This document shows positions 1 through 64,000 of a DNA stretch of 64,000 nucleotides, piece by piece. The notes under the pieces are model-generated. The model was not told the DNA's origin, made no database searches, and saw nothing but the letters and a program-made list of their open reading frames with translations. The stretch comes from Capsulimonas corticalis (GTDB lineage Bacteria; Armatimonadota; Armatimonadia; Armatimonadales; Capsulimonadaceae). The stretch covers positions 3,162,001 through 3,226,000 of the forward strand of contig NZ_AP025739.1 of the NCBI RefSeq assembly GCF_003574315.2, read 5' to 3'. Both the position numbers and the translations under genes were made by a program. How positions within the stretch are numbered: position 1 is the first letter of the stretch; the number at the start of each line of letters is the position of its first letter.

Positions 1-905
1 GTCTCGTTCCAAATGATTTTGTCCAGGGGCCATTCACAATAGAAGGTTCCGAGGCGAGCCGCGCTAACGGAGAACTGTAAGTCTTCCTGACTACGGATCA
101 GTAGCTCCTCAGTTTGCTTGCGCTCCTCAATGTCGGTTGCTGTGCCAACCCACGCTTTGATTTCACCCGCCGTGTCTTTCACGGGTTGCGAACGCCCCAG
201 ATGCCAACGGTAAAGTCCATCCGCGTGGCGAAGACGATATTCCACCTCGGAGTCCACTCCCGATTCGACAGCCGTGCGCCATACGCTGTCTGCTCGCTTC
301 AGGTCATCTGGATGAATGACCGCCTCCCAGCTCCAATCTTGTGTCTCTTGTTGTGTCAATCCAGAGTATTCGTACCATCGCTGATTATAGTAGTTTACCG
401 ACCCGTCTGGCTCTGTAATCCATGCGACATGGGGAATGGCGTCGATCATCTGCCGTGAGCGCTGTTCGCTTTCGCGCAGAGCATCCAGGATCGCTTGCTT
501 TTCGCGCTGAGCCTGGCGAAAGATCAGCGCCGCGCGGACGGAGTGCGCCACGAGATCAGGATGGAGCTTTTCCTTTGGCAGGTAGTCCAGTGCTCCCGCA
601 TTCATGACTTCGACAATCGTTTGTTGATTGCGCTCGCCCGTTAGAACGATGATAGGCGTCGAGAGACCCTGGGAGCGAACTTCCGTCAAAAGGTCCAACG
701 ACGTACCATCAGGCAAATCATGGTCAAGAAAGACGCATGCGAAATCTTCGTGCTGCAGAACCTCACGCGCGCTTGCAATGGTGTCGGATTCGACCACATC
801 CACTTCAATTCCGTCCATATGGGCGGTCTGTCGCAGCGCATCTATGACGGCATGGCGATCTTGAGCATCGTCGTCTACAATAAGGATTCGATGGCGTTCA
901 TGCAC
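1..905 (-). CDS. Response regulator with PAS domain (probable hybrid sensor kinase), C-terminus off the window edge
   Basis: The gene is read on the minus strand from a GTG at 905 and has no stop before the window edge. Residues about 5-125 form a receiver domain: an acidic triad D11-D13 in ILIVDDD, the phospho-acceptor D61 in FLDHDLPDG, T89 and K111 in LPKEK. From about residue 150 a PAS fold follows (IDAIPHVAWITEPDG, then the PAC-like RHADGLYRWHLGRSQPV), and a second PAS appears to begin at the edge (SVSAARLGTFYCEW). Receiver-PAS proteins of this type usually end in a histidine kinase, but that part is not visible. An in-frame stop lies 10 codons upstream, so GTG at 905 is the best start. 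It lies 105 bp downstream of the STAS gene on the same strand and may share its transcript. Confidence 0.85.
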   Translation of the reverse strand, partial: MHERHRILIVDDDAQDRHAVIDALRQTAHMDGIEVDVVESDTIASAREVLQHEDFACVFLDHDLPDGTSLDLLTEVRSQGLSTPIIVLTGERNQQTIVEVMNAGALDYLPKEKLHPDLVAHSVRAALIFRQAQREKQAILDALRESEQRSRQMIDAIPHVAWITEPDGSVNYYNQRWYEYSGLTQQETQDWSWEAVIHPDDLKRADSVWRTAVESGVDSEVEYRLRHADGLYRWHLGRSQPVKDTAGEIKAWVGTATDIEERKQTEELLIRSQEDLQFSVSAARLGTFYCEWPLDKIIWNE

Positions 906-1010
906 ATTAATACCGACTTTCTGAGGTTAGCGTAAGGATCGCTCGCATGATAATAGCACATCCCCATCCCGATTTTTATTACGACTGTAGATCAACGATG
1001 CGGCATGCCG

Positions 1011-1340
1011 CTATTCTTCAATCCGAATATCCATAAACGTGTTGAATCGGTCTAACTTTAAAACCCGCTCAGGCTGAGATTTGGGACGTGCAATGACATG
1101 CATTTTACCATCAATATAGGTCACTTTATGGAAATAAAGCAGAACAGCCAGACCCGCGCTGTCAATAAAATGCACGTTTCGAATATCGACGATGATCGTT
1201 TCTGCGGAAGTGCTCGCCGCAGTTTGAGTAACACTCTGTTGAATGGACTGGGCGTTGGTAAGATCGAGATCACCTTCGATGGTGAATTTGAGTATACGGC
1301 CCTCATCGAGCACGTCTTGGGTAAGGTTGATGTGCTGCAT
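1011..1340 (-). CDS. STAS-domain protein (anti-sigma factor antagonist type)
   Basis: This 109-residue protein is a single STAS domain. It has the conserved loop FIDSAGLAVL, whose serine is the residue phosphorylated by RsbW/SpoIIAB-type kinases in characterised anti-anti-sigma factors. The strand-helix pattern (GDLDLTNAQ, TIIVDIRNV) fits the family. The frame is open further upstream, but the extra 40 residues look like non-coding sequence, and ATG at 1340 has an AGGA about 11 bases ahead, so that start was chosen. The response regulator/PAS gene lies just downstream, which suggests a shared signalling role. A partner anti-sigma kinase is not adjacent. Confidence 0.85.
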   Translation of the reverse strand: MQHINLTQDVLDEGRILKFTIEGDLDLTNAQSIQQSVTQTAASTSAETIIVDIRNVHFIDSAGLAVLLYFHKVTYIDGKMHVIARPKSQPERVLKLDRFNTFMDIRIEE

Positions 1341-1380
1341 TTCAATTGGAGTTCCTAGGTGAAGGGGAGCTTTATAACAT

Positions 1381-1411
1381 ACCCAAGAACGACAAGTGTT
1401 ACCCAAGAACG
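1381..1411. repeat. Short direct repeat upstream of the STAS gene
   Basis: The 11-base word ACCCAAGAACG occurs at 1381-1391 and again at 1401-1411, exactly 20 bp apart. This is about two helical turns, which would suit a pair of regulator binding sites or a recombination accessory site. No regulator can be assigned. Confidence 0.4.
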
Positions 1412-1606
1412 CCGTTGATGCTTTAGGATGCCGTTCAACTTGGCAATGCGGGCCATCCATCCTTCTCGATCGAGTAGACGACGCGCGACAGACTGGCGCT
1501 CGTACCTGGAACCATTGGCATCAGCACGGCCTCTTATGGACATGTCCTGGTCTACTCTGAACTACATGACGCCGAGCCGCCGCTGGGCCTAACCGAACGG
1601 GATCAT

Positions 1607-2221
1607 ATGACCGAGGCAAGCCTGGAGATTAAGAACGCCGTGCTTTGTGTGATCGGATGCCTGGATGAAATGGGCGAGGAATTCGATGTCGCGCCATACT
1701 CATATCGCGTGAGGGGTTGCCACGCCAATCTTGCTGGTGGCAATGACGCTGGCGACGGCGACGTGCAGTTTTGGCCTGCGTTGATGGCTGCACCTGTGGT
1801 GCTCTTTGCTTTAGTCGCCACGCTCCTGGGACGCGAGCTTCAGAGAGCCGCCGCAGAAAACGCCGCGAATGATGCGTCGCCGATCTTAGAAACGGATACC
1901 AAAGTTGTCGCCAAACGCACACAAATATCTGGGATGGAGAACGCTTCCACCACCTATTATGCGACGTTTGAAGACAATAATGGCATAAGGGGTGAATTCG
2001 GGGTCAGCGGCTCTGAATACGGAATACTTGCGGAAGCGGATCGGCTCCATTCAGCGGTAGGGTGCCGATGGGCGGATCGTCGCCGTCTGGCGAGCATCTC
2101 ATTAGCGCTTATCGCACGCCACGGACGCCTGCGTCCACGACGTATGCGGTGTTTTTCGCGGTACTGACTGGTGTTGGCGGGGCGGTGTGCCTCTTTAAGG
2201 CGAAGGTGCCTGCGGCGGCTT
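1607..2221 (+). pseudogene. Decayed DUF2500-like membrane protein gene
   Basis: The frame from 1607 encodes a hydrophobic segment (PVVLFALVATLLG), a spacer, and a segment resembling DUF2500 (compare E. coli YhhM): KVVAKRTQIS, YYATFEDNNG and EFGVSGSEYGILAEAD. Immediately after, near 2040, the similarity is lost and this frame stops at 2167. A neighbouring frame continues to a stop at 2219-2221 and contains another hydrophobic stretch (YAVFFAVLTGVGGAV). The frame is also open upstream of 1607 without a start codon. Together this looks like a frameshifted mosaic relic. The family call rests on motif memory, so an uncharacterised intact small protein is also possible. Confidence 0.4.
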
Positions 2222-2334
2222 GAGCTGCAATGAGCTTTCTGGATGCAATTGAGCAGTGTCCAGAGCGAAGAATATTCCAGAGTATATGGGAGCCTCGGCA
2301 AAAACTCTTCGCCTCGACAACATTGTAAGGGAAA

Positions 2335-2543
2335 ATAACGATCTACGAATACGATGTGCAAACGCAAGGCGGCTCCTCCTTCGACAATCATGAAGGTATC
2401 GGAGATCGGCTCCAAAGATTGCTCAACGGCGAGGATGCGGCGTCTCGAATGGCGGGTGGGAGTTGTGGCAGATTAGCACGCTCAACGACGCTAAGGGCGT
2501 GAATGGGTTGGTGGTTGTTTATCGGCGGGAGAAGCAGGTATGA
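2335..2543 (+). pseudogene. Frameshifted DUF4177-like small protein gene
   Basis: The first part reads TIYEYDVQTQG and IGDRLQRLLNGEDAA in one frame starting at an ATA codon (2335-2337) behind a TAAGGG sequence. The second part reads GGWELWQIS and VVVYRREKQV in the frame two bases away and ends in TGA at 2541-2543. The order Tyr-rich strand, helix, GWEL, then a final charged strand is the DUF4177 pattern (small proteins of about 60 residues). The ATA could be a mutated ATG. Lost start plus frameshift mark it as a relic inside the accessory island. Confidence 0.45.
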
Positions 2544-2793
2544 AGCGATCCCGCACTTGTGGCGCTTTGATCCAGAACATGCGATCCTGACGGTGCGTCA
2601 TGTCCACTCGTCACGCTCGTACTGAACCTTACTTGGCGGCATTGAATCGGGAGAAACGCCTGCCGAGGCCGCTGTGCGTGAAGTCTGGGAAGAGATAGGG
2701 CTGGATGTAAGAGTTGTTCGCCATTTGTGGGAAGGCGTGTATGGCGATGTCGAAAGGACAAGTCCAGAATACTGTTTTCTGGTCGAGCGGTAG
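2542..2793 (+). pseudogene. Nudix hydrolase gene broken by an in-frame TGA
   Basis: One frame carries AILTVRHVHSS, then a TGA codon at 2623-2625, then the full Nudix box GGIESGETPAEAA followed by VREVWEEIGLDV, which keeps the G-x5-E-x7-REVxEExG signature. In Nudix enzymes the position just before TLPGG is very often tryptophan, so the TGA probably replaced a TGG. The frame ends at TAG 2791-2793, well short of the usual 130-150 residues. It is most simply a nonsense-mutated and truncated MutT-like gene. UGA recoding is unlikely, because nearby genes use TGA as a normal stop. Confidence 0.7.
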
Positions 2794-3004
2794 ACTGTGC
2801 TCGCGTCGGCCAATAGGTCGTAGAGTTCTGCAGATGGATATCGAGCGAACTCCGTGAACTGCGAAGGAGTCCAACAAGCGGACGGGCAAATATGCTCGCG
2901 CCGCGTGCCAGCAGGAGCCTTACACATTTGGTATGGCCTCCTCACGCCGCAAGGGGCAGAGCTCATTATAAGGAATCCGCCCACGCCGCGGTGAACTTCT
3001 GCTC
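2794..3004. other. Short interval without a recognisable gene
   Basis: A frame of about 60 codons is open here (GALHIWYGLLTPQGAEL on the plus strand), but it has no start and no family I recognise. The interval probably continues the decayed tract. Confidence 0.4.
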
Positions 3005-3313
3005 GTGCCCGCGCAAAGGCTGCGGGTCAAGGCTCAATATCCGAATCGATTGAGAGCAACCCGTAAAGCCGCTCGCTTAACTCAAGAACTGCTCGTTAAG
3101 CAGTGTGAGGGCCTGGCCAAAGACGATCCTGGTAGGTATGTGAGTTTGAGTATCACAGCGCTGAGCGACTTGGAGAACGGTTATTCAAAGCCGCAGCCCA
3201 AGCGAGCCACAACATTAGCCTCAGCGCTTAGTGCTACTGTGGAAGCGCTGTTTCCGCAGGGTACCGACGATTTCGTTCACAACCCGAACGGCATAAACGC
3301 TCATACCCGTTGA
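3005..3313 (+). CDS. XRE-family helix-turn-helix protein
   Basis: This 102-residue protein has an XRE/Cro-type HTH at about residues 14-80: NRLRATRKAARLTQELLV, then an insertion, then SITALSDLENGYSKPQPK. The motif S-x-LENG-x-x-x-P is the classic end of the recognition helix in this family. The start is GTG at 3005; no strong ribosome binding site is visible, so the start is uncertain. It lies between decayed genes and a run of unknown genes and is likely a small repressor of the accessory island. Its target cannot be told from sequence. Confidence 0.7.
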   Translation: MPAQRLRVKAQYPNRLRATRKAARLTQELLVKQCEGLAKDDPGRYVSLSITALSDLENGYSKPQPKRATTLASALSATVEALFPQGTDDFVHNPNGINAHTR

Positions 3314-3361
3314 CCAAAATTTGGCGTACGTCCTCTTCAAATATTTTTTCTTCATAAAAAC

Positions 3362-3391
3362 TTCAAGTCTGACCTCTCTCGCTGGTACAAT
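3362..3391 (+). promoter_or_regulatory. Possible sigma-70 promoter for the zinc-ribbon membrane protein gene
   Basis: A TACAAT box at 3386-3391 is preceded 18 bp upstream by TTCAAG at 3362-3367. It lies about 50 bp ahead of the GGAGG-preceded ATG at 3445. The -35 box is weak. Confidence 0.3.
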
Positions 3392-3444
3392 GGAGTGGGT
3401 GCTATTTCATTCCATTATCAAGTCACTCTGTGTGCGGAGGTCAC

Positions 3445-4302
3445 ATGTCGCTCGTCAATTGCCATCGTTGCGGTCTCACGATCTCTTCGCAATCGAAAAA
3501 ATGCCCACGATGCGGCTTGCAGTTCGGCCACGTGCCCGTGAGCAACGGTAAAAAAGTCGCACGGACCGTTGGTTGGATCGCGGCTGGGTATGGTTTGATC
3601 ATGGTGATCGTGGTAGTAGGCGGCATAATCAAGGGGGCAAGCAGCGCGCTTAATGAGCACTCGAAGTGGGCGCCCCCGAAGGCGGTCGCGACTGTCCCAC
3701 ATCGTTCCGCGCCAGTGCCGCCTGCCGCTGTGCCCGTGGTTTCGCAACCAACAACGCCTGTGGTCGTGCCAATAGTTTCACAGCCGAGCGCACCGCCAGC
3801 ACGGGGCATAATGCCAGCACGGGCTGTTCCAGCGGTGGCATCGCAGGCGGGACTTAATGGCGGATGGTACATATGGCGCTCTGCAGCGCAGATGGGAAAT
3901 GACATTAACCTAGCGATTGTGAACAATTCTGATGAGGATTGGCAGAATGTCATTGTAACAGCGAACCCTGGGCCGAATCCGTTTTCCTCTAACATAGGCA
4001 CTGTGCGAGCACATGGTGATGGGGGAGTGGTGGTCACAGACCTTACCTCTGTCTCAGGGTACCGATACGATCCGCATAACTACAAAATTTCGACTGTCGG
4101 CGTGAACGTGGACACGCCCCACGGCCATGTCCAGGCGATACTTCCAGTGACGATGGCGCCGCCAGTGCCGCCGATTACGACAATACCTAGTGCGCCCCCG
4201 ATGGATAGTTCAGCGGATCACACGGACTGGGACAATGCGAGGCGAATGGAAAGCGCGCCGTCGCCGTACCAATATGATGCGAATGGCAACGTTGTTCCGT
4301 AG
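3445..4302 (+). CDS. Zinc-ribbon membrane protein with Pro-rich linker, unknown function
   Basis: The 285-residue product starts with a zinc ribbon (NCHRCGLTI, then KKCPRCGLQFG), followed by one membrane segment at about residues 38-60 (GLIMVIVVVGGII). A long Pro/Ala/Val-rich linker runs to about residue 135. The C-terminal domain of about 140 residues (GGWYIWRSAAQMGNDINLAIVNNS onward) may be a beta-sandwich like other domains displayed behind zinc-ribbon/TM modules; that fold guess is inference. ATG 3445 is chosen because GGAGG lies just upstream. The next gene begins at or just after the stop codon, suggesting co-transcription. Confidence 0.7.
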   Translation: MSLVNCHRCGLTISSQSKKCPRCGLQFGHVPVSNGKKVARTVGWIAAGYGLIMVIVVVGGIIKGASSALNEHSKWAPPKAVATVPHRSAPVPPAAVPVVSQPTTPVVVPIVSQPSAPPARGIMPARAVPAVASQAGLNGGWYIWRSAAQMGNDINLAIVNNSDEDWQNVIVTANPGPNPFSSNIGTVRAHGDGGVVVTDLTSVSGYRYDPHNYKISTVGVNVDTPHGHVQAILPVTMAPPVPPITTIPSAPPMDSSADHTDWDNARRMESAPSPYQYDANGNVVP

Positions 4303-4340
4303 TGCAAGCAAGGAACAGTGGGTGTTTCGCCACTGCAAAT

Positions 4341-4838
4341 ATGCCTTTACCTGATCAACAAATTGTCGTTGCCATTGCATACCAGAACGGCCTTGCCATC
4401 CGCCAGGTGCCCGCCTCATGGATGACCTTGGATCTCACATCCTGGGAGCGCGCCCGAGCGGAGCAGGTGGAACTTGCGGCAGATCGGGCGTTGCCAGACC
4501 TACAGACGCGACAACAACTGGGGCCGCAGGTGATCACGCCCGACTTGCTCGATGCATTCCTGAAGCATATAGTGGCGTGCGGCCAAGTCGTTGACGACAA
4601 TCCACTACTGCGCGTAAATTGTTTGGTCTTGCCCACCGAGCGCAAGATCCTCACGACTAACCCTTTGATCGCCGCCCACACAGGCGAGGGCATTTCAGGT
4701 GTGCTGGCGACCATGACCGACATCCAGAACACCATGGCGGCGTTGATGTTGCCCAGGCTCGAAGCGGTGCTCGGCGACATGCTACTTGACGAATGGTATG
4801 GGACAGGAAATAGCGATAATAATCATGACGCAAGATAA
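4341..4838 (+). CDS. Hypothetical protein
   Basis: I do not recognise this 165-residue protein. It is mostly helical by composition, has no membrane segment or signal peptide, and starts PLPDQQIVVAIAYQNGL. ATG at 4341 lacks a clear ribosome binding site. A GTG at 4302 overlaps the upstream stop and would add 13 residues through translational coupling. Its stop at 4838 overlaps the next gene's likely start, so the genes from 3445 to 5576 look like one operon. Confidence 0.6.
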   Translation: MPLPDQQIVVAIAYQNGLAIRQVPASWMTLDLTSWERARAEQVELAADRALPDLQTRQQLGPQVITPDLLDAFLKHIVACGQVVDDNPLLRVNCLVLPTERKILTTNPLIAAHTGEGISGVLATMTDIQNTMAALMLPRLEAVLGDMLLDEWYGTGNSDNNHDAR

Positions 4839-5322
4839 CACCAATAGTGATCTGGTGGAACTGCTAAAGCACCTTGAGGTATTGCAGCATGGCGGCGGCA
4901 AGTGCATTTGCCACATCGACCAGGCGCAGCCCGATGGCAGCATAGTTGGTGTTGAGCGAACTTACAGCGCGGGGCGAGATGCGCCTACTGAACAAGACCG
5001 TGATCTCCTCGGTGCGCTTTACAGACTGACAATCCTGGACGAGCGCAGGGAGTACATGGAGATCGACGCCAATGTCTCCCTTGTAGAGCTGGCGAACGAA
5101 CTTGAAGTGTCTCTGGATCGGGATCAGGTCAAGGCGTGGGATGGCAGTCTTACCCGCCTGATGTTGATCTCAGTGGCAGATCGGTATCCGAGCCGCTCCA
5201 CCCGCAATCATCTCATCGAGGGGGCGGTTCTCGACGTGGCGGACAACGGCGAGAGCATCAATGGCTCGATCAGCTTCAGGTGGTCGCCCAAAAGCGTCGT
5301 GAGCGGCAGGGAACTGACATAG
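4825..5322 (+). CDS. Hypothetical protein
   Basis: This 165-residue acidic soluble protein has no family I recognise. The N-terminal third is helical (DLVELLKHLEVLQ) and contains GGGKCICHIDQ. The C-terminal half ends in a beta-rich segment (GAVLDVADNGESINGSISFRW). ATG at 4825 overlaps the previous gene by 14 bp; in-frame ATG 4798 and TTG 4786 are alternatives. Only 8 bp separate it from the HigA-like gene, so the two probably work together, but it does not look like a HigB/RelE toxin. Confidence 0.55.
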   Translation: MTQDNTNSDLVELLKHLEVLQHGGGKCICHIDQAQPDGSIVGVERTYSAGRDAPTEQDRDLLGALYRLTILDERREYMEIDANVSLVELANELEVSLDRDQVKAWDGSLTRLMLISVADRYPSRSTRNHLIEGAVLDVADNGESINGSISFRWSPKSVVSGRELT

Positions 5323-5330
5323 GCAGGGTA

Positions 5331-5576
5331 ATGGACATGGAAACAATCATCACAATCGAGAATGACGACGATCACAAGCGGGCAATGGATCGCATATCGG
5401 AACTCATGACGTCAACAAGCCCTGAGGATCTGGCAAGACTTGATGCGCAAGCGCGTGAGGTCGAAGCGTATGAAGCGGTGCGCTGGCCGAGGACGCCTGC
5501 TACGAAAGCTGAGATCGATGAGTATTTGCTGGAACAACGCAGCGTTGAATCGGGCGACACTGCGGGACAACAATGA
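5331..5576 (+). CDS. Lone HigA-type antitoxin N-terminal domain protein
   Basis: The 81-residue product resembles the region before the HTH in HigA/COG5499 antitoxins. It has the pattern ITIENDDDHKRAMDRISELM, then EDLARLDAQAREVEAYE, then a WPR-x-P segment and IDEYLLEQ. In the family this helical part leads into an XRE HTH, but here the protein ends 13 residues later, so the DNA-binding domain is absent. A GGCAGGG lies just before ATG 5331, with ATG 5337 as an alternative. No obvious toxin gene of the HigB type adjoins it. It may be a truncated antitoxin or a protein-interaction module. Confidence 0.55.
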   Translation: MDMETIITIENDDDHKRAMDRISELMTSTSPEDLARLDAQAREVEAYEAVRWPRTPATKAEIDEYLLEQRSVESGDTAGQQ

Positions 5577-5583
5577 GCTGCGC

Positions 5584-6597
5584 TCACGACTTCTTCCCAA
5601 ACTTCTCCCGCATTATTCGGTAAATGTCCCCAAGGCCGATCACCACGCCACCTTTGGTAAGATCCAAATCGCCCAGCTTGATCGCGCCGCCAAGCAACTC
5701 CACCTTTTCGGACTTCTTCACGTCGGGAGGCGTCACTTCGGATGCCAGCAGGATCTGCGACGGCCCTTGCTGTGAAAGAAGATTGATGCTGATCTGCTGC
5801 TGTTGCATCGTTGCCGCCGCCAGCCTGAGTTGACTGCGGAGATGGTCGATATTGGCCTGCATTTGCTGGATTGCGATCTCTTGGCCAGGAGAGAAATCAT
5901 GGTTTGGAGTGACGGCGGGGAGGCACAGGTAAATTGCCAAAGCCTCGCGGATCTTCTCGATGGCCTCATCGTAGTCCCCAGGAGGCGAAGAGAACAGCAC
6001 ATCTGTAGGCGTAACCGAAACCTGCACATTTCCAGATTGCGTGTGGTTGATACTGGTCGTTGCCGAGAGTCCTAGGTCGGATAAGAACCTGCCGAAGTAA
6101 ATGAGGTACTGCTCGGCAACGGCAGCAACTTCGCTCGGAAAGCTGAATGCAAAGTCTACGCTACCATTGTCAGCATCCTGATTCGCAAAATGCCTTACCA
6201 GCCAAGTAGCTACCATGACAGCCTTCGTATCACGGTCCGCTGGAAAAGGTACGACGATAACATGCACAAGTGGGAAAAGCTGCTTTATTTCGAACTGATC
6301 AACCTCACAAAGGACGCACACCTTCTCTTTCAAAGAAGCTAAGTCATAAATCAATTCCTCATATACCGCGCGGGTACGCGGCCAGCTAATTTGAGCCGAT
6401 AACGCCACGTCTGGCGCGAACGGATTTACAGTGGTCGCATCATACAGAACTAATTGGCTGTCGTCGTTGGCGCAGAGATCAAAGTCCTGCGCGAGGTCAT
6501 CGTATATCGGGAACGTAATATTTTGAGGACGGCAAATGGTTGCTACAAACCTATTGAACGAAGAATCGTTTCCGATCAAGGAAATTCTCTTTGGCAC
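5584..6597 (-). CDS. Hypothetical two-domain protein with possible pseudo-receiver
   Basis: I do not recognise this 337-residue protein. Residues about 1-135 alternate strands and helices (RISLIGNDSSF, QLVLYDATT, VCVLCEVDQ, VIVVPFPADRD) in a way that recalls a degenerate receiver fold without the phospho-acceptor set. Residues about 145-235 form a second alpha/beta unit (FSFPSEVAAVAEQYLIYFGRFL, then EAIEKIREALAIYL). A helical Gln-rich segment follows (about 243-275) and a short Gly-rich C-terminus that could dock to a partner. It converges on the HigA-like gene with 7 bp between stop codons. The domain guesses are inference. Confidence 0.6.
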   Translation of the reverse strand: MPKRISLIGNDSSFNRFVATICRPQNITFPIYDDLAQDFDLCANDDSQLVLYDATTVNPFAPDVALSAQISWPRTRAVYEELIYDLASLKEKVCVLCEVDQFEIKQLFPLVHVIVVPFPADRDTKAVMVATWLVRHFANQDADNGSVDFAFSFPSEVAAVAEQYLIYFGRFLSDLGLSATTSINHTQSGNVQVSVTPTDVLFSSPPGDYDEAIEKIREALAIYLCLPAVTPNHDFSPGQEIAIQQMQANIDHLRSQLRLAAATMQQQQISINLLSQQGPSQILLASEVTPPDVKKSEKVELLGGAIKLGDLDLTKGGVVIGLGDIYRIMREKFGKKS

Positions 6598-6949
6598 TCA
6601 ATTCTCCTTTGCGACAGCCATCTCGATTACTTTGACCCAAGAAACGGAAAAAAGTTGCGCGCTTCATATTGTGGAATTGTCGCGAAAGATACCAAGCGGT
6701 ACTTTCTGTGATCGTGGGGCGACGCGACGATCACAGTGCGGAGATACAGCGAAAAACGACCCAGGCCAGCGCTCACGCAATCCCCTGTTGGCTTGACGGC
6801 TTGAGGACTACGATCACGCTGGCCCGTTGGAGGTGCCATATAGCAGTATCAGGTTTGAGCTGACTCTCTCACCAGACGGTTAAATTATACCATGGCCGAG
6901 GCTCGTCTCTGCCCTACGCTCTTGTACCTGCTGCACCCCACTCATCCTC
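6598..6949. other. Intergenic stretch with one strong hairpin
   Basis: No convincing gene is seen. It contains the hairpin at 6706-6736 and an AT-rich patch near 6880-6895. Short open frames on both strands lack codon structure. Confidence 0.5.
6706..6736. other. Perfect 10-bp inverted repeat
   Basis: CTGTGATCGT at 6706-6715 pairs with ACGATCACAG at 6727-6736 across an 11-base loop. There is no T-run, so it is more likely an operator or a recombination-related site than a terminator. It sits about 110 bp upstream of the unknown minus-strand gene. Confidence 0.5.
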
Positions 6950-7195
6950 TCACGGCCAGCCATACTCCTCCTCCCATGCCGCTGCAAAATCCTCCTGTGC
7001 TTGTTCCCAGGCCGCGTGCGCACGATCTACGCGCTTGCGGGCTTGAATCAACATGTCGAGCGTACCCTGACACGGATCTGCTGCTCTCTCGCGGTGGCAA
7101 CACGCCAGTAGTTCCAGGGCGTTATCGTAGTGGCGTTTGGCGATTTGCTCGGCAGTGGTGAGATCGGCGAGGCGGTCGGTGTTGTGGTCGTTCAT
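6950..7195 (-). CDS. Small helical hypothetical protein
   Basis: The 81-residue product is almost wholly helical and charged (DRLADLTTAEQIAKRHYDNA, then MLIQARKRVDRAHAAWEQAQ), suggesting a small coiled-coil protein. The start ATG 7195 is supported by a clear AAGGAG seven bases upstream. I recognise no family. Its place next to recombinase genes suggests a mobile-element accessory protein. Confidence 0.55.
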   Translation of the reverse strand: MNDHNTDRLADLTTAEQIAKRHYDNALELLACCHRERAADPCQGTLDMLIQARKRVDRAHAAWEQAQEDFAAAWEEEYGWP

Positions 7196-7891
7196 GGTGG
7201 TCTCCTTGATCGGGTGGTATGAGGAGGCCTTCAAGGAGCAGGGCGCGACGACCTAGGCGGTGGTGAAGGGGGCTGTGGAGCCGAAGTCGAGAGCAAGGCA
7301 TGAAGATGTCGTGACCAAGGTGGTTGGGGGCTGGTGTGGAGCCAGGATGCTCTGACATGAAACCGTGGGGGTATTAACGGCGCAGGACTATATGTTGATG
7401 CTTGGCTGGTATGTTGCCACTATACATCGGTGACGCTGGGCGAAGGTGGTAAAGCGCATGAAGTAAATCGAGTGAAGTCGTGAAACACGGGTAAATTTTT
7501 GAGAAAAATGGTCGGGCCGCTGGACATCCGTTGTGGAACTGCACTTCTTTATCGGTTGTCAAACTCTGGAATATTCCAGAGTCACCTTCGCCGTGCGGCG
7601 CGGCCATGCTCAGCACGCTCGCCCATTATGAACTATTGGCGAGCTTTATTTTCCCAGAGATGAGGTGGGGGGATCTTCCAAAAGGTACCGAGAAGGAAGA
7701 GTGTTGCGTGCCCGCCGTCATGGATGCCTTAGGGACGTTGACACAGAGGCAGGCGCTTGATTTTTACGCATGAAGGGGTGGGGTGGTCGAAAAAATGAAT
7801 TTCCCAAAATGAGGCAGGGACTATTTCAAAAAAATATATGAGAAAATTTTCGCCAGAAATATTTCCCTCTCCGCTACCGCCCATGTACACA
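7196..7891. other. Long non-coding interval beside the tyrosine recombinase
   Basis: About 700 bp lack a gene I can support. The stretch holds the perfect palindrome at 7563-7582 and, near 7660-7830, short partly similar motifs (TTTTCCCAGAGATGAGG and TTTCCCAAAATGAGG). Because it lies at the 3' side of the recombinase gene it may contain element-end or attachment sequences, but no direct repeat marking an att site was found. Confidence 0.4.
7563..7582. repeat. Perfect 20-bp palindrome
   Basis: ACTCTGGAAT is followed directly by its reverse complement ATTCCAGAGT. Fourteen bases of it (GAATATTCCAGAGT) recur near 2271-2284 in the decayed tract. Such a spacerless palindrome is typical of a homodimeric repressor or recombinase site. 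Confidence 0.55.
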
Positions 7892-8821
7892 TCATAGCCC
7901 CACACGAGCCGCAGCGTTGTCCGTAAACAGCGACCCATGCCGTATGTACCGCCGCACGACCAAGCTCCGCCATCGTCCTTGAGACATGATCGCCCGTTCG
8001 TCCACTCCAGCTTCGGCTGCAGCCGTGGCTAGACCTGCGCGCAGGGAGTGACCAGAATAATTGGCGGGATCTTTGCCGATCAGTTCCGCCGCGCATTTTA
8101 CAATCTCTGCCACTGTTTTGTCGCTAAGGCGTTTCTCCGAGACTTTGCCGTGACGGTTGACTGCTCGAAACACGGGGCCAGACGAGATACCAGAGGCGTC
8201 AAGCCACGAACGTGTTGTTCTGACAGGACACGTTAATGGATCAGATCCATATGGAATGCCTACACGAACTCCTGCGCCATCTTGATCTCCCTTGCTGCGT
8301 CGTATGGTGACTATAAGGCCATCCGTAGCGAACTCCAAGTCGTTGACGTTGAGTGCGACCAGTTCCGAGCGTCGTAGCGCGCCTGCGAAACCCACGAGGA
8401 GCAGGGAGCGTGTTCGGATACTGCCGAGCTTTGCAGGATTCATGGCACCGATCATTGCTCGGATTTCCGTGGTAAATACAGGAGCTTTCTGGCGTACAGC
8501 AATCCCTTTTTCCCTTCGAATGCCTTGCATCACGCTGCGGACAATAGCAGATCGAGTTGGTGGCTCATGCCCCGCCGTTATGTGTGCCTGCGTAATCGAA
8601 GCGAGCCGACGAGTAATCGTGCTCATTGCGCTGCCTGCGGCCATGGCTGTAGCGTACAGCGCTGTGGTTTCTGGCGAAGCAGGAAGCGATTCGCGTTCGT
8701 GATTTCGACACCAGTTTTCAAATTGCCGCCAATCCGACTTGTAGGCCCTAATGGTGTTTGCAGATTTGGAGTTCTGGATGTATGCGCGAGCTTGAGCAGA
8801 TAAATTCGTGATCTCGTTCAT
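7892..8821 (-). CDS. Tyrosine recombinase/integrase
   Basis: This 309-residue protein has an N-terminal SAM-like core-binding domain (about 8-95; TIRAYKSDWRQFENWC) and a C-terminal catalytic domain. Catalytic residues are visible: R150 or R151 in GALRRSEL, K177 in RRSKGD, H258-x-x-R261 in GHSLRAG, W284 in GRWRS where many members have His, and the nucleophile Y292 in VRRYIRHG. It would cut and rejoin DNA through a 3'-phosphotyrosine. It shares its strand with the serine recombinase beyond a small plus-strand gene. A hairpin at 8865-8891 lies upstream. It is probably the integrase of the accessory island or of an element nested in it. Confidence 0.9.
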   Translation of the reverse strand: MNEITNLSAQARAYIQNSKSANTIRAYKSDWRQFENWCRNHERESLPASPETTALYATAMAAGSAMSTITRRLASITQAHITAGHEPPTRSAIVRSVMQGIRREKGIAVRQKAPVFTTEIRAMIGAMNPAKLGSIRTRSLLLVGFAGALRRSELVALNVNDLEFATDGLIVTIRRSKGDQDGAGVRVGIPYGSDPLTCPVRTTRSWLDASGISSGPVFRAVNRHGKVSEKRLSDKTVAEIVKCAAELIGKDPANYSGHSLRAGLATAAAEAGVDERAIMSQGRWRSLVVRRYIRHGSLFTDNAAARVGL

Positions 8822-8864
8822 GGTCTTTTTGGATTTATTGCTGTAAATGCAAGTCCCGCTCTTG

Positions 8865-8891
8865 CCCGCGATAACCTTTAATTATCGCGGG
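8865..8891. promoter_or_regulatory. 10-bp inverted repeat upstream of the tyrosine recombinase
   Basis: CCCGCGATAA (8865-8874) pairs with TTATCGCGGG (8882-8891) across a 7-base loop, 44 bp upstream of the recombinase start. No T-run follows on the recombinase strand. It could be an operator or a recombinase arm site. Confidence 0.45.
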
Positions 8892-8964
8892 TCAGGATTT
8901 TTCGTGAATTTAGCACGCGGACTTGTGCCAATCTAAATTTGAGGCACGAAAACGGACCATTACC

Positions 8965-8981
8965 ACACCCCTCTGGGGTGT
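8965..8981 (+). promoter_or_regulatory. Hairpin covering the ribosome binding region of the small ORF at 8986
   Basis: ACACCCC (8965-8971) pairs with GGGGTGT (8975-8981) across a 3-base loop, ending 4 bp before ATG 8986. The only purine-rich ribosome-binding candidate, GGGGTG, lies inside the 3' arm, so the fold would block initiation. Confidence 0.4.
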
Positions 8982-8985
8982 CCGA

Positions 8986-9195
8986 ATGGACCGACACATG
9001 GAAGACCGATATATAGCAAACGACTTTGTGAACTGGGCAAACCGCATTGAAAACCTGAATCCCGATGACTGTCACGCCGATTTTTACGCCGCCCGTATAG
9101 CCATTGCCGCGAGCATACGCCGTATGGCTGCTGAGCCACAGAACGTTGAGCATGTGCGTGCCATTAACGGCCTGCGCCTCTTCATCTACGTGTAA
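8986..9195 (+). CDS. Small hypothetical protein between the recombinases
   Basis: The 69-residue product begins MDRHMEDRYIANDFVNWANR and is helical, with no recognisable family. It reads away from both recombinase genes in the gap between them. ATG 8986 is favoured by GGGGTG upstream, with ATG 8998 as an alternative. By position it might be a directionality factor or repressor, but nothing in the sequence proves that. Confidence 0.45.
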   Translation: MDRHMEDRYIANDFVNWANRIENLNPDDCHADFYAARIAIAASIRRMAAEPQNVEHVRAINGLRLFIYV

Positions 9196-9232
9196 AGACG
9201 CAATGGGGCGGTGGACTGACAGAGAACTGTAT

Positions 9233-11254
9233 TTATGTCGTGAGTGCATATGCATGAGCAATATACTCCGCAACGCTCGGAAGGCGACGACGCACCTGCC
9301 GCCCACGATACTCTCTATTAACAGGCACATGTGGCATAACGTTGTCATCGGTGAGGTTCAGGCGTATTTCCAGGACTTCGTTGGCTCCAATCTCAAGTAG
9401 TGTTACTTGGCTGATTAGTTGCCTCATGATTCTGTTCTTGGCGCGATCATCCATCTGATCCCACTGGGCAATACGATCACCAGTTGTCAAAGGTCGCTCG
9501 GTTTGATCAAGCCTGTCAAGATCAGCACGTTTCATGCGCAGGCGTTGCTCCAAGGCGTGTTGTGTCTGGCACATGCCGTTAAGGAGGGTAGTTGTAATCT
9601 GCTGCAGCATTATCTCAAATTGAGGATTTTCAGGGTTGATCGCAATGTTGGCTAGCGTTGATTGAGCTTGACTGGTGGCTGCCGAAATCCGCTCTTGGCG
9701 CAAAGATTGTTGCCCTTTGACTTGTTCGTTGAGTTCTCCGATCTCATCCAAGAGACGTTGACGTAGCGGATCTTCCTGAATGCGCTTGACCATATTTCTA
9801 CCGTACGAACGCATCAGATCGTTGAAGAATCTGTCAGCATCCTGTCTGAGGAGCCTAAAATGCCGCTTGTCGCGCGTCTCCTCACGGACAGACTTCTCAC
9901 ACTGGCAAAGATAAATTTCGACGCCGCTGTTTGTAGTAAATCTTACTGTTGTGTTGCAGGCACTACATCTTAGTATCCCCGTCAGCAAATATCCTGTGGA
10001 GTATGCAGATTTCTTTATAGGCTCTTCGGACTTGGTGGCAAGGTGCTGTTGGAGCCTGTCGTAATCGTAGGCGTCGATGATAGCGGGCAATACAGGCCAG
10101 TCGAGTCCAAAAATTGTCTGCGCGCCCATCAGATTCTTCCGTCGTAGGATAGTACGGATGGCGACGCCGTTCCATCTGGAGCCACGTGGGGGTTGCCATC
10201 CTTCTTTATTCATTCTGTAGGCTATCTCTCGATAACCAAGATTTTCAGGTGACCAGGCGAGTTCGATTACCCGCCGCACCGCGCGCACACGCTCTTCGAT
10301 GAGGTGTGCAAATCCATCGTCGTTTCTTTCCATCCAAAACGTCACTTGACCGTGGGGGCGCCCATTCATAAGCATTTGAGATATGCCACGGATGGCGTTT
10401 GCCACAACTTCCTGGAGCTTGATCGCCGCAAACCAGGAAAACACGGCCCCCTGAAGTCCGTGAGCCATATCCGCGTCCCTTTTAATGTAGTCCAAACGTT
10501 CTATTGTGCCTTCGACGGAGATGTCGGCATCGGCAAGAATGCGCCCAAGCTCCCCGAAAAGTGTTGTAGAGCGGCACAAGCGCGACAGATCAGTGACTAC
10601 TACTGTATGTATACGTTGATCATTCGATAAGAGCAAGGTCAACCCTGGGCGAACCTTCAGCTTTCGGTGCCGCCCACCTGTATAGTCAGGTTTATCATCG
10701 TCATACTCTGTGGCTCCTGTTTCGTTTTCGTCTGAGAAGTCAACGGTTGCTTCCTCAAGGTCCACAATTTTTTTGTCGAGGAACTCCTCCATTTGGCGGC
10801 GTTGGGAAGACGTGATTTTCATCGGCGAAGCGTCATCAAGGAATATTTTCGTGAAAGTTTGTTTGTACCTCAGAGCACGATCCTTAGCCATTTTCTTCTG
10901 AAGTTCTGAATCGAGCCATGCGTAAGAACCACTCAAGGTCTGGTCGCTATAAATCTTGAATGCCCACTGCTTTCTGATGCAGTGGGCAATGTTTCGCCGA
11001 AGTTGATCTTCCACGGACCAACCATCCTCACGTTGTTTATCTGTTGATACTCGGACGTAGATGGCGGCATACTTGCCGTCAATAAGCTCTAAGTCCACGA
11101 CATGACCACCGTCGTTGAGAGACTTCACTATCGGCAGGGAACAATGTTCTTCGAAGCCTCCGTTCATGAGTTGTGTGGCTAAGGATAGCTTGAGAGCCTT
11201 AGCCTGTTTAATGATAGCATCGATAGAAGGGACGTAGTAATCGGGTTGAGCCAT
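9233..11254 (-). CDS. Large serine recombinase
   Basis: The 673-residue protein has a resolvase catalytic domain starting near residue 62 (AAIYVRVSTDKQ, nucleophile S70) and the conserved Arg-rich segment VVVTDLSRLCRS at about 219-229. A recombinase domain (about 320-420; GYREIAYRMNKEGWQPPRG), a zinc ribbon (CSACNTTVRF, then CQC) and a C-terminal coiled coil follow. Two features are unusual: about 60 residues before the catalytic domain, and about 100 extra residues (roughly 110-215, acidic) between the nucleophile half and the Arg motif. It would catalyse site-specific integration or excision. A near-consensus promoter directly abuts the ATG. Confidence 0.93.
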   Translation of the reverse strand: MAQPDYYVPSIDAIIKQAKALKLSLATQLMNGGFEEHCSLPIVKSLNDGGHVVDLELIDGKYAAIYVRVSTDKQREDGWSVEDQLRRNIAHCIRKQWAFKIYSDQTLSGSYAWLDSELQKKMAKDRALRYKQTFTKIFLDDASPMKITSSQRRQMEEFLDKKIVDLEEATVDFSDENETGATEYDDDKPDYTGGRHRKLKVRPGLTLLLSNDQRIHTVVVTDLSRLCRSTTLFGELGRILADADISVEGTIERLDYIKRDADMAHGLQGAVFSWFAAIKLQEVVANAIRGISQMLMNGRPHGQVTFWMERNDDGFAHLIEERVRAVRRVIELAWSPENLGYREIAYRMNKEGWQPPRGSRWNGVAIRTILRRKNLMGAQTIFGLDWPVLPAIIDAYDYDRLQQHLATKSEEPIKKSAYSTGYLLTGILRCSACNTTVRFTTNSGVEIYLCQCEKSVREETRDKRHFRLLRQDADRFFNDLMRSYGRNMVKRIQEDPLRQRLLDEIGELNEQVKGQQSLRQERISAATSQAQSTLANIAINPENPQFEIMLQQITTTLLNGMCQTQHALEQRLRMKRADLDRLDQTERPLTTGDRIAQWDQMDDRAKNRIMRQLISQVTLLEIGANEVLEIRLNLTDDNVMPHVPVNREYRGRQVRRRLPSVAEYIAHAYALTT

Positions 11255-11259
11255 GCGAA

Positions 11260-11289
11260 ATTATATCACAAGTATGTACGTGAAAGCAA
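11260..11289 (-). promoter_or_regulatory. Promoter of the serine recombinase, probably giving a leaderless message
   Basis: On the minus strand TTGCTT (11284-11289) and TATAAT (11260-11265) are spaced by 18 bp. Only five bases separate the -10 box from the ATG at 11254, so transcription would begin at or within a base or two of the start codon. Confidence 0.55.
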
Positions 11290-11346
11290 TACCGAACTGT
11301 TTCAATCCTTCTGGTAGGTGCGATCCCTTGCAATCATCACTCATCT

Positions 11347-11381
11347 CGGCGGCGCGGACAAATGGTCCGCGCCGCCGTTTT
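11347..11381 (+). terminator. Strong rho-independent terminator at the island edge
   Basis: A 13-bp GC-rich stem (CGGCGGCGCGGAC with its complement, 11347-11359 and 11365-11377) encloses a 5-base loop and is followed by TTTT. No plus-strand gene ends just before it, so it may belong to a host gene displaced or cut off by the island. Confidence 0.75.
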
Positions 11382-11465
11382 GCGTTATGTTTAGGTACAA
11401 TCGAGCGGTGCGAAGCGCCGCTGCGGGCGCGGCGAATGATATTCTGCGTCGAAGGGAAACTCGTT

Positions 11466-12206
11466 TTGAACGTTCTTGTGATCGGCGGTTCCGGATACCT
11501 CGGCCAGCTCGTCCTGCCGTTTCTCTCCGAGCGCCACCGTCTGAGGGTGCTGGACCTGCGGCCGCCGTCGAATCCCGCACTGGAGTACATCCCGGGGAGC
11601 GTCGCCAATACCGACGCTTTGGCGGAGGCCGTGATCGGGATGGACGCCGTGCTGTTCATGGCGATGGGCAGCAATGTTCCGCTGGATGGCGATCTTTGGG
11701 GACGTATCGAGTCGCATGCCGACGCGTTTGATGTAAGCGTCAAGGGGCTTTATCTCACCCTGTACTCCGCGTATCAAGCGGGCGTCAAACATGCCGTCTA
11801 CACGAGCAGCATGTCCATCTACAAGGGAAACTGCCTGGGGCGGCCCGGCGCCGACGAGGACACGCCGCCCGATGCCGACCATCCCTACGCGCTGACCAAG
11901 CGTCTGGGCGAGGACGTGTGCCGAGCCGTCAGCCGCCATCGCGGCATGAGCGTCAACGCCTTGCGTTTGTACATGCCCGTGCCGGAGGATCGGTGGCGGG
12001 AAGAGGCAGTGAAAAACCAATTCACGCCCTGGACTACGGCGGAGGACACCGCCCGCGCGATGCTGGCGGCGCTGGAGTATCGGGATGGTTTCCAGGCGTT
12101 CACCATTAGCGGCGACTACGAACAGCGGGTGCTGAATCAGGAGAAGGCGAAGCGTCTTTTAGACTGGGAGCCGCGCCAGCGGCTCCCAGAGAAACGCGGT
12201 CAGTGA
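11466..12206 (+). CDS. NAD-dependent epimerase/dehydratase (extended SDR)
   Basis: The 246-residue product has the Rossmann motif GGSGYLGQ at residues 7-14 and the catalytic pair Y141-x-x-x-K145 in PYALTKRLGED, with a Ser/Thr-rich strand (YTSSMSIYK) supplying the usual third residue. It belongs to the NAD(P)-dependent sugar-nucleotide epimerase/dehydratase group; the substrate is unknown. It is short compared with the usual 300 or more residues. TTG at 11466 is preferred because GAAGGGA lies nine bases upstream and the Rossmann strand starts at once; ATG 11436 is an alternative. It converges on the PhyH gene with 4 bp between them. Confidence 0.75.
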   Translation: MNVLVIGGSGYLGQLVLPFLSERHRLRVLDLRPPSNPALEYIPGSVANTDALAEAVIGMDAVLFMAMGSNVPLDGDLWGRIESHADAFDVSVKGLYLTLYSAYQAGVKHAVYTSSMSIYKGNCLGRPGADEDTPPDADHPYALTKRLGEDVCRAVSRHRGMSVNALRLYMPVPEDRWREEAVKNQFTPWTTAEDTARAMLAALEYRDGFQAFTISGDYEQRVLNQEKAKRLLDWEPRQRLPEKRGQ

Positions 12207-12210
12207 ATGG

Positions 12211-13023
12211 TTACGCCTGCGGCGGACGCGTGGGCGCGACGGGCTGGAGAATGCGCCGGCGTTCGGGCGTGAGACGGTCCAGAAGCGCCGGGGAGTACTC
12301 GTAGCCGAAACGGGGCGCGCTCCACACCGGGCCATAACGGTAGATGGTGACGCGCCGCTCGCCGTCGGTCCTGGCGCGGCTGCTGCCGCCGTGCATCAAA
12401 CCGTCTACGAACAGAAGAGCGTCGCCTTTGTTCAGATAGGCGGGGACGGCGCCCGCGAGATCGTCCATGCGGTCCCCGCGTGAATAGTCGCCCGCGCCGG
12501 GGTGGGGCAGGTTGGACTTGTGGCTGCCCGGAACCACCATCGTCGGCCCATCGCCGGGACCGATCTCCGTCAGCGCCACGATGATGTTGCACTGTCCGCA
12601 GCGAAACACGCCGTGGTCGTACTGATATCGGCCGCGCAGGGCGCCCTTGTATCCGCCGGAGTGCGCCGGATGGTGCCCGCCCGAGCGGCGGATTGACGCG
12701 ATGGCTTCGTCGATAAACAGTCCCTCGATATAGGAATCGTACTCGCCGCAGTATCGTTTGACTAAGTTGATCCACGAAGGATGATCGATAAGCTGCTCGA
12801 AGGGGCTCCCCGCCTCCACGCAGTTGTGAAGCTCAAACCCCGTATCGCCCGTATAATCGCGGCGCTGCGCGTTCCCCCACCACTCGCTCTGCTCCAGCGG
12901 CGGAAATTCGTCGAACGCCGCATTCAAACTGGCGAGCAGCGCGGGCTCCACGGCGTCCTTGAGAATCAAGTATCCGTTAAGATCGAAAAGATAGTCCTGA
13001 AGTTCCTGGCTTGGCGCGGTCAT
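12211..13023 (-). CDS. Phytanoyl-CoA dioxygenase (PhyH) family protein
   Basis: This 270-residue protein matches the Fe(II)/2-oxoglutarate oxygenases of the PhyH type. It opens with the family's helix (LQDYLFDLNGYLILKDAV), has the core segment NIIVALTEIGPGDGPTMVVP followed by GSHKSN, and a distal histidine in LLFVDGLMHGGSSRA. The proximal HxD pair is not clear; QYDHGVF is the candidate region. Start ATG 13023 follows GGGAG by seven bases. It is divergent from an AraC-type regulator whose sugar- or small-molecule-type cupin domain may control it. The substrate cannot be predicted. Confidence 0.8.
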   Translation of the reverse strand: MTAPSQELQDYLFDLNGYLILKDAVEPALLASLNAAFDEFPPLEQSEWWGNAQRRDYTGDTGFELHNCVEAGSPFEQLIDHPSWINLVKRYCGEYDSYIEGLFIDEAIASIRRSGGHHPAHSGGYKGALRGRYQYDHGVFRCGQCNIIVALTEIGPGDGPTMVVPGSHKSNLPHPGAGDYSRGDRMDDLAGAVPAYLNKGDALLFVDGLMHGGSSRARTDGERRVTIYRYGPVWSAPRFGYEYSPALLDRLTPERRRILQPVAPTRPPQA

Positions 13024-13117
13024 TGGCTTGGTCTCCCGAGAAGGATTTTGGACGCCGAATCTCGTATTCGGCTCTGTTCTCATTTTAATGGCGTATGGAG
13101 AATAGGTCTTCTCAAGA

Positions 13118-13978
13118 ATGGGCGCAAAGTTCTCATTTCTCGCTGGTTATCGCTACGACACGCGAATCCCCGAATGGCGGGGCGGATCCATCCATCGGAT
13201 TGCGGTGTCGACTCCCATGGCGTCGGGACATCTGCATCCGGAGCTGGAGATCAATCTGGTTCTCAGCGGCCGCGCCGTGTATCTGCTGGGGGATCGGCGG
13301 TACGAGCTGCGCCGGAATTCGCTGGTCTGGCTCTTTCCGGAGCAGGACCATATGATGATCGAAGCCTCCGCCGACTACTCCATGTGGCTTGGATTGTTCC
13401 GGCCGGAGCTGATCGCACAGGCGTGCCGGAGCGCGGAGGGCGCGGTGCTGACGCAGGCAAATCCCGAGGGATATTTTTGCCGCCAGCTCGCCGAGGATGC
13501 GGCGCGGTCGCTGGAGGGTGTCTTCGCGGGCGTCGCCGGCGCGGCGGACGACCGGGACCGTTACTACACCGGGCTCGGGTGGGCCCTGCTGTCCGCATGG
13601 TCCGCGCATCGAGCGGCCGAGGACACCGCCCCGGATACGGAGCTGCACCCCTCGGTGGACAAAGCCGTTCGGCTGATCCGATCGAACGAAGCGCCGGAAA
13701 GCCTGGAGGATCTGGCGCGGGAAGCGCATCTGAGCTTGTCCCGGCTGAGCCGCCTGTTCAGGGAACAGACGGGCCTGTCGCTGATTGAGTTTCGCAACCG
13801 GCAGCGGCTGGAGCGGTTCGCGCGCATCTACGGAAAAGGCGGCGGCCACTCAATCCTCGAAGCGGCCCTGGACGCCGGCTTTGGGAGCTACCCACAGTTC
13901 CACCGCGTCTTCACCGAACACATGGGCTGCGGCCCGGCGGAGTACCGAAGGCGTTTGCGCAAGCAGCCGCACGGATAA
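13118..13978 (+). CDS. AraC-family transcriptional regulator
   Basis: The 286-residue protein has an N-terminal cupin-like sensor (HLHPELEINLVLSGRAVY, residues about 37-54) and two C-terminal HTH motifs (about 185-285). Their hallmarks are LEDLAREAHLSLSRLSRLF and ILEAALDAGFGSYPQFHRVF, with the terminal signature CGPAEYRRR. It would bind direct repeats near promoters and respond to a small ligand. It is transcribed away from the PhyH gene across a 94-bp gap, so that gene is the likely target. The start at ATG 13118 is set by family alignment; the ribosome binding site is weak. Confidence 0.9.
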   Translation: MGAKFSFLAGYRYDTRIPEWRGGSIHRIAVSTPMASGHLHPELEINLVLSGRAVYLLGDRRYELRRNSLVWLFPEQDHMMIEASADYSMWLGLFRPELIAQACRSAEGAVLTQANPEGYFCRQLAEDAARSLEGVFAGVAGAADDRDRYYTGLGWALLSAWSAHRAAEDTAPDTELHPSVDKAVRLIRSNEAPESLEDLAREAHLSLSRLSRLFREQTGLSLIEFRNRQRLERFARIYGKGGGHSILEAALDAGFGSYPQFHRVFTEHMGCGPAEYRRRLRKQPHG

Positions 13979-14179
13979 CAAAAACTCCATAATTTCAAAA
14001 TATCATCATCCCTCCCCCGTTCCGTTTCTTCCGCATGGGTAGAATGGACACGTGTTCTGTGACGCCCCGCTCTCAATCCGCCATATCGCGGATGCGCGCC
14101 CAGGCGTAATGCACCATACTCTGGAAGAACGCCGACCGAAAACACGCTCGTCAACATTGTCAGTCAAAGGATCGATATC

Positions 14180-16555
14180 ATGACGCTCACCATGCCGACG
14201 CTTGAAACGCTCAGCGCCGAAGAACTGCGTTTGATGAACGCCTACTGGCGCGCCGCCAACTATCTCTCCATCGGGCAAATCTACCTTCTCGCCAACCCGC
14301 TTCTGACCGAGCCGCTGAAACGCGAGCATATCAAGCCGCGCCTTTTGGGCCACTGGGGCACCACGCCCGGCCTGAACTTTATCTACGTCCACTTCAACCG
14401 GCTGATCAAGCAAAACGATCTCAACGCGATCTACATCGCCGGCCCCGGACATGGCGGGCCGGGACTGGTCGCCAATACATATTTGGAAGGCGTGTACAGC
14501 GAGGTGTATCCCGATATCAGCCAGGATACGCTCGGGATGCAGCGCCTGTTCAAGCAGTTCTCGTTTCCCGGCGGTATCCCCAGCCATGTGGCGCCCGAGA
14601 CGCCCGGCTCGATCCACGAGGGCGGCGAGCTTGGCTATGCGCTTTCGCACGCCTATGGCGCGGTGTTTGACAATCCGGATCTCGTCGCGTGCTGCGTTGT
14701 GGGCGACGGCGAGGCGGAGACCGGGCCGATGGCGGCGAGCTGGCACAGCAATAAGTTTCTCGACGCCGCGCGCGACGGCGCGGTGCTGCCGATTTTACAC
14801 CTGAACGGCTATAAGATCGCGAACCCCACCGTGCTGGCGCGCATCAGCCATGAAGAGCTCGAAAACCTCTTCCGTGGCTACGGCTACAAGCCGTACTTTG
14901 TTGAGGGCGACGATCCTGAGATCATGCATCAAACGATGGCGACGACTCTGGACACGGTCCTCGCCGAGATCCAATCGATCCAGGCGAATGCGCGCGAGAA
15001 GGGCGATTTGAAGCGCCCTCTCTGGCCGATGATCATCCTGCGAACGCCTAAAGGGTGGACGGGGCCAAAGTATGTCGACGGCCTGAAAACCGAGGGATAC
15101 TGGCGCTCGCATCAAGTGCCGTTCTCGGAGATGGACAAACCCGAACATGTGACGGTGCTCGAAAACTGGATGAAGAGCTATCGTCCCGAAGAGCTGTTCG
15201 ACGAGCGCGGCGCGTTGATCCCCGAGCTGGCGGCGCTGGCCCCAACAGGCGACCGGCGCATGGGCGCCAATCCGCACGCGAACGGCGCAGCTCTGCTCAA
15301 GGGCCTGCGCCTGCCCGCATTTCGCGATTACGCCCTCACCGTCGATCGGCCTGGCGTGACATACGGCGAGGCGACTCGCGTGCTGGGCGGATTTCTGCGC
15401 GATGTGATGGCGCAAAACGCCGACCGTCAGAACTTCCGCGTCTTCTCGCCCGACGAGAACAACTCCAATCGGCTGGACGCCATTCTCAGCGCGACCAACC
15501 GTGCATGGGATGCTGAAATGCTGCCGGAGGATGACCGGCTCGCCCCCGATGGTCGCGTGATGGAGATCCTGAGCGAGCATACCTGCCAGGGCTGGCTGGA
15601 GGGTTATCTGCTCACGGGCCGGCACGGGTTCTTCTCGTGTTATGAGGCGTTTATCCATATCGTCGACTCCATGTTCAATCAGCACGCCAAATGGCTCAAG
15701 AGCACCAATCGTATCCCGTGGCGCCGGCCCATCGCCTCGCTGAACTATCTGCTGACCTCGCATGTCTGGCGGCAGGACAACAACGGCTTCTCTCATCAGG
15801 ACCCGGGCTTTATCGACCATGTGATCAACAAGAAGGCCGATGTCGTGCGCGTCTATCTGCCGCCCGACGCCAACTGTCTGCTGTCCGTGGCCGACCACTG
15901 CCTGCGCAGCCGGCAATACGTGAACGTGATCGTCGCCGGCAAGCAGCCGGCGCTCCAGTATCTGACCATGGACGCCGCCGTCAAACACTGCACGGCGGGC
16001 ATTGGGATCTGGGAGTGGGCGAGCAATGACCAGGGCGGCGATCCCGATGTGGTGATGGCCTGCGCGGGCGACATCCCCACGCTGGAGACTCTGGCCGCCG
16101 TGGATCTCCTGCGCCGCAGCCTGCCCGATCTGAAGATCCGCGTGGTCAATGTCGTCGACTTGATGACCCTGGAGCCACACAGCGAGCACCCGCACGGTCT
16201 CACCGACGCCGATTTCGATACGATCTTCACGAAGGACAAGCCCGTGATCTTCGCCTATCACGGCTATCCCTGGCTGATCCATCGTCTCTGCTACCGGCGG
16301 ACCAATCACGGAAACTTCCACGTGCGCGGATACAAAGAAGAGGGAACGACGACCACGCCCTTCGACATGGTCGTCTTGAACGATCTCGATCGCTTCCATC
16401 TGGCGGGCGACGTCATCGACCGCGTTCCCTCGCTTGGCGGCAAGGCCGCCTATCTCAAGCAGCAACTGCGCGACAAGCTGTTCGAGCACAAGGCGTATGT
16501 CCGCGAATACGGCGAGGACATGCCCGAGATACGAGACTGGACCTGGACGCATTGA
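14180..16555 (+). CDS. xfp: Phosphoketolase (xylulose-5-phosphate/fructose-6-phosphate)
   Basis: The 791-residue length is normal for Xfp. Typical segments are visible: [46 protein letters not shown], the thiamine-diphosphate site [17 protein letters not shown], and the C-terminal [11 protein letters not shown]. The enzyme splits xylulose 5-phosphate or fructose 6-phosphate with phosphate to acetyl phosphate plus a triose or tetrose phosphate. AAAGGA precedes ATG 14180. Acetate kinase follows downstream, so acetyl phosphate made here can yield ATP. A 174-bp hairpin element separates the two genes. Confidence 0.97.
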
Positions 16556-16567
16556 TAAGTGATGCTA

Positions 16568-16741
16568 CGCACATGCATGGCTGGCGACTGAAGTCGCGCC
16601 TAGAAAAGCACGATGCCCAGAGGGCGCCCACCCTCCGGGCGCTCCAGATTGGAAACGCTAGCGATCTCTTAATCTGGAGTCCACGGAAGTGGACATCGTG
16701 CACTTCTAGGCGCGGTTTTAACCGCCGGCCACGCATTTGCG
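16568..16741. repeat. Long imperfect palindrome (family D) between xfp and ackA
   Basis: Almost the whole gap folds into one hairpin. The outer arms are CGCACATGCATGGCTGGCG and, read in reverse complement, CGCAAATGCGTGGCCGGCG. Inner arms share CGCGCCTAGAA, GCACGATG and CTCCAGATT, around a 20-base loop near 16651-16672. Differences between arms include a run of extra bases on the left side. It is too long for a simple terminator and resembles a MITE- or REP-like element. No second copy occurs in this window. Confidence 0.75.
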
Positions 16742-16766
16742 TAACATTCATAACCATCGAGGTCGT

Positions 16767-17924
16767 ATGAACGTTTTGGCATTGAACGCCGGCAGCTCCA
16801 GCCTCAAATACCGCCTCTTTCGCGTTTCTGATGGCGTGGAAGAGGCGCTGCATGAGGGCGAGGCCGAGCGTCTGGATGGCCCGATGTTCCCGGACGCCGC
16901 CGGTAAGGCGATCGAGGAGTGCCGGCATTACGGCGTCAGCGCCGTGGGACATCGTTTTGTCCATGGCGGCGCCGACTTTCACGAACCGGTCGTCGTCACG
17001 GACGGCGTCCGGGAGCGCCTGCGCGGCCTTGCGGAGATCGATCCGCTGCACAATCCCACCGAGATGGCGGTGATGGAGGAAACCCGGCGCGCGCTGCCTG
17101 ACGCGCCGGTCGTCGCGGTCTTCGACACGGCCTTCCATCACACGCTGCCCGAGGCCGCGTATCGTTACGCGCTGCCCTGGGAGCTGTCTGACCGTCTCGG
17201 TCTGCGCCGTTATGGCTTCCATGGGATTTCACATCGCTACGCCTCCGAACGGCTTTTTACGCTGCTGGGGCGTGAAGCTCATGGGACAAAGATCGTCACA
17301 TGCCATCTGGGAAGCGGCGCGAGTCTCTGCGCGATCCGCGACGGCGAAAGCGTGGACACCAGCATGGGGATGACTCCGCTGGAGGGTCTCGTCATGGGAA
17401 CGCGCAGCGGCGACATCGACCCCGGCCTGCTCCTCCATCTGCTGCGAACGCAGGGCATGACCGCCGAGGCTCTGGACGATCTGCTCAATCGAAAAAGCGG
17501 CCTGCTGGGGCTTTCGGGACGCAGCGCCGATGTGCGTGATTTGGAAGCCGCCGCGGGCGATGCGCGCGTCGCGCTGGCGCTCGAAATCTTTGTGGACCGC
17601 GTTCGCAAGTATCTCGGCGCCTACGCCGTCGTGCTGGGCGGGCTGGACGCCATTGTCTTTACCGGCGGAGTCGGCGAGCACTCGGCGCCCATCCGCGCAC
17701 GGATCTGCCGGGGCTTAGAGTTTCTCGGCGTCGCCCTCGACGAATCGCTCAACCAGCAAGTGGGCCATGAGCCCGCGCGAATCAGCGCCGGGCATTCTCC
17801 CCTTGATATCGCGGGCCAAAACCACACGCTTGCGGGGCAGGGAGGCCAGGTGGAAATCTGGACCATCCCCGCCGACGAAGAACGACAGATCGCGCGCGAA
17901 GTCGCCGCTCTGCTTCAGAAATGA
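16767..17924 (+). CDS. ackA: Acetate kinase
   Basis: The 385-residue protein has the ASKHA-fold signatures of acetate kinase: LNAGSSSLKYRLF at the N-terminus, GHRFVHGG, the active-site region VFDTAFHHTLPEAA, GFHGISHRY, CHLGSGASLCAI, MGTRSGDIDPG and FTGGVGEHSA. It converts acetyl phosphate and ADP to acetate and ATP. ATG 16767 is preceded by GAGG; the preceding ten codons fall in the repeat region and are not included. With phosphoketolase upstream it completes an acetate-yielding energy branch. The Mg2+ ATPase follows after 12 bp. Confidence 0.97.
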   Translation: MNVLALNAGSSSLKYRLFRVSDGVEEALHEGEAERLDGPMFPDAAGKAIEECRHYGVSAVGHRFVHGGADFHEPVVVTDGVRERLRGLAEIDPLHNPTEMAVMEETRRALPDAPVVAVFDTAFHHTLPEAAYRYALPWELSDRLGLRRYGFHGISHRYASERLFTLLGREAHGTKIVTCHLGSGASLCAIRDGESVDTSMGMTPLEGLVMGTRSGDIDPGLLLHLLRTQGMTAEALDDLLNRKSGLLGLSGRSADVRDLEAAAGDARVALALEIFVDRVRKYLGAYAVVLGGLDAIVFTGGVGEHSAPIRARICRGLEFLGVALDESLNQQVGHEPARISAGHSPLDIAGQNHTLAGQGGQVEIWTIPADEERQIAREVAALLQK

Positions 17925-17936
17925 TTTTCTCCTCTG

Positions 17937-20498
17937 ATGAAAAATGAAGTGACGGATTTCGATCCGGCGGCCGGCGCATTCTGGAGCGTTCCCGCCGACG
18001 AGCTGCTCGGCCGCCTGCATACGGCGTCGCAGGGGCTTACCTCCGAAGAAGCGAAGAAGCGCCTGGCAAGCGGGAGCGGCGGGCTGCGTGGCGGTCGACG
18101 GGACAAGAGCGCCCTGCTGCTTTTGCTGTCCCAATTTAAAAGCCCGATCATCCTGGTGCTGATCGCCGCCGCGATCCTCTCCATCTTTCTCAAGGATGGG
18201 GCCGACGCCGCGATCATTCTCGTGATCGTCTTCGTCAGCGGCGCGCTGGGCTTCTGGCAGGAGCGCGGCGCGGCCGACGCCGTGCGGAAACTGCTCGCGA
18301 TCGTTCAGGTCAAAGCGACATGCCTGCGCGACGGCAAGCCCGTCGATGTCCTGACGGACGAGATCGTTCTGGGCGACATCGTGCTGCTCAAAGCCGGCGG
18401 ATCCATCGCCGCCGATTGCCTGCTGCTGGAATCCAAGGATCTGTTCGTCAACGAGGCGACCCTGACCGGCGAGACATTCCCCGTCGAGAAGTCCGTGGGC
18501 GTTACGCCTCCCGATACGGCGCTCGCGAAGCGGACGAATACGCTCTACATGGGAACGTATGTGACCAGCGGAACCGCCCGCGCGGTCGCGGCGCGCGTGG
18601 GGAGCGCCACGGAAGTGGGAAAGGTCTCCCAAACGCTGGCGCACAAGCCGCCGGAGACCGAGTTTGAACGCGGGATCCGCCACTTCGGCTACATGCTGAT
18701 GGAGGTGACGTTCCTGATGCTGATGGCGATTCTGGCCGTCAACGTCTATTTGGGACGGCCCGTGCTGGACTCCCTGCTCTTTTCGCTGGCGCTGGCGGTG
18801 GGGCTGACGCCGCAGCTACTCCCGGCGATCATCAGCATCAATCTGGCGCACGGCGCCAAGAACATGGCCCAAAAGAAGGTGATCGTCAAGCGGCTCTCCA
18901 GCATCGAGAACTTCGGGAGCATGGATGTGCTGTGTACGGATAAAACCGGCACGCTCACCGATGGAACCGTCAAACTGCGCGGCGCGATCGACTTTACAGG
19001 CAAGGACAGCGACTATGTCTTTCTGCTCGCCTACCTCAACGCCACATTCCAATCCGGTTACGCCAATCCTATCGATCAGGCGATCGCCGCCGACCATTCG
19101 CCCAATATCGACGCCTACAAAAAGCTCGACGAAGAACCGTACGATTTTGTGCGCAAGCGGCTGAGCGTCCTGGTCGCGCAGTCGTCCGAAAGCGGCGCGG
19201 CGGAAACGCATCGGATGATCACGAAGGGCGCCCTGGCGAATATTCTGGCCGTCTGCGCTTCGGCGCAGGCGGCCGACGGATCCGTCGCGCCCCTGGATCC
19301 GCTCCGCGCGCGGATCCAGGCCCAGTATGAGGCGCTGAGCGCGCAGGGCTGCCGCACGCTGGGCGTCGCCTTTCGGGATGTCGGTCTCGAAGTCTCCAAA
19401 ATCGACAAGAGCCATGAGGCGGATATGACCTTCGCCGGATTTCTGGCGCTGTTCGATCCGCTGCAAGACGGGATCATCGAATCGCTCCAGAACCTGCGTG
19501 ACCTGGGCGTCTCTCTGAAGCTGATTACCGGAGACAATGCGCTCGTGGCCGCGAATGTCAGCCAGCAGGCGAAGATGCGCGACACGGAGGTTCTCACGGG
19601 AGGCGAGCTGCTGCAAATGAGCCAGGAGGCGCTGGTCCGGCGTGTTTCCAAGATCGGGGTGTTCGCCGAAGTCGAGCCGAACCAAAAGGAGCGCATCATT
19701 CTCGCGCTCAAAAAGGCCGGGCATGTCGTGGGATACATGGGGGATGGGATCAATGACGCGTCCGCCCTGCACGCCGCCGATGTGGGGATCTCCGTGGCCG
19801 GCGCGGTGGATGTCGCCAAGGAATCGGCCGATATTGTTCTGCTGGAGAAAGACCTTCTGGTGCTGGCGGCGGGAGTGCGCGAAGGGCGAATCACCTTCGC
19901 CAACACGCTCAAATATATCTTCATGGCGACCAGCGCCAACTTCGGCAACATGTTCAGCATGGCGGGCGCGTCGCTGTTCCTGACGTTTCTCCCGCTGCTG
20001 CCCAAACAAGTCCTGCTGACAAACCTGATGACCGACTTTCCGGCGATGACCATCGCGGGCGACCGCGTGGATCCGGAGATGGTGGACGCGCCGCGCCGCT
20101 GGGACATCGCGTTCCTGCGCCGCTTCATGCTCGTCTTCGGGTTCGTCAGCTCCGCCTTCGACTACCTCACCTTTTTCGTCCTGCTGCACTGGATGCGCGC
20201 CACGCCCGCGCAGTTCCGCACCGGATGGTTCATCGAAAGCGTATCGAGCGCCGCCCTGATCGTGCTGATCGTACGCACCCGCCACCGATGCTATCTCAGC
20301 CGCCCCAGCCGAGCGCTGTTCCTCACGACGCTCGCCGTGGTCGGCGTCGTCCTGATCCTGCCATACACGCCGCTGGCCGCTCCGCTGGGTTTGACGGCGC
20401 TGCCGATCGTCTATCTTCCCGTGCTGGGTTTGATCATCGGACTTTATATCGTCGCCGCCGAGGTGGCGAAGACGTGGTTTTATCGAAGCATGGCGTGA
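17937..20498 (+). CDS. mgtA: Magnesium-transporting P-type ATPase (MgtA/MgtB type)
   Basis: The 853-residue membrane protein is a P-type ATPase of the Mg2+ subgroup. It shows the actuator TLTGETFPVEK, the phosphorylation motif CTDKTGTLTDG with D335, the hinge VGYMGDGINDASAL, and the characteristic membrane segment VGLTPQLLPAIISINLAHGA. About ten membrane segments are distributed 4+6. The protein would use ATP to import Mg2+ across the inner membrane. It probably shares a transcript with ackA. No M-box riboswitch could be placed in the 12-bp gap. The N-terminus (residues 1-60) is the usual cytoplasmic extension. Confidence 0.93.
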   Translation: MKNEVTDFDPAAGAFWSVPADELLGRLHTASQGLTSEEAKKRLASGSGGLRGGRRDKSALLLLLSQFKSPIILVLIAAAILSIFLKDGADAAIILVIVFVSGALGFWQERGAADAVRKLLAIVQVKATCLRDGKPVDVLTDEIVLGDIVLLKAGGSIAADCLLLESKDLFVNEATLTGETFPVEKSVGVTPPDTALAKRTNTLYMGTYVTSGTARAVAARVGSATEVGKVSQTLAHKPPETEFERGIRHFGYMLMEVTFLMLMAILAVNVYLGRPVLDSLLFSLALAVGLTPQLLPAIISINLAHGAKNMAQKKVIVKRLSSIENFGSMDVLCTDKTGTLTDGTVKLRGAIDFTGKDSDYVFLLAYLNATFQSGYANPIDQAIAADHSPNIDAYKKLDEEPYDFVRKRLSVLVAQSSESGAAETHRMITKGALANILAVCASAQAADGSVAPLDPLRARIQAQYEALSAQGCRTLGVAFRDVGLEVSKIDKSHEADMTFAGFLALFDPLQDGIIESLQNLRDLGVSLKLITGDNALVAANVSQQAKMRDTEVLTGGELLQMSQEALVRRVSKIGVFAEVEPNQKERIILALKKAGHVVGYMGDGINDASALHAADVGISVAGAVDVAKESADIVLLEKDLLVLAAGVREGRITFANTLKYIFMATSANFGNMFSMAGASLFLTFLPLLPKQVLLTNLMTDFPAMTIAGDRVDPEMVDAPRRWDIAFLRRFMLVFGFVSSAFDYLTFFVLLHWMRATPAQFRTGWFIESVSSAALIVLIVRTRHRCYLSRPSRALFLTTLAVVGVVLILPYTPLAAPLGLTALPIVYLPVLGLIIGLYIVAAEVAKTWFYRSMA

Positions 20499-20657
20499 TG
20501 CGCGCCGTTCGCGTGGAAAACAGGTAAATATTCCTCGTGAATTTCCGCCGATAGTACGGTAGGATAGAGTAACAATCCAGTGAGCGCGCGATCTTTATTC
20601 ACGCGCGCCCACGTCTTTCACTCAGTTATCATCAATATTCGCAGGAGGTATTCACAG

Positions 20658-21428
20658 ATGAATTCATTGAGCAATCGTGCTTCGCAGCGTGGGTTTACAC
20701 TCATCGAGTTATTAGTTGTCATCGCAATCATCGCGGTTTTAGCGGCAATTCTGTTCCCAGTCTTCGCCAAGGCGCGTGAGAAAGCGCGCCAGGTCAGCTG
20801 CGCGAGCAATTTGAAGCAGATCGGTCTGGCGCTTCTCCAGTACACGCAGGACTACGATGAGAAGATGATGACGGACTGGGACGGGCAGCATTCGTACAAG
20901 CAGTCGATTCAGATCTACATGAAGAGCGCCCAGCTCTGGTCCTGCCCGTCCAATCCGCACAACCAGGAGATCGGCAACGCGGCGGATCCGGCGCAGGGGA
21001 TGCCCGCGATCGTTCGGTCGTACGCGGCGAACCCGCGTCTGATCTGCCCGGGATGGGCGGGGCCCAGCCCCGGCATCGCGATGATCAACGAGCCGTCCAC
21101 GCGCATCGTCATTTGCGATTCGACCTATGAGTGGGGCGTGATGTACACGGACTGGAACCCGCTCAATGGCCGCCACGACATGCGTGACAACGGCTTCGCC
21201 GGCCACACGGACAATATGGACTGCCTGTTCATGGACGGCCATGTCAAGGGACTGAAGCCCACCGCCACCACGACGCCGGTCAATATGTGGGGAACGATGG
21301 ACGACAACACCGGCGGGGGAGACTGCGACACCGGCTGGCCCGCCAAGTACGTCAGCGGCATCAATTGCACCCAGGTCTCGCCGGGACAAGTCGCCGCCGC
21401 CGGCGAGCTTCAGCAGAAGTATCAGTAG
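20658..21428 (+). CDS. DUF1559-type pseudopilin (type II secretion/pilin-like, H-x9-DG)
   Basis: The 256-residue protein begins with a class III prepilin leader: [19 protein letters not shown], with processing expected between Gly and Phe and Glu5 conserved in the mature protein. The hydrophobic helix is followed by [20 protein letters not shown], and near the C-terminus H-x9-DG occurs in [14 protein letters not shown]. Such proteins are abundant in Planctomycetota and Armatimonadota and are assembled or exported by type IV pilus/type II secretion machinery. AGGAGGT precedes ATG 20658. It stands alone with its own terminator. Ligand or partner is unknown. Confidence 0.92.
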
Positions 21429-21459
21429 TTCTGACGACCGGACGTAATCCGAACAAAGC

Positions 21460-21492
21460 CCAGCGGCGAACTGCCGCTGGGTTTTGTTGTTT
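21460..21492 (+). terminator. Rho-independent terminator of the pseudopilin gene
   Basis: CCCAGCGGC (21460-21468) pairs with GCCGCTGGG (21474-21482) over a 5-base loop, followed by TTTTGTTGTTTT. It also sits at the convergent end of the chemotaxis operon. Confidence 0.88.
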
Positions 21493-21497
21493 TGCCG

Positions 21498-22574
<1,077 letters not shown>

Positions 22575-22594
22575 CTAAAATAACGTTTGCCGTT

Positions 22595-23191
22595 TTAAAA
22601 TAATGTGATGTTGCTGTCGTCGGCGGGAGCGCTCTGCGGGGCGGGACGCGCAAGCGACTTCTTCTCTCTCGCGACTTCCGCCATCAGCGTCTGCTGATCG
22701 GCGCCGGTTGACTCCAATCGCCGCATCAGTGTGCGGCCGGTGTCCGTGAAGAAGTACACCTCGCGCGCCGCGTAGCCGCCCAGATCGCGCGAGACGATCG
22801 GGATCCCTTCGGTCTCCAGAAAGCTGAGGGCGAATCGGATATTGCTCTGCGGCACGCCGCCCGACGATTCGGCGATCCGCAGGACGTGCGCTCCGCCAAA
22901 CACCTTCGCCTGCAAGCGGCTCCGGTCGGCGCCGTGCTTCATGCAGTCGTTGATCAGCAGCTCCATGGCGTGCACGCCGTAACGCGCGCTCACGGCTTCG
23001 CCGCTGCTGCTTTCCGGCAGCATAAAGTGATTGAGGCCGCCGACGTTCACCTGAGAATCGTACAGGCCGACCGCGATGCACGATCCCAGGATTGTCCGGA
23101 CGACGGTTGGCGCCTTGCTCGCGCAGACTCCCCCGATGTGAATCGAGCGGCGCCGCCGCTCCCCAAATTCCTGCTCGTATCGCTTATTCAC
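22595..23191 (-). CDS. cheD: Chemoreceptor glutamine deamidase CheD
   Basis: The 198-residue protein has the CheD signatures TILGSCIAVGLYD (catalytic Cys), GGLNHFMLPE (catalytic His) and AKVFGGAHVL. It deamidates glutamines of chemoreceptors and in some species binds the CheC phosphatase. GTG 23191 is chosen because GGAGAAGG precedes it and it overlaps the cheR stop by four bases (GTGA), which points to translational coupling. An odd feature is a C-terminal tail of about 30 residues ending DDSNITLF, nearly the same ending as the MCP/CheZ-like protein of this operon. Confidence 0.95.
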   Translation of the reverse strand: MNKRYEQEFGERRRRSIHIGGVCASKAPTVVRTILGSCIAVGLYDSQVNVGGLNHFMLPESSSGEAVSARYGVHAMELLINDCMKHGADRSRLQAKVFGGAHVLRIAESSGGVPQSNIRFALSFLETEGIPIVSRDLGGYAAREVYFFTDTGRTLMRRLESTGADQQTLMAEVAREKKSLARPAPQSAPADDSNITLF

Positions 23192-24063
23192 GCGGCCTTC
23201 TCCACAAGTCTCTCGTTTCCGGTCAGCCGATAGATCGTCTGGCCGCAGGCGTCGAACGCATTGGATATCCCAAGCAGCGATTCTGAGTGGCCGATGAACA
23301 GCAGTCCGCCAGGCTGAAGCCGGCTCGCGAAGCGTTCGAACAGTCGCTTTTGCGTGGGCTTGTCGAAGTAGATCACCACGTTGCGGCAAAAGATAATGTC
23401 GAACTTGGTGTCGGGGCGCATCGGCCAGGACGGCTCCAGCAGATTGACTTGCCGAAAGGTCAGATGCTCCTGAAGCTCGCGCTTGACCTTGTAGGATCCC
23501 TCCCGCTCGCCGGAGCCGCGCAGGAAGTACTTGCGCAGCAGGTCGCGCGGAATCGTGTCCGTTCGGCTTTCATCGTAGATCCCGCGCTCGGCGTGCGCCA
23601 GCACGTTCGTATCGATGTCCGAGGCGAGCTGCCGCCAGTCCCATTCGGAGTGGTTCGCGAACGCCTCGGAGAGGGTGACGCCGAGCGTGTACGGCTCCTC
23701 GCCCGTCGAGCAGCCGGCGTGCCAGACGCGCAGCATCGGCTTTCGCTCGCCCCGCCGCGCGCTTTGCGCGAGCGCGGGGACCAGCTCCCGGGCGATGTAT
23801 TCGAAATGGTGCGGCTCGCGAAAGAAATCCGTCTTGTTCGTCGTGATGGAGTTGATGAAGGCGCTTTGCTCCTCGTCGTCCCCCGCGTTTGTGACGAGTT
23901 CGTAGTACTCGGAAAACGACGAAAGTCCATGCATCCGGAGTCGCTTGGTCAGCCGCGACAGCACTAGCTGCCGCTTGCCTTCGTTGATCACGATGCCTGT
24001 GAGCTGATAGATCAGATCACGAAACTTCGCGAATTCTTTATCGGTGAGTTCGGGCTCTTCCAT
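23188..24063 (-). CDS. cheR: Chemotaxis protein methyltransferase CheR
   Basis: The 291-residue protein has the N-terminal helical CheR domain (about 5-65) and a SAM-binding Rossmann domain. Diagnostic parts are TNKTDFFREPHHFEYI, VWHAGCSTGEEPYTLG (SAM motif I) and DIIFCRNVVIYFD. It methylates receptor glutamates using S-adenosylmethionine. Its stop overlaps the cheD start. The ATG at 24063 is about 330 bp from the upstream MCP gene, and that gap is largely taken by a family A palindrome, the only long gap inside the operon. Confidence 0.96.
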   Translation of the reverse strand: MEEPELTDKEFAKFRDLIYQLTGIVINEGKRQLVLSRLTKRLRMHGLSSFSEYYELVTNAGDDEEQSAFINSITTNKTDFFREPHHFEYIARELVPALAQSARRGERKPMLRVWHAGCSTGEEPYTLGVTLSEAFANHSEWDWRQLASDIDTNVLAHAERGIYDESRTDTIPRDLLRKYFLRGSGEREGSYKVKRELQEHLTFRQVNLLEPSWPMRPDTKFDIIFCRNVVIYFDKPTQKRLFERFASRLQPGGLLFIGHSESLLGISNAFDACGQTIYRLTGNERLVEKAA

Positions 24064-24390
24064 AAGCGTCGATCCAATCCGTTGGGGAGGCCCAATGTTG
24101 TGAAATAAGACTTCGACCGTGACCTACCCTCGGCCTTCGGCCGACCCCTCCGGGCAAACCCACCCCCGGGCTTTGGTCCCTTGCAAACCCACCCCCGCGC
24201 TTCGCGCGACCCCTCTCGCCGACGGGAAGGGTTCTTCAGAGTGTGTTATCGCAGGCGGCTACCGTAAGAGGCAATCTTACCAACCCTTCCTGTCGGCGGG
24301 AGGGGTCGCGCGAAGCGCGGGGGTGGGTTTGCAAGGGCTCGAAGCCCGAGAGTGGTTTTGTCCGGGGCAGGTTATGCCCCGGCGCGTGAT
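24064..24390. other. Repeat-filled gap within the chemotaxis operon
   Basis: No gene is present. The interval holds repeat A1 (24183-24332) and flanking fragments of the same GC-rich words: a CGGCCTTCGGCCG hairpin near 24130 and GGGCAAACCCACCCCCGGG before the left arm. Confidence 0.7.
24183..24332. repeat. Palindromic repeat family A, copy 1
   Basis: This 150-bp element has terminal arms of about 50 bp. The left arm begins GCAAACCCACCCCCGCGC and includes GACCCCTCTCGCCGACGGG; the right arm is its near-exact reverse complement. The centre contains CAGAGTGT-GTTATCGCAGG and GTAAGAGGCAATCTTA. Copy 2 at 40365-40514 is the same length and inserted in the opposite direction. Features of a MITE-like or REP-like element are clear; no ORF is present. 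Confidence 0.85.
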
Positions 24391-26811
24391 CTAGAACTCC
24401 TCGAAACCGTCGTCGTCCTTGATGAACGAAGTGGACGGGCGGCGGAGCGGGGCCGAGGCGCGCGGCGCGGGGGTGAACCGGCTGCTGGATATGGGCCGGG
24501 CGGGCGCGGCGGGCTTGCGGGCGGGCGACGTGGGCCGGGCTTGTTCGGAGTCGCGCATCATGGCGTCGATGTAGCTGGGATCCACCTGGAACTGTCCGAC
24601 GACGCGGACAAGGTCCTTCGCCTGGTTTGTGGTTCCCTGGCTGGTGGCGGCGGCCTCCTCGACCAGCGCGGCGTTCTGCTGCGTGATCTGGTCCATCTGC
24701 ATGATCGCGTTGTTCACCTGCTCGATGCCGGCGGCCTGCTCCTGGGAAGCGGCGGAGATTTCGGCGATGATGTCGGCGACCTTCTTGACGGAGGTGACGA
24801 TCTCGTCGAGCTGCTGGCCGCTCTGGTTGACCAGGCTGCTGCCTTCCTGAACCTTCTGCACGCTGTCCTGAACGAGCGTCTTGATCTCCTTGGCGGCGGT
24901 CGCGCTGCGTCCGGCCAGCGTACGCACTTCGGCGGCGACGACGGCGAAGCCGCGTCCCTGCTCGCCGACGCGGGCCGCTTCGACGGCGGCGTTCAGCGCC
25001 AGCAGGTTCGTTTGGAACGCGATCTCGTCGATCACGGAGATGATGTCGGCGATGCGCTTGGACGCCTTGTTGATCTCCTCCATCGAGTTGACGGCCTTAC
25101 CGACCACGCTGCCGCCGCGCTCGGCGACTTCACGGGCCTGGGCGGCGAGCTGGTTGGCCTGCCGGGCGTTGTCCGCGTTCTGCTTGACGGTGGAGGTCAT
25201 CTCCTCCATGCTCGACGCCGTCTCTTCCAGGCTGGACGCCGTTTCCTCGGTGCGGCGCGACAGATCGTCGTTGCCGGCGGAGACTTCATTCGACGACGCC
25301 ACGATGCTATCGGAGGCGACGCGGACCTGAGCGATGAGCTGCGAAAGGTTGGCGGTCATATCGTTGAACGCCGTCGCCAGCTTGCCGATGGCGTCGTCCT
25401 TCTCGACCGGGATCTGACGGGTCAGATCGCCCTGCGTGATCGCGAGGGCGGCGCTCATCATCTCCTCAACCTTGGCCGAAAGATACTCTTTCTCCGCGAT
25501 CTGCTCCTGCTGGCGCGCTTCCATCGCGACCTTTTCGGTGATCCGCTCCCAGTAAACGACATAGCCGGCCACGGCGCCCTTATCATCCTTGGTGCTGGTG
25601 ACGGTGACATCGCAGACGCACGGCCCCGTTTTGATGCGCGACTGGTAAGGATGATTTCGCGAATCGGACGCTTTGCGGAACTCCTCGGGCTCGTCCGTGA
25701 ACAGCCAGCCCAGGGATTTGCCGATCGTCTCATCGGCGCGGAACGATCGCCAGGCGTCGCTGTGCCGGTGCAGATTCGGCTCCATGAAGCGCATGATATC
25801 GACGGCCTTCTCGTTGGCGTACAGAACGTTCCAGTTGATGTCGCACAGGAAGGTGTTCGACGTGGACTTATCCAGGGTGGTCATGAGCTGCTGGACGCGC
25901 GCTTCCTGAGCGACCTTCTCCGTGATCCGCTCCCAGTAAACCGCGTAGCCCGTGACGCCGCCCTTTTCATTGCGCGTGCTGGTGACGGTGACGTCGCAGA
26001 CGCACGGCCCGGTCTTGATGCGCGCCTGGTAGGGGTGGTTGCGCGGGTCGGACGCCTTGCGGAACTCTTCCGGCTCGTCCGTGAAGAGCCAGCCCAGAGA
26101 TTTACCGATCGTTTCGTCGGCGCGGAACGACTTCCAGGTGTCGCTGTGGCGGTGGAGGTTCGGCTCCATGAAGCGCATGATATCGACGGCCTTCTCGTTG
26201 GCGTACAGAACGTTCCAGTTCATATCGCACAGGAAGGTGTTCGATGTCGAGTGCTCCAGCGTCGTCATCAGCTGCTGGGCGCGGGCCTCTTGAGCCAGCT
26301 TATCCGTGATCCGCTCCCAGTCCACGGCGTAGCCCAGGAGATCGCCGTTCGCGGCGCGGATTCCGGTGATCTGGACATCGCAGGTGCAGGGGCCGGTCTT
26401 GATCTGAGCCTGGTAGGGGTGGTTGCGCGGATCGGCGGCGCGCCGGAACTCCAGCGGCTCATCGGTGAAAAGGAAGCTGAGGTTGCCGCCGACGATATCC
26501 GCCGCGCGGAACGAGCGCCAGGAATCGTTGTGCGCGTGCAGGTTCGGCTCCATGAACTCCAGGATATCGAAGCTCTTCTTGTTGGCGAACAGGATATTGA
26601 AGTCCTTGTCGCAGAGGAACGTGTTGGAGCGGGAGTTGTCCAGGGCAGTGTGCGCCCACGCCATCAGGTCCGGGGCCTTCGGCGTATTCGCCACCACGGA
26701 GAGCTTGGGGCGGGGAGTGCGCGTCGGCTTGTTCTCGCCCTCCACCACGTTCAGTTCGGTCTTGCGCGCCGTGGCGCGCGGTGTCGTCGTCGATTTTGCG
26801 GCTGCTGCCAT
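24391..26811 (-). CDS. Soluble methyl-accepting chemotaxis protein with three tandem PAS-like domains
   Basis: The 806-residue protein has no membrane segment, so it should act in the cytoplasm. Three repeats of about 122 residues start near residues 63, 185 and 307, each opening NTFLCD and containing MEPNLH and NHPYQ; repeats 2 and 3 are almost identical. They look like PAS-type sensors. A short HAMP-like stretch follows, then the MCP signalling domain with the tip [20 protein letters not shown]. The end DDDGFEEF resembles the pentapeptide tail that tethers CheR/CheB in some receptors. AGGAG precedes ATG 26811. The ligand is unknown; cofactor-based redox sensing is possible. Confidence 0.93.
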
Positions 26812-26856
26812 GTGTTCGTAACTCCTGTTGTAGAAACTTGTGTTGGAATATGGCCG

Positions 26857-27354
26857 TTAGGCCGCAAGCGCGAGGGGAGCGGGCTCCCCGAGCAGAACGA
26901 TGTCGATGTCAAGCAAGATGATCAGGTTTTCTCCCATGCGCGCCATCCCCTGAAGAGTGCTCGCGTTCATGGAGTTTCCGAAATCGGGAGCGGGCTGGAT
27001 ATCGCTGAGGGGGATATTCACCACCTCGGAGACGCTGTCCACGATTACGCCCATCACCCGGTTCTGTACGACCACGACGACGATCGCCGTGAACTGGTTG
27101 TATTCGATCTCCTCCAGGCCGAACTTGCGGCGCAGGTCGACGATCGGCACGATGGTGCCGCGCAGGTTGAGCACGCCGACCACTTCGGGAGGAGCGTTGG
27201 GGATGCGCGTCGTAGGCACATATCCCTTGATCTCCTGAACCTTCAGGATGTCCACCCCGTACTCTTCATCCCCCAGCGAGAAAGTGAGGTACTGGTTGGC
27301 GTCGGTGGAATGTCCGGCGTCGTTCTGTGAAAACTGCGTTTGTTCAAGCGCCAT
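26857..27354 (-). CDS. cheW: Chemotaxis coupling protein CheW
   Basis: The 165-residue protein is a single CheW domain: QYLTFSLGDEEYGVDILKVQ, the arginine-bearing TRIPNAPPEVVGVLNLRGTI, and FTAIVVVVVQNRVMGVIVDS. It links receptor tips to CheA in signalling arrays. The ATG at 27354 has AAGGA upstream. It lies between cheA and the soluble MCP gene with short gaps on both sides, as expected for one operon. A short Ala-rich tail ends the protein. Confidence 0.95.
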   Translation of the reverse strand: MALEQTQFSQNDAGHSTDANQYLTFSLGDEEYGVDILKVQEIKGYVPTTRIPNAPPEVVGVLNLRGTIVPIVDLRRKFGLEEIEYNQFTAIVVVVVQNRVMGVIVDSVSEVVNIPLSDIQPAPDFGNSMNASTLQGMARMGENLIILLDIDIVLLGEPAPLALAA

Positions 27355-27379
27355 AGGTTTGTCCTTAGTTGAGTGTCGA

Positions 27380-29473
27380 TTAGGCGGCCGCGGCGAGGGC
27401 GGCGCTCTCCGAAAGGGTATCCCGTACTAATCCCGGAACGTCCAGGATCAACGCGACTCGGCCGTCGCCCATGATCGTGGCGCCGGCGATCCCCCGCACC
27501 TTGCGATAATTCGTCTCCAGGCTCTTAATCACCACCTGGCTCTGTCCGATCAGCTCGTCCACGAGCAGCGCGACCTTGTGGTTATCGTTTTCGACGATCA
27601 CCAGCAGCCCTTGCGTCGGGTCCGTCACCTTCGGGCTGGACCCGAAGACCTGATACAGGCGGACAACAGGCAGCACCTCGCCGCGAACCAGCGCGATCTC
27701 CGTGCGCCCCGCGATCTTCCGGACATCGCCGGCGGCCGGCTGGATACTTTCCACGATGCTCGTCAGCGGCAGGATATACGTCTCGTTGCCGACCGTCAGC
27801 GACAGTCCTTCGAGGATCGCCATCGTAAGCGGCAGGCGGATGCGGAATGTCGTGCCCACGCCGGGCGTGGAGGTCAGGGTGATCGAGCCGCCCAGCGCCT
27901 GCACGCCCTGCTTCACGATGTCCATGCCGACGCCGCGTCCGGAGAGGTCCGTGACCGCCGGCGCCGTCGAAAATCCGGGCATGAAGATGAAGTTGTAAAG
28001 CGTCTCATCGGAGGGCGTGTCGTTTTCCGTCACCCAGCCGCGCTCGATCGCTTTCTTTAAGATCCGCTCACGGCTCAGGCCGCGCCCGTCGTCGGAAACC
28101 TCCACGGCGATGCTGCCGCCTTCATGCAGCGCGTGCAGCGAGACAGTTCCCTGTTCGGGCTTGCCGGCGGCGCGCCGCTCTTCGGGCGTTTCCAGGCCAT
28201 GGTCGATGGAGTTGCGGACCAGATGGGTGAGCGGATCCGCGATGGATTCGATCATGCCCTTGTCCAGCTCGGTGTCCTCTCCCGAGGTCTTCAGCTCGAT
28301 CTTCTTGCCGACCGTCGCGGCCAGATCGCGCACCAGGCGCGGGAAGCGTCCGAAGGCGTGCTTGATCGGGAGCATCCGGACCGCCATCACGCGCTCCTGA
28401 AGCTCGCGGGAGGCGCGCTCCATCTCGGCGACGGCTTCGATCAGGCGGGGAAGCTTCGCCATGGAGAAGTCCTGCACGACTTCGTTGAGCATCGACTGAT
28501 TGATGACCAATTCGCCGACTAAGTTGATCAGCTTATCGACTTTGTCGGTCGCGACTCGCAGCGTCTGCGCCTCGGCCGGCGGCGCGGCCTTCGCGGCGGC
28601 TTCGACGGGCAGGGCGGCGGGCGGAGCCATGGCCGGCGTGGGCTCCGCCGCCGGGACTTCGGCGACCGGTTCGGCGGCGGGGGGCGCGGCCTCCATAGGG
28701 GCCGCCGGCGCCGCTGCGGCGGGGGAACGGGTTTCGCTAGTGACTTCGAGGCGGATCTCGCTGTCGTCGGCCACGAACTCAAAGATCTCCAGGATCTCCT
28801 CGGAGGTTTTGTCCGAGCGCAGCTCCACTTCCCAGCTCAAATAGCACGCTTCGGGATCCATGTCGGCGAGCGCGGGCAGGCGGGAATCGTCGCAGACGAT
28901 GCTGAGGATATCGCTCACCTTGCCGAGCTGTCCGAGCAAAAGCAGGGGATCTCCGCCCTGGCGCAAAATGTCCGGCCCGGGGGCGAAGTACAGGCGATAG
29001 GTGTGGGCAAGCGACCAGACGCCCCATCCCTCTTCCTCGGCGGCTTTTTGCTTCGGGAGGGTTGGCTGGGCGGCGACGATGGCCGGCTGGCCGAGGATCG
29101 CGGCCTCGATCCGCGCGGACAGCGCGGAGGAATCCGGAGCCGACGCGCTTTCGCCGCGTGCGACGGAAAGTAGGGCCTTCATCTGGTCGAGGGATTCAAA
29201 CAGGACCTGGGAGAGGGAGCGATCGATCTTGATCTCTCCGTTGCGCACCTTGTCCAGCAGCGTTTCCAGACCATGGGTGAAGTGCGCGATGTCCGTGAAT
29301 CCAAAGGTGGCGCTGCCGCCCTTAATGGAGTGCGCGCACCGGAAGATGGTGTTGAGCAGCTCCAGGTCGCCCGGATCTTCCTCCAGGCGCAGCAGCAGGC
29401 CCTCTAAGTCGGCCAGCAAATCACCGGCTTCTTCGAAAAAAGCCTGGTGGAACATGGTCATGTCAAGGTTCAC
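27380..29473 (-). CDS. cheA: Chemotaxis histidine kinase CheA
   Basis: The 697-residue protein shows the CheA layout. An HPt domain carries the phosphorylated H48 in RCAHSIKGGSATFGF. A second regulatory segment and a Pro/Ala linker (about 250-310) follow, then the dimerisation helix region (LINLVGELVINQSMLNEVV), an ATPase domain with HLVRNSIDHGLE, DDGRGLS and GRGVGMDIV, and a C-terminal CheW-like domain. It phosphorylates CheY and CheB. The GTG at 29473 overlaps the cheY stop (GTGA) and has AAGGTG upstream, suggesting coupled translation; ATG 29461 is an alternative. Confidence 0.97.
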   Translation of the reverse strand: MNLDMTMFHQAFFEEAGDLLADLEGLLLRLEEDPGDLELLNTIFRCAHSIKGGSATFGFTDIAHFTHGLETLLDKVRNGEIKIDRSLSQVLFESLDQMKALLSVARGESASAPDSSALSARIEAAILGQPAIVAAQPTLPKQKAAEEEGWGVWSLAHTYRLYFAPGPDILRQGGDPLLLLGQLGKVSDILSIVCDDSRLPALADMDPEACYLSWEVELRSDKTSEEILEIFEFVADDSEIRLEVTSETRSPAAAAPAAPMEAAPPAAEPVAEVPAAEPTPAMAPPAALPVEAAAKAAPPAEAQTLRVATDKVDKLINLVGELVINQSMLNEVVQDFSMAKLPRLIEAVAEMERASRELQERVMAVRMLPIKHAFGRFPRLVRDLAATVGKKIELKTSGEDTELDKGMIESIADPLTHLVRNSIDHGLETPEERRAAGKPEQGTVSLHALHEGGSIAVEVSDDGRGLSRERILKKAIERGWVTENDTPSDETLYNFIFMPGFSTAPAVTDLSGRGVGMDIVKQGVQALGGSITLTSTPGVGTTFRIRLPLTMAILEGLSLTVGNETYILPLTSIVESIQPAAGDVRKIAGRTEIALVRGEVLPVVRLYQVFGSSPKVTDPTQGLLVIVENDNHKVALLVDELIGQSQVVIKSLETNYRKVRGIAGATIMGDGRVALILDVPGLVRDTLSESAALAAAA

Positions 29474-29847
29474 GCTGGAAGCACCTTTTCAATCACCTTG
29501 AGCAGCTGCTCGGGATGGAACGGCTTGACGATCCAGCCGGTCGCGCCGGCCGCCTTGCCTTCCGCCTTGCGGCCGTCGCCGCTTTCGGTGGTCAGCATAA
29601 GAATCGGGGTGAAGCGAAGCCCGGCCTTCGTGCGGGCTTCTTTGATAAAGGTCAGCCCGTCCATGACGGGCATGTTGAGGTCCGTGATGATCAGATCGAC
29701 TTTGCCGCCGGGCGCGCTTGCGAGCTTCGCCAGGGCTTCCTGGCCGTTGCCGCCTTCCAGGACGGTAAATCCCGCGCCTTTGAGCGTAAAGCCCACCATC
29801 TGCCGCATGGACGTCGAATCGTCCACGATCAGTGCTGTTTTTGCCAC
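29470..29847 (-). CDS. cheY: CheY-type response regulator
   Basis: The 125-residue single receiver domain has the acidic pair D9-D10, the phospho-acceptor D56 in LIITDLNMPVMDG, T86/T87 in MLTTESG and K108 in WIVKPFHPEQ. The last segment is close to chemotaxis CheY proteins. It would carry the signal from CheA to the motility output, which may be a type IV pilus or a flagellar switch; no motility gene is in view. Its stop codon overlaps the cheA start by four bases. Confidence 0.93.
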   Translation of the reverse strand: MAKTALIVDDSTSMRQMVGFTLKGAGFTVLEGGNGQEALAKLASAPGGKVDLIITDLNMPVMDGLTFIKEARTKAGLRFTPILMLTTESGDGRKAEGKAAGATGWIVKPFHPEQLLKVIEKVLPA

Positions 29848-29940
29848 GTTATCAGTCCTTTGTAAAGCCGCTCCCAGGGAGCATACGTATCCAATTTCGG
29901 TATTTTTACGAGCATTCTTTAGCGATTTCTCGCCGGGAAA

Positions 29941-31122
29941 TTAGAACAGGGTAATATCGTCGTCGTCCGATTGGTAGCTGACGACTTCCAGCGTCGGCGC
30001 CGCCCCGACGGCGTGAGCCATGAATGTGTTTTGTCCGACGGCGTAGGCGAGCGTCGCGTGCGCCTCCGCGCTTTCCCCGCATTCGCCGCGCAGCGTGTCG
30101 CGCATGCGGGAGAGCGGATCGGCGACGTGCTCCAGGCGCTGCCGCAGCAGATCGTGGAACTGGAAGGCGATGACGATCTTGCCGATGTCGTCGCTGACCT
30201 TCAAACTGCGGTCGCCCAGGTCGCTGACGGCGGCCTGCGTGATCTCGTCGGCGGTGCGGATCATTTCCAGAAGGTCGTTGATGGCGATCTGCGCCGAGCA
30301 GCTTTTTTCCAAACTCAGTTCGGCGGCGATGCCCAGCGCGTCAAAAATCGATTCGCTGTCCTCGCTGACCTGGCTGGTCAGCAGGCGCATCCGCTCGGTC
30401 GCCTGGCGGCTGCGCTCGGAGAGCTTGCGCACCTCGCCGGCGATGACCGCGAAGCCCAGTCCCGCCTGCCCGGCCCGCGCCGCCTCGATGGAGGCGTTGA
30501 AGGCGAGCAGCACCGTCTGGTCGGCGATCACCTCAATGTCGTCGAGAAGCTTGCGCAGGTGTACGGATACTTCGGTCAGCGATTGGATCTGTTTTGCGGT
30601 GCGGGAGATCTGGCGGGCGGTGCTGAGCATGCCCTCGACGAATCCTCCCATCACGTCCGTCGCCTGCGTGGCGATCTTCGTGACGCTTTCGTCGTTGTCC
30701 GATCCCGCGACCTGCTGCGCGCTGATCGCCGCTTCCCGGGAATCCGATGAGATCTGTAGGAACGAGCCGATCGCGGCCGAAACGGCTTCCTCGGCTTCCG
30801 ACAGCGCCGTGACGACCTGCCCCGCGAGGTGATCGGCCATCTCGGCGACCTGGTTTGTGATGCGCAGGCGCTCTTCGTCGGCGCGGACCAGCGCCTCCTC
30901 GGCCTCTTCCGCGGCGGCGAGACGCTCCTGCGCGAACGCTTCCGCCTCCGCCGCCTGCTCGGTTAATAACCGGATCTGCGCGTCCTGCGCCGCAATGCGG
31001 GCCGTCAGCTCGGCGTTTTGCGCCTCCAACTCAAACAGCCGCTCTTCCATGCCGCTGACCGTGGCGTGCGCCGGCGCCGGCGTGTCCGCCGCCGGGTTCG
31101 TTTTCGAGGGGAACCATTTCAT
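29941..31122 (-). CDS. Soluble MCP-like protein with CheZ-like phosphatase motif
   Basis: The 393-residue protein has no membrane segment. Residues about 24-100 are a coiled coil. Residues about 190-245 hold an MCP hairpin tip ([20 protein letters not shown], then [16 protein letters not shown]). Near the end [14 protein letters not shown] carries D324-x3-Q328, the same spacing as the catalytic Asp/Gln pair in E. coli CheZ (QDFQDLTGQ). The protein finishes with DDDDITLF, comparable in position to CheZ's CheY-binding tail. It may therefore dephosphorylate CheY-P inside a receptor-like scaffold; that role is inference. ATG 31122 overlaps the STAS stop (ATGA). Confidence 0.75.
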
Positions 31123-31424
31123 AGGGACAGCCCCGCTGTTTTCGCGTCCATGAGTACGCGGTCCGTCGCCCCGGTGATCTCGACCGTTCTGCCGGCCGCG
31201 GCGGCGTCGCGCCGCAGCGCGCTCAGGATTTGGAAGGACGAAATGTCCAGCCGCTCCACATCCGACATCTCCACACGGATGGCTGCGGCCTGAGTGTCCT
31301 CCAGCGCTTTGCGCGCGGTTTCGTGGAACGCGGCGGCTTCGAACATGTCGATCGCTCCGTGCAGCGTCAATGCGCCGACGGCGCCGCGCCGACGATATGC
31401 AACACTCTTTTTCGCGGTAGGCAT
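31119..31424 (-). CDS. STAS-domain protein, first gene of the chemotaxis operon
   Basis: The 101-residue protein is a single STAS-type domain ([19 protein letters not shown], then [20 protein letters not shown]). The loop DISSFQ corresponds to the phosphorylatable loop D-S-(A/S)-G of anti-anti-sigma factors, although Gly is replaced. It is similar to STAS proteins found in other chemotaxis-like clusters of the alternative-function type. ATG 31424 has AAGGA upstream. Its stop codon overlaps the next start (ATGA), so the two products are probably made in fixed ratio and may interact. Confidence 0.8.
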
Positions 31425-31631
31425 AGGTTCGATCGTCCTTAATGTCTGGGAAATGGATAGGCGTAACTGTGCTGAAGCCATTATCGGCGCTCGCGCTCGA
31501 CTTCTTGAGCGGCTTTTTCGCTGGAGCGTCATTCGGGGCGATTTGGTCTGAAAAAGTGGGCGTCCCTTGCCGACAATCCAATGCGAGACTCGCGCGCAGC
31601 GCGCCGATTATGGAAACGATTGGACGTCCCT

Positions 31632-34600
31632 ATGACTTCTCCGATACCCGACAACGAAGAACAGCGCCTGGAAGCCCTGCGTCGATACCGCATTTTGGAT
31701 ACTCCCCCCGACCTCTCGTTTGACCGGATCACCGCTCTCGCGGCGCGTGTCTTCGAGACTCCGATTGCGCTGGTCACGTTGCTGGATGAGGATCGGCAGT
31801 GGCTTAAATCGCGCCATGGCGTTGATGTATGCCAAACCGACCGGGGCGTGGCCTTTTGCGCGCACGCGATCATGACGACCGATGTTTTGGTCGTCGAGGA
31901 CGCGCGGCTGGACCCTCGTTTTTCGGACAATCCCCTGGTCGTCGGCGGACCTCAGGTTCGCTTCTACGCCGGCGCTCCTCTGCGCACTCAGGACGGCCTC
32001 AATCTGGGGACGCTCTGTGTCCTCGACATCAAGCCCCGGGCATTCTCCGAGGATCAGCGGCAAAACCTGGCGGATATGGCCGCGATGGCGATGAGCGAAC
32101 TGGATCTGCATCTGCGCTCCCAGGAACTCGCCCTGATCTGCCGCCGCGAGCGGGAGACGAACAGTCTCCTCGCCACCGTCACGAAGTATATGCCGGGTGT
32201 GATCTTCGCGCTGGACGAAAACGGCGTCTACACCCTGATGGACGGCGCCGGAGTGCGGTCCGCCAATCTGGACCCGCGCGAAATGGTCGGCAAGTCGTGC
32301 ATGGATGTTCTGAGCTCGTCTCCCGATCTTCGGGACTGCGTCGCCCGCGCGCTGAAAGGCGAATTGACCGCCTGGATCGGCGAATATCAAGGGGTTTGCT
32401 ACGAGACTCATGGCCGTACGATCCGTGACGATTCTGGAAAGATCACCGGGCTGATCGCCGTCGCCAACGATATCACGCTGCGCCGTACGACCGAGCAGGA
32501 GCTCCGGCGGATCGTTTTGCAGACCGAGCATCTGCTGGCCTCGCTGCCTTCGGTACTGATCGGCGTGGATGAAACGGACGTTATCACGGTCTGGAGCGCG
32601 GCCGCCAGCCGCCTCTTCGGCAAGACGACGTCTGATATGGTGGGCAAGCCGTTCGCCGAATGCGGCATTCTCTGGGATTGGATCGAGATCACCCGGGCGG
32701 TGCGCGAATGCAAGGCGTCGTCCCAGGTGGTGCGCCTCGACGATGTGTGCTATATGCGTCCCGACGGTTCGGAGAGCATTCTGGGCGTGAGCATCAACCC
32801 CATCAGTGAATCGTCGGTCGGCAATATGGGATTCCTGCTGCTGGCGGCCGACGTTTCGCGCCGGCGCCAGGAGGAGGAAGCGCTGCGGCAGGCGGAGCTC
32901 AAGTTCCGCTCGATCTTCGAAAACGCCGTGGAGGGCATCTTTCAGTCGACGCCGGACGGCCGCTTTTTGAGCGTCAACCCCGCCTTCGCGCGGATCGCCG
33001 GCTATGAAACTCCGGACGAGCTGATGGCGCATGTGACGGACGCGGGAAAGAACCTCTACGTCAACCCCGTGGAGCGGCAGGAGTTCGTTCGCCGCTTGAT
33101 GACCGACGGCATCATCAAGGACTTTCTCATCCAGCATCGGCGCAAGGATGGTGGCCTGGGCTGGATCACCGCGTCGGCGCGCACGATCAAAGACGCCAGC
33201 GGCGCGGTCTCTTATTTTGAAGGCAGCGTGCTCGATATCACCGAGCGCAAGCACGCCGCCGAAGGCATGAGCCAGCTCGCGGCGATCGTCGAGTCGTCCG
33301 ATGACGCGATTATCGGCAAAACCCTCGACGACGTCATCGTCAGCTGGAACCCGGGAGCGGAGCGGCTTTACGGCTATTCTCTGGAAGAAGCGGTCGGGCG
33401 CAAATTCAATGAACTCGTTCCTCCCGCGCACGCCTCCGATGGGTCTCCCTCGCTGATGGAGCGCTTGCTGCGCCTGGAGCCGATCAGCAGCTTCGAGACG
33501 GCCCGGGTCGCCAAGGACGAGCGTGTGGTGGAGATCTCCGTGAGCATTTCGCTGATCCGCAACGCCGAGGGCGAGCCAATCGGCGTATCGTCGATCGCAC
33601 GCGATATCACGCTGCAAAAGCAGGCGCAGCAGGAGCTGGCCGACACGGCGTTCGAGCTGGAATGGCGCAACTGGGAGCTGGCGGAGGCGCGCGACGCCGC
33701 GCTCGCCGCCGCGCGCCTGAAATCCGAATTCCTCGCGAATATGAGCCATGAGATCCGCACGCCGATGAACGGCGTGATCGGGATGATCGATGTGCTTCTG
33801 CACACGCCGCTGGACGAAGGGCAGCTCGACTGCGCGCGGACGGTGAAGCAGTGCGCGGACGCGCTAATGACCGTAATCAACGACATCCTCGATTTCAGCA
33901 AGATCGAAGCGGGGAAGATGACGATCGAGACGGTGGAGTTTACGCTGCACGAACTGCTGGAAGACGTCTGCGTGCTCCTTTCCGCGAAGGCGAAGGAGAA
34001 AAACCAGGAGCTGGTCTGCGCGATGCCGCCTCTGTCCTTCGCGCCGACGTTTGGGGCGGGACGGATCCTGGGCGATCCCAGCCGCCTGCGCCAGGTGGCG
34101 ACCAACCTGCTGAGCAACGCCGTCAAATTTACCGACGACGGCGGTGAAGTCGTGCTCGGCGCCGAACTGATGTCGGAGAGCGCGACCGAAGCGACATGGC
34201 GCATCTTCGTTCAGGACAACGGCATCGGGATCCCGAAGGACCGCCAGGCGGCGATCTTCGAGAGCTTTACGCAGGCGGACGGATCGACGACGCGTCGTTA
34301 CGGCGGCACCGGGCTGGGGCTGACGATCTGCCGGCAGCTTGTGGAGCTGATGGGCGGAACGCTGGCCGTCGAAAGCGACGCCGGGCAGGGGAGCACTTTT
34401 TCCTTTGAGCTGACCTTTGAGAAGCAGGTGAAGGGATCGGCGCCGGCGCGGCTTCCCAAGACCCTGCCGCCGCTTCGGGTGCTGGCGGTGGACGCCAGCG
34501 GCGAAAGCCGGCGCAAATTGCAGTCGCTGCTGGGCGCCTGGGGGTGCCGCGTGACGGTGGCGTCCGGCGAGGCGAGCGCGCTGAAGCTGCTGTCAGGCGA

Positions 34601-35735
34601 GCTGAGCGTGGAGGGCGCCGACGCGATTCTGATCGACTCGGAAGTGGAGGACGGCGACGGCGTCGCGGTCGCGCGCCGCCTGAAGGCGGAGGCAAATCTG
34701 TCCGATGTGCCGATCATTTTGCTGACCGGTCGGGAGGCGCGAAGCCAGGAAGACACGAAGCTATTCGCGGCCCTGGTGCGCAAGCCGCTGCGCCAGTCCG
34801 AGATGTTCCAGGCGCTCGCGCGCCTCTTTGGCACCGGCGATCCGTCCGGTTTCGAAGATGTGGAGCGGCCCGAGCAGATCCTGCTGGATGTGAGCGCGCG
34901 CAGCGCGCGTGTGCTGCTGGTGGAGGACACTCCGATCAATCAGAAAGTCGCGCGCCGTCTTCTGGAGCAGGGCGGATACGAAATGGACGGCTTGACCGTG
35001 GCGAACAATGGGGCGGAGGCGGTCGAGGCGTTCCAGTCCGGCGTATTCGACCTGATTCTGATGGATGTGCAGATGCCGGGAATGGACGGCCTGGCGGCGA
35101 CGGGAGCGATACGCCGATGGGAATTTGCGGAAGAGCGCACGCGCACGCCGATCGTGGCGATGACGGCGCACGCCATGACCGGCGATCGTGAGCGCTGCCT
35201 TTCCGCCGGCATGGACGACTATATCACCAAGCCGATCAACGCCCCGGACCTTTACGCCGCCTTAAATCGCGGTCTCTCCGAGGCGCCGTACGCCAGCGAA
35301 ACCCGCCATGCCGCCGAGGGTGTCCCGGCGGAGCCGGACTCCGGCGAAGAACGGGAAGAGATCGCCTCCCAGGAGATTTTGGACCCCTCACGTTTAGCGC
35401 AGCTCTGCGCGGGGGATCTGAATTTTGAGCGGGAGATGCTGCTGGAGTTCCTCGGCGCCGCGCCAAGGATGCGCCAGCGCTGTGAGATGATGCAGGAAAT
35501 CGGCGACTGCGCCGGCCTTCAGCACTGGGCCCATACCCTGAAGGGCGCCGCCGCCGCGATCGGCGCGATGAGGCTGGTGGATCTGTGCCAGGAATGGGAG
35601 AATGCGGCGGCGGAGGAAGATGTCAGCCGCGTTGATTCCCAGGCGGCGCGGGTCTCCAAGGAGATGGAGCGCGTCGAGACCCATTTGAACGCGCGCGTTG
35701 CCGCCATTGGCGAGCCATATGCAAAATCACTCTGA
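31632..35735 (+). CDS. Large hybrid histidine kinase (GAF, several PAS, HisKA, HATPase, two receivers, HPt)
   Basis: The 1,367-residue protein lacks membrane segments. In order it has a GAF domain (about 20-165; PIALVTLLDEDRQWLKSRHG), four PAS/PAC units (about 180-690; e.g. FENAVEGIFQSTPDGRFLSV), a HisKA with H706 in FLANMSHEIRTPMNG, an ATPase (QVATNLLSNAVKFT, GTGLGLTI), a divergent receiver with D1002 in ILIDSEVEDG, a canonical receiver with D1145 in LILMDVQMPGMDG, and an HPt with H1301 in WAHTLKGAAAAIGA. Thus a full phosphorelay is in one chain. ATG 31632 is chosen from the GAF boundary. It is divergent from the chemotaxis operon and precedes a response regulator. Confidence 0.95.
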   Translation: MTSPIPDNEEQRLEALRRYRILDTPPDLSFDRITALAARVFETPIALVTLLDEDRQWLKSRHGVDVCQTDRGVAFCAHAIMTTDVLVVEDARLDPRFSDNPLVVGGPQVRFYAGAPLRTQDGLNLGTLCVLDIKPRAFSEDQRQNLADMAAMAMSELDLHLRSQELALICRRERETNSLLATVTKYMPGVIFALDENGVYTLMDGAGVRSANLDPREMVGKSCMDVLSSSPDLRDCVARALKGELTAWIGEYQGVCYETHGRTIRDDSGKITGLIAVANDITLRRTTEQELRRIVLQTEHLLASLPSVLIGVDETDVITVWSAAASRLFGKTTSDMVGKPFAECGILWDWIEITRAVRECKASSQVVRLDDVCYMRPDGSESILGVSINPISESSVGNMGFLLLAADVSRRRQEEEALRQAELKFRSIFENAVEGIFQSTPDGRFLSVNPAFARIAGYETPDELMAHVTDAGKNLYVNPVERQEFVRRLMTDGIIKDFLIQHRRKDGGLGWITASARTIKDASGAVSYFEGSVLDITERKHAAEGMSQLAAIVESSDDAIIGKTLDDVIVSWNPGAERLYGYSLEEAVGRKFNELVPPAHASDGSPSLMERLLRLEPISSFETARVAKDERVVEISVSISLIRNAEGEPIGVSSIARDITLQKQAQQELADTAFELEWRNWELAEARDAALAAARLKSEFLANMSHEIRTPMNGVIGMIDVLLHTPLDEGQLDCARTVKQCADALMTVINDILDFSKIEAGKMTIETVEFTLHELLEDVCVLLSAKAKEKNQELVCAMPPLSFAPTFGAGRILGDPSRLRQVATNLLSNAVKFTDDGGEVVLGAELMSESATEATWRIFVQDNGIGIPKDRQAAIFESFTQADGSTTRRYGGTGLGLTICRQLVELMGGTLAVESDAGQGSTFSFELTFEKQVKGSAPARLPKTLPPLRVLAVDASGESRRKLQSLLGAWGCRVTVASGEASALKLLSGELSVEGADAILIDSEVEDGDGVAVARRLKAEANLSDVPIILLTGREARSQEDTKLFAALVRKPLRQSEMFQALARLFGTGDPSGFEDVERPEQILLDVSARSARVLLVEDTPINQKVARRLLEQGGYEMDGLTVANNGAEAVEAFQSGVFDLILMDVQMPGMDGLAATGAIRRWEFAEERTRTPIVAMTAHAMTGDRERCLSAGMDDYITKPINAPDLYAALNRGLSEAPYASETRHAAEGVPAEPDSGEEREEIASQEILDPSRLAQLCAGDLNFEREMLLEFLGAAPRMRQRCEMMQEIGDCAGLQHWAHTLKGAAAAIGAMRLVDLCQEWENAAAEEDVSRVDSQAARVSKEMERVETHLNARVAAIGEPYAKSL

Positions 35736-35777
35736 GTATTTTGCCGGTATATTCCGAAAATAGGGATGAGAAAACCC

Positions 35778-36170
35778 ATGAAAATCATTATTGCTGAAGA
35801 TGATCCCGTTTCGATGCGCGCTCTGCGCATGGTGCTTGAGAGCCTCGGCCATCAGGTGACCGCCGTCGCCAGCGGCGCGCTCGCCTGGTCCGCGCTGCAG
35901 GCCGAAACGTTCCCCATCGTCATTACCGACTGGATGATGCCGGACATGGATGGAATAGAACTTTGCCGGAATATCCGGTCGCGCAAGAACGCCCCTTATA
36001 CGTGCGTCATCATGCTCACGGCCAAACAAACCCGCGAAGACCGCGTCAAGGGCCTCAACGCCGGCGCGGATGTCTTCCTGACCAAGCCGCTCGTCCGCGA
36101 AGACCTGATCGCGCGCCTCCAAGTCGCCGAGCGGATCCTGATGCTGGAACAAGGCGCGCCTGCCCGCTAA
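35778..36170 (+). CDS. Single-domain response regulator
   Basis: This roughly 130-residue receiver has the acidic cluster in IIIAEDDPVSMRA, the phospho-acceptor in VITDWMMPDMDG, the Thr in IMLTAKQTRED and the Lys in VFLTKPLVRED. A short helix follows (LQVAERILMLEQ), as in receivers that feed GGDEF or HPt partners. It lies about 40 bp after the hybrid kinase gene and is likely its output partner. An ATG at 35766 would add four residues; neither start has an ideal ribosome binding site. Confidence 0.9.
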   Translation: MKIIIAEDDPVSMRALRMVLESLGHQVTAVASGALAWSALQAETFPIVITDWMMPDMDGIELCRNIRSRKNAPYTCVIMLTAKQTREDRVKGLNAGADVFLTKPLVREDLIARLQVAERILMLEQGAPAR

Positions 36171-36357
36171 GCGCAAATTGTCCCGTTCGCCATCATTGCC
36201 CGATTCCTGCGCCGCCTGGGAGAAGCATGCTCCTCCCGGGTAAATGCAGAGAGCAACTTTCCATCCCTCTCGTTTTCCCAATCTCAAGTCTCCCCTGCAA
36301 CTTTCGCGTCGTTACTACGTCTCACCAATCATAAAACCGTTGGAATGGATTGAAGTG

Positions 36358-36576
36358 ATGGAAAACAGTAAGCTGCGGGAGTTTTTGAAGAAGGACGCTG
36401 TGATTATTGCGTCCGTTGGGTTTGCCCTCATCATGGCCGATCTCTGCGCTGCGCCGCATCACGTCCAGTGGCAGGCACGACTGATCACGCTGTCCACCCT
36501 TGCAATCGCATTGCCGATCTCGCAAGGCGTAATTCTCTGGGCTTTCAGCGCCAATCGCGCCCGGCAGACTCATTGA
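36358..36576 (+). CDS. Small two-helix membrane protein
   Basis: The 72-residue product begins with a charged helix (ENSKLREFLKKD) and has two hydrophobic segments (VIIASVGFALIMADLCAAP and LITLSTLAIALPISQGVILW). I recognise no family. It lies 14 bp before a second membrane protein gene, and the two probably form a pair. Confidence 0.55.
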   Translation: MENSKLREFLKKDAVIIASVGFALIMADLCAAPHHVQWQARLITLSTLAIALPISQGVILWAFSANRARQTH

Positions 36577-36590
36577 CGGCGAGATTAAAT

Positions 36591-37115
36591 ATGGGCATCG
36601 TGGAAGGGCGCAGCGCGCTAGTTCTCAAAAGTGCGCCCTGGCAAAAGGCGCTGGGTTCCATGATATTTCTCATTATGGGAGGAATAGCGATTGACGTCTT
36701 ATTGTCCATAGTCGTACCGTCATACACCGTTCATTTCATGGAGAAATCCTCTGTCGGCCGTCAGCCATCGACAGTTTTTGGAATGCTTTTTGTATTGGCG
36801 ATTGGTTTCTATATCTGGTGGGGAACAGTAAGGTTTCTAATTATTGCAAATGAAGCCGGAATCACGGCGACTAATGGGTTTTGGACCTGGCGTGTGCTTT
36901 GGAAGGACATGCACTCTTACCGAATCGAAAACCTGGGCATCAAAGAGGAGCGCTGGGAGCCGGTGATCCTGGACGCCGATCGCAGAGTGCTGCTGAAGCC
37001 TTTTATCTGCCCCTTCTTTTCCACCCGATCCGGTGATGAAGAGCGGGCGAGATTCTGGCAATATGTCATGCAGAGAATTGACCAGAAATCCGCGCATGGC
37101 CGCATGGAAATATGA
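36591..37115 (+). CDS. Membrane protein with PH-like C-terminal domain, unknown function
   Basis: The 174-residue protein has two membrane segments (about 21-43, SMIFLIMGGIAIDVLLSIVV; about 63-83, FGMLFVLAIGFYIWWGTVRF). A cytoplasmic domain follows with an alternating strand pattern (ANEAGITATNGFWTWRVLWK, then YRIENLGIK) that resembles bacterial PH-like domains seen after paired TM helices. The last helix (RARFWQYVMQRI) closes the domain. The fold assignment is inference. ATG 36591 overlaps no gene and follows a weak GAG. Confidence 0.6.
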   Translation: MGIVEGRSALVLKSAPWQKALGSMIFLIMGGIAIDVLLSIVVPSYTVHFMEKSSVGRQPSTVFGMLFVLAIGFYIWWGTVRFLIIANEAGITATNGFWTWRVLWKDMHSYRIENLGIKEERWEPVILDADRRVLLKPFICPFFSTRSGDEERARFWQYVMQRIDQKSAHGRMEI

Positions 37116-37150
37116 TCATGCGGCCTGGATTAAGAGCTGAGATATCCAGC

Positions 37151-37612
37151 TCAGAAGTCTGGCGGCGCGCTCCAGTCGTACATGTATTTGAGCATTTTGG
37201 CGACTTGCAGGGATTCGATTCGCTGTACGCCGGGGATCTTGCTCAGGCGCTCGTGCAGAAACGCCAGCAGTTGTTCGTTGTCTTCAAACCATACTTCGGC
37301 GATGACGTCGTAGCTTCCTAAAGTCACTCCCGCAAACCTCACTTCCGGCATCGCGATCAGCGCTTCCTCCACTTGCGTGAGGTGCTGATGGTCGATCTGC
37401 AATCCCAAAATTGCGATGACGCGGTACCCAAGCTGAAAGGGCGTCGCGACGGCGACGATCTTGATCGCGCCCGCGCTCAGAAGCCGCTCCACGCGCCGGC
37501 GCACGGTCGGCTCCGTACTCCCCACCGTCTTGGCGATCTCCGAGTTCGTCAGGCGCGCATTCTCCTGAAGCACGCACACGATCCGATTGTCCAATTCATC
37601 CAGCGTCAGCAT
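37151..37612 (-). CDS. Lrp/AsnC-family transcriptional regulator
   Basis: The 153-residue protein has an N-terminal HTH (LDELDNRIVCVLQENARLTN, then EIAKTVGSTEPTVRRRVERL) and a C-terminal RAM/AsnC ligand domain (about 65-145; AILGLQIDHQHLTQVEEALI, GSYDVIAEVWF). ATG 37612 follows GGGAG by six bases. It is transcribed away from the guanidine-hydrolase operon across a 285-bp AT-rich region that carries repeated TGACGA half-sites. By family habit it should bind there as a dimer or octamer and respond to a small nitrogenous ligand, possibly guanidine or an amino acid; that is inference. Confidence 0.92.
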   Translation of the reverse strand: MLTLDELDNRIVCVLQENARLTNSEIAKTVGSTEPTVRRRVERLLSAGAIKIVAVATPFQLGYRVIAILGLQIDHQHLTQVEEALIAMPEVRFAGVTLGSYDVIAEVWFEDNEQLLAFLHERLSKIPGVQRIESLQVAKMLKYMYDWSAPPDF

Positions 37613-37660
37613 ATCGTTCTCCCATATCTCATGCTTCGGCAAACGACGTTTTTGCGCGTG

Positions 37661-37812
37661 TGACGAAATTATATCACATACTCCGTTGAAATTGACGATA
37701 TTCGTCATATATTTTTAAATTGTTAAATTTTTCGTCAAATGGTAAAATATTTTGAGCGAAAGTGTTGACAGAGGCTTTTTCCGCCAGTATACTATCCACA
37801 CCTCACTGACGA
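37661..37812. promoter_or_regulatory. Array of TGACGA half-sites, probable Lrp-type operator
   Basis: TGACGA or its complement TCGTCA occurs at 37661-37666, 37693-37698, 37702-37707, 37732-37737 and 37807-37812. The second and third form a perfect inverted repeat (TGACGA-TAT-TCGTCA), and the next half-site is exactly 30 bp from the third. Spacings near 30 bp place sites on one helix face, as Lrp-type octamers need. The array flanks the operon promoter. Confidence 0.6.
37765..37793 (+). promoter_or_regulatory. Consensus sigma-70 promoter of the guanidine/urease operon
   Basis: TTGACA at 37765-37770 and TATACT at 37788-37793 are separated by 17 bp. The expected transcript would have a leader of about 100 bases before ATG 37898. 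No known guanidine riboswitch was recognised in that leader. Confidence 0.8.
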
Positions 37813-37897
37813 GACGACGACGAGTAATCGGCGACGCCGCCCGCACACTCTTTTTACTTCACGAAACACTTTTGGCAACTACGGGAAGGGTACACCC

Positions 37898-39079
37898 ATG
37901 ACGGATGATCGTTCGCGCTTTGGCGTCCCACGAGAAGATTTGAAAGACAGTCAGGCCGCCGAGGCTCTGCGCCGCGAGGCCGAGCTGCCGGAGGCCGGAT
38001 GGCGAAAGGAAGTCGAACGGGGGCTGGAGCTTGGCTTGACCGCCGCGCCGAGCATCGGCGACCGCACCATCTCGACCTTTTCACGCGGCGAGCTGCCGCA
38101 CTTCGCGGGCATCAACACGTTTTTGAAGGCCCCGTATGTGGAGGATGTCCATAAGGCCGGCCAGTTCGACGCCGCCGTGTTCGGCATCCCGCTCGATACG
38201 GGAACGACCTACCGGGCCGGCACGCGCTTCGGTCCGCAGGGCGTCCGCCGTATTTCGGCGCTGTACGGCTCGTATTACTTCGATCTGGGGATCGATCTGC
38301 GCGAACAGATGACGCTCTGCGACCTGGGCGATGTCTTCGTCATTCCCGCGAACATCGAGAAGGCGTTCGATCAGATCAGCCGCGCCGTCTCGCACGTTTT
38401 TCGGAGCGGCGCTTTCCCGATCATGATCGGCGGCGACCATTCCATCGGCTACCCCTGCGTTCGCGGCGTCGCCCCGCATGTTAACGGCAACATCGGCATC
38501 ATTCATATTGACCGCCATGTCGATACGCAGGAGAAGGACATGGACGAGCGGATGCACACCACGCCGTGGTTCCATGCGACCAACATTGAGAACGCTCCGC
38601 CGAAGAATCTTGTGCAGTTCGGCATTGGCGGCTGGCAGGTGCCCCGCGCCGGCGTCAAAGTCGCCCGTGAACGCGGCACCACCATCATGACCATGACCGA
38701 TATCATGGATATGGGTCTGGACAAAGCGCTGGATATTGCGATCGAAGTGGCGAGCGAAGGGACCGAAGCGGTCTATCTGAGCTTCGACATCGACAGCATC
38801 GACGCCGGCTTCGTCCCCGGCACGGGCTGGCCGGAGCCGGGCGGCTTCACGCCCCGCGAAGCCCTGCGGATCGTCCAGCGCGTCGCACGTGAAACCAACC
38901 TCTGCGCCATGGAGCTGGTCGAAGTCTCGCCGCCGTACGATGTCAGCGACATGACCGCCTTGATGGGAACACGCGTCATCTGCGATGTCCTCGCCAATCT
39001 GGTCTTCGCCGAAAAGCTGCCCCGCCAGCGTCCGACCTGGCTGAACTCGGACCCGTCCACGGAGCCCTGGGCTCTTTAG
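37898..39079 (+). CDS. gdmH: Ni-dependent guanidine hydrolase-type ureohydrolase (GdmH-like)
   Basis: The 393-residue protein is an arginase/agmatinase-fold enzyme. Metal ligands are visible: H181 in GGDHSIG, D205, H207 and D209 in IDRHVDTQ, and D297 and D299 in SFDIDSID. Annotation pipelines would call it agmatinase. It has instead the pattern of the cyanobacterial guanidine hydrolase Sll1077/GdmH: a long N-terminal region of about 90 residues, DERMHTTPWFHATN, and a Trp in GTGWPEPGG (W311). It lies directly before HypA- and HypB-like genes, as known for GdmH. The reaction would be guanidine plus water to urea plus ammonia. Agmatinase or another guanidino substrate cannot be excluded from sequence alone. 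Confidence 0.8.
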   Translation: MTDDRSRFGVPREDLKDSQAAEALRREAELPEAGWRKEVERGLELGLTAAPSIGDRTISTFSRGELPHFAGINTFLKAPYVEDVHKAGQFDAAVFGIPLDTGTTYRAGTRFGPQGVRRISALYGSYYFDLGIDLREQMTLCDLGDVFVIPANIEKAFDQISRAVSHVFRSGAFPIMIGGDHSIGYPCVRGVAPHVNGNIGIIHIDRHVDTQEKDMDERMHTTPWFHATNIENAPPKNLVQFGIGGWQVPRAGVKVARERGTTIMTMTDIMDMGLDKALDIAIEVASEGTEAVYLSFDIDSIDAGFVPGTGWPEPGGFTPREALRIVQRVARETNLCAMELVEVSPPYDVSDMTALMGTRVICDVLANLVFAEKLPRQRPTWLNSDPSTEPWAL

Positions 39080-39092
39080 GAGATTCGGACCC

Positions 39093-39482
39093 ATGCCGCA
39101 TGAAGTGGACATGACCAAGGCGCTGATGATGAGCTTGAAGGACTGGCATTCGCAGCAGACCGAGCGCTGGCCGGTGCGCCGCGTCCAACTCGTGGTGGGC
39201 GAATTCACCTGTGTCGAACCTGATCTCTTGCGCACCGCGTTCGCGAAGCAAAAGCTGGGAACATTTCTCGAAAACGCCGAGATCGTCATTCGCGACAGCC
39301 CGTTCATCGCTTACTGCAACCGCTGCGAGCGCGAATACAAGCCCGATATCAATCTGGAGTACGCTTGCCCTGATTGCCGAGCGCCGCTGGACGATATCCG
39401 GTCCGGACGCGAACTGAAGATCGAAAAGATCGACTGGGATGTGCCCGCCCCGGTTTCCGCGGAGGCGGCGGCGCGGAATTAG
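39093..39482 (+). CDS. hypA: HypA-like nickel metallochaperone
   Basis: The 129-residue protein has the HypA zinc-finger pair C75-x2-C78 and C92-x2-C95 (YCNRCER, ACPDCRA). The N-terminus reads MPHEVDMTKA, whereas hydrogenase HypA normally starts MHE with His2 binding nickel; here a Pro shifts the His to position 3. No hydrogenase gene is present. Placed 13 bp after the guanidine-hydrolase gene with AGGAGA before the ATG, it probably helps load nickel into that enzyme, as the GhaA accessory protein does in cyanobacteria. Service to urease is also possible. Confidence 0.85.
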   Translation: MPHEVDMTKALMMSLKDWHSQQTERWPVRRVQLVVGEFTCVEPDLLRTAFAKQKLGTFLENAEIVIRDSPFIAYCNRCEREYKPDINLEYACPDCRAPLDDIRSGRELKIEKIDWDVPAPVSAEAAARN

Positions 39483-39508
39483 AGCGGCCCTCACCCGGCG
39501 GTCCGCGT

Positions 39509-39649
39509 GGCCCTCACCCCGGCTCCCTCTCCCAATTTTGGGAGAGGGGAGGCGGAATGAAATGAGGGCCCTTGATTTGAAGATCGGAAAAATAAAACTC
39601 TGGCTCCCCTTCTCCCAAAATTGGGAGAAGGGGCTGGGGGATGAGGGCC
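39509..39649. repeat. Palindromic repeat family B, copy 1
   Basis: The element opens GGCCCTCACCCC and closes with GGATGAGGGCC. The left part carries CCCTCTCCCAATTTTGGGAGAGGG and the right part CTTCTCCCAAAATTGGGAGAAG, each itself a hairpin. It fills the hypA-hypB gap. The closing arm supplies GAGGG nine bases before the hypB ATG. Copy 2 is at 61734-61887. Confidence 0.8.
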
Positions 39650-39656
39650 AATTCTT

Positions 39657-40352
39657 ATGATTACCGAAACCCAACAGCCCACGCTCACCTCAACGAGCGT
39701 GGACCTCGATATCAATATTCTCGAAGAAAATGACGACCTCGCCGCGCGCAGCCGCCGCCGGATGGAGGATCATGGGATCGCCTGCGTCAACATCATGTCC
39801 AGCCCCGGTTCGGGTAAGACGACGCTCTTGGAGCGGACGCTGACCGATCTGAACGGCGCCCTCAAGATCGGGATTATGGAAGGCGACATGACGACCGAAC
39901 TGGACGCGGAGCGACTCCGCGACTGCGGCGCGCCGGTCGTCGCGATCACCACCGGCCGGTCCTGCCATTTGGAGGCTGACCAGATCGCGGCGGGACTGGA
40001 TACTCTGGAGCGCGAGGGCGGCCTGGACCGCTTCGACCTGATGGTGATCGAAAACGTCGGGAATCTGATCTGCCCGGCGGCGTACGATCTGGGCGAGCAC
40101 ACCCGCGTCGTCCTGGTCGCCGTGACCGAGGGCGAGGACAAGCCGCTCAAGTACCCGATCATGTTCCACGGCGCCGACTGCGTCGTGATTACCAAGACGG
40201 ATCTCGCGCCGTATGTCAAACTGAATGTCGACAAATTGATCGCGAATATCCGTCAGGTCAACGCCACCGCCACCGTGTTCGCCGTTTCGTCCGAGACGGG
40301 CGAGGGGATGGAGATTTGGCTGGGGTGGCTGCGGGGACAGCGACGAGGGTAA
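39657..40352 (+). CDS. hypB: HypB-like nickel-handling GTPase
   Basis: The 231-residue protein has the SIMIBI GTPase P-loop SSPGSGKTT (48-56), the switch segment EGDMTTELDAERL, the metal-site-like GRSCHLEAD with adjacent Cys and His, and the NKxD-equivalent VITKTDLAP. It lacks the N-terminal CCGC or His-rich nickel-storage region present in some HypB proteins. It would drive GTP-dependent nickel delivery, together with the HypA-like protein, to the guanidine hydrolase (GhaB in cyanobacteria). Its Shine-Dalgarno sequence lies inside repeat B1, so translation might depend on the fold of that repeat. Confidence 0.88.
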   Translation: MITETQQPTLTSTSVDLDINILEENDDLAARSRRRMEDHGIACVNIMSSPGSGKTTLLERTLTDLNGALKIGIMEGDMTTELDAERLRDCGAPVVAITTGRSCHLEADQIAAGLDTLEREGGLDRFDLMVIENVGNLICPAAYDLGEHTRVVLVAVTEGEDKPLKYPIMFHGADCVVITKTDLAPYVKLNVDKLIANIRQVNATATVFAVSSETGEGMEIWLGWLRGQRRG

Positions 40353-40364
40353 TACACCCCCGGG

Positions 40365-40514
40365 GCAAACCCACCCCCGCGCTCCGCGCGACCCCTCCCG
40401 CCGACGGGAAGGGTGACTAAGATTGCCTCTTACAGTCGCGGCCTGCGATAAACACTCTGAAATCACCCTTCCCGTCGGCGGGAGGGGTCGCGCGAAGCGC
40501 GGGGGTGGGTTTGC
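40365..40514. repeat. Palindromic repeat family A, copy 2
   Basis: It is exactly 150 bp like copy 1, with arms beginning GCAAACCCACCCCCGCGC and ending in the reverse complement. The central segment (GATTGCCTCTTACAG, then CTGCGATAAACACTCTGA) matches copy 1 read on the other strand, so the two copies have opposite orientation. It occupies half the hypB-to-binding-protein gap; the remaining 130 bp hold no gene. Confidence 0.85.
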
Positions 40515-40650
40515 AGGGAGTCCGGGAAGCCCCGAGATAGATCTGCGTCAATATCAATATCCACACCCGCTCAACGACGAGCACCCTCGAGCATGGCGCT
40601 CGCTTCCTTAGGATCCGCAATTTGCGTTCACAAGAAAGGAACGATTGTCC

Positions 40651-41757
40651 ATGCAGGCCATCCGTACATCGAAATTCGTCAAACTTGCTCTTACTATAGC
40701 TCCTCTTGGCCTGATGCTCACCGCCTGCGGTCCCAAGACTCAGACGGCTTCCTCCACGGCCCCGACTCCCGGAGCTCCGGCGGCGGCTCCGCCCGCCGAC
40801 GCCACGCCGATCACGATCGGCTATTCCGACTGGCCCGGATGGACCTGCTGGGATATCGCGGATCAGCAGGGATTCTTCAAAAAGCATAATGTCAATGTCA
40901 AGCTCGTCTGGTTCCCGAACTACACGGATTCGCTGAACGCGATCACCGCGCAGCAGGTGGACGCTAACTGTCAGACCTGGAGCGACACCATGGGGCCGCT
41001 GGCTCAGGGGCAGGCGCTCAAGGCGGTTCTCATCAACGACAACTCCGCCGGGAACGACGCGGTGGTGGCGAAGGCCGGCATTACATCGATCAAGGATCTC
41101 AAGGGCAAGAAGGTCGCGACGGAGCTTGGCACCGTCGAGCAGTTTTTGCTGGATCAAGCCCTCGCCGCGAACGGCATGAGCGAGAAGGATATCCAGTATG
41201 TCAATATCAAGGTGCAGGACTGCCCCGCCGCGATGCTGAGCGGGAAGATCGACGCCTGCGCGGTGTGGGAGCCGAACAAGAGCCAGCTCCTCAAGAGCTT
41301 CCCCGGCTCCACGGTCATCTTCGACAGCAAGAAACTTCCCGGCCTGATCCCCGACTTGCTCGTCTTCCAGTCCAAGGTCGTCGATGCCCGGCCGGCGGAT
41401 ATCCAGAATATCGTCGACGCCTGGTATGACGCGCTCGACTGGTGGCGCGCGCATCCCGATGACGCCGTAAAGATCATGGCGAAGCGCACCGATTCCCCGG
41501 TCGATTTCTACAAGAGCTTCATCCAGGGCACGCGCATCTTCGATGCGACCGAAGCCGAAGCGGCCTTCACCAAGAGCGACAAACCGACTTCGCTTTACAA
41601 GAGCGCGCCGACGATCGGGCAGTTCCTGCTCGACCAGAAGCAGATTCCCAAGATCCCGGACTACGCCCCCGTGATCGACGACACGTTCATCAAGGCGGCG
41701 GTCGCGAAGGGTGAGGGCAAGCAGCCCCCGTACGACTATGCGCTGAAGGTGGATTAA
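40651..41757 (+). CDS. ABC transporter substrate-binding lipoprotein (NitT/TauT type), probable guanidine binding
   Basis: The 368-residue protein has a lipoprotein signal with lipobox LTAC (Cys26), a Thr/Ala/Pro-rich linker, and a periplasmic binding fold of the nitrate/taurine/sulfonate class: ITIGYSDWPGWTCWDIADQQ, FFKKHNVNVKLVWF and LKGKKVATELGTVEQF. AAAGGA precedes ATG 40651. Its membrane and ATPase partners follow. In cyanobacteria a related importer is linked to the guanidine hydrolase, so guanidine is the likely cargo; urea is the main alternative because urease genes follow. Confidence 0.9.
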   Translation: MQAIRTSKFVKLALTIAPLGLMLTACGPKTQTASSTAPTPGAPAAAPPADATPITIGYSDWPGWTCWDIADQQGFFKKHNVNVKLVWFPNYTDSLNAITAQQVDANCQTWSDTMGPLAQGQALKAVLINDNSAGNDAVVAKAGITSIKDLKGKKVATELGTVEQFLLDQALAANGMSEKDIQYVNIKVQDCPAAMLSGKIDACAVWEPNKSQLLKSFPGSTVIFDSKKLPGLIPDLLVFQSKVVDARPADIQNIVDAWYDALDWWRAHPDDAVKIMAKRTDSPVDFYKSFIQGTRIFDATEAEAAFTKSDKPTSLYKSAPTIGQFLLDQKQIPKIPDYAPVIDDTFIKAAVAKGEGKQPPYDYALKVD

Positions 41758-41858
41758 TCGCGCCATTCGTACTGTGGGAATGTGAATCCGCAGGCGGCGG
41801 GGCCGGAAACATGTTCGCCGGTCCCGCTGGAGAAATTGAGACGAAAGGAACCGCCACC

Positions 41859-42743
41859 ATGGCAAGCAGTCTTCCGACAACTCCGGCGATCGAGAATGCG
41901 GCGGCCGGCGCCGCGCCGGCGAGCGTGACGCCGACGCGCCGCCGGCCCGGCGCGCGTCTGTTCCGTATCGGCGGCGAGATCCCGCGCCCCGCGTACACGG
42001 CCATCGCGGCCGCGTCGTTTATTCTGCCGCTGCTGTTGTGGTGCTTCTTTACGTATAGCGGCCGGGCGAATGCGCTCGTGCTGCCGACCCCGACGCGGGT
42101 TTGGAACGCCGCGATTGAGATGTATCAAGGCGGCACGCTGCTGCCCGATATCCAGATCAGCATCTATCGCATTGGCATGGGTTTTTTGCTGTCGGCCGTC
42201 CTCGCGATCCCGATTGGCATTTTGATGGGCGCATACAAATCCGCCGAAGCCGCGCATGAGCCGCTCGTCGGCTTTATCCGTTATGTCCCCGTTCCGGCGC
42301 TGATCCCGCTCGTCATGGTGGTCGCCGGAATCGATGAAGCCGCGAAGATCGCGCTGATCTTTATCGGCACATACTTCCAGATGGTCTTGGTGGTCGCCGA
42401 CGTCACGCGTCAGGTGCCAAGAGACCTGCTGAACGCGGCGCGCACGCTGGGCGCCAATGGCCGCCAGCTTTTATTCAATGTGCTGCTGCCGGCGACCCTG
42501 CCCGGCCTGCTCGACACCTGCCGCACGATGATCGGCTGGGCGTGGACGTATCTGGTCATCGCCGAAGTCGTCGCCACCAGCTCCGGCATGGGATATATGC
42601 TGCTCAAGGCGCAGCGCTTCTCCCGGTCGGACGAAATGTTCGTCGGCATCATCATTCTGGGCCTGCTCGGTCTTCTGACCGACATCGCCTTCAAGCTGAT
42701 CCAGCCTCGGCTCGTGCCGTGGGCCGACCTCAACAAGAACTGA
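41859..42743 (+). CDS. ABC transporter permease (NitT/TauT type)
   Basis: The 294-residue protein has about six membrane segments (from SFILPLLLWCFFTYS onward) and the EAA-like loop AARTLGANGRQLLFNVLLPATLPG that contacts the ATPase. The N-terminal 45 residues are Ala/Pro-rich and cytoplasmic. ATG 41859 follows AAAGGA; the frame is open further upstream but without a better start. It lies between the binding-protein and ATPase genes and would form the channel dimer of the importer. Confidence 0.93.
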   Translation: MASSLPTTPAIENAAAGAAPASVTPTRRRPGARLFRIGGEIPRPAYTAIAAASFILPLLLWCFFTYSGRANALVLPTPTRVWNAAIEMYQGGTLLPDIQISIYRIGMGFLLSAVLAIPIGILMGAYKSAEAAHEPLVGFIRYVPVPALIPLVMVVAGIDEAAKIALIFIGTYFQMVLVVADVTRQVPRDLLNAARTLGANGRQLLFNVLLPATLPGLLDTCRTMIGWAWTYLVIAEVVATSSGMGYMLLKAQRFSRSDEMFVGIIILGLLGLLTDIAFKLIQPRLVPWADLNKN

Positions 42744-42779
42744 GCAAGAGCGAAGTTGAGTCTGAACGGAGAGGGAGCG

Positions 42780-43649
42780 ATGACAGACACTTTGACCGCC
42801 GGGCGCATTATGCCCGCGCCGCTGATCCCGGAAGAAGATCCGAACGCCGGGCCGATCCTGCGGGTCGACCGCGTCGGTAAGGATTACCCCACGAAATCGG
42901 GGGCGCTCACCGTGCTGGAGCCGACCTCCTTTACCATGCAGACCAGCGAACTGGTGAGCATCGTCGGGCCGTCGGGCTGCGGCAAGTCCACGCTGCTGCA
43001 TATCGTCGGCGGCCTGGTCGAACCGACCTCTGGCTCGGTCTATCTCGACGGCGTCGAAGTCCACGAGCCGAGCCGCGAGCGCGGCATGGTCTTCCAGGCG
43101 TACACGCTGTTCCCGTGGCGCACGGTCTACCAGAACGTGCAGTTCGGCCTGGAGATGCGCGGCCTGCCGCGCAAGGGTCGTGAGCGGATCGCGGACAAAT
43201 TCCTGGAGGCCGTGGGCCTTTCGGACTTCAAGAACCACTATCCCAAACAACTATCGGGAGGCATGCGCCAGCGCGTCGCCATCGCCCGCGCCCTCGCCAA
43301 CGCCCCGCGTATCTTATTGATGGACGAGCCCTTCGGCGCCCTCGACGCCCAGACGCGCGCCGTCATGCAGGACTTAGTGCTGGATATCCGAAGGCGCGAG
43401 CGCATCACGACTCTCTTCATCACGCACGACATCGACGAAGCCGTCTATCTCAGCGACCGCATCTTCGTCATGACCGCGCGTCCCGGACACATCAAGGCCG
43501 AGATCCACGTCCCCTTCGGCCCGGACCGCAGCGACGCCCTGCGCAATGCCCCCGAGTTCCTGGAAATTCGCAAGCAAGTGCATGAACTGCTTTATGAAGA
43601 AGGGAAAGCCGTGGTGGATGCAGAAATCGCGAGCGGAAGCAAGAAGTGA
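42780..43649 (+). CDS. ABC transporter ATPase (NitT/TauT type)
   Basis: The 289-residue protein has Walker A GPSGCGKST (63-71), the Q-loop region MVFQAYTLFPWRTV, the signature LSGGMRQRVAIARAL, Walker B ILLMDEPFGALD and the switch His in FITHDIDEAVYL. This is the standard NitT/TauT ATPase set. GGAGAGGGAG precedes ATG 42780. It ends 9 bp before repeat C1, beyond which the urease genes begin. Confidence 0.95.
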   Translation: MTDTLTAGRIMPAPLIPEEDPNAGPILRVDRVGKDYPTKSGALTVLEPTSFTMQTSELVSIVGPSGCGKSTLLHIVGGLVEPTSGSVYLDGVEVHEPSRERGMVFQAYTLFPWRTVYQNVQFGLEMRGLPRKGRERIADKFLEAVGLSDFKNHYPKQLSGGMRQRVAIARALANAPRILLMDEPFGALDAQTRAVMQDLVLDIRRRERITTLFITHDIDEAVYLSDRIFVMTARPGHIKAEIHVPFGPDRSDALRNAPEFLEIRKQVHELLYEEGKAVVDAEIASGSKK

Positions 43650-43657
43650 GCGGAAAA

Positions 43658-43775
43658 GATGCCCCCCGACCCCCACAGGGGGTGCAAACCATAAATATGT
43701 TGACGTGACAAAGAGTAAATCTCGACACGTTTTTGAAAATATGTTCTGCACCCCCTGTGGGGGTCGGGGGGCATC
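43658..43775. repeat. Palindromic repeat family C, copy 1
   Basis: The 118-bp element has arms of 29 bp starting GATGCCCCCCGACCCCCACA and ending in the reverse complement. The AT-richer core includes ACCATAAATATGTTGACGTG and ACAAAGAGTAAATCT. Copy 2 at 46460-46577 is also 118 bp, with its core in the opposite direction. It lies between the importer and ureG, ending 16 bp before the ureG start. Confidence 0.88.
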
Positions 43776-43791
43776 CTGAAAGGCAATATAC

Positions 43792-44532
43792 ATGAGTGAA
43801 TCGCGCGCATTCCGCGTCGGCGTGGCCGGCCCTGTGGGCAGCGGCAAGACGGCGCTGGTGGACTGTTTGAGCAAGGCGCTGACGCAAAAGTACAGCCTGG
43901 CCGTCGTCACCAACGATATCTATACAAAGGAAGACGCGGAGTTTTTGCTGCGGCAGGGAACGCTTCCCATGGATCGCGTGCGCGGCGTGGAGACCGGTGG
44001 CTGTCCGCATGCGGCGATCCGGGAAGATGCGTCGATGAACCTGGAGGCGATCGCCGATCTGGAGGACACGCTGCCGGGATTGGAGCTGATCTTTGTGGAG
44101 AGCGGCGGCGACAATCTGGCGGCCGCGTTCAGTCCAGAATTGGTGGATGTGGCGATCTACGTGATCGACGTCTCCGGCGGGGACAAGATCCCGCGCAAGG
44201 GCGGACCCGGCATTATGCGCTCGGACTTGCTGCTGATCAACAAGACGGATCTGGCGCCGCTGGTTGGAGCTTCTTTAGAAGTAATGGACCGGGACGCGCG
44301 TAAGATGCGCGGCGATCTGCCGTTTCTCTTCACGAACATGAAGAGCGGCGAGGGCCTCAGTTCGGTCATTGAGTGGCTGGAGGCGAAGATCGCGCAGCCG
44401 GAGTGGAAGACGATCATCGACGCCCACGCGCCGTATGTCGGCCGCCTGCATACGCACGATCATGACGACGATCACGGTCACTCGCACGACCATAGCCACG
44501 CGAACGGACACGTCCACACGCATGTCCATTGA
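43792..44532 (+). CDS. ureG: Urease accessory GTPase UreG with His-rich C-terminal tail
   Basis: The 246-residue protein is a typical UreG up to about residue 215: P-loop GPVGSGKT (14-21), [14 protein letters not shown], the nickel-site motif [12 protein letters not shown], and [10 protein letters not shown]. It then carries a 27-residue tail holding 12 histidines alternating with Asp and Ser. Known UreG proteins of plants and some bacteria have His-rich N-termini instead, and UreE usually supplies the His tail. No ureE is present here, so the tail may store or pass nickel. AAAGG precedes ATG 43792. The gene order starts with ureG, unlike the usual DABCEFG. Confidence 0.95.
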
Positions 44533-45220
44533 GCTGCTGCGCTTGATGCAGATCGCGGATAGCGCCGTGCCGATCGGCGCGGCGTCGCATTCGTTCGGGA
44601 TCGAAACGCTGACGGATGAAGGCTCGCTGACGGTGGAGCGGCTTCCCGAGTTTCTCGAAGGCTATCTCGCCGAGACCGGCGCGCTCGACGCCTCCTGGTG
44701 CCGCGCTGGCTGGCGTCTCGCCCGAGTGTCCCGCGAAGACTTCACTTCCGAGTGGACGCGGCTCAGCGACCGGGTCGGCGCGCGCAAGCCGGCGCGGGAA
44801 GGCCGGGAGGCAAGCGCTATGCTCGGGCGCCGCCTGCTGCAATTGGTGGATGGATTATCGCCGGGGCATCCCGCCGTCGCCGAGGCCGTGCGTTTGACGA
44901 AGTCATCGGCGGGTTTGGCGGCGGTCCCGGCGCACCACGCCGCCGCTTTTGGTCTCGCCGGCGCCGCGCTGCGCTGTCCCGAGGACTTGGTCGCGCAGAC
45001 ATATTTGCAGCAGAACGTGATGGGACTGGTGTCGGCGTGCCAGCGCCTGTTGCCGCTGGGGCAAAGCGCGGCGGGATGTATTTTGTGGGACATCAAGCCG
45101 GCGTTGATCCGCGCCGCCGCGCCGTCCGAAGATAATGAGGAGATCGCTTGCTTCACGCCCTCGATCGATCTGGCGGGGATGCGCCACCCGTGGCTGACCA
45201 CCCGCCTGTTCATCAGCTAA
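44522..45220 (+). CDS. ureF: Urease accessory protein UreF
   Basis: The 232-residue all-helical protein matches Ure[21 protein letters not shown] at the N-terminus, GIETLTDEG, and the C-terminal [12 protein letters not shown]-like segment ([14 protein letters not shown]). UreF bridges UreD and UreG in the activation complex that loads nickel into urease. ATG 44522 overlaps the 3' end of ureG, within the codons of its His-rich tail, so the two are translationally linked. Confidence 0.92.
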
Positions 45221-45234
45221 GCGGCCCGAATCGC

Positions 45235-46104
45235 CTTGAGCCCAGCGGCCAAAACCGCCGTGTGGACGGCGTCCTTTCGCTTACGTTTGGCGTGAACGCG
45301 CAGGGCCTAACCTGCCTGCGCGAGCAGTCGCACCGTCCGCCGCTGCAAGTCGTCCGCGCCTTCCGCCAGCCGGACGGCGGCGTGCTGACCCACTTGCACA
45401 ATGTCTCCGGCGGCGTGCTTGGCGGAGATCGTCTCACGCAGGAGTTCACCCTGGACGCCGGCGCGCAAGTTCAATTGACGACGACCAGCGCCACGCGCAT
45501 CTATCGCGCGCGCGAAGGCGACGCTGAGGCGCTTCAGACGACACGGATCCAGGTCGGCCCCAACGGAATTTTGGAGTACTTGCCCGATACGACGATCCCC
45601 TTCGGCGGCGCTCGTTATCGACAGGACACGACAATCGATTTGAGCGATAACGCCGGCCTCTTCTGGTGGGAAACGCTCGCGCCCGGCCGCGCCGCCCAGG
45701 GGGAAATCTTCGCTTACGAATCCGTGATCCTGCGCGCTGCGATCCGAGCGAACGGCCGCGAGATCGCCGCCGAGCATCTGCGCCTGGAGCCTGCGCGCGC
45801 GCCGCTCGCCTCCAGCGCCCGGCTTGGCCCTTATCGCTATTTCACCACGTTTTACGCCTGCCGCGTCGGCGCGACGGTTTCACAACTGCGTCAATTGGAG
45901 ACAGATCTCCACGAGATCGCCGCGTCGCGGACGCCCCCCGGCGTCGATGTCTGGGGCGTCAGCACACTCTCTGCCCACGGCGTCTGTATCCGGGGCCTGA
46001 GCGTGCGCGGTCTCCATATCGCCGCCGACCTCTACGCCTTCTGGGACTGCGCCCGCCGCGCCCTTTACGGCGCCGGCGCCGTGGCGCCGCGCAAGATCAA
46101 TTGA
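45235..46104 (+). CDS. ureD: Urease accessory protein UreD (UreH)
   Basis: The roughly 289-residue protein has the UreD hallmarks HLHNVSGGVLGGDRL, TTTSATRIYRA, LEYLPDTTIPF and LFWWETLAPGRAA. UreD is the scaffold that binds apo-urease and, with UreF and UreG, channels nickel to the active site. The start is uncertain: the frame is open back into ureF, TTG 45235 is taken here because it falls just after the ureF stop, and GTG 45262 is a good alternative. No clear Shine-Dalgarno sequence is visible for either. Confidence 0.9.
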   Translation, partial: LEPSGQNRRVDGVLSLTFGVNAQGLTCLREQSHRPPLQVVRAFRQPDGGVLTHLHNVSGGVLGGDRLTQEFTLDAGAQVQLTTTSATRIYRAREGDAEALQTTRIQVGPNGILEYLPDTTIPFGGARYRQDTTIDLSDNAGLFWWETLAPGRAAQGEIFAYESVILRAAIRANGREIAAEHLRLEPARAPLASSARLGPYRYFTTFYACRVGATVSQLRQLETDLHEIAASRTPPGVDVWGVSTLSAHGVCIRGLSVRGLHIAADLYAFWDCARRALYGAGAVAPRKIN

Positions 46105-46143
46105 CAAACGAATTTGACGCACTGATCGAATGGAGAACCGCCC

Positions 46144-46446
46144 ATGCATCTCACCCCGCGTGAGCAGGAAAAACTCATGCTCTTTCTCGCCAGCGAACTC
46201 GCACGCAAGCGCCAGGCGCGCGGCCTCAAGCTCAACTATCCGGAAGCCGTCGCGATCCTGAGCGCTGAGATCATGGAGATGGCCCGCGACGGCAAGAGCG
46301 TCGCCGAAATCATGTCCCTCGGCAACACCATTCTCAGCCGCGAGGACGTGATGGAGGGGATTCCGGAGATGATCCACGAGGTGCAGGTGGAGGCGACGTT
46401 CCCTGACGGAACGAAGCTGGTGACGCTGCATGAGCCGATACATTAG
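46144..46446 (+). CDS. ureA: Urease gamma subunit UreA
   Basis: The 100-residue protein is a standard Ure[41 protein letters not shown] and VTLHEPIH at the end. It forms the outer part of the urease trimer with UreB and UreC. GGAGAA precedes ATG 46144. Repeat C2 separates it from ureB, which is unusual because ureA and ureB normally adjoin closely. Confidence 0.97.
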
Positions 46447-46459
46447 GAGAAGCCCCTCG

Positions 46460-46577
46460 GATGCCCCCCGACCCCCACAGGGGGTGCAAACCGTATCATC
46501 GAAAGCGTGTCTAGATTTACTCTTTGTCACGTCAACATATTTATGGTTTGCACCCCCTGTGGGGGTCGGGGGGCATC
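46460..46577. repeat. Palindromic repeat family C, copy 2
   Basis: It is 118 bp with the same arms as copy 1 and an inverted core. In this copy the symmetry extends seven more bases on both sides (GCCCCTC before and GAGGGGC after), making a perfect outer stem longer than in copy 1. It lies between ureA and ureB and ends about 12 bp before the ureB ribosome binding site. Confidence 0.88.
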
Positions 46578-46605
46578 CGAGGGGCCTCCCCAGGAGACCC
46601 CCAAC

Positions 46606-46935
46606 ATGATTCCCGGAGAAATCTGGACCGAGCCCGGCGACATCGCCGCCAATGTCGATCGTCCGACCGTGCAAGTGATTGTCAGCCATACCGGTGACCG
46701 GCCGATTCAAATCGGCAGTCATTATCATTTTTTCGAAGTCAATCCGGCGCTGACGTTCGACCGCGACGCCGCGCGCGGGATGCGGCTGAATATCGCGGCC
46801 GGGACCGCCGTGCGCTTTGAGCCGGGCGAGGAGAAGGAAATCACCCTCGTCGCGTTCGCCGGAGATCGCATTGTCTTTGGGCACAACGCCCTTGTGTCCG
46901 GCCCGCTCGATAAGAACCCAGGAGATCCCGCATGA
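46606..46935 (+). CDS. ureB: Urease beta subunit UreB
   Basis: The 109-residue protein has the UreB features [52 protein letters not shown] and the [13 protein letters not shown] end. It packs against UreC in the urease core. AGGAGACCC precedes ATG 46606. Its stop overlaps the ureC start by four bases (ATGA). Confidence 0.97.
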
Positions 46936-48653
46936 GTCTGCACATTCCGCGCGCTACTTACGCCGATCTGTACGGCCCGACGACCGGGGACCGGGTGCGG
47001 CTTGCCGATACGGAGCTGGTCGTCGAAGTGGAAAAAGACTTTACGGTCTACGGCGATGAGATCACCTTTGGCGGCGGCAAGGTCATTCGGGACGGCATGG
47101 GGCAGAGCAGTACGGCGACGCGCGCGCATGGCGGCGTGCTGGATCTGGTCATCACCAATGCGCTGATTATCGATCACTGGGGCATCGTCAAGGGCGATAT
47201 CGGCGTGCGCGATGGACGCATCGTTAAGGTCGGCAAGGCGGGCAACCCGGATACGATGGCGGGCGTGGATCCGGATCTGGTCGTCGGCGCGAGCACCGAG
47301 GTCATCGCGGGCGAGCATTTGATTGTGACGGCGGGCGCCATCGACAGCCACATCCACTTTATCTGCCCGCAGCAGATTTATGAGGCGATGTCGGGCGGGA
47401 TCACGACCATGATCGGCGGCGGGACGGGACCGGCGACGGGGACCAACGCCACCACCTGCACACCCGGCGCATGGAACATGGCGCGAATGCTGCAATCGGC
47501 GGACGCCTGGCCGATCAACTTCGGCTTTTTGGGCAAGGGCAACGCCTCGGCGGCCGCGCCGCTGGAGGAGCAGATCCGGTCCGGCGCCTGCGGTCTGAAA
47601 CTGCACGAGGACTGGGGGACGACGCCTGCCGCGATTGACATGTGCCTGACCGTCGCGGACGAGTTCGACGTTCAAGTCGCGATCCATACGGACACGATCA
47701 ACGAGGCGGGATATCTGGAGAACACCGTCGCAGCGATTGCCGGCCGCGCGATCCACACTTACCACACGGAAGGCGCCGGCGGCGGGCATGCGCCGGACAT
47801 TATCAAGATCGCGAGCTACCCCAATATCCTGCCGTCGTCCACGAACCCGACTCGGCCTTACACGGTGAACACGATTGCCGAGCATTTAGATATGCTGATG
47901 GTCTGCCACCATCTCAATCCGCAAGTGCCCGAAGATGTCGCGTTCGCCGAAAGCCGTATCCGGCCGGAGACCATCGCCGCCGAGGATATTCTGCACGACC
48001 TGGGCGTCATCAGCATGATCTCTAGCGACTCGCAGGCGATGGGGCGCATCGGCGAGGTTGTGACGCGCTGCTGGCAGACGGCGCACAAGATGAAGACACA
48101 GCGTGGCTCGCTGGCGGGGGATCCTTCGCGCAACGACAATACGCGCGTGAAGCGCTACATCGCTAAATACACGATCAATCCGGCAAGGACCCACGGCGTC
48201 GCGCAGCATATCGGCTCCATCGAGCCGGGCAAACTTGCGGATTTAGTCCTCTGGAAGCCGGCGTTCTTCGGCGTCAAGCCCGAGATGATCGTCAAGGGCG
48301 GATTTATCTCCTGGGCGGCGATGGGCGATCCGAACGCCTCCATTCCCACGCCGCAGCCGGTCATCTATCGGCCGATGTTTGGTTCGTTCGGCGGCGCCGT
48401 CGCGCCGACATCGCTCACGTTTGTCTCCCAGGCGGCGCTGAACGAGGGCGTGCCGGAATCCATCGGCCTGCGCAAAACCGCCGTCGCCGTGTCGGGCTGC
48501 CGCACGGTCGGCAAGGCCGATATGGTCCACAATGACGCCATGCCGAACATCGAAGTCGATCCCGAGACTTACGAAGTGCGCGCCGACGGCGAATTGCTCA
48601 CCTGCGAACCGGCGTCCTCCCTGCCGATGGCGCAGCGTTATTTCCTGTTTTAA
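46932..48653 (+). CDS. ureC: Urease alpha (catalytic) subunit UreC
   Basis: The 573-residue catalytic subunit has all nickel-site residues: H140 and H142 in [10 protein letters not shown], the carbamylated K223 in [10 protein letters not shown]252 in IHTDTINE, H278 in [14 protein letters not shown] and D366 in SSDSQAMGR. The mobile-flap Cys-His pair is C325-H326 in MVCHHLNP. It hydrolyses urea to ammonia and carbamate. With the upstream guanidine hydrolase it would finish conversion of guanidine to three ammonia. GGAG precedes ATG 46932. Confidence 0.98.
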
Positions 48654-48662
48654 GAGGTCTGA

Positions 48663-49364
48663 ATGTCAAGCGTCCTTGTTTTGCAGCATGAAGATTGTGA
48701 GCCGCTGGGATTTATCGAAGATGCTCTCAATGGATATGATCTAAAGCCTCAGTACATCCGGGCGTACGCGGGCGACGCCGTTCCGGAAACGATGGGCGAC
48801 GCGGGCGGCCTCGTCGTCCTGGGTGGTCCGCAGGGGGCGTATGAGACCGACAAGCATCCTTATCTGGCCGGAGAGATTCGGCTGATCCAGAACGCCTTGC
48901 AAGCGGAGACGCCGGTGCTGGGGATGTGCCTGGGGGCGCAGCTGATGGCGGCGGCGCTGGGAGCGCGCGTCGCGCCGGCGCCGCAAAAGGAGATCGGCTG
49001 GTACCCGGTCACACTGACGGAGGCGGCTGGGGAGGATCCGCTCTGGCGGAAGATCGAGCCTGTGTTTATGACGCTGCAATGGCATGGGGACATCTTCGAC
49101 CTGCCTGATGGCGCGGTGCGCCTGGGGGCATCGGCGCTGACTCCGAACCAGGCGTTCCGTTACGGGCGCGGCGCCTACGGGGTACAGTGGCATATGGAGA
49201 TGACGGAAGAGGTCATTCGGGAAACGGCGGGGGCGTCGGAAGCGTCCTTTGCGGCGTCGGGTCTCAGTCCTGCGGTGATCCTGGACGGCGTTGAAGCGCA
49301 TTTGCCGAACTTGAGCCGTATCGCGGGAATTGTCTTTCGCGGCTGGGCCGAACTTGTCGTATAA
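48663..49364 (+). CDS. Class I glutamine amidotransferase-like protein
   Basis: The 233-residue protein has the GATase fold: VLVLQHEDCEPLGFIEDAL, VVLGGPQGAYE, the nucleophile Cys in GMCLGAQLMAAALG and the partner His in YGVQWHMEMTEE. It resembles stand-alone GMP-synthase-like amidotransferases or gamma-glutamyl hydrolases that act on glutamine-type amides. It starts 10 bp after ureC with GAGG before ATG 48663, so it likely shares the operon transcript. A link to ammonia handling is plausible but unproven. Confidence 0.88.
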   Translation: MSSVLVLQHEDCEPLGFIEDALNGYDLKPQYIRAYAGDAVPETMGDAGGLVVLGGPQGAYETDKHPYLAGEIRLIQNALQAETPVLGMCLGAQLMAAALGARVAPAPQKEIGWYPVTLTEAAGEDPLWRKIEPVFMTLQWHGDIFDLPDGAVRLGASALTPNQAFRYGRGAYGVQWHMEMTEEVIRETAGASEASFAASGLSPAVILDGVEAHLPNLSRIAGIVFRGWAELVV

Positions 49365-49447
49365 TCTCACTGTCGTACGATCTCATTGTATCGATGCGGC
49401 CGCCAGCGCCTCGCCGGCCATGACGGAGAATAGAATGGAGCCGCGGC

Positions 49448-50902
49448 GTGTCCGACGGAGACCCTGATACCCAGCCTCGATCGAATCTAGAAACCGAGCC
49501 GACCCCGGGAACCGAGCCATCGCTGCGGGAGAAGAACCGCCTGCTTGCTCTGTCCGCCGATGTCGGCCGCGCGCTCACCACGCGCCATACGCTGCCGGAT
49601 ATGCTGCGCGGCTGCGCCGAGGCGCTGGTAGCGCATCTCGACGCCGCGTTCGCGCGGATCTGGACGCTGAACGCGCCCGAAAATATGCTGGAGCTGCGCG
49701 CGAGCGCCGGCATCTACACGCACCTGGACGGCGACCACGGGCGCATCCCCATCGGCGCCTTCAAGATCGGCCTCATCGCCCAGGAGCGTAAGCCCCACCT
49801 CACCAACTCCGTGATCGGCGACCCACGCGTGCTCCATCAAGACTGGGCGATCCGCGAGGGCATGGTTTCGTTCGCTGGATATCCCCTGATTGTCGAGGAG
49901 CGCGTTGTCGGCGTCGTCGCGATCTTCGCCCGCGTCGCGCTGCCCGAACAGACGCTCCAGGCGCTGGGCGCGGTCGCGGACCAGATCGCCGTCGGCATCG
50001 ACCGCAAGCGGACCGAGGAGGCGCTGCGGGCGAGCGAAAGCCGCTATCGCGCGGCCATCGCCCACGCCGCTGTCGGCGTCACCCTCGCCGACATGGAGGA
50101 TCGCTGCCTGGAGACCAACGCCGCATTCTGCAATATTGTCGGCTATTCCGAGGAAGAACTGATCTGCAAGGATTTCCAATCGTTTACCTACCCAGAGGAT
50201 CGCGCGGCCAGCATCGCCCAGATGGATCGTCTGCGCGGCGGCGAAATCCCGCACTTCGTGATGGAAAAGCGCTACGTGCGCAAGGACGGCCGCGTGGTCT
50301 GGGTGCAGAACAGCGTCGCGCTGGTCCGCGACGCCGACGGCAATCCCGAGAGCACGGTGGCGCTCACCGAGGACATCAGCGAGCGCAAGGAAGCCGCGGC
50401 GCGCCAGCGGCGCATGCTGCGCGATGTCCTCGCATCCGTGACCGAGGGCCGGCTGGTCCTGTGTCAGCAGGTGGAAGAACTGCCGCCGCCGCTGGCCGAC
50501 GCCGCGCCTTTGATCCCGCTGTCGTCGCTGGGAGGGCTGTCTGAGTTGCGGCAAGCGGCGCGGGACGCCGCGCGCAAGGCGGGGCATCCGGAAGACCGTG
50601 TCGCCGATCTGACAATCGCCGTCAGCGAAGCCGGCATGAACACCATCGTCCACGCGCACGCGGGCGAAGCCCTCGTCTCCACCGGCGTCGGCGGCGGCGT
50701 GCAGGTACGGATTCAGGATCACGGCGCCGGCATCACACTGGAGAATATTCCCAATGCGGCCCTCAAAAAAGGCTTTACTACGGCCGGCACGCTCGGCCAG
50801 GGGATGAAGATGATGCTCGAAACCGTGGACCGCGTGTATTTGCTCACAGGCGAATCGGGAACGACGGTCGTGATTGAGCAGGATCGCGCGCCGACACCGT
50901 GA
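49448..50902 (+). CDS. GAF-PAS protein with RsbW-type ATPase domain
   Basis: The 484-residue soluble protein has a GAF domain (about 28-185), a PAS domain (about 197-315; ESRYRAAIAHAAVGVTLADM, then RYVRKDGRVVWVQNSVALV), and a C-terminal HATPase of the anti-sigma/serine-kinase kind (about 350-480; SEAGMNTIVHAHAG, then QDHGAGI and GQGMKMM). There is no HisKA helix, so it may phosphorylate a STAS protein rather than itself. Start GTG 49448 has GGAG upstream. No STAS partner adjoins it; those at 1011 and 31119 are candidates. Confidence 0.85.
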   Translation: MSDGDPDTQPRSNLETEPTPGTEPSLREKNRLLALSADVGRALTTRHTLPDMLRGCAEALVAHLDAAFARIWTLNAPENMLELRASAGIYTHLDGDHGRIPIGAFKIGLIAQERKPHLTNSVIGDPRVLHQDWAIREGMVSFAGYPLIVEERVVGVVAIFARVALPEQTLQALGAVADQIAVGIDRKRTEEALRASESRYRAAIAHAAVGVTLADMEDRCLETNAAFCNIVGYSEEELICKDFQSFTYPEDRAASIAQMDRLRGGEIPHFVMEKRYVRKDGRVVWVQNSVALVRDADGNPESTVALTEDISERKEAAARQRRMLRDVLASVTEGRLVLCQQVEELPPPLADAAPLIPLSSLGGLSELRQAARDAARKAGHPEDRVADLTIAVSEAGMNTIVHAHAGEALVSTGVGGGVQVRIQDHGAGITLENIPNAALKKGFTTAGTLGQGMKMMLETVDRVYLLTGESGTTVVIEQDRAPTP

Positions 50903-50956
50903 TCTTCCGCTGGGGCTTTCGCTCGGTTAACGATCAAGCCCGCGTCGGCTTTTCAA

Positions 50957-50985
50957 TTGACGGTCGCTCATCGGCGTGATATAAT
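50957..50985 (+). promoter_or_regulatory. Consensus sigma-70 promoter of the DUF6785-like pair
   Basis: TTGACG at 50957-50962 and TATAAT at 50980-50985 have a 17-bp spacer. The leader to ATG 51049 is about 57 bases and includes the inverted repeats at 51009-51036. Confidence 0.75.
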
Positions 50986-51008
50986 CGGTCCATATTTCCT
51001 GTGTTCCG

Positions 51009-51036
51009 GATTGCGTGATCTACCGCGCAATCACGC
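51009..51036 (+). promoter_or_regulatory. Overlapping alternative hairpins in the leader
   Basis: GATTGCG (51009-51015) can pair with CGCAATC (51026-51032), or GCGTGAT (51013-51019) with ATCACGC (51030-51036). The two stems overlap and exclude each other. They lie 13-40 bases before the start codon. Confidence 0.35.
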
Positions 51037-51048
51037 CGAAAGCATTTC

Positions 51049-53052
51049 ATGACGCCGCGACCACTTTCTCAGCCAACTCCCCAATCACCAATAGAGGCGG
51101 AGCGTGTTCGCGTGATCCCCGTTCGCTGGGGCTATCCCATCGCCGTCGCGCTGCCGCTGATCGTTTTGAACTGCGGCTGGATCGCAAATTCGGAGATGAA
51201 GACGGGCGTGACGGAAGTAACGATCTCATCGCTATTCATTGGCGTCACCTTTATTCTCTTCGTCGTCACGCTTTTGAACTTGGTCGTCCGGAAGTTCGCC
51301 GGGGCGCGGGCAGCGATGAATCAGCCGGAGATGATGGTGCTTTATACGATGCTCTCGATGTCGAGCGTCGTGGCGGGCATGGGGAATTACGGCTTTTTTA
51401 CGCCGTTTTTAGCCAATCTTTTCTACTACGATCGTCCCGCGAACGGCTGGCATAGCTTCTGGTATCTGCTCCCGTCGTTTATTGGGCCGCGCGATCCCAA
51501 TGTTCTCAAGGGCTTTTATGAGGGACATTCGAGTTTTTTTCAGCCGCAGGTCCTTGCCGCTTGGACGCCGCCGCTGCTCGTCTGGAGCGTGTTCTTTTTG
51601 ATCTTGCTCTGGACGACGATGTGCATGGGCGCCATCGTCCGCCGCCGATGGACCGAAGACGAACATCTCCCATTTCCGGTCATCGCGCTGCCGCTGGAGA
51701 TGACGCGCGAGGGGGCGCCGCTCTACCAAAGCAAACTGCTCTGGGTAGGGTTCGCCGTTCCGTTCCTATTGCACTCGCTCAATTCGCTCGCCAGCATTAT
51801 TCCCACGCTGCCGTCGCTGCCGATCAATACCGTCAAGGACATGGTGACGAGCCTGCAATATCCCTGGACCGGCGTGGGCGCGCTCACCTACGCGCTGCAT
51901 CCGGTGGGAGTGGGAATGGGCTATCTGGTCTCGACGGATGTCTCGTTCTCGATGTGGTTCTTCTATCTGCTGCGCAAGGCGGCCGATGTCTGGGGGACTT
52001 CGCAAAATTGGCGCGACGCTTCGATCGGCCGATACGCCGACGGCAATGGGCAGTTTCCGTACATCAACAGTCAGGGCTGGGGATCGTGGCTGGCGCTCGG
52101 CGCCGCGACGCTCTGGGTGGGGCGCGGCTACTTCAAAGCGTACTTTCAGCGCGCGCTGCGCGGAGACCATCACGGCGTCGATCGCGACGAGCCGATGAGC
52201 GCCCGTGTCGCTGTTGCCGGGCTGATCGTCGGCTTTCTCATGCTCTGCGCTTTTGTCTGGTCGCAGGGCGGCTCGTGGTGGCTTCCCGTTCTGTTCCTGA
52301 CGCTTTACATCTTGCTGATGACGGCGCTGACGCGCATTCGCGCCGAGGTCGCCGTGCTGTCGAGCCAGCTTGTCTGGGTAAACCCGCAGAGCATGATCAC
52401 CACGGTCCTGGGCGCGGGCAACCTCTCCAAAGTTGACCTGGCGCACACGAGTATGCTGTCCTGGTTCAATACGGACTACCGCGCCGCGCCGATGCCCCAC
52501 GAACTCGAAGGCTTCGTCGGATTGAAGCGATCCGGCGGCGCGCTGCGCCCGCTCGTTCCCGTGATTCTGCTCGCCGCCGCCGTCGCGATGGTCAGCGCCC
52601 TGGTCTGGGACATGCAGATGTACTATGTGAACGGCGCCGCGACGGACAATGTCAACGGCTACCGGGTCAGCAAGGGCTCGGAGCCGTGGACGAATCTCCA
52701 GGGCTGGCTGCAAAATCCCAAGCCCCCGAACGCGGCGGCGATGGGCGGAATCGTGTTTGGCGCGGCGACAACCTTGCTGCTCTCCGCGCTTCGCACCCGC
52801 TTTGTCGGTTTCCCGCTGCACCCGGCGGCGTATGCGTTTAACATGACGTTTGCAAACGATTTCTTCTGGTGCGATATGTTCGTCGCCTGGCTGGTCAAAG
52901 TTTGCCTGCTGCGCTACGGCGGCATGAAGATGTATCAGACGCTGCTGCCGCTGTTCTTTGGACTGATCCTGGGCGACTTCGTGACGGGATCCTTCTGGAG
53001 TATTGTCGGGACGATCTTTCATTTGAATCTTTTCCGGACGTTCGCTACCTAG
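51049..53052 (+). CDS. DUF6785-like multi-spanning membrane protein (first of tandem pair)
   Basis: The 667-residue protein has more than ten hydrophobic segments. Typical stretches are YPIAVALPLIVLNCGWIANS, NQPEMMVLYTMLSMSSVVAG and LLVWSVFFLILLWTTMCMG. Such proteins are common and uncharacterised in Planctomycetota and Armatimonadota and look somewhat like oligopeptide-type transporters; the family name is from memory. A second copy follows after 79 bp. Parts of the two genes are identical at the DNA level while other parts have diverged. The start is ATG 51049, behind a consensus promoter. Confidence 0.75.
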   Translation: MTPRPLSQPTPQSPIEAERVRVIPVRWGYPIAVALPLIVLNCGWIANSEMKTGVTEVTISSLFIGVTFILFVVTLLNLVVRKFAGARAAMNQPEMMVLYTMLSMSSVVAGMGNYGFFTPFLANLFYYDRPANGWHSFWYLLPSFIGPRDPNVLKGFYEGHSSFFQPQVLAAWTPPLLVWSVFFLILLWTTMCMGAIVRRRWTEDEHLPFPVIALPLEMTREGAPLYQSKLLWVGFAVPFLLHSLNSLASIIPTLPSLPINTVKDMVTSLQYPWTGVGALTYALHPVGVGMGYLVSTDVSFSMWFFYLLRKAADVWGTSQNWRDASIGRYADGNGQFPYINSQGWGSWLALGAATLWVGRGYFKAYFQRALRGDHHGVDRDEPMSARVAVAGLIVGFLMLCAFVWSQGGSWWLPVLFLTLYILLMTALTRIRAEVAVLSSQLVWVNPQSMITTVLGAGNLSKVDLAHTSMLSWFNTDYRAAPMPHELEGFVGLKRSGGALRPLVPVILLAAAVAMVSALVWDMQMYYVNGAATDNVNGYRVSKGSEPWTNLQGWLQNPKPPNAAAMGGIVFGAATTLLLSALRTRFVGFPLHPAAYAFNMTFANDFFWCDMFVAWLVKVCLLRYGGMKMYQTLLPLFFGLILGDFVTGSFWSIVGTIFHLNLFRTFAT

Positions 53053-53131
53053 CGCCGGAGCGCCAAAAGCGCGCGGCCTGGTCGCGCGAAGAACGCGGCT
53101 GGTTGTTATTTGCTGGTCAAGGAGACTCACG

Positions 53132-55099
53132 TTGCCGTCTGAACTGAAGCGCGAAGGCGCCATTCCCGTCCGCTGGCTTTATCCCATTTCTGTTGCGCTG
53201 CCATTGATCGTGCTGAACTGCGGCTGGATCGCAAACTCCGAAATGAAGACGGGTGTGACGGAGGTGACGATCTCATCGCTATTCATGGGCGTCACCTTTA
53301 TTCTCTTTGTCGTCACACTTCTCAACCTGCTGGTGCGTAAGTTTGCGGGCGCGGGGGCGGCCATGAACCAGCCGGAGATGATGGTGCTTTACACCATGCT
53401 CTCAATCTCCAGCGTCGTGGCGGGGATGGGGCACTACGGGTTCTTTCCGCCGTTTCTGGGAAATCTCTTTTACTACGATCGTCCCTCCAACGGCTGGCAC
53501 AGCTTTTGGCATTTGCTTCCCTGGTTTGTCGGGCCGCGCGATCCGGATATCCTGAAGGGCTTCTACGAAGGACACTCCAATTTCTTCCAGCCGCGAATCC
53601 TCGCCGCCTGGACGCCGCCGCTGCTCGTCTGGAGCGTGTTCTTTTTGATCTTGCTCTGGACGACGATGTGCATGGGCGCCATTGTCCGACGCCGCTGGAC
53701 CGAAGACGAGCATCTGCCGTTCCCTATCATTGCGCTGCCTTTGGAAATGACGCGCGAAGGCGCTCCCTTGTACCATAACAAGCTGCTCTGGGTCGGCTTC
53801 GCCATTCCCTTTCTGCTGCACTCGCTGAACTCACTCGCCAGTATTTTCCCGACGCTGCCGTCGCTGCCGATCAATACCGTCAAAGAGTTCGCGACGAACT
53901 TGCAATACCCTTTTACCGGCGTGGGATCGATCTCTTATGCGCTGCACCCAGTAGGAATCGGCATGGGGTATCTGGTCTCCACGGATGTCTCGTTCTCGAT
54001 GTGGTTCTTCTATCTGCTGCGCAAGGCGGCCGATGTCTGGGGAGTGACGGAGAACTGGCGGGACGCCTCCGCCGGCTGGTTCGCCGACTCGAACGGCCAG
54101 TTCCCCTACATCAACAGCCAGGGCTGGGGGTCGTGGCTGGCGCTCGGCGCCGCGACTCTGTGGGTGGGGCGCGGCTACTTTAAAGCGTATTTCGGCCGCG
54201 CGCTGCGCGGCGACCGGGAAGGCGTGGACCAGGGCGAGCCGATGAGCGCCCGTATGGCGGTGCTCGGATTGATCGTCGGCTTTCTCATGCTCTGCGCTTT
54301 TGTCTGGTCGCAGGGCGGCTCGTGGTGGCTTCCCGTTCTGTTCCTGACGCTTTACATCTTGCTGATGACGGCGCTCTCGCGCATTCGCGCCGAAGTGGCG
54401 GTGCTGTGCAGTGAGCTCGTCTGGGTGAACCCGCAAAGCATGATCACCACGGTCCTGGGCGCGGGCAACCTCTCCAAAGTTGACCTGGCGCACACGAGTA
54501 TGCTGTCCTGGTTCAATACGGACTACCGCGCCGCGCCGATGCCCCACGAACTCGAAGGCTTCGTCGGATTGAAGCGATCCGGCGGCGCGCTGCGCCCGCT
54601 CGTTCCCGTGATTCTGCTCGCCGCCGCCGTCGCGATGGTCAGCGCCCTGGTCTGGGACATGCAGATGTACTATGTGAACGGCGCCGCGACGGGAAGCGTC
54701 AACGCTTTTCATGTCAGCAAAGGCTCCGAGCCCTGGAATAACCTCCAGGGCTGGCTGCAGAACCCCAAGCCACCGGATACAGCGGCAATGGGAGGGATGG
54801 CGTTCGGGATTGCCACCACGCTTCTGCTCTCTCTGCTGCGCGCCCGGTTTGTCGGCTTCCCGCTGCACCCGGCGGCGTATGCGTTCAACATGACGTTTGC
54901 AAACGATTTCTTCTGGTGCGATATGTTCATCGCCTGGCTGGTGAAGGTTTGCCTGCTGCGCTACGGCGGCATGAAGATGTATCAGACGCTGCTGCCGCTC
55001 TTTTTGGGTTTGATCCTTGGAGATTTCGTCACGGGGTCGGTTTGGAGCATCATCGGGACCGTGCTGCATCTGAACCTCTTCCGAACATTCGCGACATAA
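53132..55099 (+). CDS. DUF6785-like multi-spanning membrane protein (second of tandem pair)
   Basis: The 655-residue protein parallels its upstream neighbour over the whole length and is 12 residues shorter, mainly at the N-terminus. TTG 53132 is taken as the start because GGAG lies nine bases upstream. Residues about 437-520 are encoded by DNA identical to the first copy (54440-54692 against 52393-52645), while flanking segments differ at many third positions. This patchy identity suggests gene conversion. The function is unknown, presumably transport. Confidence 0.75.
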   Translation: MPSELKREGAIPVRWLYPISVALPLIVLNCGWIANSEMKTGVTEVTISSLFMGVTFILFVVTLLNLLVRKFAGAGAAMNQPEMMVLYTMLSISSVVAGMGHYGFFPPFLGNLFYYDRPSNGWHSFWHLLPWFVGPRDPDILKGFYEGHSNFFQPRILAAWTPPLLVWSVFFLILLWTTMCMGAIVRRRWTEDEHLPFPIIALPLEMTREGAPLYHNKLLWVGFAIPFLLHSLNSLASIFPTLPSLPINTVKEFATNLQYPFTGVGSISYALHPVGIGMGYLVSTDVSFSMWFFYLLRKAADVWGVTENWRDASAGWFADSNGQFPYINSQGWGSWLALGAATLWVGRGYFKAYFGRALRGDREGVDQGEPMSARMAVLGLIVGFLMLCAFVWSQGGSWWLPVLFLTLYILLMTALSRIRAEVAVLCSELVWVNPQSMITTVLGAGNLSKVDLAHTSMLSWFNTDYRAAPMPHELEGFVGLKRSGGALRPLVPVILLAAAVAMVSALVWDMQMYYVNGAATGSVNAFHVSKGSEPWNNLQGWLQNPKPPDTAAMGGMAFGIATTLLLSLLRARFVGFPLHPAAYAFNMTFANDFFWCDMFIAWLVKVCLLRYGGMKMYQTLLPLFLGLILGDFVTGSVWSIIGTVLHLNLFRTFAT

Positions 55100-55208
55100 T
55101 CGACCGTCGATGCAACTTTCTCGGCGACTCTGTGTCAAACTTCACGAGTGCGCTGATTTGGCGCAATCCACACGGCGTCTGAAAGCTTGAATTCGGAGGA
55201 AGATTATC

Positions 55209-55523
55209 GTGAAGCTATTTGGTTCCGTGACTCGGTCGGCGGCGGGATGTGTCGCCGCCGTCGCCCTGGCGGCGACGCTGACTGCCGGCTGCGCCCCGCA
55301 CCATGTCTATTACGGCGGCGGATATAACCCTCCGCCGGTCGTCGTCGTCCATCACGGTTATGGATATGGCGCCCCGCCCCCCATCGTCGTCCATCACTAC
55401 GGCGGTTACGGCGGCGGCGGATACGGATACGGCGGCCAGACCGTCGTCCACGTCCACCACTACGGCGGCGGTTACGGCGGCTACGGCTCGCGCCGGCCGA
55501 TTGTCGTGCACCATTACCATTGA
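55209..55523 (+). CDS. Gly/Tyr/His-rich small lipoprotein
   Basis: The 104-residue product has a lipoprotein-type signal (AALAATLTAGC-like, VALAATLTAGCAPH; lipid Cys at about 28). The mature part is low-complexity, made of Gly-Tyr runs and repeated VVHH and VHHY motifs with about 14 histidines. It would sit in an envelope membrane and might bind metal ions. GGAGG lies ten bases before GTG 55209. No family is recognised; the low complexity makes homology searches weak. Confidence 0.7.
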   Translation: MKLFGSVTRSAAGCVAAVALAATLTAGCAPHHVYYGGGYNPPPVVVVHHGYGYGAPPPIVVHHYGGYGGGGYGYGGQTVVHVHHYGGGYGGYGSRRPIVVHHYH

Positions 55524-55587
55524 TCGGTCCGCCTGCGAAACTTAACGATATATAAAGTACAATACCTCTGGGCGTTTCTGGTCTGCC

Positions 55588-57693
55588 ATGACGCCACTTC
55601 GCCCAGAGGACTCGTTACTTTTGCCGCAACCCACCATCACTCTCCCCATTCCTGAGACTGTTCCCACAGGTTTCATGATCTTCTGTCGATTTACCAGCGC
55701 TCCTCCCACGGACGCGGACGTGTCACAAATGGCGCGAATGTGGGCGCTGGAGAACGCCGATCCGCCATTGCGAGAGATGATCGGCGCTTTTATTGACCCA
55801 ACGTTGATGGTGATCCATGTCGCGGAGACGAGCCAGGTCCCGATAGAGATTCTGCGCGCCTGCGCCCCGTCGCTTGCGGAAGACCAGCGCGGCGAGATCG
55901 ACTCCGCAACTCATTTCATTACGGTGCGTGCGAGCGACCATCTGCCGGGGCCGCGTTTGGGGCTGTGGGCAGCAGTCGCGGCGACGATGGCGTGCGCGGA
56001 GCGCTACGGAGCGCGAGTCGTGCTGGACGCCGACACCTGCGCCGCCTTTCCGCTCAAAAATCCATTCCGCGAGCTTCACATGCAGATGACGCCGCGTGTG
56101 GCGAGCTTTGTCGTTTGTCCCTACTCAATGAGTGACAGCGGCGCTGCGACCATGACGACACGAGGCATGGCGCGTTTCGGTCTGCCGGATTTGCTGCTCG
56201 GCGACATTCCTCCGATCGACATGCAGGCGCTCGCGATGACTGTGGTTGGCCTCTGTCAGGTCCTAGTCACTATGGTTGGCGATGTACATCGCGGCGATGA
56301 CAGCCCGGCGCCTTTCATCCCCTCCATCCTTGAAACCGTTGTGACGGCGTCTTATTTGAAGATGTCTCGTTCCCGCGAAATGGATACGCCGCCGGCCAAC
56401 AAGAACGCCGAGGCTCGAGTGCGACTGGAGCACCGGCCGCGCCCTGGATACCCATTGGAACGATACTTCACGCTGCTGCCGCCGGAAGGCTACTCCGGTG
56501 AATATGGCGCATGGCTGCATTCCCTCGTCAGCACATTCTTTCAGATCGAAGACACGATGCACGAGGTCTTCCACGGCGACGGCATGGAGCAGGCGCACCG
56601 GCGGGCCATCGCGGAACTGCCCGCCGTAAAGCAGCGCTATCTGAGCGGCGCCCTCGGTCCGTGGCGGTTCGGCGTAAAATACGGCTTTCCCGTTGGTGAT
56701 CCCCGTGACGACAATCATGAATACATGTGGGTTTTTGTCCGCGAGTGGGTGGGGGGCCGCATCGCCGGGGAACTCGTGAATACCCCTCAGATGCGCACCG
56801 ATCTCCGAGCAGGGCAGCGGATCGACCTGACCGAGACCGACGTCTTCGACTGGATTATCGTCGGGCCGAACGGGCCACAGGAAGGCGGATACACGGATCG
56901 TGACTTTACCTCATCCTCTGCTACGCTTGACGCGAGTTCCGCAGTAACAAAGTCTGAGTCTTCGGATGAGTGTCCCTCTTATGTCCTGCGACGTTCCGAT
57001 CCGGAATTTCGTGCGCGAGTAGAGGCGACTGGCCGTGCGGAAGTGCGGAATGAATACGAACAATTTCTGCTGAAAACCGCTGGATTACCTTATCGGTGTT
57101 TCGTCAAAACGGCGCCCTGGCTTGTCGGCGGCGCAGTGATTTGGAAGTGGTCAGCTATCGCGGGAATGGCGGCGCTGATTATTGGAGTATGGCAAGGCTG
57201 GCGGGCGGTACAGATACTGCGTGGGCATAATCGGCTAAAACATAGTTACCAGGAAGTTTCGGAATTTGGCGAATATAACATCGCCATGCCATTTGTATTC
57301 GAATCGAGTATTAATCCTGACACTGGAGTAATCAATTTTCCTAGCGTGTTCATGCTTTTTCAAAACGATGATTCCGATCCGACGATCATTCATGACCAAA
57401 TTGCGGAATGTCTTTCGAAGCCTATGCAAAACTTGAGTTCCGATGCGTTAGAAATTTCGACATTATCTCGGAGAATAAGGCAGAAACGCGCCATGATAGG
57501 CCGTCGCACACGCATCCCAGACGCATGGGTAGGCGGAAAGACGGTATATGTGGTCGACATGACCACAACCACTGCTTTCGTTGAGAGTGAAGCCTTCCCA
57601 CATTTGTACGTTCCGTGCCTTTCGACACCAGGAGATAAGGGCGCCGTGGCGACGATATCCAAGAATGTGGTCGTCAAAGCGCTGGAGACATGA
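55588..57693 (+). CDS. DUF2314-containing protein with C-terminal membrane segment
   Basis: The 701-residue protein has an N-terminal domain of about 260 residues (AAVAATMACAERYGARVVLD) that I do not place with certainty; it may be DUF4261-like. Residues about 340-440 match DUF2314: EYMWVFVREWVGGRIAGELV, LRAGQRIDLTETDVFDWIIV and GGYTDRDF. A hydrophobic segment lies at about 511-535 (GGAVIWKWSAIAGMAALIIG), and the last 160 residues are unknown. DNA beyond about 56,940 is clearly more AT-rich than the first part, so the C-terminus may have been acquired separately. It converges on the DUF4132 gene. Confidence 0.7.
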   Translation: MTPLRPEDSLLLPQPTITLPIPETVPTGFMIFCRFTSAPPTDADVSQMARMWALENADPPLREMIGAFIDPTLMVIHVAETSQVPIEILRACAPSLAEDQRGEIDSATHFITVRASDHLPGPRLGLWAAVAATMACAERYGARVVLDADTCAAFPLKNPFRELHMQMTPRVASFVVCPYSMSDSGAATMTTRGMARFGLPDLLLGDIPPIDMQALAMTVVGLCQVLVTMVGDVHRGDDSPAPFIPSILETVVTASYLKMSRSREMDTPPANKNAEARVRLEHRPRPGYPLERYFTLLPPEGYSGEYGAWLHSLVSTFFQIEDTMHEVFHGDGMEQAHRRAIAELPAVKQRYLSGALGPWRFGVKYGFPVGDPRDDNHEYMWVFVREWVGGRIAGELVNTPQMRTDLRAGQRIDLTETDVFDWIIVGPNGPQEGGYTDRDFTSSSATLDASSAVTKSESSDECPSYVLRRSDPEFRARVEATGRAEVRNEYEQFLLKTAGLPYRCFVKTAPWLVGGAVIWKWSAIAGMAALIIGVWQGWRAVQILRGHNRLKHSYQEVSEFGEYNIAMPFVFESSINPDTGVINFPSVFMLFQNDDSDPTIIHDQIAECLSKPMQNLSSDALEISTLSRRIRQKRAMIGRRTRIPDAWVGGKTVYVVDMTTTTAFVESEAFPHLYVPCLSTPGDKGAVATISKNVVVKALET

Positions 57694-57723
57694 ACTGCGG
57701 GACGGCGCTTCATCCCGCAGTTC
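57692..57723. terminator. Bidirectional hairpin between convergent genes
   Basis: GAACTGCGGGA (57692-57702) pairs with TCCCGCAGTTC (57713-57723) over a 10-base loop between the stops at 57693 and 57733. It lacks a long T-run, so it may act only as a weak terminator or RNA end-protection stem. Confidence 0.6.
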
Positions 57724-57732
57724 CCTTGAGGA

Positions 57733-60303
57733 TCAGGAAATCTGCCGGGTGATCGTCGGGTCGGTGATCTTGGCGTCGTCGGCGAGCAGGAAGGCTTTGC
57801 TCAGGATGATCGAGAGCATTTGATCGCCTTCGAAGGGCAGGAAGAGACCCTGCGTGGCTTCGGGGGCGCCGGCGCCGCGACCGGGGACGATGCAGAGGTA
57901 CTGGTCGTTGGGCTCCATGAGGATGTTGCCGCTGCCGAGGTGGATCTTGTACGCGCGCAACGCGCCCTGGACGGTCAGGAATTTGCCGTCCAGCGTGCAT
58001 TTGCCGGCGATCTTGAGACGCGGCAGGAGGCGGGCGAGGATTTCCTTGCGCGTGGCGGCTGTCGCGCCCAGGTCGCCGAAGGCGTAGTCCTGCCAGTAGT
58101 TGCGGAAGCGGCCTCCGGGGCCGCCGTCGGCCCAGGCGGGATCGTTGCCGAGGCTGGACACGCCGACGAACAGATCGACATCGCGCATCACTTCGGACAG
58201 CACATGGGTCGGGATCTGATCGAGGGGCAGCGCTTCCAGCGGGGCGGCGGCCCGCCAGCCCATTCCGTAGCCTCCGCCTCCGGCGTGCGCCAGATTGTCC
58301 GGCGCGGCGAGGTGGTAGAAACGCACTTGATCGGTGACGAGCCGCAGGTAGGTTCCCGTCTCGTTGGTGTCCACGCCGTAATCATCGCCGATGCCCTCCA
58401 CCCAGAACTCGGCGCGCAGGTTGTGCTTGGGAATCTGCTTTGTCGCCGGCGGATAGCAGTCGTCCACCATCAGCCGGAGCGAGTTCTTCCAGCCGCGCAG
58501 CACGCACAGGGTGTTGAATTGATGCTGCTTGAGGACATGCGCGGCGAACCGATTGGAGTAGGTATTGGTCGCGCGCTCGGCGTCGGTGAGCAGATAGATC
58601 TCGCGATGGGCCTGCTTGAACGGCTGGACGATTCCGCGTTCGCTGAGAAGCTCGCGCCAGCGCAGCGCGTCCTGCGTTGGGCTCTCGATCGGGCTCCAGA
58701 GGCGAACGACCGTTTCGGCGGGAAGTTCCGGCAGCGGCTTCAAATCGATATCCGTGAGCGTGTCGCCGTCGATGGATGCGGGAACGCCGTCGAACGTCCA
58801 GATCAGTCGCCGGACCACGCCGCCGAGGACGGGGTGGGTGAGGCAACGCTCGCGCCATGCGGCGAGTGTCCAGGAGCGCTCATCGGTCAAAGCGCGGTCG
58901 AGGCGCGCCGCCTGCGCGCCGATCGCCTGACGGACTTCCTCCTCCGCGAGCTTCAGCGCCTTCACTTCGGCGGCGAACTCACGCTTGGCGCCGGCCGGAA
59001 CGGCCTTGCGTGGTTTGCCGTCCGCGCCGAACCACGCAAGCGTCGTGCGTCCCGTCGCGGCGTCCAGCGTGAGCGTCGCCGCGCCTTCCTCGCCGAATGC
59101 GTCATGGCGCACGCCCGATGCATCCAGCCCGCCGGTCGGAACGGAGATATCCTCCAGCTCATCGACGGTAAGGCCGGCCTTGGCGGCGGCGCTTTCGATG
59201 GAGCTAGCGATCAGCTTCAGAGCGTTCCGATCGCGCAGCCGTGTGCGCAGTCGTGTCAGCGCTGGCACGCCCAAACCCTCCGGCATCTGCCCCAATGCCC
59301 AGATCGCCGCATTCCCGGCGCGCGGCGCCCACGGCCCGCTGCCCGGAATACTGCGAAATCCCGCCTCCGCGAGATGCCCCAGCCCGCGCGCCGCTTCCCG
59401 GGAATCGCTCTCGGCCAGCATCCAGGCGCATCCTTTGAGCAGTGTGATATTCTTTTCGTCGCTTCGGAAAAACAATCCCTCTCCGAGCGTCGGCTGCGCC
59501 TGAAGAAGAAAGCCGTTCGGCCCCTCGGATTCCGCTTGGATGTCTGTGGGCGATTGAGGGACGAGCCGCGCGGGCGGCGTCGGTCCCGCCAGGTTCAGCC
59601 AGGCGATGATTTCCATACGCGCATCTTCGGCGCCCAGCGGCTTTAACGCCTTTTCCAGCTCCGCGAGCCATTTGGCTGTAGGTTTGGACCCGGTCGCGGT
59701 AAGGGCGTGCGAAAACAGCGCGGACCATGCCTGCGACTTGTCGTCCTCCAATAGCGCCAGCGTCCGGGCGGCGTCCGCCCACGCTTCTCCGGGGTCGGGC
59801 AGCGTCGCGCCGCTGATCCCCAAGATCTTCCCAACCTGGGATTTGATCTTTGCCGCCTCCATGTTGTTGTTCACAAGCGACTGATGCAGATCGGTGAGCG
59901 TTTCTTTCAGCGCATCGTTCAAGGGCTCGCTCTTCATAAAACGCTCGACGCTGCGCAGAATCGGGGCGAGATTTCCCGTTTGGACCGCTTGAAGTCCCGT
60001 TCCCGCAGCGCGGAGCAGCTGCACAAGGTCCTCCGCCGTGTACGGTAAACTGCGCGATAGCATCTGAGTCAGAAACCGGGAGAGCCGTACGGTGTCGTGA
60101 AATTCCTTGGTGTAATCACGGCCACGGAGCATCAGAATATGAACGCAGGGGATTTGCGCCTTCGGGGCGAGACTGAGGATCTCTCGTCCGGCGTCGCTGT
60201 CGTTTGGCTTTACGTCCCAAAAGTTGACGGGCGATGTTTGTCTGAGGTGTGCGTCAATCAGCCGTTCGGCGCGAAGGACATCATCGTGGGGCATGGTGGT
60301 CAT
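57733..60303 (-). CDS. DUF4132-domain protein
   Basis: The 856-residue soluble protein has the DUF4132 pattern of MolR/WGR-linked proteins: GLTVDELEDISVPTGGLDAS and SWTLAAWRERCLTHPVLGGV, then VVRRLIWTFDG (about 375-520). The first 350 residues are helical, HEAT-like, and the C-terminal half (YSNRFAAHVLKQHQFNTLCV onward) is the usual extension. No WGR or catalytic domain is apparent. TAAGGAG is nine bases before ATG 60303. Its biochemical role is unknown in this family. A DUF2314 protein is encoded convergently. Confidence 0.8.
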   Translation of the reverse strand: MTTMPHDDVLRAERLIDAHLRQTSPVNFWDVKPNDSDAGREILSLAPKAQIPCVHILMLRGRDYTKEFHDTVRLSRFLTQMLSRSLPYTAEDLVQLLRAAGTGLQAVQTGNLAPILRSVERFMKSEPLNDALKETLTDLHQSLVNNNMEAAKIKSQVGKILGISGATLPDPGEAWADAARTLALLEDDKSQAWSALFSHALTATGSKPTAKWLAELEKALKPLGAEDARMEIIAWLNLAGPTPPARLVPQSPTDIQAESEGPNGFLLQAQPTLGEGLFFRSDEKNITLLKGCAWMLAESDSREAARGLGHLAEAGFRSIPGSGPWAPRAGNAAIWALGQMPEGLGVPALTRLRTRLRDRNALKLIASSIESAAAKAGLTVDELEDISVPTGGLDASGVRHDAFGEEGAATLTLDAATGRTTLAWFGADGKPRKAVPAGAKREFAAEVKALKLAEEEVRQAIGAQAARLDRALTDERSWTLAAWRERCLTHPVLGGVVRRLIWTFDGVPASIDGDTLTDIDLKPLPELPAETVVRLWSPIESPTQDALRWRELLSERGIVQPFKQAHREIYLLTDAERATNTYSNRFAAHVLKQHQFNTLCVLRGWKNSLRLMVDDCYPPATKQIPKHNLRAEFWVEGIGDDYGVDTNETGTYLRLVTDQVRFYHLAAPDNLAHAGGGGYGMGWRAAAPLEALPLDQIPTHVLSEVMRDVDLFVGVSSLGNDPAWADGGPGGRFRNYWQDYAFGDLGATAATRKEILARLLPRLKIAGKCTLDGKFLTVQGALRAYKIHLGSGNILMEPNDQYLCIVPGRGAGAPEATQGLFLPFEGDQMLSIILSKAFLLADDAKITDPTITRQIS

Positions 60304-60371
60304 TGTGCAATACTCCTTAAACCTGGGCAATTCTCAGTTACGGGTTCAGTTTACCAGACGACCACTCAAGT

Positions 60372-60500
60372 AACAATCCATGACGCCGTTTCGGCCTTGC
60401 CGCGTTTTTGAAATTCTCATGTGGCGAGACTTGGGACGCCGTCGGCTTGGAACAATCCATGACGCTTTGCTGTTGGAATCATAACCATAGCGCGTTTTTG
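60372..60500. repeat. Partly duplicated leader ahead of the MFS gene
   Basis: AACAATCCATGACGC occurs at 60372-60386 and 60451-60465, and CGCGTTTTTG at 60401-60410 and 60491-60500. The two blocks have the same order, so the region looks like a diverged tandem duplication of about 80-90 bp. Confidence 0.5.
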
Positions 60501-60521
60501 CGCGGAAAGAACTTGTATACG

Positions 60522-61727
60522 ATGACCGTTTCCGGCGCGCATCCGTCCACGCTGCTGCTCGGCGCTCTTACGGCGATGACCGCGCTTTCGATCGATATGA
60601 GCCTGCCGGCGCTGCCCCAATTGCGCCACCTCTTTCATGCCGGCGCCGCCCAAGCGCAGCTGACGCTGACGCTTTTTCTGGTGGGATATGCCATTAGCCA
60701 AATCTTCTGTGGTCCGCTGTCCGACGCGCGCGGGCGCAAGCCCGTGCTGCTCTGGGGGATCCTGCTGTTTACGCTTGGCGGGATCGGCTGCGCGCTCAGC
60801 CCGTCGCTTCCCATATTGATCGCCTTTCGGTTTTTGCAGGGATTGGGAGCGGGCGTCGGCCCGGTGCTGTCGCGTGCGCTCGTCCGTGATACGTACGACC
60901 GCACGGAGGCGACGGTCGTGTTTTCACATATCACGCAGGTCATGATCGTCGCTCCGATCATCGCGCCCACCATTGGCGGCGCGCTGCTGACTCATGTCGG
61001 CTGGCCGGCGATCTTTGTGCTGCTGGCGATCGCCGGTGCGGCGCTCTGGTTTGCAGTCAAACGCGGCATTCAGGAGCCGGATCATGCGGGGCTGACCGTG
61101 CTGACGCCCGCGGAGCTGCTCGCGCGCTACAAACTCTTCCTCGGAAACCCTACATGCGTTGCGAACATGCTGATTTTTTGTTTCGCCTACGCCGGCCTCT
61201 TCGCCTATGTCGCGGGATCGCCGTTTGTGCTGATGGAAGTCTTTGGAATCCCCAAGGCGCAGTTCGGCGTGTACTTCGCCATCACCGCCGTCGCCTTGCT
61301 GTGCGGCGCGACGCTCAACAAGACGCTGGTGCGCCGGCAATATTCGCACGCGGCGCTGCTGCGCCTGGGCGTCGCCACTGTCACGGCGAGCGGGGCGCTG
61401 CTCTTTGCCGCCTCGTGGCTGCACTGGGGCGGCGTCGCCTGGGTGATCGTCCCGATGATGGGTTACTTGTTCGGCATCGGCGTGACATCCCCGCACGCCA
61501 TGGCGGCGGCGATGGAGCCATACCCGCAAATGGCGGGCGTCACCTCCTCCCTGATCGGCTCACTCCAAACCGCCGGCGGCGGCCTCGCCGGAGCTCTCGT
61601 CGCCGCGTTCTACACGCATACCACCCAGTCCCTCGGCGTGGTTGTCCTGACGGCCGTAGCCGGTATGCTGCTGTCCTTCGCTTGGACCGTGACACACGCG
61701 CGGAAGAGCATCGAGGCGGTGGCGTAG
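60522..61727 (+). CDS. Bcr/CflA-type MFS drug exporter
   Basis: The 401-residue protein has 12 hydrophobic segments and the signatures of the Bcr/CflA group: MTALSIDMSLPALPQL in TM1, GPLSDARGRKPVLLWG (motif A) after TM2, RFLQGLGAGVGPVLSRALVR (TM4) and GWPAIF. Members export drugs or small metabolites such as bicyclomycin and chloramphenicol in exchange for protons. ATG 60522 starts directly at the family boundary. It is followed by repeat B2. The substrate is unknown. Confidence 0.9.
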   Translation: MTVSGAHPSTLLLGALTAMTALSIDMSLPALPQLRHLFHAGAAQAQLTLTLFLVGYAISQIFCGPLSDARGRKPVLLWGILLFTLGGIGCALSPSLPILIAFRFLQGLGAGVGPVLSRALVRDTYDRTEATVVFSHITQVMIVAPIIAPTIGGALLTHVGWPAIFVLLAIAGAALWFAVKRGIQEPDHAGLTVLTPAELLARYKLFLGNPTCVANMLIFCFAYAGLFAYVAGSPFVLMEVFGIPKAQFGVYFAITAVALLCGATLNKTLVRRQYSHAALLRLGVATVTASGALLFAASWLHWGGVAWVIVPMMGYLFGIGVTSPHAMAAAMEPYPQMAGVTSSLIGSLQTAGGGLAGALVAAFYTHTTQSLGVVVLTAVAGMLLSFAWTVTHARKSIEAVA

Positions 61728-61733
61728 AGGGGA

Positions 61734-61887
61734 GGCCCTCACCCCCCGGCCCCCTCTCCCAATTCTGGGAGAGGGGGAGTCAGAGTTTTAGTGATAAGAT
61801 CTTTTGGATCAAAGATCCAAATCTTCATCTCTTACTCCTAACCCTCTCCCCGAATGAAGAGAGTTGGCGCAGGGCCGGGTGAGGGCC
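61734..61887. repeat. Palindromic repeat family B, copy 2
   Basis: The 154-bp element opens GGCCCTCACCCCCC with the hairpin CCCTCTCCCAATTCTGGGAG and closes GGGTGAGGGCC. Its right half is less regular than in copy 1 (CCCTCTCCCCGAATGAAGAG). The internal CAGAGTTTTA motif matches copy 1 on the other strand. It begins 6 bp after the MFS stop. Confidence 0.75.
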
Positions 61888-61932
61888 TTTCTCCTCTTTA
61901 TCAATACCTCCACCCCAATCGACAAAGTTACC

Positions 61933-62979
61933 ATGGAAGACATTGTACACATCGATGGATCGCACGGCGAGGGCGGCGGGCAGATCTTGCGCACGAGCCT
62001 TTCGCTCGCGGCGATCACGGGGCGAGCGGTCGAGTTTGAGAACATCCGGGCGGGCCGCGCGAAGCCGGGTCTGAAGGCGCAGCATCTCGCCGCCGTGCGC
62101 GCGGCGGCGGAGATCTGCGGCGCGGGGCTGTCCGGGGCGGAAGTCGGATCACAGCGGCTTGGGTTTTACCCGGCGACGCCGCCGCGCCCGGGTAAGTATC
62201 GCTTCGAGATCGGGACAGCGGGGGCGTCCACGCTGGTCATGCAGACGGTCCTGATCCCGCTGGCGCTTGCTCAGTCGTCGTCCGAAGTCGTGGTGACGGG
62301 CGGGACGCACGCGCTGCACGCGCCGGCGTATGAGTATCTGGCGCATGTGTATGGAGATTTGATCGCCGATCATGGTCTGACGGCGATATTCGATTCGACG
62401 GCCGCCGGCTTCTTTCCACGTGGCGGCGGTCAGATCCGCGCGGAAATCGCGCCGTCTTATTTGGAGCGTCCGGTCGATCTCCTCCAGCGCGGCGCGCTGG
62501 TTTCCGTCACGGCGTACATCGTGACGTCGAACCTTCCCGCGACGGTCGCGGCGCGGGGCGAGACGGCGGTGATCGAAGGTCTGCGCGGCGTGGTGCGGCC
62601 GAAGATCGTCACGCGCGATGCGCCGTCCCTGGGGCCGGGCGCCTGCCTTGTATTAGTCGCCCGCGCCGAAAACGCCGTCGCGGGATTCTCCGCCATCGGC
62701 GAACGCGGGACGCCGATGGAGACCGTCGTGGCGAACGCCTGCGCGGACCTGCGCGCCTGGCTGACGTCCGGCGCCGCCTGCGAGGAGCACCTCGCCGACC
62801 AGCTCGTCCTGCCCATGGCCCTCGTCCCCGAAACAAGCCGCTGGAGCGTCTCCGTGGTGACGGACCATCTGCGAACGGTGCTGCATATCGTCCGGCAGTT
62901 TCTGGATGTGGAGACGTCGCTGGAGGAAAAGACGGACGGTTCGGGAGTGGTGACGATGCGTGGGCAAGCCTATCGCTAG
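61933..62979 (+). CDS. rtcA: RNA 3'-terminal phosphate cyclase
   Basis: The 348-residue protein matches RtcA: IDGSHGEGGGQILRTSLSLA at the N-terminus, ENIRAGRAKPGLKAQHLAAV, FPRGGGQIRAEI, and the adenylated His in VTDHLRTVLHIV. It converts RNA 3'-phosphates to 2',3'-cyclic phosphates with ATP. ATG 61933 fits the family start. There is no rtcB or rtcR neighbour. Upstream is repeat B2, downstream a GC-rich hairpin. Confidence 0.95.
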   Translation: MEDIVHIDGSHGEGGGQILRTSLSLAAITGRAVEFENIRAGRAKPGLKAQHLAAVRAAAEICGAGLSGAEVGSQRLGFYPATPPRPGKYRFEIGTAGASTLVMQTVLIPLALAQSSSEVVVTGGTHALHAPAYEYLAHVYGDLIADHGLTAIFDSTAAGFFPRGGGQIRAEIAPSYLERPVDLLQRGALVSVTAYIVTSNLPATVAARGETAVIEGLRGVVRPKIVTRDAPSLGPGACLVLVARAENAVAGFSAIGERGTPMETVVANACADLRAWLTSGAACEEHLADQLVLPMALVPETSRWSVSVVTDHLRTVLHIVRQFLDVETSLEEKTDGSGVVTMRGQAYR

Positions 62980-62992
62980 ACTTCGATCGCCC

Positions 62993-63022
62993 GGCAAAGC
63001 CACCCCCGGGCGTGGCTTTGCC
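62993..63022. terminator. GC-rich hairpin between convergent rtcA and terC-like genes
   Basis: GGCAAAGCCAC (62993-63003) pairs with GTGGCTTTGCC (63012-63022) over an 8-base loop. There is no T-run. The words resemble the ends of repeat family A, so it may be a remnant of that family that also stops transcription. Confidence 0.5.
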
Positions 63023-63039
63023 CCCGGGATGGTTTTGCG

Positions 63040-63762
63040 TCACCTTAAAATCCCAGGGTAGCGTTGACGCCGCACGGCGTACGCAGTCCCAAGCACGATA
63101 ATCGCGGCCATGCCGGACCAGAAGGCCCAGTCGGGGAGGCCGAAGTTCCAGTCTTGGTGGTACACGGCGTCGCCGAAGACGTCGAGCGCTTCGGACAGGA
63201 GGCGGACGCCGGCCCAGCCGACCAGGGCGTAAGCGGCGTGGTCGAGGGCGGGGTAGCGCTCCAGGAGTTTCAAGAAGAGACCGGAGACGAAGCGCAGGGC
63301 GATGATGCCGATTCCGACGCCGATGTAGATGACCAGAAGTTTGTCTGTCATGGCGACGGCGACTAAAATCGAATCGATCGCGAAGGCGGCGTCGGTGAGC
63401 GCGAGGGCGAGGACGACGCTGCGGAACGCGGCTTTGCCGAGCGCGGCGGAGGCGGGCGCTGCCTCAGTGGTCTGTGGTTTTTGAGGGTTCTTCGACTTGA
63501 CGAAGTGGCCGACGCAAAGAAAGAGCAGATAAACGGCGCCCGCCGCGCGCAGATACCAGAGATGGATGATGGTCGAGGCGACCAAAAGTCCCACCATGCG
63601 CATGAGAAAAGACAGGGCGACGCCGACTGTCAGCGCCCGCGACTGCATCCTCTTATCTGGAAGGCGCCTGGCGATAATCGCCAGCACCAGCGCGTTGTCC
63701 GCCGACAGCAGCGCCTCCAGCAGCACCAGCATCCCGATCGTCGCCAAATCTTGAAGAACCAA
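63040..63762 (-). CDS. TerC-family membrane protein, probable Mn2+-related exporter
   Basis: The 240-residue protein has about seven membrane helices and the TerC signatures LLEALLSADNALVLAIIARR and ALALTDAAFAIDSILVAVAM, with the conserved acidic residues in SADN and FAIDS. TerC-family proteins (Alx, MeeY/MeeF) have been linked to Mn2+ export and metalation of secreted enzymes. TTG 63762 is the likely start, with AAAGG about eight bases upstream. The preceding yybP-ykoY riboswitch strongly supports control by manganese. Confidence 0.9.
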   Translation of the reverse strand: MVLQDLATIGMLVLLEALLSADNALVLAIIARRLPDKRMQSRALTVGVALSFLMRMVGLLVASTIIHLWYLRAAGAVYLLFLCVGHFVKSKNPQKPQTTEAAPASAALGKAAFRSVVLALALTDAAFAIDSILVAVAMTDKLLVIYIGVGIGIIALRFVSGLFLKLLERYPALDHAAYALVGWAGVRLLSEALDVFGDAVYHQDWNFGLPDWAFWSGMAAIIVLGTAYAVRRQRYPGILR

Positions 63763-63791
63763 TTTCTTCGCCTTTCATCCGAGCAATTCTG

Positions 63792-63836
63792 TCCCTTCCC
63801 GCTGCGGGAGGGATGGCCCGAAGGGCCGGGGTAGGT
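63792..63836. repeat. GC-rich hairpins in the terC leader, family A-like
   Basis: Two adjacent stems are visible (CTTCCCGCTGCGGGAG and GGCCCGAAGGGCC). The wording is close to the flank of repeat A1 near 24125 (CTACCCTCGGCCTTCGGCCG). It is located after the riboswitch terminator and before the start codon. Confidence 0.4.
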
Positions 63837-63849
63837 AGAAATGAGGTCA

Positions 63850-63907
63850 CAAAAAAAGACCTTCGGTCCTGAGTTCACGAAAGACGTGAACGCGGGACCG
63901 AAGGTCT
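63850..63907 (-). terminator. Intrinsic terminator of the riboswitch
   Basis: On the minus strand AGACCTTCGGTCC (63895-63907) pairs with GGACCGAAGGTCT (63857-63869). A nested GTTCACG/CGTGAAC stem lies inside, and seven T residues follow. The 5' side of the terminator stem overlaps the 3' side of the aptamer, as expected for an on-switch. Confidence 0.85.
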
Positions 63908-63995
63908 CGCTGTTTCATCGGCGGGCCGGGAGCAAAAGCTCCGTCTTGACGACCCGACGATCCACAATGGTTTGGGATGGCTACTCCCCTTCGCG
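63901..63995 (-). ncRNA. yybP-ykoY (Mn2+-sensing) riboswitch aptamer
   Basis: Read on the minus strand the leader contains GGGGAGTAGC (63980-63989), GTCGTCAAGACG (63942-63953), CCCGGCCCGC and the 3' conserved GCGAGACCTT (63901-63910). These are the strongly conserved pieces of the yybP-ykoY class, which binds Mn2+ and often controls terC or mntP genes. Mn2+ binding should prevent the terminator and switch on the TerC-family gene. The promoter lies beyond the window edge. Confidence 0.85.
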
Positions 63996-64000
63996 CCTGT

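Follow-up and report, generated by a model that had tools for sequence, protein, structure and literature searches.

CheZ acts on CheY-P through a glutamine that positions the attacking water and an aspartate that binds CheY, and its C-terminal tail also binds CheY. In the Escherichia coli protein (PF04344) the two residues form the motif D143-x3-Q147, which is followed by a linker and an acidic C-terminal LxF peptide. CheC, CheX and FliY likewise dephosphorylate CheY-P, using another fold and an E-x2-N motif. In the published CheZ signature, AXXFQ directly precedes DXXXQ (PMC7750401). According to the review PMC12654446, CheT of Sinorhizobium meliloti carries a DXXXQ motif and is not similar to CheZ in sequence (Agbekudzi et al. 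2024, doi 10.1111/mmi.15303); the review also states that CheT associates with CheR in a complex and that, of two CheYs, it hastens the dephosphorylation of just one, and it cites the finding that the STAS protein CheS, together with CheA, accelerates the dephosphorylation of CheY1 (Dogra et al. 2012). The ancestral F7 operon has the order STAS (anti-sigma factor antagonist), cheY, cheA, cheW, receptor, cheR, cheD, cheB, and contains no cheZ (PMC7184735). Chemoreceptors may end in pentapeptides, such as GWEEF, that bind CheR and CheB (PMC7698151). Our literature search found no description of CheY phosphatases embedded in MCPs.

The stretch of DNA analysed here (the window; 64,000 nucleotides) comes from the 7.6-Mb genome of Capsulimonas corticalis (Armatimonadota) and contains a che operon that runs on the minus strand between 31.5 and 21.5 kb. 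Its first gene encodes a STAS-domain protein (31119..31532; PF13466/PF01740; real start uncertain) in a CheS-like position, a slot that a STAS gene also occupies in relatives. The second gene encodes a receptor-like protein of 393 aa (29941..31122; PF00015), whose first 4 nt overlap the end of the STAS gene. It is followed by cheY (29470..29847; PF00072), by cheA, which overlaps cheY (27380..29473; Hpt, H-kinase_dim, HATPase_c and CheW domains), and by cheW (26857..27354; PF01584), a full-length MCP with PAS and HAMP domains (24391..26811; Pfam), cheR (23188..24063; PF01739), cheD (22595..23191, start inferred; PF03975) and cheB (21498..22562; PF01339 and PF00072). The gene order and the absence of cheZ are shared with the ancestral F7 operon, from which this operon differs by its single cheW and by a candidate receptor-phosphatase inserted between STAS and cheY. 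Since a STAS protein and a DxxxQ protein are both present, the operon pairs CheS-like with CheT/CheZ-like components. Beside the operon start, positions 31581-36170 hold a stand-alone receiver and a divergent ORF of 1384 aa, whose translation suggests a PAS/histidine kinase/receiver hybrid.

A preliminary description of this DNA had proposed the receptor-like protein as the CheY-P phosphatase of an operon devoid of cheZ, cheC and fliY. The absence of these genes holds for the operon, and the whole genome is also without a PF04344 CheZ match. It cannot be extended to the CheY phosphatases of the whole cell, because a CheX-like ExxN protein, the sole CheC-type match in the genome, is encoded at 1.12 Mb within another che locus, a finding that counts against the phosphatase reading. 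This second locus (contig C1, ~1.117-1.121 Mb) comprises an MCP, a cheB-like gene, its own cheY and the CheX-like ExxN phosphatase.

The MCP signalling domain (PF00015, E 2.8e-23) spans residues 169-311 of the receptor-like protein (30190..30618), has the canonical hairpin-tip sequence and matches MCP cytoplasmic domains in the PDB. The protein resembles soluble or short MCPs (PF00015) in its hairpin tip and signalling domain; it differs from them in that Pfam revealed no sensor domain, in that its C-terminal helix ends in a CheZ-like motif, and in a tail unlike the CheR/CheB pentapeptides of MCPs. The motif, D324-x3-Q328, lies in a conserved segment (residues 320-333; 30124..30165) that is in register with the active-site helix of CheZ. 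A linker predicted to be disordered leads to the C-terminal tail DDDDITLF (residues 386-393; 29944..29967), and the CheD of the operon ends in DDSNITLF (22598..22621); motif and tails are all present as the preliminary description had reported. No other non-overlapping ORF of the window has an ITLF-type end. The full-length MCP ends in DDDGFEEF, which is pentapeptide-like and represents another code.

With E. coli CheZ, the receptor-like protein has in common the D-x3-Q motif, the linker and the acidic LxF peptide (ITLF as against LLDSLGF), whereas it carries an MCP tip, has no PF04344 match and appears to lack the stand-alone hairpin, which in CheZ is a dimeric four-helix structure. Several results speak against the phosphatase reading: Pfam gave no PF04344 match and NCBIfam no direct CheZ match; AlphaFold predicted long helices with low confidence scores (pTM 0.33 and 0.40); and Foldseek searches with these low-confidence models returned MCPs or nothing significant, and no CheZ. 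A CheC-type domain with E-x2-N was likewise absent by Pfam.

Orthologues (E <= 1e-20) were detected in 10 of 291 Armatimonadota genomes. They are 33-87% identical to the receptor-like protein, the closest coming from a Capsulimonas sp. MAG, and they share its operon slot, motif and tail. An alignment of 10 rows, comprising orthologues and a receptor-less homologue, has as invariant columns Q321, D324, Q328, R329, L330, H332 and L337 together with D388, L392 and F393. When the ten orthologues are aligned, nine retain D, Q and the LF tail. The tenth, a divergent copy in genome G046 (locus L020; FAYHEMLSERLSHI), has E for both D and Q and lacks the LF end; motif and tail look as though they had been lost jointly, and the copy tells against the phosphatase reading. 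In the distant armatimonadotal family Chthonomonadaceae (G053) the same operon occurs with a CheD that ends in DDNNITLF, and within the same clade DDSNITLF, EDDRVTLF or comparable ends are found on several CheDs, but not on those of other clades. Orphan relatives in three genomes (L033, L034 and L023) lie outside any che operon and, by eye, seem to carry membrane helices at the N-terminus. A simple complementary distribution of the gene and CheC/CheX across genomes was considered and rejected, because the Armatimonadota genomes that bear the gene also hold CheC-type genes.

Genome G099 contains, between STAS and cheY, a homologue of ~148 aa without an MCP domain (L077, 14515-14958; exact start uncertain). 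It retains the D-x3-Q helix (IVVSFQFQDLHKQRLEHV) and the tail (end SSADDQTLFEAA), which reads ADDQTLFEAA. To judge from its sequence, this gene is a natural deletion in which the receptor part has gone and the motif helix and tail have been kept.

A tblastn search of plasmids with the C-terminal part returned mostly weak matches and one Methylosinus match (E 1e-4) that opened an alphaproteobacterial branch; the same search with L126 gave no match in plasmids. The alphaproteobacterial relatives, of ~580-620 aa, lie in che clusters; they contain LQIGDxTRQRxEHV and have acidic ends of the LF type, for example DEDLLAGALF. Profile A2, built on the C-terminal region, matched in 69 of 398 sampled Pseudomonadota genomes. 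A profile restricted to the helix, with the tail excluded, retrieved 83 distinct proteins, including two true CheZs; one of the 83 comes from an Armatimonadota locus (L218) and the others from Pseudomonadota. Leaving the CheZs aside, a strict tail pattern, [DEGNS][IVF]x[LFM]F, was present in 72 of 81 helix-profile relatives and in none of 263 neighbouring CheY, CheA, CheB, CheW, CheR and MCP proteins, a contrast to be read with the caution that A2, whose columns include the tail, had served to collect the loci in the first place, although most A2 matches stopped short of the tail columns. The same pattern occurs in three of five neighbouring CheDs, and in all three loci the CheD and the phosphatase-like gene have closely paired tails (GEVDLF and GDVDLF, GEVELF and GEIELF, GDIELF and GSVELF). 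A che gene lies within ~5 kb of 66 of 82 family genes, and cheY follows directly after 28.

Stand-alone relatives without an MCP domain have 150-230 aa; in 11 receptor-less relatives, the only invariant residues are Q, F, D and Q and the terminal L-F. Across the helix alignment, D...Q is present in 91 of 96 sequences. Two tail codes coexist in a Vibrio plasmid operon, where the receptor ends in DEWEEF, CheD in DDDVELF and a short receptor-like protein in GEVELF. Altogether motif and tail occur together in some 90 relatives belonging to two phyla, and the family carries no Pfam or NCBIfam name. Five stand-alone relatives (L191, L196, L197, L198 and L143; 190-230 aa) end in DDIELF; for three of them no nearby che gene was found, and two have one che-like gene on the opposite strand.

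An hhalign alignment of this family with gamma/beta CheZ covered 50 columns without offset, with D143 matched by D and Q147 by Q; its score was 22.1, at a probability of 68% and an E of 4.7e-5 for the single comparison. The probability reached 93% once two alphaproteobacterial CheZs had been added, a value that is less independent because both came from the family profile itself. A score of 22.1 was attained by none of 300 column shuffles (best 17.2) and none of 200 shuffles preserving the heptad phase (best 16.1), while reversed profiles scored 8-9 and canonical MCPs 9.4. Masking the 13 motif columns left an E of 0.009, so much of the CheZ signal is the motif itself; the D-x3-Q likeness may have arisen by motif convergence. 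Moreover, the Armatimonadota rows alone matched CheZ weakly (probability 4.4%), significance being reached only with the broad family, which weighs against the phosphatase reading. The two alphaproteobacterial CheZs retrieved by the helix profile are bona fide (PF04344 E 1.4e-12 and 3.1e-11) and have a FliM-like end, QSEIDALFN. Five other family members gave sub-threshold CheZ matches in the right segment (Pfam or NCBIfam). The AXXFQ-DXXXQ signature is complete in the Armatimonadota relatives L019 and L021, and the receptor-like protein, which reads AFQFH, is one residue off (H at the last position of AXXFQ); family-wide, it is exact in 14 of 96 sequences and relaxed in 57.

CheT is the nearest tested analogue of the receptor-like protein. 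Both have DxxxQ without a match to the CheZ model and are encoded in che operons that also contain cheD and the gene of a STAS protein (CheS in the case of CheT); CheT differs in its size (~120 aa), the lack of an MCP domain, its place at the operon end and its binding to CheR. The sequence LQxxDxxxQ occurs in CheT-like proteins of plasmid che operons from Sinorhizobium, Phaeobacter, Ruegeria and Acetobacter, in which the CheD ends are IEFF, VTLF, VTLF and IELF. The Acetobacter CheT-like protein ends in SGEVDLF and that of pSymB in GDFEAF. The family profile matched CheT-like proteins weakly (E 0.015-0.38 in a 5-sequence database), and the best aligned part misses the motif, a further point against the phosphatase reading.

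We favour, at a probability of about two in three, the reading of the receptor-like protein as a chemoreceptor that incorporates a CheZ/CheT-like phosphatase directed at the CheY of its own operon, probably an overlooked off-switch within the receptor array. The phosphatase proposal has acquired strong comparative support at the sequence level: motif and tail are co-conserved, they survive the loss of the receptor, the gene often stands by cheY, and the family aligns with CheZ. CheY-P dephosphorylation, the activity proposed for the protein, would be the one performed by CheC, CheX and FliY, none of which is encoded in the operon. The MCP hairpin tip would place the protein in the CheA/CheW array, as suggested by the intact signalling domain, and the C-terminal helix, higher in the coiled coil, would present D324 and Q328 to phosphorylated CheY. 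By analogy with CheZ, Q328 would position the attacking water and D324 would bind CheY. The acidic ITLF tail on its disordered linker may serve as a docking peptide for a partner, most likely CheY. We infer catalysis, tail partner and array placement alike from these comparisons.

The choice of CheY over CheR as the docking partner of the tail is likewise one that we infer; CheY is favoured because CheZ tails bind CheY and because the retrieved alphaproteobacterial CheZs have FliM-like ends. FliM of this genome carries LSQNEIEALL (L227, contig C1, ~5.6725-5.6744 Mb). Next to it is encoded a FliN-like protein with LTQDALDALF and MSDADVADLF, two FliM-N-like peptides that may provide additional docking sites for CheY. 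The tail common to the receptor-like protein and CheD, already pointed out in the preliminary description, proved real and recurs in other lineages. Since CheD carries the same peptide, it could be brought to this partner as well, or compete for it, and the shared peptide would tie signal termination to adaptation.

An alternative that keeps the phosphatase as described takes the ITLF tail for a pentapeptide-like tether to CheR (or CheB), so that CheD and the phosphatase would both be recruited to CheR. Receptor pentapeptides such as GWEEF do bind CheR and CheB (PMC7698151), CheT is reported to form a complex with CheR (PMC12654446), and the GDFEAF end on pSymB resembles the MCP tail DGFEEF. 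However, the full-length MCP of the same operons already has a distinct FEEF or WEEF end, the other code being common to CheD and the phosphatase, and the FliM-like QSEIDALFN ends of the CheZs found with the profile also argue against a CheR tether. We regard CheR as a serious alternative partner, though a considerably less likely one.

It is less probable still that the D-x3-Q helix and the tail serve only to bind CheY-P and do not catalyse its decay, acting as a sink, a localiser or a regulator of CheA access, with dephosphorylation left to the CheX elsewhere in the genome. The presence of a CheX-like gene would suit such a role, and the case of CheT, which according to PMC12654446 accelerates dephosphorylation for one CheY out of two, shows that a protein with DxxxQ need not be active on every CheY. 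On the other side, D and Q are near-invariant, which is the selection expected from catalysis and not from mere binding, and the CheX sits at another che locus with its own CheY. Finally, an ordinary cytoplasmic chemoreceptor with a chance D-x3-Q would account for the MCP signalling domain and its canonical tip, but this was rejected as highly improbable on the basis of conservation, the absence of Q..D...Q from the corresponding helix of all 33 canonical MCPs compared, and the receptor-less homologue, in which motif and tail outlast the receptor domain.

In broader terms, the odds appear evenly balanced that these proteins constitute an unrecognised CheZ-like phosphatase superfamily of Armatimonadota and Pseudomonadota, marked by [AS]xQ[FY]xDxxxQ and a C-terminal [DEG][IVF]x[LF]F, whose peptide CheD shares for a single partner. 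The superfamily would then take three forms: stand-alone proteins of 150-230 aa, MCP-tip fusions of 330-440 aa and longer MCP-like proteins of 570-640 aa. If so, it would provide many che operons that have no cheZ, cheC or cheX with the phosphatase they seem to lack, and the recruitment of phosphatase and deamidase to one partner would link termination with adaptation. A phosphatase embedded in the array would place the off-reaction beside the kinase and explain how CheY-P is switched off in ancestral F7 operons, described as having no cheZ of their own. The tail shared with CheD makes the proposed connection of signal termination with receptor adaptation concrete enough to be tested.

Two other loci of the window deserve mention. 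Positions 37898-42743 encode, by eye, an agmatinase-family enzyme and, after it, nickel chaperones resembling HypA and HypB and an ABC transporter of the NitT/TauT type, and look like a nickel guanidine hydrolase locus. An Rfam match to 5_ureB_sRNA (47103-47382; 56.6 bits) lies antisense inside the plus-strand ORF 46932-48653, which looks like a urease gene, and may merely reflect conserved coding sequence.

Follow-up and report, generated by a model that had tools for sequence, protein, structure and literature searches.

Most of what is known about guanidine metabolism has come from its riboswitches. Among the described systems, sll1077-sll1082 of Synechocystis has, in the published account, an enzyme of the same family and the same set of partners as the locus analysed here from Capsulimonas corticalis: a guanidine hydrolase (GdmH), the nickel chaperones HypA and HypB, and the substrate-binding protein (SBP), permease and ATPase of an ABC importer (PMC8390497). 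The Synechocystis genes are described with a guanidine-I riboswitch and with urease elsewhere (PMC11410670), whereas the Capsulimonas locus has an Lrp-type regulator, urease genes in the row and no riboswitch that we could find. Comammox Nitrospira resembles Capsulimonas in having a guanidinase with the same T and W specificity residues and, in most genomes, a urease, but its locus (riboswitch, APC permease, guanidinase) differs in its permease and riboswitch, and the account given of it places no nickel chaperones nearby (PMC11410670). The dimethylguanidine hydrolase cluster of Aminobacter (dmgH, hypA and hypB, with urease downstream) likewise brings a nickel ureohydrolase, HypA/HypB and urease together, but its enzyme is reported as heteromeric, from another branch and with another substrate (PMC11399263). 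In the loci fetched for this study, Rubrobacter and Dactylosporangium also have gdmH near urease genes, the latter with an ABC importer as well, but both differ in having a guanidine-I riboswitch and, in the fetched stretches, no HypA or HypB.

What is new in Capsulimonas is the full combination on one piece of DNA, above all its control. The preliminary description had pointed to such a unit outside cyanobacteria, with no description known in this kind of bacterium, and its claim has to be narrowed: the operon of gdmH, hypA, hypB and ABC genes is already in print (PMC8390497), 67 of the 80 guanidinase loci that we fetched are non-cyanobacterial, and gdmH lies near urease genes in nine of the 80.

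The gene row and its predicted pathway

The locus lies in a window of 64,000 nucleotides, the whole stretch of DNA that was analysed. A gene for an Lrp/AsnC-family transcriptional regulator (37151-37612, minus strand) is divergent from gdmH (37898-39079) and shares one spacer with it; everything else is on the plus strand. After gdmH come hypA (39093-39482; PF01155, and TIGR00100 above its cut-off) and hypB (39657-40352; TIGR00073 at 282.7 bits against a cut-off of 121.2), then the genes of a NitT/TauT-type importer: the SBP, with a lipoprotein-like signal (40651-41757; TIGR01728 above its cut-off), the permease (41811-42743; PF00528) and the ATPase (42756-43649; PF00005; start at TTG 42756 or ATG 42780). 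The urease genes follow as ureG (43792-44532), ureF (44522-45220; PF01730), ureD (45148-46104; PF01774), ureA (46144-46446; TIGR00193), ureB (46606-46935) and ureC, for the alpha subunit (46932-48653; PF00449). Nine bp after ureC begins a gene for a class-I glutamine amidotransferase-like protein (48663-49364; PF00117), which also follows ureC in a sibling Capsulimonas (69%). Translations and family profiles bore out every gene that had been named beforehand, with its order and strand; UreG, UreB and UreC were assigned from translation and tblastn to relatives (with PF00449 for UreC) rather than by individual family scans. The starts of the SBP and UreB were corrected to ATG 40651 and ATG 46606, and ureD may start at GTG 45262 instead of TTG 45148. 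The regulator's open reading frame reaches 37708, but ATG 37612 is the more likely start, since the sibling's frame begins six residues before that Met.

We read the whole row as a guanidine-assimilation operon under divergent Lrp/AsnC-type control, with a probability of about 0.78. The importer would carry guanidinium into the cell, the adjacent HypA and HypB would load GdmH with nickel, and GdmH would convert guanidine to urea and ammonia. UreG, UreF and UreD would assemble urease without UreE, taking nickel from the His-rich C-terminal tail of UreG, which is also present in the sibling, and possibly from HypA/HypB, and urease would then release two more ammonia from urea. The Lrp/AsnC-type protein would bind sites about 31 bp apart in the shared spacer, beside a consensus promoter, and do the job of the guanidine-I riboswitch of most relatives examined. 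Uptake of guanidine and release of all its nitrogen as ammonia had been proposed in the preliminary description; the residues of GdmH, the type of importer, the urease in the row and the lack of a HypD match support it well, and the activity itself is predicted. This reading would add Armatimonadota, a little-studied phylum, to the likely guanidine users.

Enzyme, importer and nickel supply

By sequence the hydrolase is a GdmH-type guanidinase, as first proposed. It scores 591 bits against the Synechocystis structure (7esr/7oi1) and 554 against the guanidinase 9fek, and the next four solved ureohydrolases reach 175 (guanidinobutyrase), 162, 161 and 140 bits. The last of these is the B subunit of metformin hydrolase, which belongs to the group of the Aminobacter enzyme and whose A subunit scores only 114. 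Residues H181, D205, H207, D209, D297 and D299, which we take to be the metal ligands of the ureohydrolase site, are kept in every row of the alignment that has no gap there. T104 and W311 correspond, by alignment offset, to Thr97 and Trp305 of Synechocystis, which have been linked to guanidine specificity in the published text on these enzymes (PMC11410670).

We infer that the importer is of the guanidine type from its kinship to importers of riboswitch-controlled guanidine operons. The SBP is 42-46% identical to those of four riboswitch-linked guanidine operons (L105, L107, L037 and L052, the latter two gdmH operons) and has W66, W69, D114, D132, S134, G136 and D138 in common with such proteins; the grouping comes from these identities and conserved residues. 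The best two plasmid matches (L105 and L107) are a Cupriavidus gene whose neighbours encode urea amidolyase associated proteins and 'urea carboxylase', with guanidine-I and guanidine-II riboswitches present, and a Paenibacillus gene that lies behind a guanidine-I riboswitch. A counter-case is Chondrocystis (L109), whose SBP shares the conserved residues in an 8.8-kb stretch with no annotated guanidine gene or riboswitch.

The urease set of UreA, B, C, D, F and G is complete in the row. In a whole-genome search PF00449 matched the ureC place only, making this the sole urease alpha subunit found, and a second urease elsewhere in the genome was rejected. UreE was found neither in the locus nor in the genome by PF02814, a profile that matched 2 of 14 genomes as a control and that a diverged UreE could escape. 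HypD (PF01924) had no match in the Capsulimonas genome and, as a control, matched 4 of 14 genomes, E. coli among them; hydrogenase is therefore not the explanation for HypA and HypB, and we rejected the idea that they are remnants of a [NiFe]-hydrogenase system. Because genome completeness is rated at 95.7%, these genome-wide absences are not absolute. The locus, which holds two nickel enzymes in a genome where the searches gave a single urease alpha subunit and neither HypD nor UreE, offers a setting in which to study HypA and HypB.

The divergent regulator and its candidate operator

A guanidine-I riboswitch was found at 64 of the 80 gdmH relatives. In Capsulimonas, RF00442 had no match in the window at the gathering threshold and none over the genome, and an Rfam scan of 37400-44000 at E<=10 found none; a model built from five relatives and run unfiltered gave nothing above 10.4 bits, a score reached at 24161-24239, well away from gdmH. 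On these searches a hidden or diverged riboswitch was rejected. Guanidine-II, -III and -IV were covered by whole-library scans of the window and of the Rfam-scanned loci. Thirteen further loci of the 80, some of them incomplete, had neither a guanidine riboswitch nor a match to the regulator, so an undetected riboswitch is not peculiar to the clade of Capsulimonas and Chloroflexales. The preliminary description had overlooked what is the most unusual point of the locus, namely that no guanidine riboswitch was found and that its place is taken by an Lrp-type regulator, accompanied by a candidate operator array that is conserved.

The guanidinase tree holds 82 of 86 rows: L095 and L099 were left out as duplicates of L018 and the window, and so were L033, from which 69 residues had been extracted, and L060, which had yielded none. 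It is a quick tree with long branches flagged, used for the close group and its surroundings alone. It groups the window at 99% with the sibling Capsulimonas (L006), a Chloroflexaceae locus (L007) and a Chloroflexales locus (L008, 83% in GdmH), and places this group among mostly riboswitch-bearing rows.

The regulator has both an AsnC-type HTH (PF13404) and a ligand domain (PF01037). Its orthologue is divergent from gdmH in L006 (96%) and L007 (61%); two further matches in its own genome are both partial, and a plasmid search gave 155 records, all below 60%, with the best among the 12 listed at 38%. Operators of Lrp/AsnC proteins are typically palindromic 15-bp sites phased by whole helical turns. 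The spacer contains a 15-bp palindrome, TGACGAWATTCGTCA, within an array of about 31 bp spacing (37661-37745), in which an imperfect site begins at 37661, the palindrome TGACGATATTCGTCA occupies 37693-37707 and a half-site, TCGTCA, lies at 37732-37737. Beside it, at 37765-37793 on the plus strand, a sigma-70-type promoter (TTGACA-17-TATACT) faces gdmH with 11 of 12 consensus positions; its equivalents have 11/12 in L006 and 12/12 in L007. The array geometry is the same in L006 and, for the first two sites, in L007, where the spacer can otherwise hardly be aligned and yet regulator, palindrome and spacing recur. The exact pattern occurs in the window, L006 and L007 and is absent from all other loci compared; in the genome it has one exact place, the gdmH spacer, and 18 distinct places at up to one mismatch, spacer included. 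When the L007 spacer was shuffled, the observed 14-of-15 match was reached in 1 of 3000 shuffles, for a motif derived from the same three sequences that support it, two of them from one genus. Conservation across two phyla is the ground on which we predict binding of the Lrp/AsnC-type protein to the array. Candidate ligands of the protein are guanidine, urea and a metabolite that reflects nitrogen status. The spacer also holds further, weaker promoter-like sites, so the position of the operator says little on activation versus repression. In L008, no regulator, palindrome or riboswitch lies within 2.2 kb upstream, and the regulator is thus not fixed in the clade.

We read this as a probable exchange of RNA control for a transcription factor, the riboswitch giving way to an Lrp/AsnC-type protein. 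With the enzyme, chaperones and importer kept, it would allow RNA-based and protein-based control of one and the same pathway to be compared in nature. More tentatively, the protein could itself sense guanidine. On this view it would have replaced the guanidine-I riboswitch within a single branch of the guanidinase tree, and would place import, the guanidinase, nickel loading and urease under common control. It would then be a candidate protein sensor for guanidine; in the literature searched, the named biological guanidine sensors are RNAs (riboswitches and aptamers), and we found no protein transcription factor for guanidine.

Alternative readings and the extent of the operon

Lrp/AsnC proteins mostly bind amino acids, and it is quite conceivable that in a guanidine locus such a protein senses general nitrogen status (for example glutamine or arginine) and switches a scavenging operon on in nitrogen hunger. 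This reading departs from that of a guanidine sensor in the ligand alone, and the genome search that found no guanidine-I riboswitch is in line with it. The regulator is, however, a local divergent partner that has stayed with gdmH in two phyla, only one place in the genome carries its exact site pattern, and the four one-mismatch places inspected by eye, of the 17 others, have no obvious nitrogen genes alongside.

A different doubt concerns the substrate. Related nickel enzymes with HypA/HypB and urease nearby are reported to act on dimethylguanidine or metformin (PMC11399263), and the best NCBIfam model for GdmH is 'agmatinase', at 210.7 bits and under its cut-off of 302. That the hydrolase acts on, and the importer carries, another guanidino compound (agmatine, guanidinobutyrate or a dimethylguanidine-like one) is nevertheless very improbable given how much closer the solved guanidinases are, the presence of T104 and W311, and the guanidine-I riboswitches at most relatives' gdmH loci. 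It is also unlikely, though less so, that the guanidinase and importer genes form one operon and the urease genes another, ordinary one, the two being independent units and neighbours by chance. Repeat elements do separate the ATPase gene from ureG, and urease genes near gdmH are infrequent among the fetched relatives, but the same two genes are 30 bp apart in the sibling, GdmH yields urea directly according to the published descriptions (PMC8390497, PMC11410670), and gdmH-urease neighbourhoods recur in Actinomycetota and Verrucomicrobiota.

For a single operon, the relatives give the following picture. The sibling has the regulator, gdmH, hypA and hypB on one contig and the permease, ATPase, ureGFDABC and amidotransferase genes on another, in the same order, with no SBP gene found, its place falling between the contigs. 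The L007 contig ends in the ATPase gene and its MAG shows no urease, and the MAG of L008 has urease on a different contig from gdmH; within the clade, urease linkage is therefore seen only in Capsulimonas. A search of 82 Chloroflexales genomes for a longer contig with urease gave three matches, none better.

Palindromic repeat elements, which may end transcription inside the row, occupy the gaps at 39482-39657, 40352-40651 and 43649-43792 and a fourth at 46447-46605. Three of the four could be compared with the sibling, the hypB-SBP gap falling at a contig end there. The spacer with an inverted-repeat element at 39483-39656 is 174 bp here and 4 bp in the sibling; the spacer holding an inverted-repeat element of about 120 bp (43657-43778) is 142 bp against 30 bp; and that holding a reversed, 93% identical copy of the same element (46459-46577) is 159 bp against 57 bp. 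MicroRNA 'families' returned by a low-threshold Rfam scan were rejected as being hairpin repeat elements. The element in the hypB-SBP spacer (40353-40650) has a second copy at 24183-24336.

Guanidinase, nickel chaperones, urease and importer

The gene set and order put forward in the preliminary description were borne out: the row at 37151-49364 opens with an Lrp/AsnC-type regulator gene on the - strand, divergent from all the others, which lie on the + strand in the order gdmH, hypA, hypB, substrate-binding protein (SBP), permease, ATPase, ureG, ureF, ureD, ureA, ureB, ureC and class-I glutamine amidotransferase, with no ureE in the row. A gdmH-hypA-hypB-ABC operon has already been published (PMC8390497), as has a picocyanobacterial version (PMC10119275), and the former describes this arrangement as often found, with riboswitch-controlled gdmH-like genes, "in a wide range of microorganisms". 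The locus is well supported as a guanidine-to-ammonia operon of this known kind to which urease has been joined, and the RNA switch usual for such operons has apparently been replaced here by a protein. The preliminary description knew of no account of such a locus in this kind of bacterium; likewise, no guanidine locus of this make-up in Armatimonadota was found in the open-access literature, as represented by titles and abstract openings.

The host is a Capsulimonas (Armatimonadota), and the window covers positions 3162001-3226000 of its genome. This genome is one contig of 7,645,051 bases, rated 95.74% complete, and holds one further ureohydrolase-like place, with 28% identity and one stop within the match. 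In a phmmer search of the PDB, GdmH scores 591 bits against the Synechocystis guanidinase (7esr/7oi1), 554 bits against that of Nitrospira inopinata (9fek) and only 175 bits against the third match, a guanidinobutyrase. The residues that we take to be metal ligands are kept in all ungapped rows of an alignment of 86 guanidinase rows, two of them duplicates. PMC11410670 assigns guanidine specificity to Thr97 and Trp305, whose counterparts by alignment offsets are T104 and W311 in the window; the Thr is found in 84/86 rows (exceptions one A, one gap) and the Trp in 82/86 (one T, three gaps).

Urease alpha has a single PF00449 match in the genome, within the row, and neither HypD nor UreE_N has a match in the genome. 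UreG carries a His-rich C-terminal tail in both the window and Capsulimonas sp. RYN_270, the closest relative by GdmH (97% identity; hereafter the sibling). HypB retains in sequence a Cys-His pair and a further Cys downstream, which presumably have metal roles. HypA starts M-P-H-E in the window and in L007, a Chloroflexaceae locus, while the sibling HypA has a TTG start followed by P-H-E and cyanobacterial HypA has a single residue (M or V as read) ahead of H-E. By the known enzymology of first-Met removal, a HypA starting M-P-H-E may lose this Met, which would bring His back to position 2. An Rfam 5_ureB_sRNA match at 47103-47382 (-), antisense to ureC, probably mirrors coding sequence, since it recurs in the urease loci L093, L094 and L108.

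In a family-model scan the SBP scores above the cut-off of SsuA, a broad family, and far under those of specific models, the best being "putative urea ABC transporter" (156 of 334 bits). Its two best plasmid relatives, each 46% identical, are from Cupriavidus, in a locus with guanidine-I and guanidine-II riboswitches where permease and ATPase genes, a pair of urea amidolyase associated proteins and a "urea carboxylase" follow downstream, and from Paenibacillus, with a guanidine-I riboswitch immediately upstream and surroundings that lack annotation. According to PMC12186494, the majority of enzymes annotated "urea carboxylase" prefer guanidine. A Paraburkholderia relative (38%) has a riboswitch immediately upstream; an Azospirillum relative (30%) lies in a urea carboxylase/allophanate hydrolase cluster, with no riboswitch in the surrounding stretch, and a Chondrocystis relative (32%) has neither guanidine genes nor a riboswitch within its stretch. 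W66, W69, D114, D132, S134, G136 and D138 (window numbering from the TTG start at 40645) are each conserved in at least 62 of 67 gdmH-linked SBPs, and in alignment the solved sulfonate SBP 2x26 has P, P and E at the positions of D114, D132 and D138. By this evidence, relatives' contexts and conserved SBP residues, the ABC importer of the row is predicted to carry guanidine.

Distribution among relatives

The comparison set was the best 80 of 503 confirmed guanidinase relatives from named genomes, which is not an even sample and includes 13 cyanobacterial loci. Neighbours were sought on these 80 fetched loci by tblastn with the window proteins (E<=1e-8). HypA and HypB lie near gdmH in 15 of these best 80, namely the 13 cyanobacteria, the sibling (L006) and L007; the contig of L008, a second Chloroflexales locus, stops within the start of hypA. 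Urease structural genes share the gdmH stretch in 9/80 (L018, L030, L031, L039, L044, L062, L064, L072 and L078), and tblastn found no HypA or HypB on the fetched stretches of any of these nine. All four modules occur on one piece in 0 of the best 80; many of the stretches are truncated where their contig stops.

In the sibling the gene order of the row recurs over two contigs, regulator-gdmH-hypA-hypB on L006 and permease-ATPase-ureGFDABC-amidotransferase on L093, with an SBP gene seen on neither; its permease (68%) and amidotransferase (69%) diverge more than its other row proteins. Within Armatimonadota, 4 of the 151 genomes searched have a match at E<=1e-60, host and sibling included. In two other genomes of the phylum (L004, L005), gdmH lies downstream of a gene that by eye resembles a glutamine synthetase, which would be an alternative coupling of guanidine nitrogen to assimilation. 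A Rubrobacter indicoceani plasmid (L108) has a riboswitch-gdmH-sodium symporter-formamidase-urease cluster, whose symporter may be an alternative carrier of guanidine or urea.

Absent riboswitch and candidate protein control

A covariance model built from the guanidine-I riboswitches of five relatives matched 64 of the best 80 loci, one of them partially at a contig start; no guanidine-I riboswitch was found in the window or the host genome. The 16 loci lacking a match (L006, L007, L008, L020, L025, L028, L034, L046, L056, L062, L063, L068, L071, L077, L078 and L081) have no guanidine riboswitch by Rfam at gathering either, although L007, L020, L063 and L068 start near the operon, where an upstream riboswitch could escape detection. 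A tree of 82 guanidinases unites the window with L006, L007 and L008 in a single group (99%), and the position of this group amid mostly riboswitch-bearing rows suggests that the riboswitch was lost in it. Absence of the riboswitch extends beyond regulator-bearing loci, since the window regulator has no tblastn match in 14 of the 16 (all except L006 and L007). In three verrucomicrobial guanidinase loci (L028, L046, L078) an ABC importer is present and Rfam shows no guanidine riboswitch; N-terminal His-rich extensions occur in L028 and L078.

In L007 (GdmH 84%) the regulator is 61% identical and likewise divergent from gdmH, and the spacer between the two genes is mostly not alignable with that of the window. 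The host genome has two other regulator matches, covering only 54 and 71 residues. The spacer holds a palindrome, TGACGATATTCGTCA in window and sibling and TGACGAAATTCGTCA in L007; among 3000 dinucleotide-shuffled versions of the L007 spacer, one attains the observed 14-of-15 match to the window site. TGACGAWNTTCGTCA occurs at one exact place in the host genome (18 at <=1 mismatch) and, among fetched loci, exactly in L001, L003, L006, L007 and L096, which belong to the window organism, the sibling and the L007 organism. Half-sites TGACGA/TCGTCA lie at 48, 80, 89, 119 and 194 of the window spacer, 25, 57, 66, 96 and 150 of the sibling's and 29, 60 and 69 of L007's. The last in both Capsulimonas spacers lies past the promoter; excluding it, candidate sites are spaced 30-32 bp, about three helical turns. 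The consensus promoter matches at 11/12 positions in window and sibling and 12/12 in L007, and the window spacer holds other promoter-like sites besides. From palindrome start to -35 hexamer the distance is 72 (window), 51 (sibling) and 29 (L007); these differ by 21 and 22, about two turns, which in three sequences is only suggestive of helical phasing. A fixed association of regulator and gdmH is made doubtful by L008, which tells against it in having neither regulator nor palindrome despite a GdmH of 83%. No protein guanidine sensor was found in titles and abstract openings of the open-access literature.

Repeats and duplications

Three kinds of palindromic MITE-like elements lie in the row's intergenic gaps (39483-39656, 40353-40520, 43657-43778 and 46459-46577). 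The kind at 43657-43778 gives 33 match rows in the host genome, both strands and part matches included, while the sibling MAG has 17; this kind fills the ATPase-ureG and ureA-ureB gaps of the window, both of which are short in the sibling. The element of the hypB-SBP gap is repeated at 24183-24336 (arms 89% and 96%). At 25503-26570, inside a 992-aa ORF, a 300-nt tandem repeat occurs three times at a spacing of 384 nt, the later copies being 84% and 69% identical to the first. Finally, 51101-51400 and 53148-53447, at the starts of neighbouring ORFs of 667 and 655 aa that are membrane proteins by eye, are 82% identical and probably represent a duplication.
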